Positions 1-64,000 of a DNA stretch of 64,000 nt are shown here, in pieces; the stretch's first letter is position 1, and each line of letters opens with the position of its first letter. This DNA is from Membranipora membranacea. Lineage: Eukaryota > Bryozoa > Gymnolaemata > Cheilostomatida > Membraniporidae. The stretch covers positions 2,683,501 to 2,747,500 of the forward strand of contig OU612074.1 of assembly GCA_914767715.1 (NCBI GenBank), given 5' to 3'. The position numbers were made by a program, and so were the translations under genes. Below the pieces are notes generated by a model. The model was not told where the DNA came from and ran no database searches. It worked only from the letters and a program-made list of their open reading frames with translations.

Positions 1-179
1 ATAGCCCTCCCTTCCTTTTTATCTCTTTTGACCAACTAGGACTCACGGATCTATGATCTTGTCTATGTGAGGCTCATTAGCCCACCATATGCTTAGTGCT
101 GTGCAATACAAAGATTTAGAAGTATTGTGTGGCATAACTCTGTAAAAGTTTGTATTGCCGTTGGTACGATTCATTTTAC

Positions 180-2310
180 TCAACCCATGTTCAGACTCCA
201 CTTTTCTACTTAGAGTACAGTCCTCTCTCTTTCATTTGAGTCCGACCCCCTTTACTTCAGTATGGCCAGACTCCATTTTTCTCCTTGGAGGTGCAGCCCT
301 CTCTTCAAGTTAATCACCGAGAAGGAACTGGTTTGATTCTTCAAAATAAATAATTTTGTTTCAGTGGTTTGCTGGATCCCCTTCACTTCAGAATGATCAG
401 ACTTCACTTTTCCGCTAGTGGAGCAGCCCTCTTCCCATTTTATCTTTTACCAGTAACAGTTGTGTATTGTTTTTGGTCGGATCCCCTTCACTTCAGAATG
501 ATCAGAATTCACTTTTCTCCTTAGAGAAGCAGCCCTCTCCCAATTTTATCTTGTACCAGTAAAAGCTTTGTATTGTTTTTGGTCCGATCCCGTTCACTTC
601 AGAATGATCAGACCTCACTTTTCTCCTTAGAGAAGCAGCCCTCTCCCCATTTCATCTTGTATCAGTAAAACTTGTGTATTGTTTTTGGTCCGATCCCGTT
701 CACTTCAGAATGATCAGACCTCACTTTTCCAATAGAGGAGAAGCCCTCTTCCCGTTTCATCTTTAACCAGTAAAAGTTGTGTATTGTTTTCGTTCCGATC
801 CCCTTCTCACTTCAGAATGATCAGACCTCACTTTTCTCCTTAGAGGAGAAGCCCTCTTCCCGTTTCATCTTAAACCGGTAAAAGTTGTGTATTGTTTTTG
901 GTCCGATCCCCTTCTCACTTCAGAATGATCAGACCTCACTTTTCCACTAGAGGAGCAGCCCTCTCCCGTTTTATCTTGTACCAGTAAAAGTTGTGTATTG
1001 TTTTTGGTCCGATCCCCTTCTCACTTCAGAATGATCAGACCTCACTTTTCCAATAGAGGAGAAGCCCTCTTCCCGTTTCATCTTTAACCAGTAAAAGTTG
1101 TGTATTGTTTTTGGTCCGATCCCCTTCTCACTTCAGAATGATCAGACCTCACTTTTCCACTAGAGGAGCAGCCCTCTTCCCGTTTTATCTTGTACCAGTA
1201 AAAGTGGTGTATTGTTTTTGGTCCTATCCCCTTCTCACTTCAGAATGATCAGACCTCACTTTTCCAATAGAGGAGAAGCCCTCTTCCCGTTTCATCTTTA
1301 ACCAGTAAAAGTTGTGTATTGTTTATGGTCCGATCCCCTTCTCACTTCACAATGATCAGACTGCACTTTTCCACTAGAGGAGCAGCCCTCTTCCCGTTTC
1401 ATCTTGTACCAGTAAAAGTTGTGTATTGTTTTTGGTCCGATCCCCTTCTCACTTCAGAATGATCAGACTTCACTTTTCCGCTAGTGGAGCAGCCCTCTTC
1501 CCGTTTTATCTTATACCAGTAACAGTTGTGTATTGTTTTTGGTCCGATCCCCTTCACTTCAGAATGATCAGAATTCACTTTTCTCCTTAGAGAAGCAGCC
1601 CTCTCCCCATTTTATCTTGTACCAGTAAAAGCTTTGTATTGTTTTTGGTCCGATCCCGTTCACTTCAGAATGATCAGACCTCACTTTTCCACTAGAGAAG
1701 CAGCCCTCTCCCCATTTTATCTTGTACCAGTAAAAGCTTTGTATTGTTTTTGGTCCGATCCCGTTCACTTCAGAATGATCAGACCTGACTTTTCTCCTTA
1801 GAGGTGCAGCCCTTTCTCTTTCATTTATTCACCTTGGAGGAACTGGTTTGAATCTTCGAAACAAATAATTTTGTTTCACTGGTCGATCCCCTTCTCACTT
1901 CAGAATGATCAGACTTCACTTTTCCACTAGAGGAGCAGCCCTCTTCCTTTTTTATCTTGTACCAGTAACAGTTGCGTATTGTTTTTGGCCCTATCCCCTC
2001 CTCACTCCAGAATGATCAGACTTCACTTTTCAGCTAGTGGAGCAGCCCTTTTCCCATTTTATCTTGTACCAGTACCAGTAACAGTTGTGTATTGTTTTTG
2101 GTCCGATCCCCTTCACTTCAGAATGACCAGAATTCACTTTTCTCCTTAGAGAAGCAGCCCTCTCCCCATTTGATCTTGTACCAGTAAAAGCTTTGTATTT
2201 TTTTTGGTCCGATCCCGTTCACTTCAGAATGATCAGACTTCACTTTTCCACTAGAGGAGCAGCCCTCTTCCTGTAAAAGTCACGGCGTATTGTTTTAGGT
2301 CTGATCCCGT
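180..2310. repeat. Tandem satellite, about 106-bp monomer, about 18 copies
   Basis: The phrase CTTCAGAATGATCAGAC recurs at close to regular intervals (for example 391, 496, 602, 708 and 815 for the GAATG core), giving a period of 105-109 bp. Each monomer also carries GCAGCCCTCT, TACCAGTAAAAG and GTGTATTGTTTTTGGTCCGATCCC. Monomers differ by scattered substitutions and a 3-base CTC insertion in the middle copies. A variant monomer containing GGAACTGGTTTGA and AATAATTTTGTTTCA appears twice, near 315-368 and 1826-1884. Open frames across the array simply follow the repeat and are not genes. Confidence 0.93.
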
Positions 2311-2970
2311 TCTGTTTGGGACCTTATAATTTTTCAAATATTTTAGTTATGGTAGTAATGATAATAAAGAGATAAAAAATAATAATATAATAATTATAAT
2401 AAGTCTCAATTATATAATATAAAAATCAGCTGAAATAGTACTGATATTTGGTAAGTGGTTTGATCTTCAGACATCCAATATGTCATGGTGTATAATAGAG
2501 TCGAACAATATAGGCTTCATAGATTGACATACAAGGCAGAATTTCTCTTTGATTGTAGCTACCTGACCAAAAACAGAAGAACATTCACGTAGGCATTGAC
2601 CAATCAGAACCCTTTCTCAGGAGACTGGTCTTGCGGCAGGTTCAAGTCACAGCCCAATCAGCAACTATCACAGAGAGAAATAGCACTGAAGACGCAAATA
2701 AACAGTTCAGCTTCACGACACATTCGGTAAGTATATAACATGTATTGAGTATTCGGTAAGTTTTCTTCTTACTGTGAAAGCTCTTTGAACACAAACACTG
2801 CCTGAGTCCTTTTGATTTGGGTCGTAATTCTGCAGGGCCCATTCAAGGTGCCAGGCATACATTCAGATGTGTAAACACTAGATAAACGTTTATCTTTCCT
2901 TTGTTTCCGAAACATGTGCTTAACCATGGCTAGTAAAACTTGCTATTCTCTCGTTATTTTCATTCAACAG
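2311..2970. other. AT-rich spacer between satellite and first exon
   Basis: After the satellite comes about 100 bp of AT-rich simple sequence (2330-2430), then unique sequence. I see no convincing exon. An ATG at 2914 is open into the first exon below, but a strong polypyrimidine tract ending in CATTCAACAG at 2970 suggests that this stretch is intron. Confidence 0.5.
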
Positions 2971-5900
2971 GACTTCTTTGACCAACCAGTACCACAGAAC
3001 AGTGCTACTTACATATCTCTACTCGTTGCCGGAGCAGTTGTCGTTGCAGCCTTTATAGCTTTCATCATCATCTATGCCTGCAAACCCCAGTGGCTAAAGT
3101 GGCTTCCGTGTATCGACCGGTGAGTATTAGCCCAAATAATCAGGATCAGAGGAACTAGGCCAAACATGACAATGTCTTAGGACCTTGTAGCATGCTTGTA
3201 GAAACAATCAGAAAAGGGACTGCCATTGAGATAAAATCATGTATATATTCATAATTATATATTTATGATATATTCTGTGTATCTTATCACTGACATCAGT
3301 CCCAGAATTATCCCAATAATTAATGTCTCTTCACTTTTCGTTGCTGCAGGTTAAATGAGAATAAGATTAGTCCTCTACAAGAAGACATGCCTGATGGTGA
3401 TAGAGATCTTGAGGCTGGTTTGGCTTCTACTGTCCATGAAGTGAAAGAAACCATAGTCAAAGAAAAGGAGAGACGACCGTGAGTCAACTATCCAGTATCT
3501 TCGGCAATGATCTGTATAATTTGTTGTTTGACTTAAAAATTGAATGCATTGTTTTATACTGTTGAATGGCAGCCATACATACATGGGCGTGAAAGTTCTA
3601 TGAAAATCAAATGGCGAATTAATATCAACCCATGCCACTTTTTCTTTTTCGTGTGTGCGATGTTCAGGGTCTATGCATTTAGCCCCAACACGGCAAACGC
3701 TCACTCAATGAATAAACTGTAATGCTAAATTTGTTTGTAGCTCACTAGGACCTATAGAGCAAGGAACACTCCGCAAACCTTCCTTGTAAGCACATTTCTT
3801 GTTAGAATATAACTATTAGGTCATTATGAGGGTGTTGGATCATAATCGGTTTGCCCATCAATAGCATGTTTACCAAGTATTTAGTTTTCACACTGACATT
3901 AATTTTAGACTACACCATTAGCTTGTTAATTTTAGGCCTTTAGAGTCAATTTCGAACGATTAATCATGATAGCTATCCCAGTAGGACTGCTACGGCACCA
4001 GTCACCTGGCAGTGAAAAGCAAGCACGCTAACCAATTGTGTCAACACACCATCCCAAAAAGAATAGGTTGTTCATTACTCAGAGTCGTGCATCTACCAGT
4101 TACAATCCTGGTGTACCAGTTTCTAGGTTATCTTACCATGCTGTGAATAGTTGCTCAATGTTTTCAGGTCAGAGGGAGGTCAACCAGTTATCTCAGTCAG
4201 CAAACTTATATCTGCGAACATTGAGCGCGAGATGATAAGGTAAGTGAGCAGATAACTCTACAGATCAGAAAGTGACTGGCCAACCAAAAAAAAAGATCAG
4301 ATAATCTATTCATGTAGTTGATGTCATAGCAACTAACTGATTGTTATACAAAATTGCGAATGGCAGCAATAACTGGAACTGATCGCTATCAGTATTATCT
4401 ATTTTTATCATTTTGATTTTAATTCTAGACGAAAAAATCTAGCTGCTGCAATGGCACCTGCACAAGGTTCAGACTTCTGGTGAGTTAAGTGTGATATGTA
4501 ATAACACCAGTCTGGCCTCTCAGACTAAAAGATCGATAGCCTACTGCAGTTAAATCAGGTTAATCTTAGTTCTCCTAGTGGTAAAAATGCATAAGCAATA
4601 ATATTGCACAGACAGATGTTGGCTGTAATCCAAACCTGCGGATTTAGGGGGTAATTGGACAAACTGTTAATCATAATATTGGAAAGAAAAACTCATCATC
4701 CTTACTCTTCATAGATTCCTAACTTAGCGACTGACATATTGTATAGTAGGCTATTTAACGAGACATGATTTCCTTGGTTTGTTAAAGGTGGTAAACAATT
4801 TGTGGATATAGTGGGATTTCATCGCTTTTGCTTTTGTCCCACTTCGCAGCCTCTCTTTGTCCGCCTGGTAGATAACGACTTGGTTATATATAACTTTCTA
4901 ATATCAGAGTGTCCAGAATTTGAACCTGCAACTCTCTGTTTGAGAAGCTCAAATCATAAGCACTACACCGCCCTGCCACCTACACCGCCCTGCCACCTAC
5001 ACCAACCTGCCACCTACACCGCCCTGCCACCTACACCGCCCCGCCACCCACACCATCCTGCCACCTACACCACCCTGCCACCTACACCACCCTGCCTCCC
5101 ACAACGAAACTTTAATTATTATGATATGGATTATTTCTTGTGTATTTTAATTATAATTATCTTTGATTTGTATTTGAAGGCGACATCAGGTGAAAAGTCT
5201 ATTGGAGAGCAGGAAAGTCAGGTCTGAACATTCTGAAGTGAAAGGGAGACTTGGTAAGAATTGAAGAAGAGAGCAGTTAGTCTAGATAGAAAAGAAAGGT
5301 TGAGCACTAGCTGAGCAGCGAGTTACCTGGTCGGTCTTGACATGCTGCATCACTTTGGTTGCCTTTCCACAATCAAAATAAAAATGGTGCCAAGACAGCC
5401 AACGGTGAACTCATTAGCTTAATGATTCATAGACAGGGATGGACCGAGAACCTAATTGTCGGCAGTGTTTGAATTTCCACGCTCCACTTTATACGACCAC
5501 CATGTTTTATCACTCTGCTGCCATCCGGTGATGAGATATAGGCACAAACGAAGACTTGGTGTAAAAACAAAATTATAGGAGAAATCCCCAAAGCCTTTAC
5601 ATCAATAATCGGTATCCCTTCTAGGTCACATGACAAATTGGGTTGAATTGAAAAGCATTAGAACCACTGATATATATTCATGGATTACAGGGACATATCT
5701 GATCCTGAACAAACATATGGCAATTTATGTACGGTTGTTTGAAACATTTTCTCACCTTTGATTAGTACAAAAGTAAAGTAATGCTAGAGCCGACCCCTTG
5801 TTAACTCTCAGGACACCCTGCAAGCAAAGCTGTCTTCAATTTCTTCGGGAATAATAGAGCAGTTTTCAACTTTAAAACTTTCATCTTCCGAAAAAAAAAA

Positions 5901-6881
5901 CATTTTTGCCTCGGAAACTGGGAAATCTTCTCTTCAGGTTTCTGTTGTTATTTCATAAGCCAAACAACGAATACATTGGTTTTAGCAAACAGCATGGTTA
6001 CATTTGGTTACACCAGCAGTTGTCGCTCACTTACTGAGTGAGCGATTAGATAGGTACCTCACACTTTGTTGTTACACATGGTATATTTTGACTGATATTT
6101 TATATTTTTATATCAGGTTCAGGATCACCAGCTACTGGATCTGTAAGTCTCAGTTCACTGACTGACCCGCCCAATACACGCACAATAAAGACTAAAAAGA
6201 AACATAATTCTCCCCACAAGCAGATCCAGCTTGATCTTCCTCAAACTAAGAACAATGACGTACCTGGTGTTCAAGACACCCCTATCTATCCAGTCCGAGT
6301 TACATATGAACGCAGGAAGTAAGTAAGAATGTGAATGAGCTGCCTTTGTGATGTTGGACTTTAACACCCAGTAACGCTTCCTTACTAGGCTTGTTTCTAA
6401 TACGAGGCCAACTCGGCAAGACGAGCATCAATCTTGCACACCTTTAGTGATCACGCATGGAAAACAACATCAATGCAGTGCGCTACAAATAGCCAGCAAG
6501 CGATACATTACAATTGGCTTGTTTTGTACCCTGCCTATTATTATATCAATTTAGTCTGAATTCGAAGTTGCTCCCCTCTCGCCGCGACCTACCAACAAGT
6601 AGCATTGGAGCGAACTAAAAAGTACAGCCAAGCTGGATCAGACCTGATCTTTGTAGGTATTGTAGTGTAATGTGATGGTCAAGCTAGATAGAATATTACA
6701 TCTATTGGTACTTTTTTACCCGTTTCATCCCTTATTTTCCAGGCGCAAAACAAAAATCACTCCAGATGGTACTTATTATACTGTATCGACTCCTGCTCCC
6801 CGCAAACCCAAACCACCGGTACCAGATACTCTCCCTCAACAATTAATAAGCTATACTCTGCCTGGTATGGTCGAAACATGA
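2971..6881 (+). CDS. 3' portion of an unrecognised single-pass membrane protein
   Basis: Eight exons join in frame: 2971-3119, 3350-3478, 3741-3785, 4168-4239, 4429-4479, 5180-5253, 6117-6318 and 6743-6881 (TGA). They total 861 nt, or 286 codons plus the stop, and five consecutive junctions are phase 2. The product begins with a short extracellular-looking stretch, then one hydrophobic helix (residues about 14-36 of this piece, YISLLVAGAVVVAAF...), a Trp/Cys-rich juxtamembrane segment (KPQWLKWLPC), and a basic, Ser/Pro-rich cytoplasmic tail with KTKKKH and PAPRKPKPPVP. It ends in MVET. No enzymatic or signalling domain is recognisable. The 5' end is unresolved: either exons lie to the left, or translation starts at ATG 2914 and reads through, adding 19 codons. 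The exon chain is well supported by frame; function is unknown. Confidence 0.7.
3985..4045 (-). repeat. Possible tRNA-like SINE fragment
   Basis: On the minus strand this reads GACACAATTGGTTAGCGTGC, close to a tRNA D-arm/box A with AATTGGTTAGCGTGC. Box B is degraded. It lies in an intron of the membrane-protein gene. Weak on its own, but other tRNA-like insertions occur in the window. Confidence 0.35.
4911..4975 (-). repeat. tRNA-like SINE head (box A and box B)
   Basis: The reverse complement carries GGTTCAAATTC (4916-4926), one change from the box B consensus, and GGTGTAGTGCTTATGAT (about 4955-4971) in the box A position, with tRNA-like spacing. It sits in the intron between 4480 and 5179, directly beside the 17-bp minisatellite. 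It is most likely a tRNA-derived SINE fragment rather than a functional tRNA, because no complete cloverleaf is apparent. Confidence 0.5.
4968..5104. repeat. 17-bp minisatellite, about 8 units
   Basis: Units of CCGCCCTGCCACCTACA and close variants (CCAACCTG, CCATCCTG, CCACCCTG) are repeated in tandem. The array is intronic and abuts the tRNA-like segment, so it may have grown from the SINE tail. Confidence 0.85.
6024..6044. repeat. Short palindrome CGCTCAC...GTGAGCG
   Basis: CGCTCACTTACTGAGTGAGCG can fold into a hairpin. A related hairpin with the same GTGAGCGATTT edge lies at 61859-61896, and GTGAGCGATTT also occurs inside the foldback at 24968-25498. Confidence 0.5.
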
Positions 6882-7108
6882 GAGAGATCATCATGAACTG
6901 TATATATGAATCATTGCAGTACGGTACAAAAGAAAGCTCATCACAACTCTATATATATACTTATTACGTTATTATTTCTTTATTTTTCTGATTTACACAT
7001 CAACCTTCCCCAATATATTATTTATCACACTCAAAATAGATATATTTTATCCAGATCCGTTAATGCAGATGGTAGAATCCCTGTTTGTTGATTTGTGTCT
7101 TCATTCTC

Positions 7109-7114
7109 AATAAA
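7109..7114 (+). terminator. Polyadenylation signal AATAAA
   Basis: A canonical AATAAA lies 228 bases after the TGA of the membrane-protein gene and is the first good signal downstream, so it plausibly marks the end of that transcript. Confidence 0.6.
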
Positions 7115-7405
7115 TTACTGGTCACACAGTGTCACTCTCACAACAAAGAAAGCTTGTTTTTAGAGAGATGCAATTTTGCAATTTCCAGCTTGCTTCACTC
7201 AGAAAAATTTTGAAGCTTTCTATTGCAAGGGAAACTCTGTTATCTTACCTCCACAATACATATACCTTGTATATGCTTATTACATCACCATTACTGATAA
7301 TGTGCAGCTATTTAATAACATTGCCTAATATACCACAGTTGTTAGGCTGTTCCTTCTAGGTCGAATAAATTACAACGGACAATATCATTCACAAAGCCAG
7401 GTAGA

Positions 7406-7458
7406 ATGGCGCAATCTGGGACTCAGAGTGGTACTCCAAGTTTGGAGTTCGTCCGCAG
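7406..7458 (+). CDS. Candidate alternative first exon or upstream ORF
   Basis: ATG at 7406 has a strong start context (A at -3, G at +4) and opens MAQSGTQSGTPSLEFVRR up to a GT donor at 7459, ending in phase 2. It cannot join the exons at 8961 or 9528 in frame. A phase-2-compatible open stretch near 8641-8790 ends in phase 0 before a weak GTACGC and could then join 9528. It may be an alternative 5' end of the Bcl-2-like gene, an upstream ORF, or spurious. Confidence 0.25.
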
Positions 7459-8960
7459 GTATATAACTTCTGATTACTGGGTCTGCCAACTTGATAAGTT
7501 TGGTTAATCTGCAATAATACATTCCACTTATTGCAGCACGTTACAGAACCACGGTTAGAATTGAATGTCTAGAATGTCAGCAAATATAAATATTATTTTA
7601 TAATAGGCTTTGAATTATTTACGCACATAATGCGAAGAAGTTCAATTTTGTAATCCTAATTTTTGTTCAAATGAAGTATCTCGCGAGGTGAGCGATCTTT
7701 GGCCAGTGCGAGTGTATGTTTACATAGACGGAAGTTCTTCTGCTTACAACCAATTAAGATCAAAATCTCTTTATTTTACAAATTAAAATTATAGGTACAG
7801 AAAATGTAGTCACTCAATATCATAAAATATGACATCAACACAAAATATTTCCTTGGTTACCAAATCTGTTTGAGGCAGATAAGTTTTAGCAAGGAGTTTT
7901 ACTCCTTGGTTTTAGCAAGGAGTTGTAGGTCTACAACTCCTTGGTTTAAGAGCTATCTATACATCAAAAAGTATGGGACAACTCTTACTATTGCTGCTAC
8001 ACTTTGTACAGGCGAATCAAATTACTTTTGTGCAGATTTGGTTTTAACAGCACAAGTTTTCACTATTATAATTAGAAAAAAGACAAAAATTCAAAAGTTT
8101 ATTTCTCCAAGAAAATCTGATCTCATTTGGCTTGACTGTGACTTCACTGTATGCAAGAGATAACTACCCTTGTGTCATCAGGGAGGGTGTCCCTGGTGTC
8201 ATTGCTAATTATCAGTCAGGAAAAGAGGTCAGGCAATAAATTCTTTTGACTTTAATTGTCACATAGCTCTGCTTGCACTCTACTCTAGCCTGTCTTGTTA
8301 ATAAAGCCACTTTATTTTACAAAATAGTTGTGCTGTGCCTTTTACCAGTGGTTCCTGCATATTGTAGCAGTTGGTGAAATGTGTAAACCCACAAATAAAT
8401 GAGCGTAGCAAAAGTGGAGAACTGTTTTGGCTTCAGGACAGCTATCAAACAGTTCCCCCAACTATCATCATCACACATCCAACACGTATTCAGACAAGCA
8501 AACTTTGCCTGCCCTGCCCATTGCACTCCTTCGTCCCCAATCAAAAGGCTTTATGTTATACATGTCTCATAGGGGTCTTGGGACATGTCCGAAGCGAGGT
8601 TCCCAGCCAGACATCGTCCTATCCAACATCTACAGCACAACAGTCCTTTATTTTGTAAAGCTTTGTTGTCATCCGAGCACAACAACAAAGCTTGCCAACC
8701 GTATGCACCATCTGTTAATGAATCTCCATCTTCAACCCAGAGAGGTGGTCGATCATGGATAGACCTTGGAATTAACAAAGAAGTACGCATTCTGGTAACA
8801 AAAAGTTGGAGGATTTTCAAGATTATGTTTGTTGATGCAATCATATGATATATATGAGTACATAACTCTTCTCAACACAAACAGGTACATTTAGCATTGA
8901 AGAATAACACTGTGTTGTGTTGTGGCTCGTTAGATTTGAGCAGTTTATTATTACTTACAG
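7459..8960. other. 5' flank/first intron of the Bcl-2-like gene; no firm gene
   Basis: This stretch holds nested hairpins at 7893-7947 (AAGGAGTTTTACTCCTT, then AAGGAGTTGTAGGTCTACAACTCCTT), a small hairpin at 8179-8195, and an inverted pair around 8659-8693 (AAGCTTTGTTGT / ACAACAACAAAGCTT). Several overlapping frames on both strands are open at 8317-8848. None has clear splice borders or family similarity, although the Ser/Pro-rich frame near 8660-8790 looks mildly coding. Confidence 0.4.
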
Positions 8961-8997
8961 GTTGATGGTCTAATCTATTGCTACAATCTTTATAACT
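8961..8997 (+). other. 5' UTR part of first coding exon
   Basis: TTACTTACAG at 8951-8960 is a good acceptor, so the exon probably begins at 8961 with 37 bases of 5' UTR before ATG 8998. This implies a further untranslated first exon upstream that I could not place. Confidence 0.4.
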
Positions 8998-11900
8998 ATG
9001 GATGACAGTGGGCAGGACACAAGCCAAGGTGGAGACAGCCTCTTGTTTCAGGTAGGCTATGACAGTAATGATACATTTACTCATTCAAAAATTCATTCAA
9101 CTGTCATTGTTGCGGTGTCGGAATAATGTCATGATGATGTCGTCAAATATAGGTTCTTGGAGCCCTGTGATTTAAGAACATAACCTGATCTCAAATTATA
9201 TCTCATCAGTACAACGTCTTTTCCAAACTCAAAACAAGTCAGTTTAACAAGCTAAACGACATGATCAGTGTGATGTACCGCAACGTTTATATATCTATTC
9301 ACTGAGAGTTTGTTAAGCTGTTGAAACGTATCTCATACAGGTAGTGATGTATGTATACAGAAGTAAATTTTTGCCACAACTGTCTCTTGATTTAGGTACC
9401 ACCAGTATATAATTATACAGTCACCTCCATACAGAATCGTACAACTCTTAGTTTGATATCAAGCATGCTTATTTCGTCGTTATACTACATATACTTAATT
9501 ATTGCCAATCAATCGTTCTGTTTTTAGGATGCACTAAGCAGCCCTCCAGCGAATAGCCCTTCCAGGATGCCCATCACCAAGTCACGCTCAAAGGATAGTC
9601 TGAGTGATCAGACCCCACATAGTGGTGACAAGCGTGGTGATGGCGAGCATTCAACAGATAGCAGGCCGAGTTATCAGTCCCCACAGGCTGACACCAACAC
9701 TAGTTTATATTTGGATGCAGAGGAGTCTCCCATTTACTGTTATATGGAGAAGAACTTCAGTTCAGACTTTAGAGGCAAACTCACTGGTCTGTTTACAGCT
9801 GATATTTATACCTATCAATATAGTATTGTAGTTTTTTTTTATCCCTATAACCATGGCACATATGGTGTTTGGCGGGTTCGAGTTGGAGCTTTTTCTTCTA
9901 TAATTTCCTGTTACCAAACTTAAAAATTAGTAATTAATACCATATAAGCTCTCATACATGTACAAAGAAAGAACTGTATGTTGACTGTGCATCATCTCAT
10001 ATTGATATTCTCTTGAAGAGCCAGAGCAGTGACGTATTTGACCAAGTCTTTAACTCCTTGATTTGACACAACAAATAAACGTATTAGTGCAAATTAAATC
10101 TCTCTGCGTTGGCTACATCATGTGATATACATGTATCTTTGTATTGTATATTGTATTATATTACAGCTTTAAATGGTATTACCGGTGATACTGGTTTTGT
10201 AAGCAGCAGTGCTAACTCCTCTAATGTGGAGTTATCTCTCATGCATGATACGAGATTACTAGTGTTACATTATCTATCATCAGATCAAGGAGACAGCTCA
10301 AATACGACTACCACTACATCTGAGATCAATCACTCTCAAGGTATGAATACATAGATAGTTTAGTTGTAGCAATCCTCACAGAGTGCTAGTAGATTGTCTT
10401 ACCTTATTTTAACATTAAACTACTGCTTCAAGTCTCAGAAAAAATTTTCTTGTTGTTACAAAATTTGCGGAGCAAGATTGTCAAAATCAGGGAGTGAATT
10501 CAATGATGATGCTGAATAGTCCACATTGTTACTTAGTAAACCTCACTAATTGTTTTCACTCTCTGATTTTGAAAATATTATTTTGTAATTTTTTGGGCCA
10601 TGAAGTATGAGTTCTGAGATTGAAGTCACAATTACTTATTTTGCAGATATACAAATTTGAATGAGCACAATTTTACCAGACTCACATAAGTAGGTATATT
10701 GTTTTTGCTGTTGATGACTTGCTTTCTATAAATCACTTTGATATACCTTCAGGTAATACAAGTAATGATGCTGGTGTTGCGTTGGGTAACAGTACAAGTT
10801 CCACTTCAGTGAGTAACGGACAGCACAGATGTGTAGAGTGTATCTTGTCTCCTGTTACTAATGAGTAAGTCAATATTATCCTTCTAGAATGTCAGATGTG
10901 TGATAATGTTGCACGTGCAGCTAGTCAAAGACAAGATTTGAAAGTTTTTGAATATGGTCTCATGGCATGGTCAACTTTAAAGACAAAATATCTCAATTAT
11001 TCATGTGAGAAAAAATGACAACTGTGACACGGGGTATTAACTTTCACTCTACAGGATAGATAAAAAGGCGTGTGTTGTCTTACTGATTCGTAGATCCTTA
11101 ATGTGTAACGACCATGATCGTTAATTCAACATAACTATTCTAAGCTATTCTCTCAACTGTTACAGTGGTTCAGTTCCAATGCTTGAAGGCTCTTGTGTAT
11201 ACCACTACCCCTTAGACACAGGATCACTGACTGATAGTGAACAAAATAAGAGACGTCGACTTCTTAGACCGAGATTCCACAGCTCACCAGCGATATCACA
11301 CATGAGCGGGGAGGACACTATGTCACCTGATTGCTGTGATGGTGTAAGTTTCTTTTGGCTATGCAATATCTGTTGTGACATTCTCCAGTGATCTGTGCTG
11401 ATACTCCTGGAAAATTGACTCACACATATTGCAAATGATCGCTTTGATTGAGTGAAAAAGATGATGACTTATATTGAGTTTTTTCAGCTCACACCAGGGA
11501 GAATGGAGAATTCTGCCCAGTCGGTCGGTCACACAGATTGGTAGAATATATTGATTCAGTCATACTAACCTTGTCATACACCTACAGTAACAAGGCTTCA
11601 TTCAGGCATGCTACCATTTTTTAATATTAAATTGTCTTTTCCATTGTATTGTATTGTACTATCTGCCCTGGTTTGACAGTGTGTTGTGGAAGCCAATGGC
11701 GTTGGGAGTGAGAGAGAACATACCCCCAAACAACCAGGTCAACAGAAGCCCCGTCCTAATCTCAAACTCAATATAAGGGGTGAGAACATATAACGGTAAA
11801 ATGTTACTTATAAATTTATATTGGTGATATTTGTTCTCTTTTAGTATTGGCACCTCTTTGGATGACCCTCTTGTACCCCTGTGAAACAAACCCCTGGATC

Positions 11901-14900
11901 TGTGATCCCTTTCAGGCTTGTTCAATCAATCATGTAGAACATTCTTCCCCCTGGTTTTATGTTCTTAGACACTTATATGCTGATCACAGCATAAGGGATA
12001 AGGTAATTGAATGTAGTCTCTAGTATGATGACTTGTTCATATTCTTTTTAACCAATCATCTTCAGCTGCAAAGAACTATTCAGACCGGAAGTTCTCTCAT
12101 GGTAACATGTTTTTACATAATTACTATTTCTGTTCTGTTTGCATGTTTACAATATTTGTGTATTTTATATTCCCAGCACCGATAAGGTAAGTGTTACCGT
12201 AGTCAACCTGATTACAGCTTAAGCCAGGGGTAGTGAAATATACCTGTATTAATCCTTAACACAGCCAAATATATGTGCTAATAGACTAGTAGCTTACCTA
12301 ACCTGTATGAACAAGCTTTTTTTTGGGGGGGGGGGGGGGCAAAGTTACAGGCTACCAAGCTGTTTTTACTAATGGCTGACACTGCTCTGTGTCCGTGCAA
12401 AATTTTATAAAATGGTATCTCAATGCTTATGTCGATCTAATTCTCTTGGGTACATGGGTAAATATATCACCGAGGCATTTCAAAAATGATCTAGGAACAC
12501 CTGAATAATGATAAAGCGTTTGTTTGTTTATCCAATCCAAAATACCAACTGCAATCCAGAAGAGACTTTCAACTGAAAATTGTTGACTCATTGATGAACT
12601 ATCTGCATGTATTCTTAAAAAGAATTTGTTTATATACCTTCTGAAAAGAATGGCATATTTCAAATTGAGGATCCCTCAGTGTCAGTGTATCTGATATATG
12701 AGTTGCTGTATGGTCGTTCGATGTTATTATTGACTCCCCATATCACCCTTTATTCCTCCCAGACTATAACGAGTTCGAGTTCTCATCGACTAGAGAAGAG
12801 AGATTTCACAGACAGATAGCCGAAGAGCTCACCAGGTCTATGGAACAAACAGGTCAGTTGTTCCACACTAGGGCTTGGTTTTGTGTCTGGTTTGAATCCA
12901 GGCTGAATATTTAGGTTTGGAAGGTTGATTCCTTACACTGATTACACCTCTCTTAAAAGGAAGATAAGGCTCTAAAGCTGCGTTTATACTTCCATTTAAT
13001 CGACCGAATACTCATCCAATGATTTCGATTGAATCTATAAGCTACCATCGGACGCACGAATCTATCAGAGAATGGTCACATAGTACAGATAGATCAGTGC
13101 ATTCAATGATCGCTTTTATAATCAATCAAGATCGGTGGTTGAGTATTCGGCCGGTTAATTGGCAGTATAATCACAGCTTTTGAAGAATTTATTTTCTGTC
13201 GAGAGCAGGTGTAAACGATCTGGTGCCAAGTGTGAAGCATATTCTTATATTTTACTCCCTATCTTACTTTTTAGGAAGTGCCCTAGTTGAAGGAAGTGGT
13301 GGACAAACTCCATTCTCTAAAGTGGCCTCTTTTCTCAAGCTTATCGGTGAGTTACTTGTCCTGAATCCTAGAAGAATTCTAAACATATTACCAACCAAGT
13401 ATAATCAGCAATATGCACAATCCAAATTAGCGGCACCCTCATAAGAATATTCCCTGGGTGAGTTGAGCATTTGCAGATGGAAAATATCACCTTTTTGCAC
13501 GGGCTTGAATTAGTGTTCCTCATGGTTAGCTAACATTTAGCTAATATTGGTGTTGCTTACATTAATCTTCCCACAAACTAGCTAAACCAAACTCTAGCCA
13601 ACTCTTCTAGTGCAGCACAAAGCTGTGCAAAATTCATATGTTATCCTAAAATATAAGACATATTTATACACTCATGATTTGATACATCAGGCATATTTTA
13701 CTAGCTGCCCGTGATGTGGAGCCGTTAATCAATGAAATAATGAGGAGAGAACTAAGAGCTCATCACCGCCCAGCAGCTGCACAGGAAATAGTAGATTACC
13801 CAGAATTCAGTACTGTAGTAGAACATACAGCGAGAGCGATGCCTACACAAGGTGGATGGACAGAGGTGAGTTAGAATAAATAAACTCACAACCTATCCTT
13901 TCAATAAGGTGCAGTATGTATGTGACTTTTAACATTTAGTCATAGATTTTGGCCATTTGTTGATGTGTTTGGCTATGCAGACTTACACAAACTTCAAATA
14001 ATATCATCTTTGCCATTTCAATATTACAATCCTGGCTTCATTACCGACCACTAACAACACCAGCTCCAAAGGTTATCTAGGGCTTAACATGTACACTCTC
14101 TCAACAACTAGGTGTTGACCTATACTGTAGGGATATGTATAATTCATATATATATATATATAATATTGTTAACTTTATTAGAAACTGATCAGAGCATGAG
14201 GCGAATAAGATCATGTTTTACAATTATAAAATTGGACTATAAATGAAACAACACTATGAAAAAGATAAAAAGTGTTATGCTGTATCTAATAATATTCAAT
14301 GCATAATATTTACTGGTCATTGCATGTAAAACTCAATACTCTCAATCAGAAATATTCATTAAACAAACTGCTCCCTAACAATACCGTTTGATGTGTGGGG
14401 CATACGAGCTGTTGATGGTTTCTGCCCGTTTGTGGATTGGGAATATATTGATGTAATTGGTGTGATGAGTTTTGTTTCACCTTCTCTACAGATCATATTA
14501 ACTTTTTCCCATCATTCACACAGATCGCACTGTATATGAGGATATGTAGACAGTTTGTCGATCAGATGCTACAGAAAGGTCATGAGAAGGTCACATATAT
14601 TGCTGACTACACGGCCAGGTTTATATTTGAGAGAGCTGCTCAATTCCTCATCGAGAACGGAGGATGGGTAAGAACTGAAGTAGCCTCATATAATATTTAT
14701 TATGTATACTTTATTTTATTTAATATAAAATGAATATATGAAATATTAATTATTCTGATATAAGGTTACCAAAGTTCTTCTATTTATAAGACAATATTTA
14801 TTGCTATCCAAAATGGTTAGGAGTTATCTACTCCCTGATGCTGAGTGGGCAAATCTTAAGTATGACAAAGTTTTATCAAATATGTAACAATCAATTTGCT

Positions 14901-17900
14901 GATCAGTTATGTTCAGTGGCATTCAACTGATTGAGAGATCAGGGAAAAGGATCAATGATGTCAAAAACAACCCTATCAATGAAGTTATCTGATGTATTTT
15001 ATTAAACTGGGTATTCACTGATTAAACTTCCGATTCTGTTGATATTTTATGTAATCTTCATATTTTGTAGGGAGCCGTGGCGAATATGTCACCAAGTAAT
15101 CCGCTGTTTGTATCATCAAGTAGCTCCAATGCTGGTATATCTCCCTCACAGGGTAAGTTATGCAGCCTAATTTTAATCAAATTATGAGAATTTTGAGTAG
15201 AAACACTTTAAACTTATGGAACCGATAGCCATAAACTATTCCACTAGAACCCCATAACCCGTCTGATACAAACCTATTCTTAGTAAAAATAAATGAAATC
15301 AACTAAATAGTGTGCACATACATCACTACAGTTTTCATGTCCGCATATATTATGTGTTTGATTAAAAGTCTAAATATTCAGGGCACTTGTTCTGTTTTAC
15401 TGTAGGTCAAAACAAACCAAGTGCAGACAACAAATCAGCAGGGCTTAGCAAACATAAAGCTTCAAGAAATACTAAAACTGCAGAAAGTAACTCTTCATCA
15501 GCAGAACTTGTCCTGAAGCCAGCAAACTTCTACTGGTCATCAGCTAGCTCCTCTAACCAGGATAACTCCACACAGAGCAACAGTCCTAACTACCCTCCTA
15601 ACTCCACACAGAGCAACAGTCCTAACTACCCTCCTAACTCCACACAGAGCAACAGTCCTACCTACCCTCCTCCTCTGCAAGAGATCGTCTACCCTACACA
15701 CTCACAGCCTCACAGTCCTAACTACCCTCCTCCTCTGCAAGAGATCGTCTCCCCTACACACTCACAGCCTCACAGTCCTAACTACCCTCCTCCTCTGCAA
15801 GAGATCGTCTCCCCTACACACTCACAGCCTCACAGTCCTAACTACCCTCCTCCTCTTCAAGAGATCGTCTACCCTACAATCTCACTGACTCACAGTCCTA
15901 ACTACCCTCCTCAGGTAGCGATTGTCTCCCCTACAGGCTCACTGACTCACAGTCCTATCGTCCCTCCTCCTTCAGTGTCCTCCGGCTACAGTCCTAGAGT
16001 AGAGGATAACAATAATTCAGGTGCGAAAGCTGATGGGGTCACTGATGATGTTAGGCAAGAATCAGGAGACTGCGCTGACGGCTCATCGGGACGTAACAGA
16101 AGTCGGCGCCGTGGTGGTCCTAGATTACCAGATGGCTCTGTGAGCTACACTATAGATAAGCGTAACTACAAGGTTACAGAGTACGATTATGGGACTATGA
16201 AACTGAGAGCAGCCACTAACAGGCTCAGCAGGGGTGCTAACTCACCCCAATCCAGAGAGAAACATACAGATAGGATACATCACATCCCTACAGTACATGA
16301 GCGTATATTTGGTGATCAGCAGAGGGTTGATCAGGTACAGCAGAGTGAGAGACAAATAGGGTGAGTGCTGTGTAGCCCAAAATAAGTAAAGGGGCCTTTG
16401 TTGATTATCACAACTAGTCACAATCTATGAATCCTGAGCTACAGCAGTCATGAGTTGCAAGCATCATGTAATCTATGGTTACAAGCCAGCAGCTCTGTTG
16501 CTCACATCCCGTAATGCATGGCACATATATTCTCAGCTTTTTAGGGGGCTCATCAAACAGCCCCATTTAGATTTTGTGACACTTTGTCATCAAATAATTG
16601 TTCAACTGTAGAATACTAAAATCCAAAGTGCGTCCTCAAACTAAATAGTTGTGGGGTTATAATAAATGATGTCATCTACAATTCCACTAAATATGTTTCA
16701 TAAGTGTCATATGCAGCATTTAGAAAAATTGTCAAACGTTTCTAATAATGATTTCAGATCCAAAGAGGATAATTCTCAGAGTGAGGATACAGATTCAGTG
16801 ACTACTGAACATTTCCCAGTAACCCTCTTACCTTCTACCAGACTAGTGAAAGGTATGTGGGGTGATACTAGTCTGATTATTCTCAGGTCGTAGGTCTTAG
16901 GTCTCATTCTACTAAGACTGTAAAGCTGAATGTCTTGTAAATAAATATTACATGTTAGAATTTAGTTCCTTCCAACTCCTTGTTGCAACTATCAAGTTTG
17001 GTTATAGGTCGCAGAGTTTATTTGGTTGGATGCATAAATATGACCATCCTAATCTGTACCATCTGCCTAAGTTGCTGCTGTGGGTTAAGCTGAAACAAAG
17101 TTGTGAAATAAAGTGATTCTTAAATAATTTGATGATTTTAAAAAATTGTTACAATTGTACGGTAGGTTCCCTTATCTGTGTCTATATATTTGAATCATCT
17201 CAATAATTATCAAAAAATGTAACAAGAAGCTTGAATTGTTTGTTTATGATAATATGCCTCTGTCATGCATTTATAACTATGGTTATGTTTAAAAAGCAGG
17301 ATGGCTGATTATACAAAGGTAAGCTATAGTGTGGCGTGGTGTAGTGTAGTGTACCTTATTATTGTAGTGCTCGTAGTTAGAACGGCTTATACTCCCAACT
17401 GCCACAATAGACTAGACTCATAGGCTTCCAAAATAACTCTCATGGTTTAACTTACACTTAAGGTAATGTCAAAGACCGATCCGAATATCAACATATCATA
17501 TACCGTTGGAAAGCTTTTTCTTGAATTTAACGCAAAATAATGGCCAAAAACACCTCAAAAGTCCCAAAAAATAGCTGGCATTCTTTTGCGTTAAATTCAA
17601 GAAAAACGAAGGTGCAGGGAAAAACGCTTTTGGCATTTCCTGTGTGCACCATGGCTAATGAAAGCGGCTTCGTATGTGAGAACTTTCAAAAATAACTTTG
17701 TTTGGCCACAATAATGGTCATCTGGACAGCACATGTGATGTTATGCAAAAGTTGCAAAAAATATTAGCTGTATTCGAGAGTCTACTGTTTTCGCAATATG
17801 CAAGCTAATTTGTTGAAAGTTAATAGGTATGACATTTGAAGTGTACTCTTAGGGAAAATCATAATTAATTTTGTTTCGAGCCTATGATCTGTTCTGAATT

Positions 17901-20900
17901 AATGATTGAAATTTCACATATTTTCACGGCTTCACAAAAAAAATGCATTTATGGCGTGACGTAAAAAGTCAGTTTAGACTAGTCATATATCAAAGAAAAT
18001 CAAATTTTAAGATGAACGCAATCTCTAAGTATGCATTCCACCTGTTTTGAAATTTCTTGCATTTAATTTGACTCCTCCATCTGCTTTGACAAAAACAGCG
18101 ATTTCTGCTTCATTTCCTCCCTTTAATGACACAACGTCATCGAATCAAGTTTTTGTTCAGGTATTCATTTTCAGTAGCTCGGCAGCTTTCCAACGGTATA
18201 TGATATGTTGATATTCGGATCGGTCTTTGACATTACCTTAAACTAAACATCGCAACTTAAATTGTATGAGACTTAGTCCTTTGTCTAGACTGCTTTTAAT
18301 AATTGATTCCACAAGGCTGAAACATTATCAGGAGAGATAACCCCAAGTTTTCACTATTTTGTAAAAATATGAGATGGTTTAAGCGTTAGCTCGACTTATA
18401 GAGAATTCAATTATATATCATCCAATGATTTCCAATCACAGCAAAATGCATGGCAATGATAACCACATCTGCATGTAAAAAAAGCAAAGTCAAAATCTGA
18501 TCTAACATCTTAATCAGCACATAAACAATCAACTAGAGGTTACTAATTTGTAAATAACGCAGCTAATTAGCTTAGCTATTGCATCTCCTATTATAACCCA
18601 CTATCTCCTCTGCTCACTAAACAACTCGGTAAGTCAGCAATGCTTCGGAGCTGACATGATTTACTATACATCATTATTATATAAAAGTTAGGATATACAA
18701 GCAGCACTGATTTATAATATATACACCCACAAGACGTGTGAATATCACAAGTTGAACGCACCGGCGGTGGAACAACCTTGGATGTCTTAAACTAGTATTT
18801 GAAATAAAACAACACGGATATTGCATCTTAAGTAATTAGTAATAACAAAGCACTGTTAGATGAGTGAATACTCAGCTTTATATTTATCTGAGCGTAGAGT
18901 TAGTCATCAGAGAGACTGGTGAGGGTGCTGCCGGCTTAATAACACTGACCACACGATGTCATTAACAGGTAACCATGCTTTCTATAACAAATCACTATGA
19001 CTGGGGATTGTCTGTTCTTCATATTTGTCTTACAAATAGGTTAAGTGGGGCATGACATTAATTCTACCGTTGTACAATTAACTGTAAATTTCACTGCAAA
19101 TCGACTGTCAGGTCATATTCTAGTATATTTAAATGGTAAAATTGTTTGCATCATTAACTGTGGGTTGGAATATCCTAATGGGTATTTGACTTACATGTGC
19201 TTAATTGTTTCAAAACGCTTCCCCCTCTCCTCCTTCCCCCGGTTCAGTCACAATATTTTCACATGAACATGCGATCTGCGTACTCCTCTGTAGGGTTACC
19301 GTTGACATATCTGTATATGGGATAACTGATCGATTGATTCCAGCAGTAATGATGTGGTAACGAGATAATATTCAATTGCAGTGATACTACTTTTTGTACT
19401 GGTGCCGGTGCCTGGTTCTCAATATAGCAAAGTGTTTATCCCAAGCGGCCTTTTTATAAACTATATCGGTTAATCTGATTTCCACTAGACCTACGATTCC
19501 ATCGAAAATTTATTAGTAGTTTGTTTCATTTATGTAGAGCTGCGGGCAATCGATCAAGCTCAGGCTCTGCGTTTTGTGTTAACATCATATCCTCAACATG
19601 AGTGGTAATTGATACTGTGAACAAGGTTTTTGTTTACTTGATACCAATAAGGTAACCTTCATTCTTATGCTCTGTACCCTCTTCACCATACCATCCCATC
19701 ATGCAATAATCTGGAATTCCAAAATGCAGTTCATCACTATAAAAGCTATTCTGTCAGTGGTGCATTGTGGGATAATTCCTCTTATATCTCTCTCCTGTAT
19801 GAAGTCTTGTAATGACTTTGTTATTGTTACAGGTGATGAGCAGCGGTCCCCGATGATTGAGAGTGATACAACAGAGTCATCTCCCCTTGAAGCCTCTGCC
19901 AGCCTCTCCTCCTTAAGCTCAGACCAGCATGTCAGCGGCAGCGCCTCCACAACAGAGGCAGCACCAGCCAATCAGCAGCAGAGTAAGTCACTATTCTCTG
20001 TTATCTCATCAGCAGCAAACGGTAAACGGAAAAATAAAAGTAAGAAGAAAAGTAAGAAAGACAAGGGAGGCGAGTCAGAGAGCGGTGGAGGGATTGTAAG
20101 CAAACTGAAAAGTCCTCTCAAATTGTTCAGCAGCGGCAACAAAGATGGAAAGAACAAACACTCCAATACTGACCTGACAGCGCAAGAAAGTGATGAGCAT
20201 ACTATAGAAGCTGGGAGTAGCCGAGATAGCGTGATGTCATTGTCAATGTCGAGCGAATTCAACCAGTCATTTTCTGATAACCTCCTGGATCAAAGCGATC
20301 AGACAGTTAGTATAAAATCATCTGACTTCCCTCCAGCTAATGGAGATGGTTTGTCTAACCAATCAACCAGCGAAGCAGCTTCTGAGAATTTTGAAGAAGA
20401 GGAACCGTTTGACATTTTTGCTCCGACTCCTCCTGGGAGGCGCAAGCTCAGCTGGGCTGAACAAGTCGAACAAGAGGAAGCTGCTAATGGTGGCCATCTT
20501 GGATTTGATGACAATTTTGCAGACAACGAATTCATACTCTGTGATGGACAAATATTTTCGATGAGCTCTTTCGATACCGATTTTCCATCTAGCGGAGATA
20601 ATGAGTTGTTTCCAGACGATGACTTTAACAGGCTTTATGATGACATCATGCAATCTGTGAATAACAGTACTGGGGATTTAACTTCGATGCCTCTACCCTC
20701 CATACCTGAAGAGACACAGAGCTGTGAATCTCATGACGCTACCATCGTGGAGGATAACCAATTAAGTCATATAGAAAGTGATACTCCACTACAACATCAA
20801 TTAGCACATTTAACATTGGAGTTCACACACGCCCTGGACGGTGAGTCCTGTGTTCACACAGTGGAAGGCCGCGGTGATGGCGCGGAATCTACATGTATTC

Positions 20901-23900
20901 AATCTCACACCTTGCCAGAAAATCAATACCAGCAGCTTACGAGAGTAGGCAATGTGATACCGAGACTAGAAGCCCTAGACACAAACACCAAACACAACAC
21001 TCCTCATAATCTACAAGATAAACGCATGGAAGACACATTCATTAGTCGCTCAGATAAAAGTGGTGAGGTTCATTGTACATCTGATGATACTGAAGGCTCC
21101 TTTAACACTGACAGCGCTGAAACAACAGAGAATCAACCTTTAAATAACCTCAATAGACCATCGACCGGCAGCGCTTTTGATATCAGTCACAATATACATT
21201 ACAATAGGCTAACAGACAGCGGGCGAAGCTTCGATAATAATAACGACATTAGTACTTATAATCAAAGCGGCAGCTCCTCAGCAGCATTAGATAATGATGA
21301 GACTTTCTCTTCCTCACATCACAAAAATAACATCACTGGATTCATATTAGAGGATATTAAATCTAAGTCAGCGCTGCTGATTACGTCATCAGAAGCTAAT
21401 ACTTATAACTGTACTGTTACAGCTCCGGCAGCACTAGCTACAGAGACAGCAACGGGGGATATGGATGTGAGGGATAAGGCTAGTGATAATACTATCATGG
21501 ATACAACACCTGGAGAAGGAGAATCTGAAGGGCGGTCAGAACTGTCGGCCTTGGAAGAAGGACAGAAGGATGATGCAAGTGGTGAGTTTGAGTGACATAT
21601 TTTGAGATATTCTGGATTTAAAGCCTATCAGTAGCTACAAAATCAAGACTGTTCTGCACTGATCAAATTGTTGACATACAGGAATATTGAAAATATGCTC
21701 CATCCAGATTGCTATTTGCAGTGAGTCTTTTTTTTGTTTCGTTGTTATGGTTATGACACTTCAATTGGAACTGCACAGGCATGACAAAACCACTAACCAC
21801 AAAATTGGTCATTTTTCATTTAAAAATTTATAAATTGAATTGAAATATATTCAATTGATCCTTTGAAATCCTCCGCCCAAATAATATTTATTTCACACCT
21901 AATATGAATTTTGCTGTTATACATTTGGTAGTATCTGTCAGTAGTTCTAACTTATGTTCCACTTAGTTAAAACATCAGCTTTTCTGTTATGGAAGATCTG
22001 TTACAGAGCCTTTACATCGATCTACTGTTATGTTTATTTTCACAGTTGGGCAGCACAGGACATTGACTTCTAAGTCTGTTTAAAATTGTCCATGGGTTGT
22101 TGTCATTCATATAACCATTTTTCATTCATTATGTATTCATTATAATTTGCACTGAAATAATGTTGTTCAAAATAAGGAGTTGTCCATCCATTTTTGTGCT
22201 TTTAAAAAAATTGGGACAACTCCCATTCCGTCACATTATGAATTTTATTGCTCATTCTGGTTGATATTGATACATTGACATGTTAATGTTGGTCAATTAT
22301 TCTCAGCCATAAATGATTTGTTTATTATATTCTGACTTGAAGCTACCTAAGATATGTAATGCTGTAACGCCATAACTTTTTCACTTGTGGAATTGACGAC
22401 ACCTTGGTCAATGTTCTATGGAGAAGATCAAGCTGTGCTCTCTGTATTCCTTAGGCAGCTCACCACGCTATTAATTCACCATTTTATGCTGCCAGCTTAA
22501 CCTCAAACTAGCCAATCATATCAGACTGTGCTAATATTGGTTTTGTCACTGGATCATGTTTGGGATTAAATTTCTAACAATATTAAATCTAGTAAATTAC
22601 GTACATACCATCACAGAATAATATTATGTGTTGTTCATGATGTTGAAGGCAGTTAGTGCAATGTGTAAATACCAGCCTGTATGGCACTTAGAATAATGAC
22701 AATATCAATATCAGATTAATAACTATTTTCCCAATCATTTGAGGACACATAATATGACATGTTGTTGCCGTAGTCCTATGTGTGCGGACCTAGCAGTGCT
22801 AGTCTACGTGCTAACTTGCATACACGTGTTACTCGTCTACAGAATCTTAGAGGACTTGCGTAAACTGCTGACTTAATATTTTTAGTTGTACATGAGGCAG
22901 CCGATAATCCAGGCACAGATTTAGATGTCGGTGAGACAAACCGGCAACAGAAAGAACCGGAGGTGAGTGGTTAGTGTAAGTTACTGTAAAGTTCAGTCTC
23001 CGGTTCTTGAGCACAATATACGTAACAATGCATATCAGATATACATTGTTGCGTATATTGTCTGTGTATATTGTTGCTTATATTGGTTTGCATTTCACAG
23101 TGTCAACCTGCGACTGCAAGGAATATTTCGCTGTAGTTGTCTGCTGGCCATGGCTACAGCTACACTTGAATGTTTTATCTGGTCGGCTTTGCCTCGTGAA
23201 AACATGATTATGCCCTGTAACTTAAAGCTGTTTATATCAGGGAGGGGTGGGGGTGGGTATATCCCACCCTCCCTGGTTATATCCATTATTAAGACTACAG
23301 ATCCGTGTCTGAGCTGGCAAATAAATCTGGATAAGCGGTTAGGAGTTAATTGAAATATCCTCACAGAATCACTGGTAACCACCTTATAATCCTCGATAAT
23401 GACCTCTAAGTCACCTCAGAAATGCCTCACCAAGTATGCGGCTATTTCTGTCCTCTTGTTATCGTTAGATTGTTACTTTGAGGGGTATTGCTGGATTATT
23501 GAGGTATTACATCTATTATTTTAATGTCATGGTTCACTCAAATAATAGGTAGGAGGATTGCCGTAAGGGTTTCCCTTGGTTACGGTGATGGTTAATAAAC
23601 CATTGCTAGGTCTTCATCATCTCCCCACCCACGCTTGACTTCATCAAAAGTGGCACTTCCCACTAACATATGATCTACCCTCTCCCTTATCCAGTGGAGG
23701 TTCATAGCCAAGCGATTTTCGCTCTTACTTTAGTTTCATTGTGATTACAAGAGCTGAAACGGAACGTTTTTATTCAGTTCCCTTAGCATGACATTTGCTC
23801 CTTGCAAATTGTCAAATTATCGTTTGGAAGCTCATCAAGTTTACAGCAACATTTCAAAGCTCAATGGTAATGTTGGGGATATACAGTATGACATGTCCTT

Positions 23901-26900
23901 AAAAATAGTTGTGGGTAAATAATGTCAAGTTTCCTGTTTTACCCATAATCAATTACTATAACGTTCCACATGGGTTGCCTGGAGTATGTCACCTGTTAAT
24001 GTTAGTTGTGTGCGGTGTACGATTGCCATGCTGTAAGTTTAGATCTGCTTATTCAGTCTGCAACAAGATCATTATCACATGGAAACAGCAAGGTACTGTC
24101 AACTTTAACTCTTCTGTCACATGTCTGCATTCAGTATTGTGTGTGTGTTTTTTTTGTAATTGATACAACGATACTTTAAAACCTATGCAAAGCGTTGTAA
24201 CTAAGAGTTTTCTGTTATGGCAGTTAACTATCCCTCTTTCAGAGTAAGGTAGTAAGCTTTTAACTTTTGTAGACCTAGTTATACAACTGCAACTACAGCT
24301 AACCCTTACATCATTCCTCCCTCTATTCTACTTTATATGTCCTCACACATGAGGTGAAAAGTTTCGCCCTTTCACAAATACTTGATCATAATATTATGTA
24401 ACACGCTCACTGCAGATAATAAGCTGTATTGAAGTAATCTCTGTTTACTATTCTGAGGAAAAATTAGTTGCCTTGTTGGTGACACTATGGCTTTGTCCCC
24501 TTTTATGTTGGTATTAGCAAAGATACTGAAGTCATTGGAATCGGTACTTATGCTGCTAATGTAACAGTATGGATTGTGAACTCATAAACTTGGTAAGTGT
24601 AAAATCAGGGAATTTGTCCCAAATCCCTGTTATTACACTTTCAAGTTTTAGTAAATATTTATAATGTTATTTATGCCTGTTAAGATGTTTTGGGAGTTGT
24701 TACTACTCACACTATCAGTAGTTACAGCGTGTAGTATGGTAGTAGCCTTGTCATGTGGCCAATTTGTTGTTTTACTGGCCGCGTGACAAGAATGACAAGG
24801 CTAGAGCTGGAATGGTGGGGAGGGAGTTAAATCTCATCCTGACAAATAGAACTCGAATTCCCATGCGTCATTAATTGTAAATTATAATCGTTGACCTTAT
24901 GCTGGCACCAAGGAGTCCGCCTCACCCAAATCTAACCGCATGGCCCTGATTCTGTACCAGCTCTTAAAGACTTTGTTTTAGGCTGCTCTTTTGTATCACA
25001 TCTTATTCTCCATATTTTATTCTATCATGTGAGCGATTTTCAGCTTTAGAATCCAAATATTGAGGAAGTTATGGCCTCTCAAACTTCCGAGGTGACGGCA
25101 ATTTATTGGCAGTAAGAATCAGCCGGCAATCCCTAGGGTACGTCACAGTTGGTTGGTTAGTTGGTCCAAGTGGCGTGGTGATGGTAGCGTCGTTGCCTAT
25201 AGGTATGGGGACCCAGGTTTGATTCCCACCCAGGTCTGAATTTTGATCATCAATTATTATGTGATTATTAGTGTATTAACTAATAACTCATAATGTCTAT
25301 GTCACATGTCTATGGTTGTGACATACCCCACGGGAAACATCCGCTTATTCCCAATGCCGATTGAAGGCAATCACCCTGGAAGTTTGAGAGGCCATAACTT
25401 CCTCAATATTTGGATTCTAAAGCTGAAAATCGCTCACATGATAGAATAAAATATAGAGAATAAGATGTGATACAAAAGAGCAGCCTCAAACAAAGTCTTT
25501 AACTTGGTTGTTGACGGAATGCCACTTGCAGCAATCTGCACTCGCGGCAATGACTTAATCTTTTCTCGCGGTATTCTCAGAGCTTACACTAAAGTACCAG
25601 CATATCATCCAACAGCCTGCCAAGTCATCAGCACCTGCGGATGTTTGTTAGACAATATGTGTGCTTGTACATATGTTATACACCTGATGTATGTAATGCT
25701 CATCTCAGCCCATCTTGTAGTAATTGAAGCTCATCATGTTTGCCTCCTGCGGTTTACTGATTTATAAGAGCTTGATATTTTGTTTTGACATGATATTTAA
25801 TTTAAGAGTTTGAGCTCCCTTGGGGCTTGTCAACTAAAGCTTGAGGGTAAGAGGTCTGAATTCATCTTCTAGGTTAATTGATAAACGACATTGAGTAGGT
25901 ATATAATATGATGGAGCCTTAATGTTGTTAGGTTAAAACTTGAGATAATACTTTTCTTTTACTTCACTACACAGTCTCATTGATAAGCGATTGTAAATGT
26001 GCGAGATTTAGCATATGGTGTTTTCAAGGAATCATCAAAGGTTTCGACTTTGAAATAAGTGAAGTTTTTGCTAGCTTAGATTACCAGTGGGAAATAGTTT
26101 CCTGGTTTTTTAAAAGCTAGTGGCTATTTTAAGCGCAAAATATCTTTATATAGAGTGATTATTGACAACATAGAGCATTTTTTTCTACAGTAAAATATCA
26201 GTTTTACATAAATTACCCTCCTAGCACAATGCTGACTATCTTATTTGGCAGCGAAAGTTTGTTCGCTTGTTGACAGATGCAGTGCATCCTTACAAATCAA
26301 CTGTCGATCAGGGTTCCTGGTTATCATTTGTGTAAAATATAAACTTCATATATTATTGATTTCTTTCTTTCTCACAGAGCGACATATTAGAGGGACAAAT
26401 AGAACCACTAGTCTCAGATTCTGACCCTACTGACACTGCTGCTGTCACAGATTCTGCTGCCGGTAATCTTGCTGACTCTGATTCCGACACAGCAGCCGAT
26501 GAGGAGGAGGGAGATATGAGTATATTCGGTAACAGATCCTCTAAGAAGAAGAAGAGTTCCTCACAGGCTCACGGTCTGGACGGAGCGGGGAGGTATAATA
26601 ACCCGTATGTGGACTATAGCCCTATACAGCATGTACACAGAAAGTCTCCACCTAAAGATCTCTCTATACTCTCCAATGGAGGTGAGTGGCCGCTCAATGC
26701 GTGGATACAATTGAGCCTTACAAAAAAAATCATGGTAAATCATGATCGCTTGGTTCACGAGTGATGATGATGATGTTGATGATGATATGAATTTCATTGA
26801 ACACCGTTCAAAGCATGCCTTGTGAAGACAATTCACATCATATAAGTATGTGTCAGACAAAATTGATGCAGACCAATTTGTCCCCTCATTGTTGTATTTT

Positions 26901-29900
26901 TATTTTCTGCAAGTACCTGAACGCTCAGGTGATGCTGCGATATCTTACTAGTTTGGTCTGCTCTGTATGTGATACGTCTGCTAGGCAAACTGTATAGTCT
27001 GGTATTGTCGAATATCTAGAGGGGTTAGAAATGTTTACTTGTGACATCCTGGAGGTTGAGTCTATTAATCTTCGGTCTAAGGTCGGTGCTCCAATTCGTA
27101 ATGCTCGGTTGCTTCCGTAAGTTATAGCCTCTTTTGCGAGACATCAATCCATACCCTTCATTATCATCCCACTGAGGGATGGTCTGATGCTCAAACATAT
27201 ATCTGTACTAAGTTATGTTACATCTCTCCATCCAGAGGGAATGATTGATAGCAGAGCTTATGGATAATACTGTCCATCAATCACAAGTTGTCTATCCTTG
27301 TTCTACTATGTGTAGGCAACTTGGGAATCGAATTTGAGTGTGGCAGGAAAGCAGGGAGTTTGGGACATAACCCTTGATGGAAGGGGGGGGGGGGGGGGGT
27401 TATCTTGAGTGAAGGCAGGAACTGGAGTATGTGATGGTGTTTAATTATTCTGAGATGCATAGCCTGTAGATTGTGAACAGGCGGACATTACATACTTTGA
27501 ATTTGATAACAAGACTTGATTCCAGGGCAGAACAATATCTCAACTCTATGATATGATTTTCAACTTATGTCGTGATCAGTGTTTTCAAACAGATGGACCT
27601 TGCAATCATGTGGGTTGGAGTTGGAGCAGGGCAGTAGTGTCCCACCCTCCCTGGTTGTAGTCATGGCTATATTCTTAGGAGGCTGATTGATAGAAGAGTT
27701 GTTTTCACTTATCATTAATCCAGGGTAGTTTGTTTTCTGGGATGTCATTAACTACGATTAATAATCTGCAAGTTTTTATATCCGAAGTTTTGGTATGTAA
27801 TGGATCATGTTTATAGAAAATAGTGTCATGCAATCTAAACAATCAAGGGTAAGTTCTTCATAAATAAATTAAAATCATAATACTTCATTATGTACTAGGA
27901 CCATGTACCAGTGGTGTAGTGTTGGTACTACCCCCTTTCTATAGTCGCTGCATAACAACATAAGCTGGAGCATGATGGCAGTTACATTACTGAGAAGTTT
28001 ACAAGTAGAGGTTTCTGGAAAATATAATCTGCTTTTTACACCATCAGAATTTTATTCTCGATAATTTGGACATGTTTTACAGAGGGGTTTCTAATTAACA
28101 TACCCACCCCTGCTGATGTATTACAGGGTACTTGTTTGGTTTTCATCGATTTGTGTGGTCAGATTATGATTGAAGGGTCTCATTCAGTCATAGTGTACCG
28201 TAGTATATGTGTGTTGAGAGGGACATTAGCACTGATAGATTGATTATAGGTAGCAGAGATCGCTGCAGACAGGGAGATTGCAGGTTACCGGTATGTCACT
28301 TTTAGTGTTTCTGATTCTCTCTTGCAGTAACAGTAGATGCATCAACTCATAGTTTGCAAGATATTTGCTGACATTTGTATAATTTTTTGGTTGCTATCGT
28401 GTTGCACGCACAGACAGACACTATCTGGGTCTTATCTCCCAGGCCGCAGATCATTTCAGGGATCTCAACGTTGAAGGAGAAGGAGAGGTGACAATGAATA
28501 TTTCAAAAGTCTGTCAGAACTTTTTTACTTTTTAGTCCGTTGTTCTCTTTTATCCAAAACGCTGGTACTAAGAATCTGAATTTCCTCTGCTAATTATTTC
28601 ATTTCACCCGGCAGCATTTGATGAGTTTGATAATTTTTATCCTCTCTTGTGCAGCTGTCATAAGCTGGTATACTGAGATCAGTGACCTCACTCACACTGC
28701 TCGGAGCACCTGCTCCATCCCCTCATGTAGCTGCTGTCACAACTGATTATGATTAGTATGGTATAATATCTGTTGGTTCCCATTATTGTGATTGTGTATG
28801 TCTTGCTTGCTGTTTTTCTGACAAGGTTTGACTCGGAACTTCGCACATGGATGAAATTGCTGCGTGACGGCAATATTTGTAGTTAATACACAATCTCAAT
28901 ATTTGTAGCGTTGACATTGCTATTTCCATATGGTTATGTTAGCAATTCATGAGAGTGAGGGACAAAAAAAGAAATGACATGCATCATAACATATCAGGCA
29001 TTGTTTTTACTTGATGTTACATGGACGCTTTATACAAAAACTCTATTTTTGAAAGCTTGACATCCAGATATTGCTTATTCCACTCTATATCTTGTGAGAG
29101 ACAAAGACTTCATGTTTCTTTTTCACGTTTTACAGAATCATCAGAAAACTTGCCTCAGTTGACGCCATCACCATACGGTAGTCTGAGAGATATACAGCAG
29201 GCAGTGTCAGGACCTGATACAGGGTTACCTACGAGCCCTGGTAGTGTATACTCGTCAGGCTTAGGAGCAGATAGTAGGAGTATATCCTCGTTCACCTCCT
29301 CTAGTCAGTATAGTCAGTACAGTGATTACTCACAGATATCAGCTACATCTCCACCCCCTCATCAGAGGTAACAGTCTATCTTACTTCCCTCAAGAATCAC
29401 GCAAAAAATTACTTGCTAGTTCTTAATGTTGGCTAGCATCAATCTTTGCTATGTTTCTTGGGAGTATAATAAAGAAATGAGATTGAGTAAATGTTAGCTA
29501 GCCATAAGGTTCATTATTTTGCCCATGCAAGCAAAGACAAACTTTTACGTTATAGGCCCTATCTTCCCCGGCTGAGGTGGGGAACAGAGTCTGGGGGCTC
29601 AGACTAACATTATGTATGACTGTGCATGTGAAAAATCTGCTTCAAGATTATCAACTGCTGCAGCTTGAGCCAGAAGGTGCCAAAGGCTACCAGGCTTTCA
29701 TTGAAAAGTTTCATAAAAAGCTGAATGAAACAGGACAAACTGGTAACAGCTATAATTAGCTTAGACAGAAACTAATGAATGATTATAGAGTGTTATGTAA
29801 CATCAGACTTGTATGTAAGCTAAGTGTGACTTCTTATACAATAATCGACTTAAACCCAGATGACATTGACCTAAAAATCCTAGACTGGGGCTTAGCAGGG

Positions 29901-32900
29901 TGCTGATCATTAACCAAAGTCTGAAAATGTAATAATTCCATTTATACTGTAAATCTTTGTATGCTATTGGTAGGTGCAAACCTAGAACAAGTTTAATCCA
30001 ATTGCCTGCATTTCTGTTGCTCCCTTCCACTGGTCACCAATGGATCGGGGGGGGGGGGGGGGGGGGTAGACCAAGTTTGGTCCATTTGCCTGCATTCTGA
30101 GTCGCTCCTGATCGACTGGCCACTGCGGCGTGACCAGTGGAGGGGAGCAACAGGAATGCAGGCAATTGGATCAAACTTGTTCTGGTGTGATCCATAGACT
30201 TAATAATTAAGTGCAAACATTTCTTGTGCTATTCTGACTGTAAACCTGCATTTCAACGTTTATGAACAACACAAGTTCATGGTTGATGGTAACAACTCTT
30301 TTCCGAGCGCACTGATTTGGTTCAGCGTCCAAAAAAACAAACGAGTATGTTTTAGTTTATCCTGCCAGCGCATCATATTGTATAATTACTTTTCCGTCAG
30401 CATCCGAGACTGGCAGATTATTAACCGCTGGCGGCTGTATTCTCATTATCTCAGACAAGCTTGTCAACATCACAATTATTTATGTGTTGTTTGCAGCGCT
30501 GATCAGTTTCACTCGTTAACACTGAACGCTCCCTGATTACTCTCTGACATTTACGATCGCATTAATAACTGATTGGAGCACATACCATATGTACTAATGG
30601 GCTGTAGGTACACTATAGCTAACACCTTTCTATCATACTTTACACAGATTGGCTCATTATAACCGGCATAAGGCGCTGACTTCACCTAGACGAAGGAAAA
30701 AAGATAAATTGAAGGGATTATCAGACAGCTGTCACAGCTTGGACTATATTAAAGTACTGAAGAATACTGACAATAACAACGATACTAGCGTGTCACCAGT
30801 AAAAACTGCTCAGTTAGGCTCGCTAGAATCTAGTCCTGTTTATGAGGAGATAGAGCAATTAGACTTAGACTCAGAGGAAGCTGACGTAGAATCTCATACT
30901 GACACTCAGTGCTCAGAGCTGCCAAGGAGCGTCAAACGATCGCACAGTTACGAAGCTGCTATTCCACATTCAGACATCGCCGCTCAATCAGATTCCGGAG
31001 AGCCTGATTCAAAAGTTCAGGAAGGTGACACAGATTCGTCAGTAGATACTGAGAAAATAATCGAGCCGCAGTGTCGTGTCAAACGCTCTGACAGCTACGA
31101 GGCTGCTATCCCTATATTTGACACCTTGGATGAAGACAGAGTAAAGACATTGAGTAGTGTATCTATCCCAGCTCACACACCCACTGATGACACAACTAGT
31201 GCTGCTGTAGAAGACATCACGTTAGCGTCTAGTGTGAATCAAGTGGAGACAATTCCCAGTTCACATATCGGTGAAAAGACAACAGAACTAACCTCGGAGG
31301 ATAGAGTAGATCAGACTATAGTAGACTCTCAGTCCACTCAGCCTGTCATAGAGGAGAATCTCACATCAGACTGTGCTGTAACTACCAATACAGAGTCAAG
31401 CCGGGAATACCCAAGTAATAGTAATCCTAACTTTACCGATCCTGAGGATTTTGCTAACCAGTTGCTGTCGTTAGAAGCTGAGCGCTCTGAGCTGTTGGGG
31501 ACTGTTGAAGTTCAAACTGAACTGACAGACTTACAAGGGGAACCTGATATACAAAACACTGAGTGTGAAGTAGTAGCTGATCATATTGAAAGTGTCAGTG
31601 CAGTTCAAAGTGAAAGCCAACCTGATTCCGCATTCACAGAACCAGACTGTGGGTTACCTCTAAATTCTGAGTTAGTAGAAACTGAGCTCGCAGACTTGGT
31701 TGAGTCTCAAATTGGAGAAGCCTCAGTTGATAAAGCTGATTGTGTGATTGAGCGCCGTCCTTCTATAACTCCTGAACTGTCACAAACAGCAGTATTGGGC
31801 CTCACTGGAGAGCAAAGCTGTGCTGGTACTAATACTGCCGTGGCTGATTTCGAAAGGCGTCCATCTTTAACTGCAGAGACCTCTCATACAGAGGTTCTTG
31901 GTATCACTGCCGAGCAGTGTGATAAAACTGCGGTATCTGAGGTAGCAGTCAGCCCTCATCGCAGGGAATCTCTTATTGCTGAGGTTCTTGTCGCAGATAG
32001 TCTAGGATTATCAGATAATCGATCAGAGACTGAGGAGTTGTCCACTCAAAGACCCACTTGGGAAAGAAAAGAGACAAATAGTGCAGAACTCATTGAACAG
32101 CCTTTAGTGTTAGAAGATCAGATTCTTCCTTCTATAACGCAAAGTCAGCAGGCTTCTCCATCTGACTATCAGCCATTGGCAGATACAAACAGCCTTGACA
32201 TTAGTCTAGACCCACACCATACTGAAGTGACAGAGGATATAATCTCAGAGAACCAGACTCAGTCTCAGTTTACTAGCGGAATAAACAACAAAGAAACCCT
32301 GGCGCCTGAGGAGCTCATAGCCTCACAGATAGTAGAACAAGTCGTACAAGACGCCATCGAGCAGTGCAAAGCGGAACAAGACCAGGTAAGCAATTAATTA
32401 ATTATTAGCTGCTGATTGGAGCTGCAGCATTGCATCAGACTTAATACTAGGGCCATTAGGTCTTTAGCGAGATGTGGTTCTCATGGATAGGCTGATGGAA
32501 GTTTATTTTTATTTTGTGTTGTATTCTTACTGTCAACTCAACAATCTGCAAATCATCCTCACATCAGGATTCTTGTTCAAGTTTTTGCAGTATCAAGCTT
32601 ACATAAATTGTTGGTTTGTATGACACAATAATTTCCGACCCACACATGTCACAGATACCAATTATTACGGTGCATTCTGATTACTGGGTTTGTTGTTACT
32701 CAACATGCCGGGGAAAGCAACTTTGCAGAATTCATGCCAAAGACAATTGCATCCTTTAACTATTAATGATTTAGCATGTTATTGACCATATGCTTGCTTT
32801 CTGAGTTTGCAGTTCATGATCTCAGGCTATTTGTGTCTTGTTTGTGGCTAGCCACCCGCTAATGATTTTGTTACCCTCATCCAACTTACATTGCAAAGCT

Positions 32901-35900
32901 GCTTAATAGGAATAGATCGTAAATCTTACATAACAGAAACAAGCATAGCTCAATAATCATACATTATTCTTGATGCTAATTCAGGAAGAAGCTTTAGACA
33001 AGTTACACGAGCACACAGGGGAAGAACCGGCTGACGCGCTATTAGTCAGTGATACTAAAGAGAAGCAGATATCAGCACCGTTCACAGGCTCAGATTATAC
33101 TGGTACTACTGATACATCTGAGGTTAAACTAGATAGCGCAGATAGTCATAACACTGCAGAAGGGATACAGGATACTTCACAGTCAGATAGTCGTAACGCT
33201 GCTGAGGTTGAACCAGACAGTACAGACTCAGTCGATCACAGCGCTGCTCAGATCAAGAAATCTGTGCTACTAGGAAGAGGGAGTATTTCTCTGGACTCGG
33301 CTAAGTCATTTGAGTGAGTATTACTGCTGTGCTTCTTTGTGTCCTTATACTTATAAATATAATTTAGCAAAATTCTGCGAACTGTCAAATTATACTTCCC
33401 AAAATACCATATTTAAACCATAGGCTTATACCATAGACTTAATTATAATTATTAAGTCTATGGCTTATACTCAGCTATATCAGTTTGTTGAGGTATTTTA
33501 ACTGGAAAGCCTTACTGCAGCCAAATATACAGAAACCGTCAACTCTCTCCCAAGGCCAACAACTAAGGCCATGACTGGAGCTACTGCACATAAGTTTGTG
33601 CTGGGATAGCTGGTAGTAGCATTTCATTATCAACCACTTTCGCTCAAACTGGTAGTTTTGGTCAGTGATACCCTTTTCTTTTATGCATTTAAATTGAGGA
33701 AGTGTCAGATCTCTTCTATAGCTGTTATCTGAACTAATATTATGGGCTTTGTAATCGATAATCACTTCCTTCCTATAAATGTCAGGCTAGTTTTCAGTAT
33801 TGATGTTTGTATCCTTGAGAGGGTATTACTCCTCTTAGTGGCATCTATCTAGCTCTCACTGAATATTCTGAAACTATAACGTTGAGTTTAATAATTCTGC
33901 CATGGTGTGACTTTTCAGATGGAGACCTAGAAAACTTTTCCCTTGCATTAAGAAATGTGTTGACAGCTGTGAACGATTAATGAAGTAATAGCTAAAAAGG
34001 GAAATCAAAGCTATTCTATAAAATTGTTGACTAGTGTTTGACCATTCTTAATAAAGCAAAATGAGTCAAGCTCTACATCCCGATAACCCTAACATGCTCA
34101 GTAACAGTCTTGCTTATTTGAGCGAGGTGTAGTAAAATGTCCATACTACATACTGTGTTATGTAACTTATACTTCTCAGCTATGTTTTTGAATGTTTGCT
34201 TCTATTTTGTAGATTGGTAGCGCCTCCTCCTAATACACCCATGGAGACCAGCCCACCACAGAAGCTGGATGTACCAGTGAGTTCTGAGGCTACAGAAAAT
34301 CACACACCTCCAGCTCAGATAGAGACTGTGGTTACTCCCAGCAGCTCACCTAACCTCTCACAAGTAAGTCACATCTCACAAGTAAGTCATAGAGTTATAT
34401 ATAACCTTACCTCTCACAAGTAAGTAAAAAAGTTACATATAACCAGGAACTCCAGGATCTCCAGCATGAGCCTGTACTTCCAGGCTCTCCAGGATGCATG
34501 TGTGTTATGAGGATTGCAATGCTCTGCTGAATTTTAGCTACTTTGCCCTTTACATAGGAATAAGAAGGAAACCAACCTGAGCCGCAACGAAGTGTCTTGA
34601 TTCTATTTGTGAGTCTTATGGTAAGCGCTACAGTAAATTAGGAGTTACTCCATCTCTGACATTAGTGGGACAACTCTTAATTATGATTGACGTTCATATT
34701 TATCATTAGTTCCTCCAGGGAGTTTGGGACCGAACTCCCTGGTTACTGATCTTGATGCAGTTTGTGAGTTTTCACCTCCTCACTGATGATAACTAGTGAT
34801 TTAAGTGGGTTAAACCTTCATGTATCTGAGGACTATAGCTGTCAATCACCTGTGCTCTGGAGAGTAAGTCCTCATACCACATGATTAGAAAGCTGAGCAT
34901 AGTTTCTGACCACATGTGACTCTTTGTTAGTTTTGACCTCATGTGACTCTTTGTTATATAGTTAGAGAAGAGTAGAGTGTCTGCAGAGTACAGACTAGAG
35001 ACAGATACGCATGAGTTAGAGGATAGAGAACATCTCACACCACATACTCCTGTAGCTGATCAGGTCAATACCTCATATCCCAACAGTGAGGAGGAGGAGG
35101 AGGAGTCAACTCCCAATATACCAGGTGAGCACAACTTAGACGTTAGTCAGACATTATCCATGCTGTCTTCCCTGCTCACTGTCAGCCTCCAAATGTTTTA
35201 TAAACATCTGGGGTGCTAAAACTGAGGGAGAATTTATTATTTCGGAGACCTAAGACCGGATAATTTTAGGGCATAGCACATAGTTATTGTGACAGATGAG
35301 TTGTTAGTCAGCAAGCAACTTTAAAATTGTCTCAATTTAACTTATTTTGAGAAGGCAGCAGCTTATAAGGGTTGTGTTTAGAGTACCAGATCATTACACC
35401 ACTAGGTTATAGCTATCTGATACATTGGTACAATCAGGTCAGCGATATAAGATAAAACTTTGATATATTTTAATGCATCTGTTTGCAGTTTTGCATCCTA
35501 CAAAATATGCTGGGTTTTGGCTTGGTTCTGGTAAAGGTAGGCGATGTGTTGTATATTTTTTATCCCTCCGTCATTTTACCGCTTTTTTGAAGCATTTTCG
35601 TAACCCTTAGTAGAAAACTTTTATCAAATTTTATCACAACAACAAAATTTTCCACACAGATCGAGGAGCACTCATAAGTTTGTTTGCTTGCTTTGAGCAT
35701 TAGCTGGTGATTATTGGCCATGAAAGTGTGTCACAGCGACGAAGGAGTTGTATCCCCTTTTATGACACAAACTTTGCAACATGACATACATGATATACAT
35801 CTCTTTAAATCTTTATCGACACTCTTGATACATGAGCAGCCCTCAGAAGTTGATATTTTTGCTAACCAGTTCTGTTGACACATGGAACCCCAAACCTCAT

Positions 35901-36613
35901 TTGTACCATCTGTGTAGTAGGTTTATCATTTATAAATCCTTGTCATTGTACAGACAACTTGGCTTTTTTTGTCTAGAGCACACTGTAAGTTTTGTGTCAT
36001 ACCCCATTACCATGTGATTTATATCTTCTGACAGCTTGATTGTGATTTATTATCTATAGATGAAGATGATTTAGTTGTTGTGCCTGCTCCCAGTTATAAG
36101 GAGGGATCCTCTACCAGCAATGCAAAACTGGAGACTGAACAGCTTCCTGCAGAGACAAGAGAGCCTACAGTTACGTCTACCGGAGAAACTCAACTATCAG
36201 CTCTACAAAAGGTGCAAAGCCCCGCACAGGAGCAGAATAACATGACCGCTCAACAACCGGAAACGGTGACAGCACAAGGATCAGAGAGTGAAACCACACA
36301 AGAACCAAAGAATGAGGGCTCACAAGAATCGAATATGGAGACCTCCAACGTGTCTGAGACACAGATCACACAAGCAGATGAGCCTTCTCAGATGTCCACC
36401 TTCGCAGAGGAGCCTGTTAATCAGACCACACCAGGAGAAGGAGGAGATGCCCCCGCTAGTTCTATCCATGAAGAGAAACCAACAGGTGCCCCTACTAAGA
36501 AAACTAGTGTCGGTCAGACACTGAGGAACAACTGGCATATCATAGCAGGTGTCGGGATCTTAGTGGCTGCTTCTGCTATAGGTATGGCCCTTATGATTAA
36601 GAACAGGCATTAG
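8998..36613 (+). CDS. BCL2L13-like: Giant BCL2L13 (Bcl-rambo)-like protein, 23 exons
   Basis: Exons: 8998-9051, 9528-9786, 10167-10340, 10753-10864, 11166-11343, 11680-11779, 12066-12101, 12763-12852, 13275-13346, 13705-13865, 14524-14667, 15071-15152, 15406-16360, 16758-16852, 19833-21581, 22886-22962, 26378-26681, 29136-29367, 30648-32385, 32985-33313, 34213-34363, 34962-35124, 36060-36613. All junction phases agree and the total of 7,809 nt gives 2,602 residues. The start ATG has a strong context (A at -3, G at +4). Residues about 305-470 match a Bcl-2 fold: BH1 around W410 (QGGWTEIALYM) and BH2 ending at W460 (FLIENGGWGAV), 50 residues apart as in the family. The C-terminus is a hydrophobic tail anchor (about 2578-2598) with a short basic end, typical of outer mitochondrial membrane insertion. 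Bcl-2 core, long disordered region and tail anchor is the BCL2L13 architecture; that protein acts in apoptosis and mitophagy. Human BCL2L13 is about 485 residues, so this tail is extraordinarily long. Confidence 0.8.
10426..10625. mobile_element. Foldback (MITE-like) element in intron
   Basis: The edges CTTCAAGTCTCAGAA (10426-10440) and TTCTGAGATTGAAG (10612-10625) are imperfect reverse complements. Inside them TTACAAAATTTG and CAAAATCAGGGAGTGAA pair with TTCACTCTCTGATTTTG and ATTTTGTAA. No coding capacity. This is a small non-autonomous foldback; no target duplication was identified. Confidence 0.55.
12325..12339. repeat. Poly-G run (15 G)
   Basis: Fifteen consecutive G follow a T-run in the intron between 12102 and 12762. 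Similar runs occur at 27383-27399 (17 G) and 30047-30066 (20 G). Lengths may be uncertain in the assembly. Confidence 0.8.
12763..14667 (+). CDS. BCL2L13-like: Bcl-2 homology core exons (BH3/BH1/BH2 region)
   Basis: Exons 12763-12852, 13275-13346, 13705-13865 and 14524-14667 encode residues about 305-460 of the giant protein. The first is charged and helical (STREERFHRQIAEELTRSM). FLKLIAARDVEPL (about 354-366) sits where BH3 is expected, but Arg replaces the usual small residue before Asp362. FSTVVEHTARAMPTQGGW leads into BH1, whose Trp410 lies just before the exon border. The central helices follow, then BH2 FLIENGGW closes the last exon at Trp460. The acceptor at 13704 (TTTACTAG) was chosen over the AG at 13690 because the latter gives an immediate in-frame stop. 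This core is the basis for the family assignment. Confidence 0.82.
12974..13180. mobile_element. MITE-like foldback with about 50-bp terminal inverted repeats
   Basis: The left end AAAGCTGCGTTTATACTTCC continues through GACCGAATACTCATCCA. The right end, read as reverse complement, gives AAAGCTGTGATTATACTGCC and GGCCGAATACTCAACCA. The 207-bp element has no ORF and lies inside the intron separating two Bcl-2 core exons. Confidence 0.65.
15406..16360 (+). CDS. BCL2L13-like: Exon 13 of BCL2L13-like gene: Pro/Ser-rich repeat exon
   Basis: This 955-nt exon starts the long tail. Residues encoded at 15562-15965 form tandem repeats: three 12-residue units (NSTQSNSPNYPP) followed by about five units of around 20 residues (SPNYPPPLQEIV plus PTHSQPH). 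The remainder is polar and ends with a basic segment (NRSRRRGGPRLPDG) and a mixed, possibly folded stretch (VSYTIDKRNYKVTEYDYGTM). Entry phase is 1 and exit phase 2 (donor GTGAGT at 16361). Confidence 0.8.
15562..15965 (+). repeat. Coding minisatellite, 36-bp then 60-bp units
   Basis: Units beginning AACTCCACACAGAGCAACAG repeat with a 36-bp period, then 60-bp units carrying CACAGTCCTAACTACCCTCC and CTGCAAGAGATCGTCT follow. Both periods are multiples of three, so copy-number change keeps the frame. Neighbouring 60-bp units are nearly identical, which implies recent expansion. Confidence 0.9.
16853..19832. other. Large intron with one foldback element
   Basis: This intron of nearly 3 kb contains the TTAA-flanked element at 17462-18237. 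The rest is AT-rich with no exon-like stretch that fits the surrounding phase 1 junctions. Confidence 0.6.
17462..18237. mobile_element. TTAA-flanked long-inverted-repeat element, copy 1 (left arm deleted)
   Basis: The ends are GGTAATGTCAAAGACCGATC and its reverse complement, with TTAA immediately outside both (17458-17461, 18238-18241). Terminal repeats of about 50 bp run to CCGTTGGAAAGC. After the left terminal repeat the sequence jumps to the central TTGAATTTAACGCAAAA segment, so most of the left arm seen in the copy at 42412-43772 is missing. There is no transposase ORF, so it is non-autonomous. Confidence 0.8.
19833..21581 (+). CDS. BCL2L13-like: Exon 15 of BCL2L13-like gene: acidic tail exon with LIR-like motifs
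   Basis: This 1,749-nt exon is symmetric (phase 1 in, phase 1 out), so skipping it would keep the frame and remove 583 residues. It begins GDEQRSPMIESD after a good acceptor (TTATTGTTACAG). It has a Lys-rich block (KRKNKSKKKSKKDK), then long acidic/Ser-rich sequence. The clusters EEEEPFDIFAPTPP and PDDDFNRLYDDIM stand out; the latter holds FNRL (20624-20635) and YDDI (20636-20647), both of the [FWY]xx[LIV] form with Asp upstream that LC3/ATG8-interacting motifs use. The family's human member is a mitophagy receptor, but this motif assignment is inference. Confidence 0.8.
24968..25498. mobile_element. TTAA-flanked foldback element with internal tRNA-like segment
   Basis: Inverted repeats of about 125 bp start with AGACTTTGTTTTAGGCTGCT on the left and end with the matching reverse complement on the right, each flanked by TTAA (24964-24967, 25499-25502). 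The unique centre includes a tRNA-like stretch at 25171-25230. No protein-coding capacity. This family is unrelated in sequence to the 17462 and 42412 elements but has the same TTAA borders. Confidence 0.75.
25171..25230 (+). repeat. tRNA-like (SINE) segment inside foldback
   Basis: TGGCGTGGTGATGG (25171-25184) resembles box A and GGTTTGATTCC (25217-25227) differs from box B GGTTCGANTCC by a C-to-T change at CpG. The spacing is tRNA-like. It probably derives from a SINE, either captured by the foldback or ancestral to it. Confidence 0.5.
26682..29135. other. Intron without recognisable genes
   Basis: This 2.45-kb phase 1 intron contains the 17-G run at 27383-27399 and a half-decayed copy of the GGGAGTTTGGGAC hairpin at about 27353-27375. 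I see no exon that would fit. Confidence 0.55.
29984..30183. mobile_element. Foldback element with about 50-bp arms and a poly-G loop
   Basis: AGAACAAGTTTAATCCAATT through CCACTGGTCA (29984-30036) pairs with the reverse complement at 30130-30183. A third, direct partial copy (CAAGTTTGGTCCATTTGCCT) lies in the loop after 20 G residues. Related GTTGCTCCC/GGGAGTGACC pairs occur near 56190-56260. Non-coding. Confidence 0.65.
30648..32385 (+). CDS. BCL2L13-like: Exon 19 of BCL2L13-like gene: internally repeated acidic exon
   Basis: This 1,738-nt exon (phase 2 in, phase 0 out) continues the disordered tail. It opens with a basic block (TSPRRRKKDKLKG) and is then strongly acidic. A 12-residue motif VKR-S-x-S-YEAAIP occurs twice (30931-30966, 31078-31113). 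Four diverged repeats of 34-35 residues follow from 31747, cored by ERRPSIT, ERRPSLT, HRRESLI and ERKETNS and each ending near a Leu/Val-Leu-Gly/Glu stretch. RRxS is the form basophilic kinases such as PKA recognise. YEEI near the start of the exon is a further LIR-like tetrapeptide. Confidence 0.8.
33431..33464. repeat. Short inverted repeat CCATAGACTTAAT...ATTAAGTCTATGG
   Basis: A near-perfect hairpin with arms of about 13 bases and an AT loop. The same half-site occurs at about 30191 (CCATAGACTTAATAATTAAG). It lies in the intron between 33314 and 34212. Confidence 0.6.
34213..34363 (+). CDS. BCL2L13-like: Exon 21 of BCL2L13-like gene with tandem alternative donors
   Basis: This Pro/Ser-rich exon (LVAPPPNTPMETSPPQKLDV...) ends at a CACAA|GTAAGT donor. 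The same CACAAGTAAGT repeats, giving further donors after 34381 and 34419. Use of the second adds exactly 18 nt (VSHISQ) in frame; the third shifts the frame. The first was chosen by parsimony; the second is equally acceptable by sequence. Confidence 0.7.
34715..34742. repeat. Perfect hairpin, GGGAGTT family
   Basis: CCAGGGAGTT and AACTCCCTGG enclose TGGGACCG. It is the best-preserved member of a family also seen at 24606-24629, 54600-54640 and, in weaker form, 22176-22223, 27353 and 41044. Confidence 0.65.
36060..36613 (+). CDS. BCL2L13-like: Final exon of BCL2L13-like gene with tail anchor
   Basis: This 554-nt exon begins DEDDLVVVPAPSY, continues as a Thr/Gln/Glu-rich stretch with loose repeats of (T/S)QE(P/S) type, and ends with LRNNWHIIAGVGILVAASA then IGMALMIKNRH and TAG. 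The roughly 21-residue hydrophobic helix, with Arg/Asn before it and only about four polar or basic residues after it, is a classic tail anchor. In BCL2L13 the same arrangement places the protein in the outer mitochondrial membrane. Confidence 0.85.
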
Positions 36614-36967
36614 ATTAACTATTCCCCTAGTGTATCGTACACATCTATTGCATCTTGAACGAACTATACTATCAATAGATCAAGAATGAACAATATTTAG
36701 AAACAAGTAATTTTCAGATTCTCCTTAAATTGTATAGCAAGTTGTGAAATGCAGAGTTGCAAACTCCTAGTATCTTTACAGCATTTGTGTAATTAGTCTG
36801 CTAGGAACATACACGAGATAAATACATAAAACTTATTCATATGCCAAAGCCTGATAGATTGATTTAAAAAATCTCATCAATTTTATTACTATCATCACTT
36901 ATTCCTTTCGTGTATGAATGTAACTCACATCCATAATGATGTATTTTTGTTTGAATTTATGAAATGA

Positions 36968-36973
36968 AATAAA
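36968..36973 (+). terminator. Polyadenylation signal AATAAA
   Basis: An AATAAA 355 bases after the stop of the Bcl-2-like gene is the likely 3' end signal; the intervening sequence is the 3' UTR. Confidence 0.55.
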
Positions 36974-37153
36974 AAGATATTGATTACTCATTTTATGCAC
37001 AACTGAAAATGATTAAAAATAAGGTCCAGCAACATCATCATTGGACGCCTGATGTGAATAATTGGGATATGGGGTCGGCATTGATATGGGAATGTTAGCC
37101 TCGCGAGGCTTGTCCCCACCCATCCAAGTAATGATTTTTTTCATAAGCGGAGA

Positions 37154-37753
37154 TCATAGCATTGATTTGGGATGGAGCCGTCGACCCAATAACGGACCAA
37201 GGTGGGTGAAGGGTCTACCTTTTATGAAGCCACCATATTTTCCATTTTGACACAAGCCTGAGAAAGGTCTTCCATGGGCAAACCCATATATTGGCACCAA
37301 GCTAAGACACTCAATTAGAACATTCCATCTGACTTGTCTCTGCTCTGTGTAATGTCCAGCCAACCACCATAACCCAAATAATCCTAGTGTGATGTGAGCA
37401 ATGATCGGTTCCAGAGAAACATAGGGAGTTATTTCCTCTCTCCCAGCACTATAAATACGGTATGTTAGGAGCACTCAGCAGAATTAGGAAATTTACAATC
37501 AATTAAAGTTTTCCTTTTCTAATCTAACCTGTCAATCACAATAGATGATGTGGGGCAAAGTTTGTCTCTGGCTAAAGGACAAACGACTCTTTGTGGTCGA
37601 TAGCCTCCAATAATTGAGCGCTGTCCAAATGTCAAGTTATGAGAACTGGTGACAGAAATACACCAGTGATTAATATCAGGACAGCAGCGAGATGATGACA
37701 GTGATAACGATGATGACAATAATATTGATTACAAGGGTCAGCAGTCTGAACAT
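37154..37753 (-). pseudogene. Doubtful membrane-protein fragment, possibly frameshifted
   Basis: Reading the minus strand, ATG at 37753 opens a very hydrophobic segment (MFRLLTLVINIIVIIVITVI) that stops in frame. One base out of frame the sequence continues open as a Cys-containing stretch (CCPDINHWCISVTSSHNLTF) to a GT donor after 37529. After an 80-base intron (acceptor TTTATAG, exon from 37448) it continues with another helix (IIAHITLGLFGLWWLAGHY) and ends at 37154. The pieces look like a signal anchor, a luminal loop and a membrane segment, but a frameshift separates the first two and I recognise no family. It may be a pseudogene, a sequence error or chance. Confidence 0.25.
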
Positions 37754-38774
37754 TAAAACTATTGGTGTAACTTGATGTAGATTTGACTATTGTTGTCAAA
37801 GTTCTTACTAGATTGATTATTTCCCATGATGTGACAGAGCTATTTGTTTTTCAATTCTTAGCATTCTAAATTGATGCCAGGAATAAATAGGCTCTCAATT
37901 TTCCTCTTTCTCGCTCATCAATAGCTGTTCCTGATTCGTCGCTATCTTCGCCTTATTATCGTTGTCGTTGTGTCATTTGTAATCATAATAGTCACTGTAC
38001 TGAATCCAAACACGGAATGGCAATCGACCAATTTCGTTACACATCAACTCTGGAATAAAACAGCCTGACATCGAAGTACGTCTATTTTAAGTTACATCAT
38101 ACTATTTTGAACAAACTGTTTTCAGGGTAAACATTCTGACCTAGAAACATTGTTCTTTTTCTACTGGCTATTGTGGCAAGTGTAAAACCATTTTGTCCGA
38201 AATTGATACAATGGTTTTCGTTTCCGCTTTTGTTTTATTAATTAAAGATTTGATGAATTCAACACAGCGATTGTTGGGCAAGTGGACCGTATTTTCTTAG
38301 CCAGCACTGAACATAGATGTGAGTGTAATTTTAGCGCCAGATCAACTAACAGTAAAATCTCTGCAAGCTAAGAGATTATGGGTTGTATTACAACTGAGTA
38401 ATACTTACAAATACTTAGCGTGATATTAGCTAGATCAAAGAAGAATATTACACCAGTGAGGAGCTCTTGGTTGACATTGTTATGTAATAATAACCTGAAA
38501 GTTAACACTACATATTGGTCAGCCTTATGAGATTAAGGCAGTGATGTGACATTACTGCTCTAGTGAGCTAGGATCTACACTTTCTCAAAGTTCTGCAAAG
38601 CCTCGGATGTAAAGTAACCTGGCCCTGCGCTACAATTACGCTGTTCTTGAGGTAAGTTTCTTACCAATTGTCCATCCATGAGCTTGAGTTAAGTTTTCTG
38701 ATCAGTAATTCAAGAGTCAAAACTTCTAATAGAAACAAATAAGTTAATGAGCCTCATGGGTTGTTTCTTTCTAG
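37754..38774. other. Upstream region of the peptidase gene; probable untranslated exon
   Basis: There is no ORF of note. TTCTTGAG|GTAAGTTTC at 38650/38651 is a good donor, and TTTCTTTCTAG at 38774 a good acceptor right before the first candidate start exon. A 5' untranslated exon therefore probably ends at 38650, with the promoter further upstream; I see no clear TATA box. Confidence 0.4.
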
Positions 38775-38865
38775 GGCAACTTTGATAGATCATGATGGCG
38801 GCACTCCATCATCATCCGCAGGCTGTGGTCGGTAATGGAATGCTTCCATCATCAACGCCAGCAAT
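38775..38865 (+). CDS. M13 peptidase alternative first exon 1a (ATG 38792)
   Basis: ATG at 38792 opens [20 protein letters not shown] through STPA and ends in phase 2 at a GTATGT donor after 38865. It joins the common exon at 44481 in frame, giving a 780-residue protein with a 25-residue variable cytoplasmic tail. The upstream acceptor at 38774 gives 17 bases of 5' UTR. The frame is open past the donor for another 50 codons, so splicing is inferred from phase agreement with the other two first exons. Confidence 0.5.
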
Positions 38866-41800
38866 GTATGTATGTGCACTAAAATTAGTACCATCGTCCA
38901 GTTTTAACCTCAATCTCACCAGCTCACAGCCATCAACCAGCTTAAAGATTAGAACAATAATGCAGGGATTATTGCATTCATTGCAAAGGGTGGCTATCAT
39001 GTATGACAATCAATTAGGCGAAGATTAACAGTACTAAAGGGATAGAGAGTAAGATTGCGCATTTGTCCCTCATTCCATTTGGCTCTATGGGTGGCAGTAT
39101 ATTGGAGGCCACGGGGGAGGGGGTATGTTAGACTGTCATTTCTCTGCAAATTATGGAACATAGAATGTGACAGGAGATCGATATTCGTAATCACAAGCAC
39201 TTGATGGTTCTGGGAAGTTTTAAAGAGGATGAAAATCTTGTAGTCTTATCATTTTAGTTTTCAGGGCTTTAAATAGTTTATGTTGACCTTTTGGCTCAAT
39301 ATTAATTTTAATTTTAACTGCGGCTCCATAATTAAAGTTTTTGGCAATGACAATTTGTAATTTGGTTGATTTGTTGCCAAAATTTACAGTGCAATCAAAA
39401 CCAAAGTTATTATAAGATTACATTAGATTGATTTAGCATGAATCAACAGCTTTGGTTGGCAATGGGTCCGGCTGTCACACAGATCCTTTACTGGATCAAT
39501 CATTAAAGCCAGGAAAACTGATTTAAATATGCATACCATTACACTATAGGTTGTATGGATTTAACATAAGTGTCTGCCAAATGCTATGCTATAAATGAAA
39601 TTTGTAGTATCAGGAATGTCTGAAATGTTGATTTTTGCAGCTGATACTCATAGGATGTCATTACGAACTGTATATTTATCAGTTTTCACTACTGAGCTGA
39701 ATGGATATATAACCATCGTTTCATACATTATATGTGTAATTGATTTCAGAAGTAGTCCAGTATTGTACATTGTGACCTGAAGGAGAGATCTATACTGTCA
39801 CATCTTTATTTAGAGTACTGGATATTCTAATGCGCTGTTAACCTCAGGTGAGACAAATACTATATGTTTGTATATCCATTCGGCTTTATCTGTTATTGTG
39901 TACTCTGGCTCTATAATAACCATTTAAGTAGGTTGAGCCCCCCAAGCTCCCCTCCCCTCCCCGCACAACCCCCCCCCCCCTGCATGGTTTATCGACAAAT
40001 TTACATTGCTGAATCCATGTTCTTGGCCCTGGCCTCTGTTCACAGCGGTTATAGGAATCAGCAGCCAAGTGTATGATGACAATAAGTTCTTTGCTATGCT
40101 GACATAAGCAGATTGTTACTGCTGCTTGTCGAGTGATATTGTTTTGATCAGTTTTTTGTGTTGCATAGTAGCAGTTTTCCAGGGAATTATTCAATGTGTG
40201 CAGACAACACAGGCACTCATAAATATATCAGATAAAAGTTAGGCCATTCATGATGAACTATGTTGAATTGTTTTGTCTGTAATCTACAAATCATCTATAG
40301 ATCATATTGCATACTGCATCAAAATAATGAGTAAAAGTCCCTTTTTATAAGTGAGTGATTGTATGAGTAAAATTGACTAACAAAAACCAACTAACCAGTA
40401 CTAGTATGTGACCCATGGGCTTATTCAGGTCAGTATCAGTATATTCTATCTCTACAGTCATACCTGTATCTGGTCCAGGTAAGCAGAAGAGATCATCTTC
40501 GGTTGTACCATCCGCCTTCAACCCACAAGTAGGAATATAACAGTACGATAATGGCAGATCCTCAATCTACACTGCCTCTAACGCATTCTAATGGAAACGG
40601 GCAAGGAAAAAGTCACAAGTAAGTTTTAAAACTAACAATCTTTTGAAGCTTGTGATTAGATGTTCATGTTTATTATCTTGATGTTTGCTTGATAGGGGTG
40701 GGAGGACTGTTTTAATAGGAATTTAGGCATTAAAGTCTTGATATCTTCTCAATAGTGTTACATTGCACCATGATAAGCACAGAAGTCAACCCATTAGAGA
40801 CCGTTCATGTTGACTGTTCGATTAATGACATGATAGGATTTTATCGGTCAGCATTTGTTACTAGATTTATCTCAACCAGTATCTTTGTGTGTTTTGTTAA
40901 TCCAAATACGAGTATCCTCTCTCTGTTCCGTTTGTCAGACATATTTGGGGGATATTTTAACTTCACATAAGAGCTGATGGAGTTATTGCCCCTCTCATCA
41001 AAAGAGCACAAATCCAAATGTTAATTGATGAGAAAATTCAAGCCAAGGAGTTAGGGACATAATCCCTGTTGACACCATGCATGATTTTTTTCTTGAAACC
41101 CTAAAATGGAATTATTTGCCTTCATCTTATGGAATTCTATTAGAGGTTGAAATATCTGATCACCAGTAGATGCCGATACTAATTTATATGCCTGTCTGTC
41201 AAACTAAGGGGCTATACACCGTTTTTCATCCTTCAATCTGCATTTTACGTGCTTAAAGAAAATAGCTCAAACATGAAAGTTTCCTGTCAAATCTGTCAGC
41301 TCATATCAGGAGTAATTGAACCACAGATATATATTATATATATTATTTATATTATATATAAATACGAGCACAAAATGATATCACAATAATAAAGGGAAAA
41401 TGATTAGCCTGGCTAAGAAAATGATGATTCTTTAACACAAACAAGTGTAAAATATTGGCCAATCAAATCAGACGTAATATTCTTCTAAGATGCTATATAT
41501 AATGGGGTTGACAGATGATAATAATAAAGGGAAAATGATTAGCCTGGCTAAGAAAATGATGATTCTTTAACACAAACAAGTGTAAAATATTGGCCAATCA
41601 AATCAGACGTAATATTCTTCTAAGATGCTATATATAATGGGGTTGACAGATGATAAGCAGAAGCAGTAGGCTTTATTCCCCTGAGTGATTTTGTGCTCGT
41701 GTTGATTTTAAATCTTAGGACACTGTGTAAATACTACAAGTAATATGGCCAGCTCTACGAGCAAAACTAGGTGAGTAAAATATTCAGATTAATTTGATAA

Positions 41801-44800
41801 ACGCTTAATGCCATCGTTTTCGGTTGTGAAAGCTGTCAAAATTGTGTTTAAAATTTAACTAACTAATTTGCTAACTGTAATTATTTAGATCTAAGAGGAC
41901 CCCTCCTTTAATCAAGCTGCTGTTAGTTAGGTTTATTACTGACTTTTATTTTAGAATTTTCCCTTTTTCACAAGTCATAGCAATTTGAAAGCTGATACTC
42001 TGATTGGTCAATGTTTAATTACTTGACAATAAAAAAATCTTGGGCCATTCAGTAAAATTATGATGGTTTTAAACAGTTGCATAAAACACTCAAAAAAATT
42101 AATCAATCACAGAGCAAGGCCCATAGTTCAAGGGGAGGGGGCGCGCAAAATGCCAATTAGCGTGGCCTGAAATACGATGTAATGATTGTTAAAATCCACC
42201 GCATTTTGGACTTTAATTTGATTACTATATACGTTACAACACTTTGGACCAACCATCTGGTGTAACCATCTGGTGTAACCTCGTGCCCTCTCGGATTTTT
42301 GCCTCCCCTATCATTTTTTCTAAACTAGGGCCCTGCAAAAGTGAGGAGGAAAGTGTGGAATAATTCACATGCCTTTGTTTTAATTTTGTCCACTGCTCTG
42401 GTATTAATTAAGGTAATGTCAAAGACCGATCCGAATATCAACATATCATATACCGTTGGAAAGCTGCCGAGCTACTGAAAATATATACCTGAACAAAAAC
42501 TTGATTCAATGACGTTGTGTCATTTTAGGGAGGAAATGAGGCAGAAAACGCTGTTTTTGTCAAAGCATATGGGGGAGTCAAATTACATGCAAGAAATTTC
42601 AAACCAGGTGGAATGCATACTTAGAGATTGCATTCATCGTAAAATTTGATTTTCTTTGATATATGACTAGTCTAAACTGACTTTTTACGTCACGCCATAC
42701 AATGCATTTTTTTTTGTGAAGCCGTGAAAATATGTGAAATTTCAATCATTAATTCAAAACAGATCATAGGCTCGAAACAAAATTAATTATGATTTTCCTT
42801 TAGAGTACACTTCAAATGCCATACCTATCAATTTTCAACAAATTAGCTTGCATATTGCGAAAACAGTAGACTCTCGAACACAGCTAATATTTTTTGCAAC
42901 TTTTGCATAACGTCAAATGTGCTGTCCAAATGACCATTATTGTGGCTAAACAAAGTTTTTTTGAAAGTTCTCACATACGAAGCCGCTTTCATTAGCCATG
43001 TTGCACACAGGAAATGCCACAAGATTTTTTCCCTCCATCTTCGTTTTTCTTGAATTTAACGCAAAAGAATGCCAAAAACAGCTACTTTTTGGGACTTTTG
43101 AGGTGTTTTTGGCCTTTCTTTGCGTTAAATTCAAGAAAAACGAAGATGCAGTGAAAAAATCTGTTGGCATTTCCTGCGTGCACCATGGGTAATAAAAGCG
43201 GCTTCGTATGTGAGAACTTTCAAAAAAACTTTCTTTGGCCACAATAATGGTCATTTGGACAGCACATTTGACGCTATGCAAAAAATGCGAAAAATATCAG
43301 GTGTATTCGAGAGTCCACTGTTTTCGCAATATGCAAGCTAATTTGTTTAAAGTCAATATGTATGACATTTGAAGTGTACTCTGAGGGAAGGTCGTGATTA
43401 ATTTTGTTTCGAGCCTATGATCTGTTCTGAATTAATGATTGAAATTTCACATATTTTCACGGCTTCACCAAAAAAAATGCGTTGTATGGCATGACGTAAA
43501 AAGTCAGTTTAGACTAGTCGCATATCAAAGAAAATCAAATTTTACTATGAACTCAATCTCTAAGTATACATTCCACCTGTTTTGAAATTTCTTGCAATAA
43601 ATTTGACTCCTCCATCTGCTTTGACAAAAACAGCGTTTTCTGCCTCATTTCCTCCCTTTAATGACACAACGTCATCGAATCAAGTTTTTGTTCAGGTATT
43701 CATTTTCAGTAGAACGGCAGCTTTCCAACGGTATATGATATGTTGATATTCGGATCGGTCTTTGACATTACCTTAATATGAGATTGTTGTAACAGCGTGA
43801 TAAGATATTCAAAACAATCCTGAATGAAAATTGTAACTTCGTGCGACAAAACTCAACATAGTAGCTCCTGCAGGGACTATGGAATAATTCGTTTTTTTTG
43901 CACTTGATATCAACACAGAGTAAGGATATACAGTTTATACTCGGGTAACTGATCATGCTAATGGGGTAATTGTATCTTTTTAGCCACTATTACATGCATT
44001 CATTGACGAATTTTTTGTAGTGGCTTTGAATCAATCTGATTTTTCACACTAGATAATATAGTTTATACTTTGGCAACAGATCATGCTAACTGTATAGTTG
44101 TATATTTTTTAATCTGATTTTTTCACACTTGATATTATTGTATATAGTTGGGTCACAGATTATGCGATTAGTTGTACTTTTTTAGCCACTATTACCTGTA
44201 CTGTATTCATTGACATTATTACACAGATATTTGTATTTTCAGCGATTAGTGCTGACAGGTGTCGGTGTCAGTTTTGTTTATCTGATGACTTTTTCATTTT
44301 TGTAATAATCACAGCAAACAGGGTAAACATTTTAGAAAAAAATGCGTTTAGTATAGCTGACACCTTGAAGTCATCATTAGCTAATAGTTCTGCAAGGAAA
44401 ATACTCTTCTGCTATATTGAGACTTGAAATGCAGTGAGAGTAAAGTTGTATGTTTAAGTCTGTGTTTCTATCGTTAACAGGTTGGATATGGAGGATGTGC
44501 AGACAAAGCGCCCACCCTCTAAGATACCTATGATAGCCTTAGTGGTGGTGATTCTGATAGCCATAGCTCTAGCCATCGCTCTCGGGGTGGTGGTCAGTCA
44601 GAATAATGCTGCAAATCAAGCTGTAGTCGACAACTCTAACACTGATGGTCAATCTCAGGGAACGGACAGCCCAACTACCTCTGCAAGTAAGTGTGAGAGC
44701 AACATACTTACCATTCTAGTCGATCAATACAGAGGCCTACACACTATCGGATACTTGGAAACAGGAAAAATATTGATGTACGCAATTTTGCTAGATTTGC

Positions 44801-47800
44801 TCATTTTCAAATAGAATGTAAAGATGCTTATTTATTTTCGAATGTCATTTAAATTTTCAAGGTATTTGCACCACTTGCAATGGATACATTTTAGAGTTGT
44901 CACATAGATCATAATTTGTGTAATGCATCATGTAGGCTCCTGTAGACTGAGTGTATAGGTAGTTGGTTGCTTGAAGCCTCGTTTCACATGTCACCAACAA
45001 ACATTGAACTCGTGCGCCGATTTGTGACAAGGCTAACAGTAGCTTTCGGGAAGACCTGAAAACAAGAACATGAATACTAAGACAAAGTTCATCGCTCAGT
45101 ATAAATGTCATGAACTTTTCATTTTTCACTCATGTGGAGTTTTAATAGTCTTCTTCAGGTTTAATTCATCTTGAGGCTGCGTATTGATTGGTGAATCATG
45201 TCAACTTATAAAATCATGTCGGCACTGATTTAAAAGTATAGTTTTATTTGTACAGAAAAATTCTAAAATCGGCTACTTCCTTTTGCATGGGGAAATAAAG
45301 TATTAAATTGGACCATCTGGGCTTGTTGTGAGATAACCGGTTGAGAAAATGCAACTCCTATTGTAGACGGAATCACATATCCATTGGACCGCCTGCAATT
45401 TACAATATTTTACGCAGCAGCGCATGAGGTTGCAGTCAAATTATCTTTTGTTGTTAGATCAAAGTAGGGTTAATAAGGCTTACAGAGCCTTTGAAAACAG
45501 ATACTGGTATTCATATTCATAATTAAATTTGATCTGTCCCCATCTCAGTTAGGTCACAAAATAAGGACATTTCGTTGGTAAGATATTTTGTTTTTTACTT
45601 GGTATTGGATTAGGCAATCTCTGATATTCCAACATAGCCTGTAAAACCAGGCGAATTCTGTTATCGTGTTGGGGCTTCTCATATCCCTCTCTAACTGATC
45701 CTTGGTATCACAGGCTGACCGTTCCCTTTGTAATATAATCAGATCTCTACAGATAACACAGTTAGATTGTCCGATTAGATAGGTCCTGTTTGTACTGGGA
45801 TGAACTCAACTTATTTGCTCATCAGCTTTGCATGCATATAAAACAATAACACGAGAGTTTTGTCCTGTCCCTGCTTGCCACTGAACTTGATCTATTGTGC
45901 TTCTGTTGGTTGACAAGTGATCTTGTTACAACGTAAGCCGGGTTCAGAATACCTGTTGGGAAATAAGATGCTAATCCTGTTAGGTGCTTTTAAATTGAGC
46001 AGGGTTCTGAATAGAACAGGTTAATGTCCTATCAAGGAGTTGGTCCTATGCAGAAGGAACTTGTCATTTCTTTTAAATATGTTTCATGTCCTAACAATCA
46101 AAAATTTGATCAGACAACTCCTAATAATGTTTTATAAAGGTCACCTCTCAACAGGAGTGACCCTCCCTTTGGCAAGGGGCAACAAATGTGATAAGCTGCG
46201 GTGTTGAGGTTTCATCGACAAGTGCTATGATTAATATTAATATCAATTTTCAACAGACAAATCCAGAAATCATGCGAACCCTCAAATGAAAATCAATCTG
46301 GGTCAGCAATTTGAGAAGAAATTTGTTTACTTAAAAGTTCAAAAAGTGAGCGTGCTGAACAAATTGAATGCAATGATTAAGTTAGAAATGCCTTCGCTCA
46401 TTCTTTTTAAAGACCCATCGGTATTTCAAGCATTGGGCGTATAACAATCAACAGAAATGATATACAGGATAGAATATATCAAAGTATATTATTTTCTTTA
46501 TAGAGCCGTCCGATCCAGAAGGTGAAATCTGTATGACACCTGGATGTGTTCAAGCCTGTGAGTATATATCTTCTATATAGCCTTCTCGTCTTAGGGAAGG
46601 GGCGTCCCTGTAATATTAGTGAGGGGGTGACCCTCTAATATAAGTGAGGGGTGTCCCTCTAATATAAGTGAGGGGTGTCCCTCTAATATAAGTGAGGGGT
46701 GTCCCTCTAATATTAGTGAGGGGTGTCCCTCTAATATAAGTGAGGGGTGTCCCTCTAATATTAGTGAGGGGTGTCCCTCTAATATTAGTGAGGGATCGTC
46801 CCTCTAATATTAGTGAGGGGTGTCCCTCTAATATAAGTGAGGGGGCGTCCCTCTAATATTAGTGAGGGATCGTCCCTCTAATATAAGTGAGGGGCGCCCC
46901 TCTAACATTAGTGAGGGGTGACCCTCTAATATCAGTGAGGGGTGTCCCTCTAACATTAGTGAGGGGTGACCCTCTAATATCAGTGAGGGGGTGACCCTCT
47001 AACATTAGTGAGGGGTGACCCTCTAACATTAGTGAGGGGTGACCCTCTAACATTAGTGAGGGGTGACCCTCTAACATTAGTGAGGGGTGACCCTCTAACA
47101 TTAGTGAGGGGTGACCCTCTAACATTAGTGAGGGGTGGCCCTCTAATATCAGTGAGGGGCGCCCCTCTAATATCAGTGACTTCTGAAAATAAAATAGGGA
47201 GGGGAGGGATGTTGGCTTGCACTTCCTTCCCTGAAGCAAAAATCAACGCATCAGGCACTGCCCTAGTAAGTATGTGGTTTATGATACTACTGAGTACAGC
47301 TCTTTTGCAAGCTAAATCAAAATAACGACAGTTTTTGCCGCTATGACGGAGTATGGGGTCAGGTAAGCTTATGGTGTATAGTAAAAGATGATGAAAAGAG
47401 AAAATTAATCTCTATACCCCAATTATTATATTGGGTAGGTCCACCACATTTTTAAGCCCTCTTTGCTGGCTTTAAAAATTAGATAATGAAACATCAGCCA
47501 GGGAACAAAGCGCTAACTTTCAGGATGCAGAGCAGCTGCAAAGCGTTATTCATTGTTACGAAAGGCTTAGTAGGCTTAGGAGTGTTAGGAAAAAATAACA
47601 GATGTTAGTCCAAAAAAAGGTATAGAGATTATTATTATCTTCATTATTGTGATGTAACAACTTTTACATTTTTCTTATACCATAATTTACAGATAAAAGC
47701 TGCAATTAAAATTAGAGACCTATCAAATTTTGAAAATAGTAAGATTAACCTCATGCCATCCTATGCAGGCTTATGCCTGGGGCTTGAAGTTCCACATATT

Positions 47801-50800
47801 GGCCTGTAATATAAGCCCGTGTTAATATTATCTATCCTTTCCACCCAAAGTAAGCCATTAGAAGGCCACAGAATCCATTACAGAAAATAGGTTCAGGATC
47901 AAATTCAGAGGTGGACAAGTATTTCAGTGTGACCAGTGAGCTTCTTCCCTTGTCATTATCAATTAATAATTCTGATAGCCCTAACATGTGGTTGAATAAG
48001 AAAGATAACTCCAACTTCTAACATAGGAAATTCAGGCATTCTGAATTAAAAACATGTTATATTATTTAATAATAACAGAATATAATTTATTATATAATAA
48101 TAACACTATATAATATTTTAAAAAACTTATAACACTATATAATATATTACAACAGATTGTAATGACTGGTTGGCTTTTTTATTAGCGGCAGCACTAATGA
48201 ACGCTATGGACACATCTGTCGACCCGTGTGACGACTTCTTTATGTACTCATGTGGTGGATGGCTGAAGAAGAATCTCGTCCCTGAGGATAAATCCAGCTA
48301 CTCAACATTTACTAAGCTGAGAGATGAACTACTCGCCAATCTCAAAGGTAAACACACATTCAGTGATTATGAGTGTTTAGCTGGAATTCTAAAATCAGCA
48401 GAAATCTGATCATAATTCAACGAAGTATTTGCTCATCTAACTGTTATTTGGTTCAAAGAAACTCAAGCGGATCTCCCCTCACAGCAACAATCTCCACACA
48501 GCTGTCAATATGTGACGGGAGGTTTCCTTTTATATTATCATAAAAGATAAGAAATGTCCAAGCTAATTATCTACATATAAGATAATACATGATATACATG
48601 ATATATATGTTTGTGATTAGCTCTTCAGTAAGTTGACGCTAACCGGTATCCCAGAATGCACCTTTCTGGAATTTCCCATTGGGCTCAATTCAATGGGACT
48701 GACATGATCGGCCTTAGAGCACCAGGTCAAAGATGATTTGTGAGAATTTATTTCACAGGAATATAAGCAGGATCTGTTTCCATATAGTAATAATATTTAA
48801 GGATATTTTAACTCTAATTTGTGGCTTGGGTACTCCAAATTATCCCACTTGTGAGGAATGAAAACTGATGCCTCAAATCTGTGTCAGCCTCATGATAACA
48901 TTAAAAGACCCCAAAACTGTCGATCCCACCTCTTAGTGCCCCCCCCCCCCGCTTTGATCGCATTGAAATTAGTTTACCATCACAATTCACATTAACATAT
49001 CACACAACAACATGCATGTCAGTGGCTGGTCGTTCCTCACATGCAATAGCAATATTTTTTATTATCAATTCCATCGATCACATCCCTCACAGATCATTAT
49101 TGTGGCCTTATAGATGGATCAAAGATCAATAATGTAGTTATTGGTGGTGATACGAAATTATTTATGCATTTAAAATGATAATAATGACGATGGACAATGA
49201 TATCCAGTTTGTTTCAGAGTTTCCAAAAATCTTCTGCATTGACTTTGATGTTAGAAGTAAAACGTAATCTATGACATTCACTGAGGCCTATAGATAATGT
49301 AGGACACTGATCACTTGGTTACACCAAACCAAACTATCATAATTAGCCCTTCTATTCCTCGTCAGCAGCTTGCGTCATCATGACACAGTGTTCATATGTT
49401 GTGTCTAATAACAGGTTCAACGACCAAGCGAAAAAGGACCACATCAGGCTCTCCATTTCACTCACTTCTCTCTATGTGTGGTCAATTTATAACTTAGCTC
49501 TAAATAAGCAGTAGATTATTGAGGAGTAAGTTTTGGCCTTTGAAACTCTAGCCTCCTGTCCTGTCTGTGTATCTGCTCCTTGCATTTGTTATGTTTTACC
49601 TAATGAGCAATGGAGCAATGGAATGACCACCTCCCCATGTTTTGTCTTACAGAACAAAACAAAAAAATAAATGGCGCACTTGTGTCAACTTTTTATTTTC
49701 AAACAATTTGAATTAAATCTTTACAGCTCTGATGGAGGATAAGAGTGCGACGTCCGAACCAAGAGCTGTCACTGAGGCTAAGAATATGTATCAGGCCTGT
49801 ATGAATGTCGGTGAGTTACCAGCCTCAGATCATAGATCAGCTAGGGGGTCTTATGGTCATAACACACTAAGCTGTTGTAACCTCTAGAAGTTTGCACAAT
49901 GTCACCATCGTTAACATATATGCTGACAGCAGCCTCAGCTGATCCTCAGAGGTTTGATCAGCGATTTGCATGACATCACATTACTAATATATAATCCTCA
50001 GAGGATTAATGTGTATATAAACAATGATCGAGGATCTGCCGTGGTGGCAGCCTCTGTCAGTGTGTTTAGACCATTACGAATGATCTGAGGAGTTGCTGTT
50101 TAGCATTGGGAAAATGACTCGATGGCTAAACACTCTGATATTAATCAAGCCCTTATCTGTTGTTTTGTTTCCTAAATCTTAAATTCATCCATATTATAAA
50201 ACTGGTGTTTTCAAGGCCATATAATCTTGAATATAAATAACAAACAATCACATAGATAAACACAGGATTAAAAATGATGATTGTCTTGGCAAACAAATGA
50301 GTAATTAGCAGATCAGTTGGGTGCAAAAATTAAAATAAGAACATCAACAATAACCGATTATTTCAGGGTTCAGTAGGGCAGGACTGAATCATATAAGTGG
50401 AATGTGGGTCAGATATGAGTCCCACCCCTCACAGGGCAGTGATTGAACTGCTACCTCCCTCTGAGAGAGATTTACGGCTTGAGAAATATTTGGCCGGAGC
50501 TTAGCAAGCTCTTCAACCACTTTGATATCACTGTGTCAATAAAATTTAGGGCCTTGAGTAGCCTGAGTACCCTAATAAACATCATTGAAAAACATCCTGA
50601 GAGCCTTGCGCTACCTGAGGAGGGCCATTACTGTATTATTATCTTACGATGCTCTTATATCATACATCCCGGTGACCTTCGACTCCTGCTGATTAGCATC
50701 TTTAACCTGATGTCAATCTCCTCCGTACCAGCAACTGATTTTTTGGGCGTTTTCAAAGTCCCTGTTTTGAAAATCCTGTTGCTAAACCGCCATCTAATCA

Positions 50801-53800
50801 GGACAAAATCTGGGTCTAAAGTATTTGTAACGCATCCATGCTATCACCAAGCATAGCCACAGCCTAATACCTGTCCGGCTCTCAATAACAAGCTGATCCT
50901 ATGGGCAATGTGATAGAGATAAAGTTTCCTAGGAGTAGCAGGTGGCTCCGTTGGTTAGAGTGCGGTACTTTAGCATGCAAGTGTTGAAGGTCGTGGGTTA
51001 GAATCCCTCTGCAGTCTATCGACTACTGGGATTTGGTTCGGCCCCAGGTTTGCTCCGACCTGCCTGCAAACTGAGAGTGACCTGGCGCTGGCGTAGAAAT
51101 TGCAGCATTGCCCTTAAGGCAACAAATATTTCACCATGCATGCTTTGGGATGTGGCCTGTGATATGACCATCTGATTTTTTTAATTTTTGAATCAACCAA
51201 ACTACATCAACACAAAATAAAATAAAAATCAAGCCATTAATATATTGTAGCACACACATATATATTATATGTATATATCGAGCCCCTTGCCCATTCAGTT
51301 ATCAATTTGTTTCAGATTTGATTGACCAGAGAGGTGTAGAGCCATTACTGGACTTATATGATCACTTAGGCGGCTGGCCGATGGTTAACTCCACATGGGA
51401 TCCCAACTCATTCGACCTCATGTATACTCTGAGTGAGCTAAGGTTACTAAATAACAGATACCTGGTGGATATCTGGGTGTCAGCTGATGATCGAAACAGC
51501 ACCGTCAATATCGTGCAGGCAAGTTCTAATATTGAACGGAGTTTTCTCCCCTTGATAAGTACTTATATTTATCACATACATACTTTCTGAGTTTCTTTGT
51601 CCCCCTTGATAATTACTCACAGATATCACATACTGTCCGAGACAAGTCTATTTAGCTCTGAAATGTTTTTTGAGGTTTTTAAAAGTGGTTCTCAATGTAA
51701 ATGGTGTGCAGTGATATAATTAATAAACTACAAGACGTTATTGCCAGTTGAAAGTGCCATGTACTCTCTTTCTTAAAACAATAAATTATCAATAAAAAAT
51801 AGATGGGTCTCTGATCCATAGGGGTTGATCACAGGGTGCACTTCTTGTCTGGGAAACAGCTAGAATTTGTTTGATTATTATGACTATTCAATCACTTGTC
51901 ATGTGAGGTAAGAAATTGGGAGTTACCTTCCACTCTTACATGATTCCCAACAGCTTATGAAATATTATTAGACTTTGGATATCAGCAATCGGATTTCTCC
52001 ATACAGCAACAAGAAAGCCAACAATATAATGGCAAAAGTATAGCCAACAGTTAAATCGCAAGCGTAAGGTTGGATGCCCATGTAGTGTTCTAAATAGTCT
52101 GATTTTTACAACGTTTTACTTTATATCTAGCTCCTTCTCTGACCTTGGTCCATATATTTTGCAAGTATGGTTTCCCATCAGCAATTTATGATGTTTAGTT
52201 CTTCCAAAGATGATAAAAACAGGTCAAACACAAATTTATACGCGTAATGTTCACTTTTGAGCTGAAACATATTATCATACTTGATCCAGTTAAGTTTAGA
52301 GTTTAGAGCTTATTTTATTTACCATACCAGTATCGATCACACAAAACATGCAGATAGAATTGGATGGTCTATTAAACAAAACAGGTTATGCTCTCTACTG
52401 AATAAAGATATTTCTGTTGTTAGAAAATCTCATCAAAATTTGAAAAAAAAAGTCTTGTAATGTATCCTCTTGTAATGTAATGATATTTATTTCCAGTTGG
52501 ACCAGTTTGGACTTGGTATGGGTAACAGAGATTATTTCCTGGAGACTCAGTATGCTGAGAGAATGGCAGCTTACAAAACATTCATCACTGATACGGCTCT
52601 GTACCTGAATGGCACAGCCGCTACTGTCGAGCAGGATGTCAACGATCTCATAGAGTTTGAGATTTATTTAGCCAATGTGAGTGTTAGCTTAAGGTCTCAA
52701 GTTGTACCTTAGAATAAAAAAGGGGGGCAACAATTCCGCCAATGCTCTTATGCTACGTCTAACCTAGCTTTGTCACGCGGCTACTTTTTTGTTACCCTCA
52801 AAAACAAAGAAGAAGCAGCGTGATATATTGTAAAATTTTATTGGAATACTCAATACTGCCATTATAATTAAATTGATTATGATGATGGTATTCTAACTAA
52901 CTTGGTGCAGCATGACTGACAGTATATTATGTACTGTGTGCTTATGTATTATGTATTATGTACTATGTATTTGTGTATTAGGTGTTATGTATTATGTACT
53001 ATGTACTATGTACTATGTATTTGTATCATGTACTTATGTAATATGTACTTGTGTATTATGTACTTGTGTATTATGTACTTGTGTATTAGGTGTTATGTAT
53101 TATGTAAGTTGTAATTTGTACTTACGTATTGTGTATTATGTACTTATGTATTGTGTACTTTAGTTCTTATGTTTTATTTATTTGTAGATCACAGTACCTA
53201 AAGAGGAGAGAAGAGATGCTGTAGCTCTCTATCGTAGATATAAAGTATCTGAGCTTTATACAAACATATCTAGTGGGGTAAGTCTGAGAACAACACATTT
53301 ACACAAACATATCTAGTGGGGTAAGTCTGAGAACAACACATTTATTACGATTGGGATTATTAGCGAAAAATGTTTAGGCTACTATTTCAATAGTTTCAGA
53401 ACTTCTCTGATCTGACACAAAATTGATGTGTGTAAACATGGCACAATTGAAAGAATGAATGTTAAATGTTATCTCACAATGTCGTTCTGTTTTGTAACCT
53501 CCCCTCAACTCAACATTTCGCTCATGAAGCATTGAGAATTTGCAATCTCTCTCTACCATCCTCAGCGCTTTATAACGTTGTCATTTATGTTTTATATTCT
53601 ACAGTTTGATTGGCTGGTGTACTTGAATAAGATATTTGACTCAGTAGATTATGAGTTTACTAACGACACTGAAGTCGTAGTCTACTCACCAGTCTTCCTC
53701 AAAAAGGTCAGTACCTCTAAGTATTCTCTCTTATAATTTTTCCCTCTACAAACAGAACTCTATCATTCCATCAATTTTTATCAGAGACATTGAATATGAA

Positions 53801-56800
53801 GTCTATGTTCCACCACAATTAATTATTTAAGAACTTCATGAAGAATTTCATGCCACAGGTAACAGACACATGTAACCTAAATATAATTTTACGTCACGTC
53901 ATCAATCTTAAATGAGTTCTGTTCCCTTTTCTATCGCAATATTTTGAACAGCATTTAAGGATACAGAACACTCATGCCAACAAATTGCGAGCTATATTGA
54001 AGTTATGGTCAGCCAACGACTCCTAGCCAATGCGTTGGCTCTTATTGGTGGATGGGGAGAAGTCTACCAACCACTAACCAATCAGAGCCAACATATTGGC
54101 TAAACCACACCTACAGCTGTAGAGTATATTTCAATGTCAGTGATGTTGTTTTAGATACATCCATGTACACTTCACCCTTCTGATTTCCTTCAACATATTA
54201 ATAATGTACATTTTACAGATGGTAGAGAAGTTACAGACAACTCCAAACAGAGTGGTGGCTAATTATCTCCTCTGGAGAATCACAGCATACAGAATATCTA
54301 ACCTTCCTCAGTCAATGCAAGATATCGAGTCCAAGTTTAAAGAGGTAGAGAAACACACTGGTTTGTGATCTGTAAGGTCCAAGTTTAATTCCCAGCACCG
54401 GCAGTCATTCCTGATTTGGTTCTGGTGCGCCATTGATCCTGCCACGTCCTTGTAAAACGGGAGTAAAAACACTGTTGGTCCATTGGGTGTTTGCACACCC
54501 CACATACAGTAAAAATATCTGCATCATCGATAAAAATAGTAAACAGAATTCCGGCGGGCAAGGGTATAGGGATGTATGTACCTATGAAGACTGCTATTTA
54601 GATCAGGGAGTTTTGGGAATTTGTCCTAACTCCCTGATCTGATACACTATACCTACTGACAAGCCGCAGCTTTTTGCACGCGACTTACCAGTACAAACTT
54701 GATCCGGAAATACATTGACGCTCTCCTACAGTTATATATAAACTGTTAAGTTACTGCCTTCGACTAGAGCTGGTTTTTGACCATGTTTGATAAATATGGT
54801 CTGCAGTAGCAAAATATTTTGTTTTAAGAATGATTTAATATTGGTTACCACACTAGACACTACTACCCAGGAATAACCGTTAGTATCCTGCCTTGTGTAA
54901 GGATTTGTATGGATATATCTCACAAATTTATCAGAGACCCTAGCCAATATGTTGGCTCTGATGGTGCCAATCACAAATCATCAATCAGAGCCAATACATT
55001 GGCTACAGAGACCTTGAAAACAATTATCTTAGCAGGCTAACCCAGAAGCACTGATATGTGAATACTTGTCTTTTCCTCTATATCAGGTGTTTTACGGAAT
55101 CTCTGCGGAGCCTCCAAGATGGCAGAAGTGTATTAGTTATGTGAACTCATTCATCGGTTTTGCTGTCGGACGACTTTTCGTTAATGAATACTTCAACGAG
55201 GCATCTAAAGCTTCAGTGAGTCATTAGAGTCATTATCTTGACATATTAGAACTTTTAATTTTAATGTCTGGCCCAATTTAATGTTTTTTATCCAGATAAA
55301 AATAGAAAATGTTCCCCAACTCTTAAACTGAGCTGCATCTTGACCTTATGTAAATATATATAACAAAAGAGTCAAGACCTTTATCACCTCCTGATGAACT
55401 TCCCCTCTAAACGGCCAACCAAATGAAGCGATGATTGATTTCTCTAAACTTAATCTTATTCCACTCCATTTCAATATCAGTATCATAAGATTACGTACAG
55501 TCAGACTCAGTTTCCATTTATTATATGTTCTCTCATTATCTCCCCTCGTTTTATCATCTCACCAGGCACTAGAGATGATCGCCGGAGTGAGGAGCTCATT
55601 CGATGGATTACTGGAGACAGTAGAATGGATGGATGACGAAACGAGAGCTGTAGCTAAACAGAAGGTGTGAAGTGATAAACACTTATTAGGGATGGGGAAG
55701 TGACTTCCCCTGGCTAGGGCTGCCAAGTGATTGATGCCACATGATTCAAGGAATAGAATCCTTGGGGAGCACGATTTTTCCAGCACACAGGATATGCACA
55801 TACAGCTCATACATAAGTTGGAACACAAAACTAGTACTATATGAACTGCAAACTTTAACATAGATGATATTCTGTTGAGCCGCATATCTCAGTCTGTCAC
55901 CGACTCCATGCTCAACTCTTACCTTCTGGTTTTGACCTTGAATGTAGTGTTTGACATATTATTATTATTTATATACATATATATATATGTGTTATTATAT
56001 AATATTATACAAAGTATTTGGATATTTACAGTCAGCAGCCATATCAGAGAAGATCGGATACCCAGACTGGATTAATAATGACACGAGACTTAACGAGGAG
56101 TATAAAGGGGTAAGATATTATACTCTGAACTAAATCACACATCATCTGATCTAACTCATATTATATCAAGGTTGATCCATTTAGCCATAATTTGGAGTTG
56201 CTCCCCTTGAGCCTTAGGCCACAGTGGCTTCCTGGTAGAATGGGAGTGACCCAAAGTGCAAGCAAACTAGATTGAAAACTTTTACTTATTCTATTATTTT
56301 CAAATTGTGATATTAAAATTTAAGGTGTGCATCAGTCTCCTTGCGAATCTGGTTGACCTGTATTGTATTCAATATAAGGAAGATTAAGTCTTACCGAAGT
56401 ACAGGGGGTAACATAGATTCTTTAGAGGCACTGGCTTTGCGACAACTAGATTTCAATGGATTCTTTGTTTCCACCATACCTTTATTATACGACAGTATAT
56501 CCGTGGTTGACTTGCAATATCGAGGATACAATAAACATGACTGTAGAGGGAGGGGGGAAGATGGCTAGGACGCTATATTGATGGTAGTCTATATCACTCT
56601 GCTCATGTGCAAATTGTTAGGCAATAGGCATATGTTCGTATCTGCAGCATAGCACCTGAGATAATTCACATAGACTGAGTACCTAAATTGAGAACACTGT
56701 AGAAACCCACAAATTGGAGTTATTTGGGCTTCAATGGGACTCAGGTTTGGTATCTAATAACCTTGATCTCTGGGACTCTCCTTTCTTGATGGAAAGTAGC

Positions 56801-59800
56801 GCCGAAATTGCTGTGCTGCAGAGATAGACTGTGTAACAAGGCTGTCCTACAGACAGAATTGTAGGATGTAGGGTACTTTCGTCACTCATGATGACTACTT
56901 AATATCCTGTTATAGCTGGCAATGAATCCTGATCAGTATCTAGAGAATCATCTCAATGTATTGAGGTGGACAGTTAGAAAAATGGTGGCTAAAATTGAAA
57001 AGCCGACTGACAAGGAAAGGTACAACCAAATTTATCTACCCTTAGGAACCGTTTGATCACAAGCATCCGTTTTTACCCTGCTTATCTCCCTGCCTTGTTT
57101 TCGAGTGTTAGATGAGAGATTTTGGACTTGACTTGTGATATAAACTCAGTTAAGCCATTACCAGTTTACCTCGCACGAGTCCATTTTATGAAAATGAACC
57201 AACTACTTTTGATCTACCCTCTCCGATTTATTTGGACCTTTCTATCTGCATTCTTTCCAATATATTTTCTTTGCCCCCCTCATCAGCCTGTAGAATATCA
57301 TAACCATCTTTTGCTGCAATACTCATATTATATTTAATGTATCAAAATGCCCCCTTTACCCGACTAACAGCAAGCTGCTGATAAATTGGTAGTCATCTGA
57401 TTTTTATCATTGAGTAAATAACTCTCAATGACTGTCAAATCTAGAGTTTTGGTCTCACAAAATTCTATAATATCTCTACAGCATTTATTCAGTTAGTTGA
57501 TGTTACCTAAAATTGTAATAGCTTGTAAATTTAAAACCCAAGCTAAAATCTAACGAAAATAACCCCAATACCTGATGACCTGACCACCCTGTAAGATATG
57601 ATTTGAGTTATGTAAATCTATCAAAGTTTTATGAGAGTAGACAGCTTCTCAAGCTAAATATTTTAGAATAAAGTACTAAAGAAGTAGTAGTTATATCATA
57701 ACGCAGCTCTACTTCATGGATAAATATGATTTTGCAGATTGAATCTGATCCTGGCACCCAGTTTGAGAATTCATTAAATGTTGACCGTTTGGATGTGTAC
57801 TATAACTTAAAACAAGTGGGCAGTCTGATTGATCGAGAAAGGTAGGCGGCTGGTTTATAATGATGCTGCTTGATTAGACTATGTATGGGATTGTGGTGCC
57901 TGAGAGGTGTAGTTCGGTTATTTGCAGTTTAGTTTTAGTTTCCGTGAATGAATAGTGCTGCTTAGATCAGCTTTAGTTATTGAGTGGTCTAATTTTTTGG
58001 CCATTATTGCGTATCGTAGTAGTGCTTAAATTATCGTTGGCTAAAAGTAGATTTGTGTAAATCCTTCAAATGAAATTTGTTATTCTGGTAGATGAGAATA
58101 TGATTTGTGTAAAAATTTTGTGCCAAGTTCTCAAAGTTCATTCACATCACCATAAACAACATATACTTATTTGTAAACAGATTTGTAAAATAAAAACCAA
58201 GCCTAACCGTTGTTTCTGAAATGCTGACAACTCTTAGCAGCGGGCTTATAAAATAGAGAAATTTGCTTCCTGCCAATGCCTCACACTTCTAGGGTGATAT
58301 CTGTGATGATAGGATAACTAAAAAGCGTCATTGTAGATTGAAGCCGATCCGGACACATACTTTGAGAATGAACTAAATAACCTAGGTGTTAGCATGTGTA
58401 CCTATGTCCTAAAACGGATTGGCAATCCAGTTGAGACAGTTGTTATTGGGTTGCTGGTATTTGACCCTGTGGTTGCCGTAAAAAACAGGGATGGGGCGGT
58501 GCTGCTTGGTTTAGCCTCAGCTTCTTAGTCTATCTTTGGTCTACTCATAAACATATTTATTTTTCATGAGTATCCTAGGTTCTAAGTACTTCGTCTCCCA
58601 ATGTGCTAATTTTCATTGTTGAGTAAACCCCATAACAAAAATTATTATTAAGACTATGGTACACCCTAGGTCAATTTGCATTCAAATGGAATTCATACAT
58701 TATCTCCTGCCATAGAATTTTGCTCAGTTTCAAGTTTTTTTTTCACCTCCCCGGTGATATGTTAAGGACATCAAGGGAAAAGATAATCATTAGCTAGGTC
58801 CTGGCTTTCTAAGATATATCACTGTCTAGGCTCTACTTCATTTGCAACTCATCATGGACACATACGGACCCAGGGAACATGGACACATATGAGTGCATAT
58901 GTGTCCAGAGAACATGGACTCATCATGGACACATACGAGTGCCCTTATGATTTTTGGACGTTGCTTAGATTTATCCCCCCCCCGCTTTATTTCATCAGTT
59001 TCATATTATCATTTTTCATTGAACCTGGTATTACGGGGCTTCATATTATGTAGCTTAGTATTATGGATATTGCAGGTTTTGACTGAAGATAATAAGCATT
59101 TTGAGAATTATAATGTTAATTTGGAGTGGACTGTGAAAAAGGCAAACAAGCGGATTCATGAGCCTGTTGATAGGGAAAGGTATAACGCAGCGGCTAAAAT
59201 AAAACCACAGCTTAACAGCTAAACCTTACTGTGTGATTAATTAGCGCTCTCCACTCCTCTCCTCAAACACACACCTGCTTTGGTGATTGGGCTGTTTTAA
59301 GATTAATGTCAATATAGCCTGAATGGTGATCTGATTTGCTATATAAGGCTCTAGTAATGATTATGGTAATAATATGTCCTAAAATGAAGGGGCATTGATA
59401 AGGTCACTAAGCTGTGTTTCCTACCCAATCACACCACAGTCTGACCTTGGGAGCAGTGATGCTCTCAGTCTATGATTTTGCCTCTATTACCAATAGCTTC
59501 TTTATGCACCCTTGCTTTATGCTGCTTGCTACTTCCCATCCAGATTATCGGAAAGATTGATGGAGATAAATATTTTGAGAATTACCTTGTCGGAATCCGC
59601 CATTCAGCAATACAAAAGTTTGAAGATATAAATAAACCAATTGACAAGAACAAGTAAGTGAGACGGCCTTGACCTTTGCCTCTGTGAACTCTAAGCCTCC
59701 GGACAGACCATTTATTATTTATATAGCTTGGTTTATTGGGTTTATTCTTCCTGCTGCTTGTGGTTTTTGTATGAAATGTTTTGTTTCCGTTGCTCTGTGC

Positions 59801-62800
59801 ATCTGAGACCAAGATTCCACCCCTATTGTTTGATTTTCCTCAATATCCGCAATACCTAGTTAATATTGATACCTTTACTTCCCATGAATGATTATCGGTT
59901 GTGGGAAGGCTGTCTGTTATGTAGCTCTGTTGATGCAATCATTTGGAGAGATAAATTGAACTCAATGGTCCCTATACCAGTAGTGTCAACTGTCCCCTCC
60001 TGCAATGAAACAAATATATCTCACATGTATGTGGTTTGTGTGTGCTAGTACTACAAACCTACTATCTCCCAACATCATAATTTGTTTAGAAAACAGACGT
60101 AACTCAACCTTGATCAATCTTTGTCATTCAAAATTACCCATGATGCAATATTTATAATTGTAGGTGGTCAACTGTTCCAGCTATAGTTAACGCATTCTAT
60201 AGTTCCAGCAAAAATCAAATATGTAAGTTTCAACATATTAAAAAGTGTTTTGATATTTAAAGTTTTAAATGCAAATTTAGCCAGACTATTTACTCTGTAA
60301 AACTTTCTTTGCAAGTCCTGCTTGTTTATAAGTATGGTTATGTTCAAATAATCAATCATGGATAATGAAAGACATTGCTTCCCCTTATGAATATTTTCTA
60401 GAGCAGTTTGTTATATGTAGATGTGAGAATGCTATGATTTCCATCGCTAGAATTCGCGCAATGTCATGATTTATCTGCTATAACAAGTTATTCCGATCAT
60501 CATGTATTATTGAAATCACCTAGCCGTTTTGTATATTATAACATGTAAATGAACTTACTTTATGACAGCTTTCCCTGGAGGTGTATTACAGCCACCGTTC
60601 TGGTCAGCAGATAGACCTGAGTAAGTATCACTTACACTAGTCATATATTAGACTATTACATGAATATCTCTGATCGATAGAAAGGAAATGTGAATTGGTT
60701 CATGTAGCTTGAGTACCACCAGATGGAGCTCGGTGTTACAATCTGAGGATCATTTCTGAAATTGGGACGGGCACACATGAGGTACTCAGACTATATTGAC
60801 TCTTATTATCAGAGATACACAGACTAAATTGTGTAATATCAATGTCAGCATGAGAATCATACATCATATACTATCTCTTTATCGATGACATTGTGATATG
60901 ATGAGGTGTTATCCACCATGTTTAGTCTTGGCGTCATTTTGCTCAAGAGAAATCATCACAAATCCCTTTCTCTCTGTATCTCAAACTTATTCGGGGTTCC
61001 CAGGCGCTGCATTTCACAGTTTAACTTCTTGGAGTAGTTAATTTTTAATGAAAAATGAAAGTAAAATAATAAGTATTTGATAATTATTGTTGTAGATCTA
61101 TGAACTATGGTGGTATAGGAATGGTTATAGGTCATGAGATCACTCATGGGTTTGATGATCAAGGTATTTATAAACACTGTGTTCTAAACTTTATTCAGAC
61201 GATGAATGTTGGCCTCTTCTGACAAGTTTAGATACCTTTTTATGACTCTTGATTGGAACTGTGTTTATTTACGTTAAAGTTTATGTAATGCATATTTATT
61301 AGGCTTTTAAATCTTTTCATATTAGGGTGCTCTACACGGATACACATAAGAGAGCACTATAGAGCTCCTAATGTTTGTGGAATTACAGTTGTTTACATTC
61401 ATATATCAGTTCCATACAGATATAAGGTATATAGTTTTTTTTACTTTTCTCTTACTTATATTCTGATTCTCAGGCCGACAGTTTGATAAGGATGGTAATC
61501 TGGTCGAGTGGTGGAATCAGGATGTCACTGAGGCTTTCACAGATAAAGCTCAGTGTATCATTGACCAGTATGGTAACTATGTGATGCCACAAATTAACAG
61601 AACGGTATGTAGGGATATTCACATGTGATTTTACCTTGGCGAACGCAAATATATGAAAGTTGGTCTTGTGGGAAATGTGTGAATATGAGTTGTCCCATCT
61701 TTGATATTTAGAGGATAACTTCTTTTATATATTTAGGTTATGTGCAAAATTGGGGGTGTTGCATATAGAATGAGCGATGCCTTTAACAGCAAATTATCAC
61801 TATCACATCCCTCGAAATCATCCCTAAGTCGGTCTTTCAATTAGATAAAATAATTCCCAAATCGCTCACACATTGATGTAAGTGAGTGAGCGATTTGTTA
61901 GTGAGTCCTGCATCGGATAGCGATTTTGGTTATTTTTATTTTAAAGACCCCTGGTTGGTGTAACTTGATGAGAGCAATGATACTTTAACATATGTCAAAG
62001 AACCAATCAATGGTATATGAGGGTTGACTTATCTAGAACAACTGGCTACATGAGAACATTAGCAATGTGTATCATCCATTGAGAAATCAGTGCAATGGTT
62101 TTACTTTGTTTAACTTTTATTAGTTGAATGGAGTGAACACACAGGGAGAAAACATCGCTGATAATGGAGGTATAAAACAAGCCTTCAATGCTTATAAGGC
62201 TTATGAAGAGAAACACGGGCCTGGTCAACGACTCCCTGGCTTAGAAACCTTCAACTCTAAAAAACTCTTCTTCATGGCATTTGGCCAGGTGAGTTTTTCA
62301 CACAAGCTGGAATCGGTTAAAATGATTGGGAGAAAGTAATGACCGATAAAAATGACAAACAAGACACCCAATATTTCCAATCTACAAATCCACAAAATTG
62401 TGTCACGTAGAAACAGGAGTGATTCTCAAGCTCCAAAGGACCTGACAGCGTGACACATGGAGAAATGGTTACTGAAAATGATGCTAAATTTGTTGTGAAT
62501 TCATAAACATATGAAGATAATGATGCCTCGAAAACTAAATTCTCACTTCACTGTTTAGATCAATGGATGCATGAAAAAGTCTGCTGGCACGAAATATCGT
62601 TAAAGAATTTTTTTGTTAGTCGGTGTGCAACTTTTTTTCTCAAACATCCTCCATTATTGATTACTACTGACTTCTTCTGGTGAATATGTAATCATTCATC
62701 CAGACCTCCACCACTGGGCACTGCTACTGGGATGGATTCAAATTTACTCTTTACTCAGATGGTATGATTTCTCATTACAGATATGGTGCAGTGCTTACAA

Positions 62801-63360
62801 AGATGCAGGATTAGACAATGCTATAACTACAGGTGTACACAGCCCTGGAATGTACAGGTAAGGTCAAAGGTCACATTAGGTCATATAGAGGTCACGTAAG
62901 GGTCATATAATGATCATAGGGGTCATAGAATGTACAGGTATGTACCATGCCTTCCACTGCTCGATACAAACATCTTCACCCAATATTCAAACATATTTAT
63001 CACATTTTTTATATTTTTTCCTTCCTATCAATCGGTTGATCACCAGGGCACAACCTTTGCTGAAGTGAAGGGTAGAATTCTAAGTTACGACATCACTGAT
63101 GTTAAACATCAACAAAAATCTCGTATATTATAAAGTATGATTTGATTTGGACTGATCAATGTCCTTCATCATTTAAATGGTGCAATAGCGACATTTAGCA
63201 ATATCAACAAAAAAGTTTAAAAAAGAGCTAAAATCTACTTGTTTTGTTGTTATTTTTCAGAGTTATCGGAACACTATCTAACTTTGAAGAGTTCTCCAAC
63301 GTTTTCCAGTGTCCAGCTGGGTCTCGGATGAATCCAACAGATCGATGCTCAGTCTGGTAG
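38792..63360 (+). CDS. M13 family zinc metallopeptidase (neprilysin/ECE-like), 21 exon positions
   Basis: Constant exons: 44481-44686, 46504-46557, 48186-48347, 49727-49810, 51316-51518, 52497-52676, 53188-53277, 53605-53706, 54219-54344, 55087-55215, 55566-55664, 56032-56109, 60164-60222, 60569-60620, 61096-61163, 61474-61604, 62124-62288, 62781-62857, 63261-63360. Add one of three first exons and one cassette from 56916-59653. Length is 764-780 residues, normal for M13. It is a type II membrane ectoenzyme: short cytoplasmic tail, one signal anchor ([20 protein letters not shown]), then a large extracellular domain. Key motifs are NAFY (60189-60200, substrate backbone binding), HEITH (61133-61147, zinc and catalytic Glu), ENIAD (62148-62162, third zinc ligand and Asp), HSPGMYR and terminal CSVW. 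Family enzymes trim small peptides at the cell surface. NEP versus ECE orthology cannot be settled from motifs alone. Confidence 0.93.
40551..40618 (+). CDS. M13 peptidase alternative first exon 1b (ATG 40551)
   Basis: ATG at 40551 opens [20 protein letters not shown] then SH and ends in phase 2 before GTAAGT, joining the exon at 44481 in frame (778 residues). Start context is acceptable (A at -3, G at +4). Upstream, CTACAG at 40458 and CCAG|GTAAGC at 40476 may delimit part of its leader. A polar, Asn/Gly-rich cytoplasmic tail results. Confidence 0.65.
41365..41699. mobile_element. Small inverted-repeat element containing an exact 135-bp duplication
   Basis: ACGAGCACAAAAT on the left (41365) and ATTTTGTGCTCGT on the right (about 41687-41699) form terminal inverted repeats. 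Between them 41386-41520 and 41521-41655 are two copies that look identical over 135 bases. Each copy carries CTATATATAATGG, a TATA-like string; the second begins about 115 bases before the ATG of exon 1c. Confidence 0.6.
41629..41637 (+). promoter_or_regulatory. TATA-like box upstream of exon 1c
   Basis: TATATATAA lies about 108 bases before ATG 41745, with its duplicate 135 bases further upstream (41494-41502). Position suits a promoter for exon 1c, but AT-rich strings are common here. Confidence 0.25.
41745..41770 (+). CDS. M13 peptidase alternative first exon 1c (ATG 41745)
   Basis: ATG at 41745 (A at -3, G at +4) opens MASSTSKT and ends in phase 2 at ACTAG|GTGAGT, joining 44481 to give ...[17 protein letters not shown] and a 764-residue protein with the shortest cytoplasmic tail. 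It directly follows the inverted-repeat element at 41365-41699. Confidence 0.7.
42412..43772. mobile_element. TTAA-flanked long-inverted-repeat element, copy 2 (near full length)
   Basis: The 1,361-bp element begins GGTAATGTCAAAGACCGATC, ends with its reverse complement, and is bordered by TTAA (42408-42411, 43773-43776). Each arm is about 640-670 bp, so the element is almost one long palindrome centred near 43090. The central segment GAATTTAACGCAAA...TTTGCGTTAAATTC lies around a short loop whose orientation is opposite to that in copy 1. Arms differ by small changes, which shows age. There is no transposase. It sits between exon 1c and the first common exon of the peptidase gene. Confidence 0.85.
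43900..44215. repeat. Degenerate tandem repeat, about three copies
   Basis: CAC(A)CT(T/A)GATA..., TTTATACT..., CAGATCATGCTAA and TTTTTAGCCACTATTAC recur with starts near 43901, 44045 and 44124. Copies are unequal and diverged. Located in the intron before exon 44481. Confidence 0.5.
44481..44686 (+). CDS. M13 peptidase exon 2: signal anchor
   Basis: This first common exon (phase 2 in, phase 1 out) encodes [16 protein letters not shown], then a hydrophobic helix of about 24 residues ([20 protein letters not shown]) and an Asn/Ser/Thr-rich stalk. Positive residues on the N-terminal side (KR...K) fix a type II orientation with the catalytic domain outside. Confidence 0.88.
44687..46503. other. 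Intron, nothing recognised
   Basis: A 1.8-kb AT-rich intron with no exon-like or repeat structure beyond short low-complexity runs. Confidence 0.5.
46599..47183. repeat. 24-bp minisatellite with palindromic unit
   Basis: About 24 units of AGTGAGGGGTGTCCCTCTAA plus TATA/TATT/CATT run in tandem. Each unit contains GAGGG...CCCTC; some (GAGGGGCGCCCCTC, near 46890 and 47155) are perfect palindromes. Variation between units is mainly TGTCC/TGACC and AATATA/AACATT. Because 24 is divisible by 3, long frames are open on both strands, but they are repeat artefacts. It lies in the intron after exon 46504-46557. Confidence 0.92.
48186..48347 (+). CDS. M13 peptidase exon 4: start of ectodomain
   Basis: It encodes [20 protein letters not shown] and [20 protein letters not shown], the highly conserved N-terminal block of M13 ectodomains (DPCxDFxxYxCGGW), with cysteines that form structural disulphides. 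Acceptor TTATTAG at 48185 was chosen because it restores the frame from the previous phase 1 exon (46504-46557, [18 protein letters not shown]). Confidence 0.88.
48348..49726. other. Intron, nothing recognised
   Basis: A 1.4-kb intron with a poly-C run at about 48940-48951 and no exon-like content. Confidence 0.5.
50938..51170 (+). repeat. tRNA-derived SINE candidate
   Basis: TGGCTCCGTTGG (50944-50955) is one change from box A TRGCNNAGYNGG, and GGTTAGAATCC (50996-51006) is two changes from box B. The tRNA-like head is followed by a GC-richer body (GGCCCCAGGTTTGCTCCGAC, GAGAGTGACCTGGCGCTGGC) up to an AT-rich end near 51170. It lies in an intron of the peptidase gene in sense orientation. Confidence 0.65.
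51316..51518 (+). CDS. M13 peptidase exon 6 with a GC donor
   Basis: It encodes [20 protein letters not shown] through NSTVNIVQ. It ends at CAG|GCAAGT, the usual GC-AG intron consensus. The next exon (52497) starts [14 protein letters not shown], and the joined [11 protein letters not shown] matches the family's conserved (I/V)xxxDQ...L block without gap. The only nearby GT (51513) would delete two residues of that block. Confidence 0.85.
52917..53172 (+). repeat. Low-complexity TGTATTATGTACT repeat
   Basis: Short units TGTATTATGTACT, TATGTACTTGTG and TATGTACTATGT alternate for about 250 bp just before the acceptor at 53187. Open frames encoding Tyr/Val/Leu/Cys strings are artefacts of the repeat. 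Confidence 0.85.
53260..53345 (+). repeat. 43-bp tandem duplication carrying a splice donor
   Basis: ACAAACATATCTAGTGGGGT and the following AAGTCTGAGAACAACACATT are repeated at 53260 and 53303. The GGG|GTAAGT donor of peptidase exon 53188-53277 is therefore present twice. Use of the second adds 43 nt and shifts the frame, so the first must be the productive site. Confidence 0.85.
54600..54640. repeat. Hairpin, GGGAGTT family
   Basis: AGATCAGGGAGTT pairs with AACTCCCTGATCT across a GGGAATTTGTCC loop. Intronic. Confidence 0.65.
56916..57019 (+). CDS. M13 peptidase cassette exon A
   Basis: 104 nt, phase 0 in and phase 2 out, acceptor TTATAG, donor AAAG|GTACAA. Encodes [20 protein letters not shown] and [15 protein letters not shown]. 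It fits the family block with Tyr-x-Glu-Asn, then basic residues and a P-x-D-K/R pair before the conserved Trp of the next constant exon (60164). It is the most canonical of the five copies, so probably the ancestral form. Confidence 0.85.
57738..57841 (+). CDS. M13 peptidase cassette exon B
   Basis: 104 nt with the same phases, acceptor TTTTGCAG, donor AAAG|GTAGGC. Encodes [20 protein letters not shown] and [15 protein letters not shown]. Keeps FEN and the terminal DRER but loses most of the basic residues and the Pro seen in A, D and E, so it may give a distinct surface. Closest in sequence to the decayed copy C. Confidence 0.75.
58337..58440 (+). pseudogene. M13 peptidase cassette exon C (donor lost)
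   Basis: The acceptor CATTGTAG is intact and the frame is open: [20 protein letters not shown] then [14 protein letters not shown]. Where A, B and D have GAAAG|GT, this copy has GACAG|TT, so no donor exists at the aligned position, and the conserved D-x-E-R end is also gone. It is probably a dead exon derived from the B lineage. Confidence 0.7.
59076..59179 (+). CDS. M13 peptidase cassette exon D
   Basis: 104 nt, phase 0 in and phase 2 out, acceptor ATATTGCAG, donor AAAG|GTATAA. Encodes [20 protein letters not shown] and [15 protein letters not shown]. Retains FEN, the W-T-V helix shared with A, and PVDRER. The upstream reading frame is open by chance, so the acceptor, not an ATG, defines the exon. 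Confidence 0.82.
59544..59653 (+). CDS. M13 peptidase cassette exon E (two codons longer)
   Basis: 110 nt, phase 0 in and phase 2 out, acceptor CATCCAG, donor ACAA|GTAAGT (the strongest of the set). Encodes [20 protein letters not shown] and [17 protein letters not shown]. Two extra residues lie before YFEN compared with the others. It is the copy nearest the downstream constant exon and resembles vertebrate neprilysin-type sequence well. Confidence 0.83.
60164..60222 (+). CDS. M13 peptidase constant exon with NAFY motif
   Basis: One base completes the Arg/Lys codon of whichever cassette is used, then [19 protein letters not shown]. Asn-Ala of NAFY (60189-60200) binds the substrate backbone in M13 enzymes. 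The conserved Trp follows the cassette directly, so cassette choice changes the segment abutting the active-site cleft. Confidence 0.88.
61096..61604 (+). CDS. M13 peptidase active-site exons (HEITH)
   Basis: Exons 61096-61163 and 61474-61604 encode [23 protein letters not shown] then [18 protein letters not shown] and on to PQINRT. HEITH (61133-61147) supplies two zinc-ligand His and the catalytic Glu. All residues needed for catalysis are present, so an active enzyme is expected. Confidence 0.93.
62124..63360 (+). CDS. M13 peptidase C-terminal exons
   Basis: Exons 62124-62288, 62781-62857 and 63261-63360. The first has [20 protein letters not shown] with the third zinc ligand Glu and the Asp that orients the zinc His. 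The second has IWCSAYKD and HSPGMYR, where the Arg positions substrate. The last ends CSVW-TAG, the family's C-terminal Cys-x-x-Trp. A second copy of GAATGTACAG|GT lies near 62928-62939, 80 bases after the real donor, and may be a cryptic donor. Confidence 0.92.
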
Positions 63361-64000
63361 TCATTCAACAATATCATTTATGCGGCAAAATAACTTTATA
63401 CATAGCATATATAATTTGATATATATGTCTATCAATACCATAGATTTATTACATATATTATATAAAATAATATATATTATATATAATATATTATTTATAA
63501 TGTTTTATATATATACCTTTGATATTTATGTTAATCAATATCATAGATTCTATTTTTTATTTACATGACTACACAATCCCTTATATTATAGCAAATTTTT
63601 AAACTCATTGATTACGTTTTAAGAACAATCTTCCTACATTAATACCAGTATTTATTACTTCCATGTACACTGAAAAAAATTTGTATAGTCTGTTTCCAAA
63701 TGATTGGTAGCTGACGGATGTATATTCTAATGCTGCCGACTGCTTGACGTTCAGCTCAAGTCCGTGTCTACTTTTTCGTCTTTCAATTCCTAAAATACAC
63801 TGAATACTTTTTCTGTGTTTCGAGCATTGCAATAGAAATATATATCCACAAACTTCAATGCTCCTGATATGCTTAACATATGAATGGGTCAGCATATCTA
63901 AGTTCAACATATCTACGGGTCGGCATGTCTTTGGCTTCATAGCATGCTTCTTAATTGAGGGGCACTCCTCTCCTCCCAGCTATGCTATACACGGGGTCGG
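63361..64000. other. 3' flank of the peptidase gene
   Basis: AT-rich low-complexity sequence (63400-63530, many TATATA strings). I found no AATAAA within it. The minus-strand frame at 63605-63940 shows no family features. Confidence 0.45.

Follow-up and report, generated by a model that had tools for sequence, protein, structure and literature searches.

A probable frame-enforced array of mutually exclusive exons in an M13 peptidase gene of the bryozoan Membranipora membranacea

Tandem alternative versions of one exon are well known from the exon arrays of insect Dscam1 and from the clusters of muscle myosin heavy chain genes. In some such arrays, RNA pairing of a common site with selector sites is involved. 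Isoforms of M13 peptidases have also been described, those of ECE-1 coming from alternative promoters. The secreted form of the M13 enzyme MMEL1 arises by alternative splicing (PMC7822871). For the recognition of mutually exclusive exons, the passages of the 2011 study used here name similar length, homology, and conserved splice sites and reading frame as criteria (PMC3228551). Such exons have also been surveyed in human, with criteria given at the RNA level, namely junction reads from every exon that span the others, and an absence of exon-to-exon reads except where joint inclusion causes a frame shift (PMC5740500).

The window analyzed here, i.e., the whole stretch of 64,000 nucleotides, comes from chromosome 10 of Membranipora membranacea, and a neprilysin-like M13 peptidase gene spans about 44.5-63.4 kb of it. 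The exons and cassettes of this gene described below lie on the plus strand, and window positions are numbered from its first base. Thirteen constitutive exons (53188-63360) joined with one of several cassette exons give an open reading frame of 459 residues (cassettes A, B, or D) or 461 residues (cassette E), which carries NAFY, HEITH, and ENIADNGG and closes with the M13 CxxW motif. On the joined 459-residue A form, PF05649 (E 1.5e-55) and PF01431 (E 4.9e-72) were both detected, placing the product in the M13 family. The top protein match of this 459-residue query was a neprilysin-like protein of Watersipora subatra, isoform X2 (P0001), with 56% identity. In the spliced model, six constitutive exons lie upstream of the cassettes (53188-53277, 53605-53706, 54219-54344, 55087-55215, 55566-55664, and 56032-56109), each with a length divisible by three and the last directly preceding the array. 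Seven more span 60164..63360 on the 3' side, namely 60164-60222 (NAFY), 60569-60620, 61096-61163 (HEITH), 61474-61604, 62124-62288 (ENIADNGG), 62781-62857, and 63261-63360 (CSVW stop).

Further upstream, exon limits were set by eye. The region 44481..44686 (ATG at 44488) is a candidate first coding exon. It is predicted to encode the cytoplasmic tail and membrane-spanning segment of a type II protein, and its reading frame resembles the start of P0001 as far as layout goes. A tblastn search with P0001 placed M13 N-terminal exons at 48186..48347 (E 6e-17) and 51316..51518 (LGGWP; E 2e-16), and further N-terminal exons at about 49727-49811 and about 52497-52675. An exon for the CTSSGC stretch of P0001 was not found between the start at ~44.5 kb and the N-terminal exons at ~48.2-52.5 kb. 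By its predicted anatomy, this is a peptidase gene of the type II ectopeptidase kind, complete but for one exon.

Several other features were observed in and around the gene. At 53255-53344, a 43-nt unit that includes the donor of exon 53188-53277 occurs in tandem (2.1 copies, 97%), so that another GTAAGT donor follows 43 nt farther downstream, out of frame, and the exon ending at about 51518 has an apparent GC donor (GCAAGT) instead of GT (51513-51524, by eye). One intron of the peptidase gene holds a 24-nt minisatellite with 24 copies (46598-47179), and two others contain short inverted-repeat stretches around AGCCAA...TTGGCT (54010-54105 and 54930-55010, by eye), perhaps the remains of small mobile elements. 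Outside the gene, a 135-nt exact tandem duplication (two copies, 100%) was found at 41385-41656, and long open frames without a Pfam match occupy 30619-36613; the last of these has a hydrophobic tail (NNWHIIAGVGILVAASAIGMALMIKNRH) and perhaps encodes a tail-anchored protein.

The preliminary description of this DNA had claimed five tandem homologous copies of one exon of the M13 gene, and recomputation of frames, coordinates, and splice dinucleotides bore this out. Cassettes A (56916..57019), B (57738..57841), and D (59076..59179) have 104 nt each and cassette E (59544..59653) has 110 nt; all four are intact, open, enter in phase 0 and leave in phase 2, and are preceded by AG and followed by GT, with the junction to 60164 reading AG/G or AA/G. 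The introns between the five cassettes measure 718, 495, 636, and 364 nt. Cassette C (58337..58439, end approximate) is degenerate: it has an acceptor, it has lost the donor and the last codons, and its homology is clearest in the first half. Since the expected donor place reads CAG/TTG, its length of 103-104 nt is nominal. The lengths of 104, 104, 104, 104, and 110 nt and the common passage from phase 0 to phase 2 that had been claimed for all copies thus hold for A, B, D, and E and not for C, which lacks the GT. Cassette C would be open and leave in phase 2 by way of just two GT, at 58450 (113 nt, TGG/GTTGCT, weak) and at 58528 (191 nt), and its rescue through either donor is unlikely.

Splice sites were scored with a small matrix built from the gene's own 13 acceptors and 12 donors, the constitutive sites being scored leave-one-out. 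With this small own-gene matrix, the donors of A, B, D, and E scored 2.7, 6.1, 4.8, and 8.6 (constitutive range 1.1-10.2) and the acceptors of A, B, and D scored 3.7, 6.2, and 7.3 (constitutive range 2.6-9.4). The acceptor of E, at -2.1 on the same small matrix, lies under all 13 constitutive acceptors, while C has an acceptor of 2.5, just under the constitutive range, and a donor of -1.3. As for the earlier claim of four copies with good acceptors and donors, the AG/GT dinucleotides bear it out and the low-scoring acceptor of E speaks against it. An internal AG at 59554-59555 in cassette E would also give a 98-nt form, in frame and without the first four residues.

The homology of the copies was compared with chance by means of the 907 segments of 86-128 nt, on either strand of the window, that are open, bounded by AG and GT, and 2 modulo 3 in length. 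Scored against A, D, and E, the remaining members of A, B, D, and E reached 7.9-32.8% of the self score, and no unrelated segment exceeded 6.5%; cassette B ranked 5th of the 907 segments against each of the three, and the 98-nt form of E also stood high, being part of E. The 113-nt form of cassette C reached 15.0, 6.5, and 4.7% against A, D, and E, with no standout against D and E. Pairwise, the percentages of self score were 32-33 for A-D, 21-22 for A-E, 23-24 for D-E, and 20-21 for A-B. Those of B-D (12-13) and B-E (8-9) fall under the 15% minimum named for the homology score of PMC3228551, to which our self-score measure is similar, not identical. Set against the published criteria, A, B, D, and E have similar lengths (104, 104, 104, and 110 nt), keep splice sites and frame where C does not, and are homologous overall, even with the two low values of B. 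They are also internal, being flanked by constitutive coding exons and not part of tandem gene copies.

The copies are strongly diverged. Compared in pairs, A, B, D, and E have nucleotide identities of 0.40-0.52, corresponding to about 0.77-1.2 Jukes-Cantor substitutions per site between copies, or ~0.4-0.6 per site per copy if the distance is split equally, and dN/dS was saturated or not computable for many pairs. Cassettes B and C are each other's closest copies and share 48 nt at 77% in a match that extends into the upstream intron. Short intron stretches also recur among the array introns, although such two-copy short matches can be chance. Similar intron stretches beside the copies fit a duplication of the exon plus intron. 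A different origin, such as an assembly error, haplotype copies, or remnants of tandemly copied genes, might be suggested by the large tandem cluster of M13 paralogues that lies elsewhere on the same chromosome. We consider it highly improbable, as all copies are only 34-52% alike in ungapped nucleotide comparison, far beyond haplotypes, and the assembly rests on HiFi long reads (PMC10290214). Besides, the tblastn search with P0001 revealed no further M13 exon between the cassettes, and the leftover of tandem gene copies was rejected on this ground.

The reading frame sets a strict rule on the use of the cassettes. We assembled each of the 16 possible subsets of A, B, D, and E in their order along the gene, and only the four single inclusions remained open to the natural stop, which upholds the previous claim that exactly one cassette is usable by frame. 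The other 12 (the empty subset, six doubles, four triples, and the one quadruple) run into a stop that lies 525-830 nt ahead of the last junction. This corresponds to the frame part of the joint-inclusion criterion in PMC5740500, with a frame shift or early stop in 12/12 non-single subsets. In the same survey, 377 (60%) of the human clusters include exons whose length is not a multiple of three, indicating that the frame is an ordinary means of enforcing single use. Two paralogues in the genome have a single block exon, of 104 nt (L050) and 110 nt (L040), with the same phases as in the array, so the frame rule was probably inherited with the duplicated asymmetric exon, and joint inclusion would have been harmful from the start. 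In paralogues L046-L049, the block and the next exon form a single exon.

The same premature stops could serve a control of dosage, in which one cassette makes the enzyme, an added or skipped cassette leads to unstable messages, and the versions are functionally near-equal. The position of the stops in all 12 non-single subsets, where decay is expected, would suit such poison exons. We regard this as improbable, since several distinct versions of the peptide were retained, and a simple generator of stops would have no need of them.

Considering how one cassette might be chosen, we examined the mechanisms known from other clusters. Steric interference involves fewer than 50 bases from donor to branch point (PMC5740500) and is ruled out here by the length of the introns between the cassettes (364-718 nt). 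No U12-like donors were found among the cassettes. For docking, the best intron site for pairing was sought and compared with shuffles and then with control introns of the same gene. The best site in the 5' intron was a G-rich tract at 56540-56567 with a summed pairing over four introns of -106.4, reached by none of 10 shuffles (mean -98.0, sd 3.8, best -104.5). The pairing energies of this tract with the five introns preceding cassettes A-E (-20.5 to -28.2 kcal/mol) are almost matched by those with 11 control introns (-18.0 to -27.2 kcal/mol). On the 3' side, docking reached -86.1 against a null mean of -86.1, and 10/21 shuffles were as good. Docking-selector RNA pairing is thus not supported, the G-rich site being little better with the array than with control introns. 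The choice may be made by protein regulators, or by simple competition, with wrong messages decaying afterwards.

The conservation of the cassettes was assessed with a foreign-species profile, built from 87 of 119 proteins of other species (32 were dropped for a mismatch to the anchor pattern, and P0001 was omitted). Over 155,812 bases, cassettes E, A, and D scored 34.9, 31.8, and 27.5 bits. The first half of C reached 21.2 bits, whereas B had 9.4 bits with an E value of 0.21 and came below one false match of 11.5 bits. Among 18 scanned paralogue loci, 13 (L046-L050, L051 with L052, and L053-L059) showed exactly one block, scoring 20.5-35.0 bits, and no further match exceeded 6.6 bits. The block of L040 was weak on this profile (2.9 bits), and none was recognised by the same scan in L039, L041, L042, and L043. 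The scores of A, D, and E (27.5-34.9 bits) fall in the range of the single-block paralogues.

Neutral drift was simulated from A, D, E, or a paralogue exon, with 4000 runs each per distance, and an open frame, both splice dinucleotides, and the bit score were taken as criteria; as indels were absent, these simulations favour the neutral case. At a distance of 0.4 substitutions per site, none of 16000 runs retained 27.5 bits or more, and 65/16000 (22, 17, 7, and 19 from the four starts) retained 9.4 bits, the score of B. At 0.3 and 0.2 per site, 27.5 bits were retained in 8/16000 and 62/16000 runs, respectively. As A, D, and E kept their profile scores and neutral drift at the estimated per-copy distance does not, the sequences indicate that these three cassettes were under selection through much of their separate history, by which their present use is not proven. 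Cassette B was probably under selection for part of its separate history.

These results bear on a relic array, in which one cassette (E most likely, or A) is spliced in and the rest are decaying like C. The lost donor of C and the divergence of B (9.4 bits) agree with such a state, and so does the lone named bryozoan form seen, P0001, which has an E-length block. On the other hand, the scores of A and D lie among those of single-copy paralogue exons. Neutral drift at 0.4 per site did not reproduce such scores in 16000 runs, and they were kept though the nucleotide identity among A, B, D, and E is just 0.40-0.52. Overall, a relic seems unlikely to us. The state of C shows that copies of the array can decay, so further ones may be out of use at present, and the neutral scores retained at 0.2-0.3 per site are compatible with a recent loss of use.

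The block of P0001 has not only the length of E but also the same two-residue-longer start (LLGHIDPTKYFEN), and the name "isoform X2" suggests that another isoform exists. Among the best 120 matches listed, from a database clustered at 90% identity, there was no other Watersipora subatra form. In the transcript search, for which four isoform fragments of 154-156 residues served as queries, an array-like block was absent from P0121, P0123, P0125, and P0128 (among the best 120 of 4668 matches) and from P0062.

The M13 paralogues clustered in tandem on this chromosome lie at about 21.46-23.26 Mb (loci L046-L059), and the cluster has more M13 genes than loci scanned, the loci being our own grouping. 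Seven near-alike members (L053-L059) have ITASYH or MTASYH in place of the VNAFY of active enzymes; L051 is like them, but its sequence ends at this site. At the equivalent site, L046-L049 read VIDAYY and L050 reads EINSYY. These altered sites suggest that many cluster members may be altered in substrate binding.

In the 459-residue model, the cassette provides residues 209-243, between PF05649 (1-193) and PF01431 (252-458). It aligns to residues 499-533 of human neprilysin 1dmt, nine before Asn542 (the numbering being chain index plus 53, with construct residues 54-749; PMC4908401). Neprilysin is described there as two domains around a large cavity, with the side chain of Asn542 bonding the inhibitor amide (PMC4908401). 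Of the earlier statement that the block directly precedes NAFY and joins the two lobes, the Pfam limits and the 1dmt alignment support a position between the two halves of the enzyme. HEITH, NAFY, and ENIAD are all in constitutive exons and none is in the cassette. As the earlier description proposed, a swap of the cassette might conceivably change substrate choice or lobe closure. More specifically, and only tentatively, one could imagine that splicing swaps the segment between the halves to make three or four ectoenzyme versions that differ in cleft closure or peptide preference by zooid, tissue, or stage; we think this possible, yet doubtful.

We consider it quite likely, on the evidence of the genomic sequence, that the locus is a mutually exclusive exon array which arose by tandem duplication, with three to four usable alternatives, a decayed C, and exclusivity enforced at least by frame. 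In the scheme that we propose, an ancestral exon of 35-37 residues in an M13 ectopeptidase gene would have been duplicated in tandem, together with part of the flanking intron, yielding five copies. At least A, D, and E, and probably B too, would be alternative exons used one per messenger RNA, C being a decayed copy. Any number of A, B, D, and E other than one would lead to an early stop, and the message would be removed or yield a protein without the catalytic half. The outcome would be three or four enzyme versions that differ solely in the stretch separating the two protein halves, immediately ahead of the NAFY segment that contacts the substrate. We infer that splicing picks one cassette at a time and that folding, stability, partners, or peptide choice would distinguish the versions. 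An RNA-seq run of Membranipora membranacea exists (ERR6464929; PMC10290214).

If the versions are expressed in different cells, they would form a natural enzyme series differing in one 35-residue stretch beside the substrate-contacting segment, and the role of this stretch in the M13 enzymes, a drug-target family, would be directly testable. If the versions moreover differed in cleft closure or peptide preference, the enzyme would be tuned by a swappable module and not through additional genes, in a genome whose M13 genes have also multiplied in tandem. The locus also adds a clear frame-enforced exon array to Bryozoa, and its dead member C shows the birth and death of copies.

Full-text searches of the open-licence literature, outside which most subscription papers fall, revealed no homologous exon array in M13 genes; a Schistosoma transcriptome paper names neprilysin and mutually exclusive exons in separate places, and among the titles listed for peptidases more broadly none was fitting. 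A search of the same literature on bryozoan splicing likewise revealed nothing relevant on mutually exclusive exons. The known M13 isoforms of MMEL1 and ECE-1 arise by other routes than a homologous exon array. The gene itself is an ordinary member of its family, resembling neprilysin and ECE-1 (PDB 1dmt, 4xbh, and 3dwb) over the 459-residue model with the HExxH, NAFY, ENIAD, and CxxW motifs. As an array of alternative exons the locus is well supported, with mutual exclusion as the most likely mode of use, and it represents a known design in a gene where it was not expected. Like the Dscam1 and myosin heavy chain arrays, it would provide one protein region in several versions from tandem exons, although, unlike docking-selector arrays, it is without supported RNA pairing. 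As in known mutually exclusive clusters, the exons are neighbouring, internal, and homologous, of similar length and the same phase, and their joint inclusion shifts the frame. The Membranipora array differs from those clusters in its host, a bryozoan M13 peptidase, in having four usable members and one dead one, in being known from sequence alone, and in the strong divergence of its copies, with 21-33% of self score among A, D, and E.
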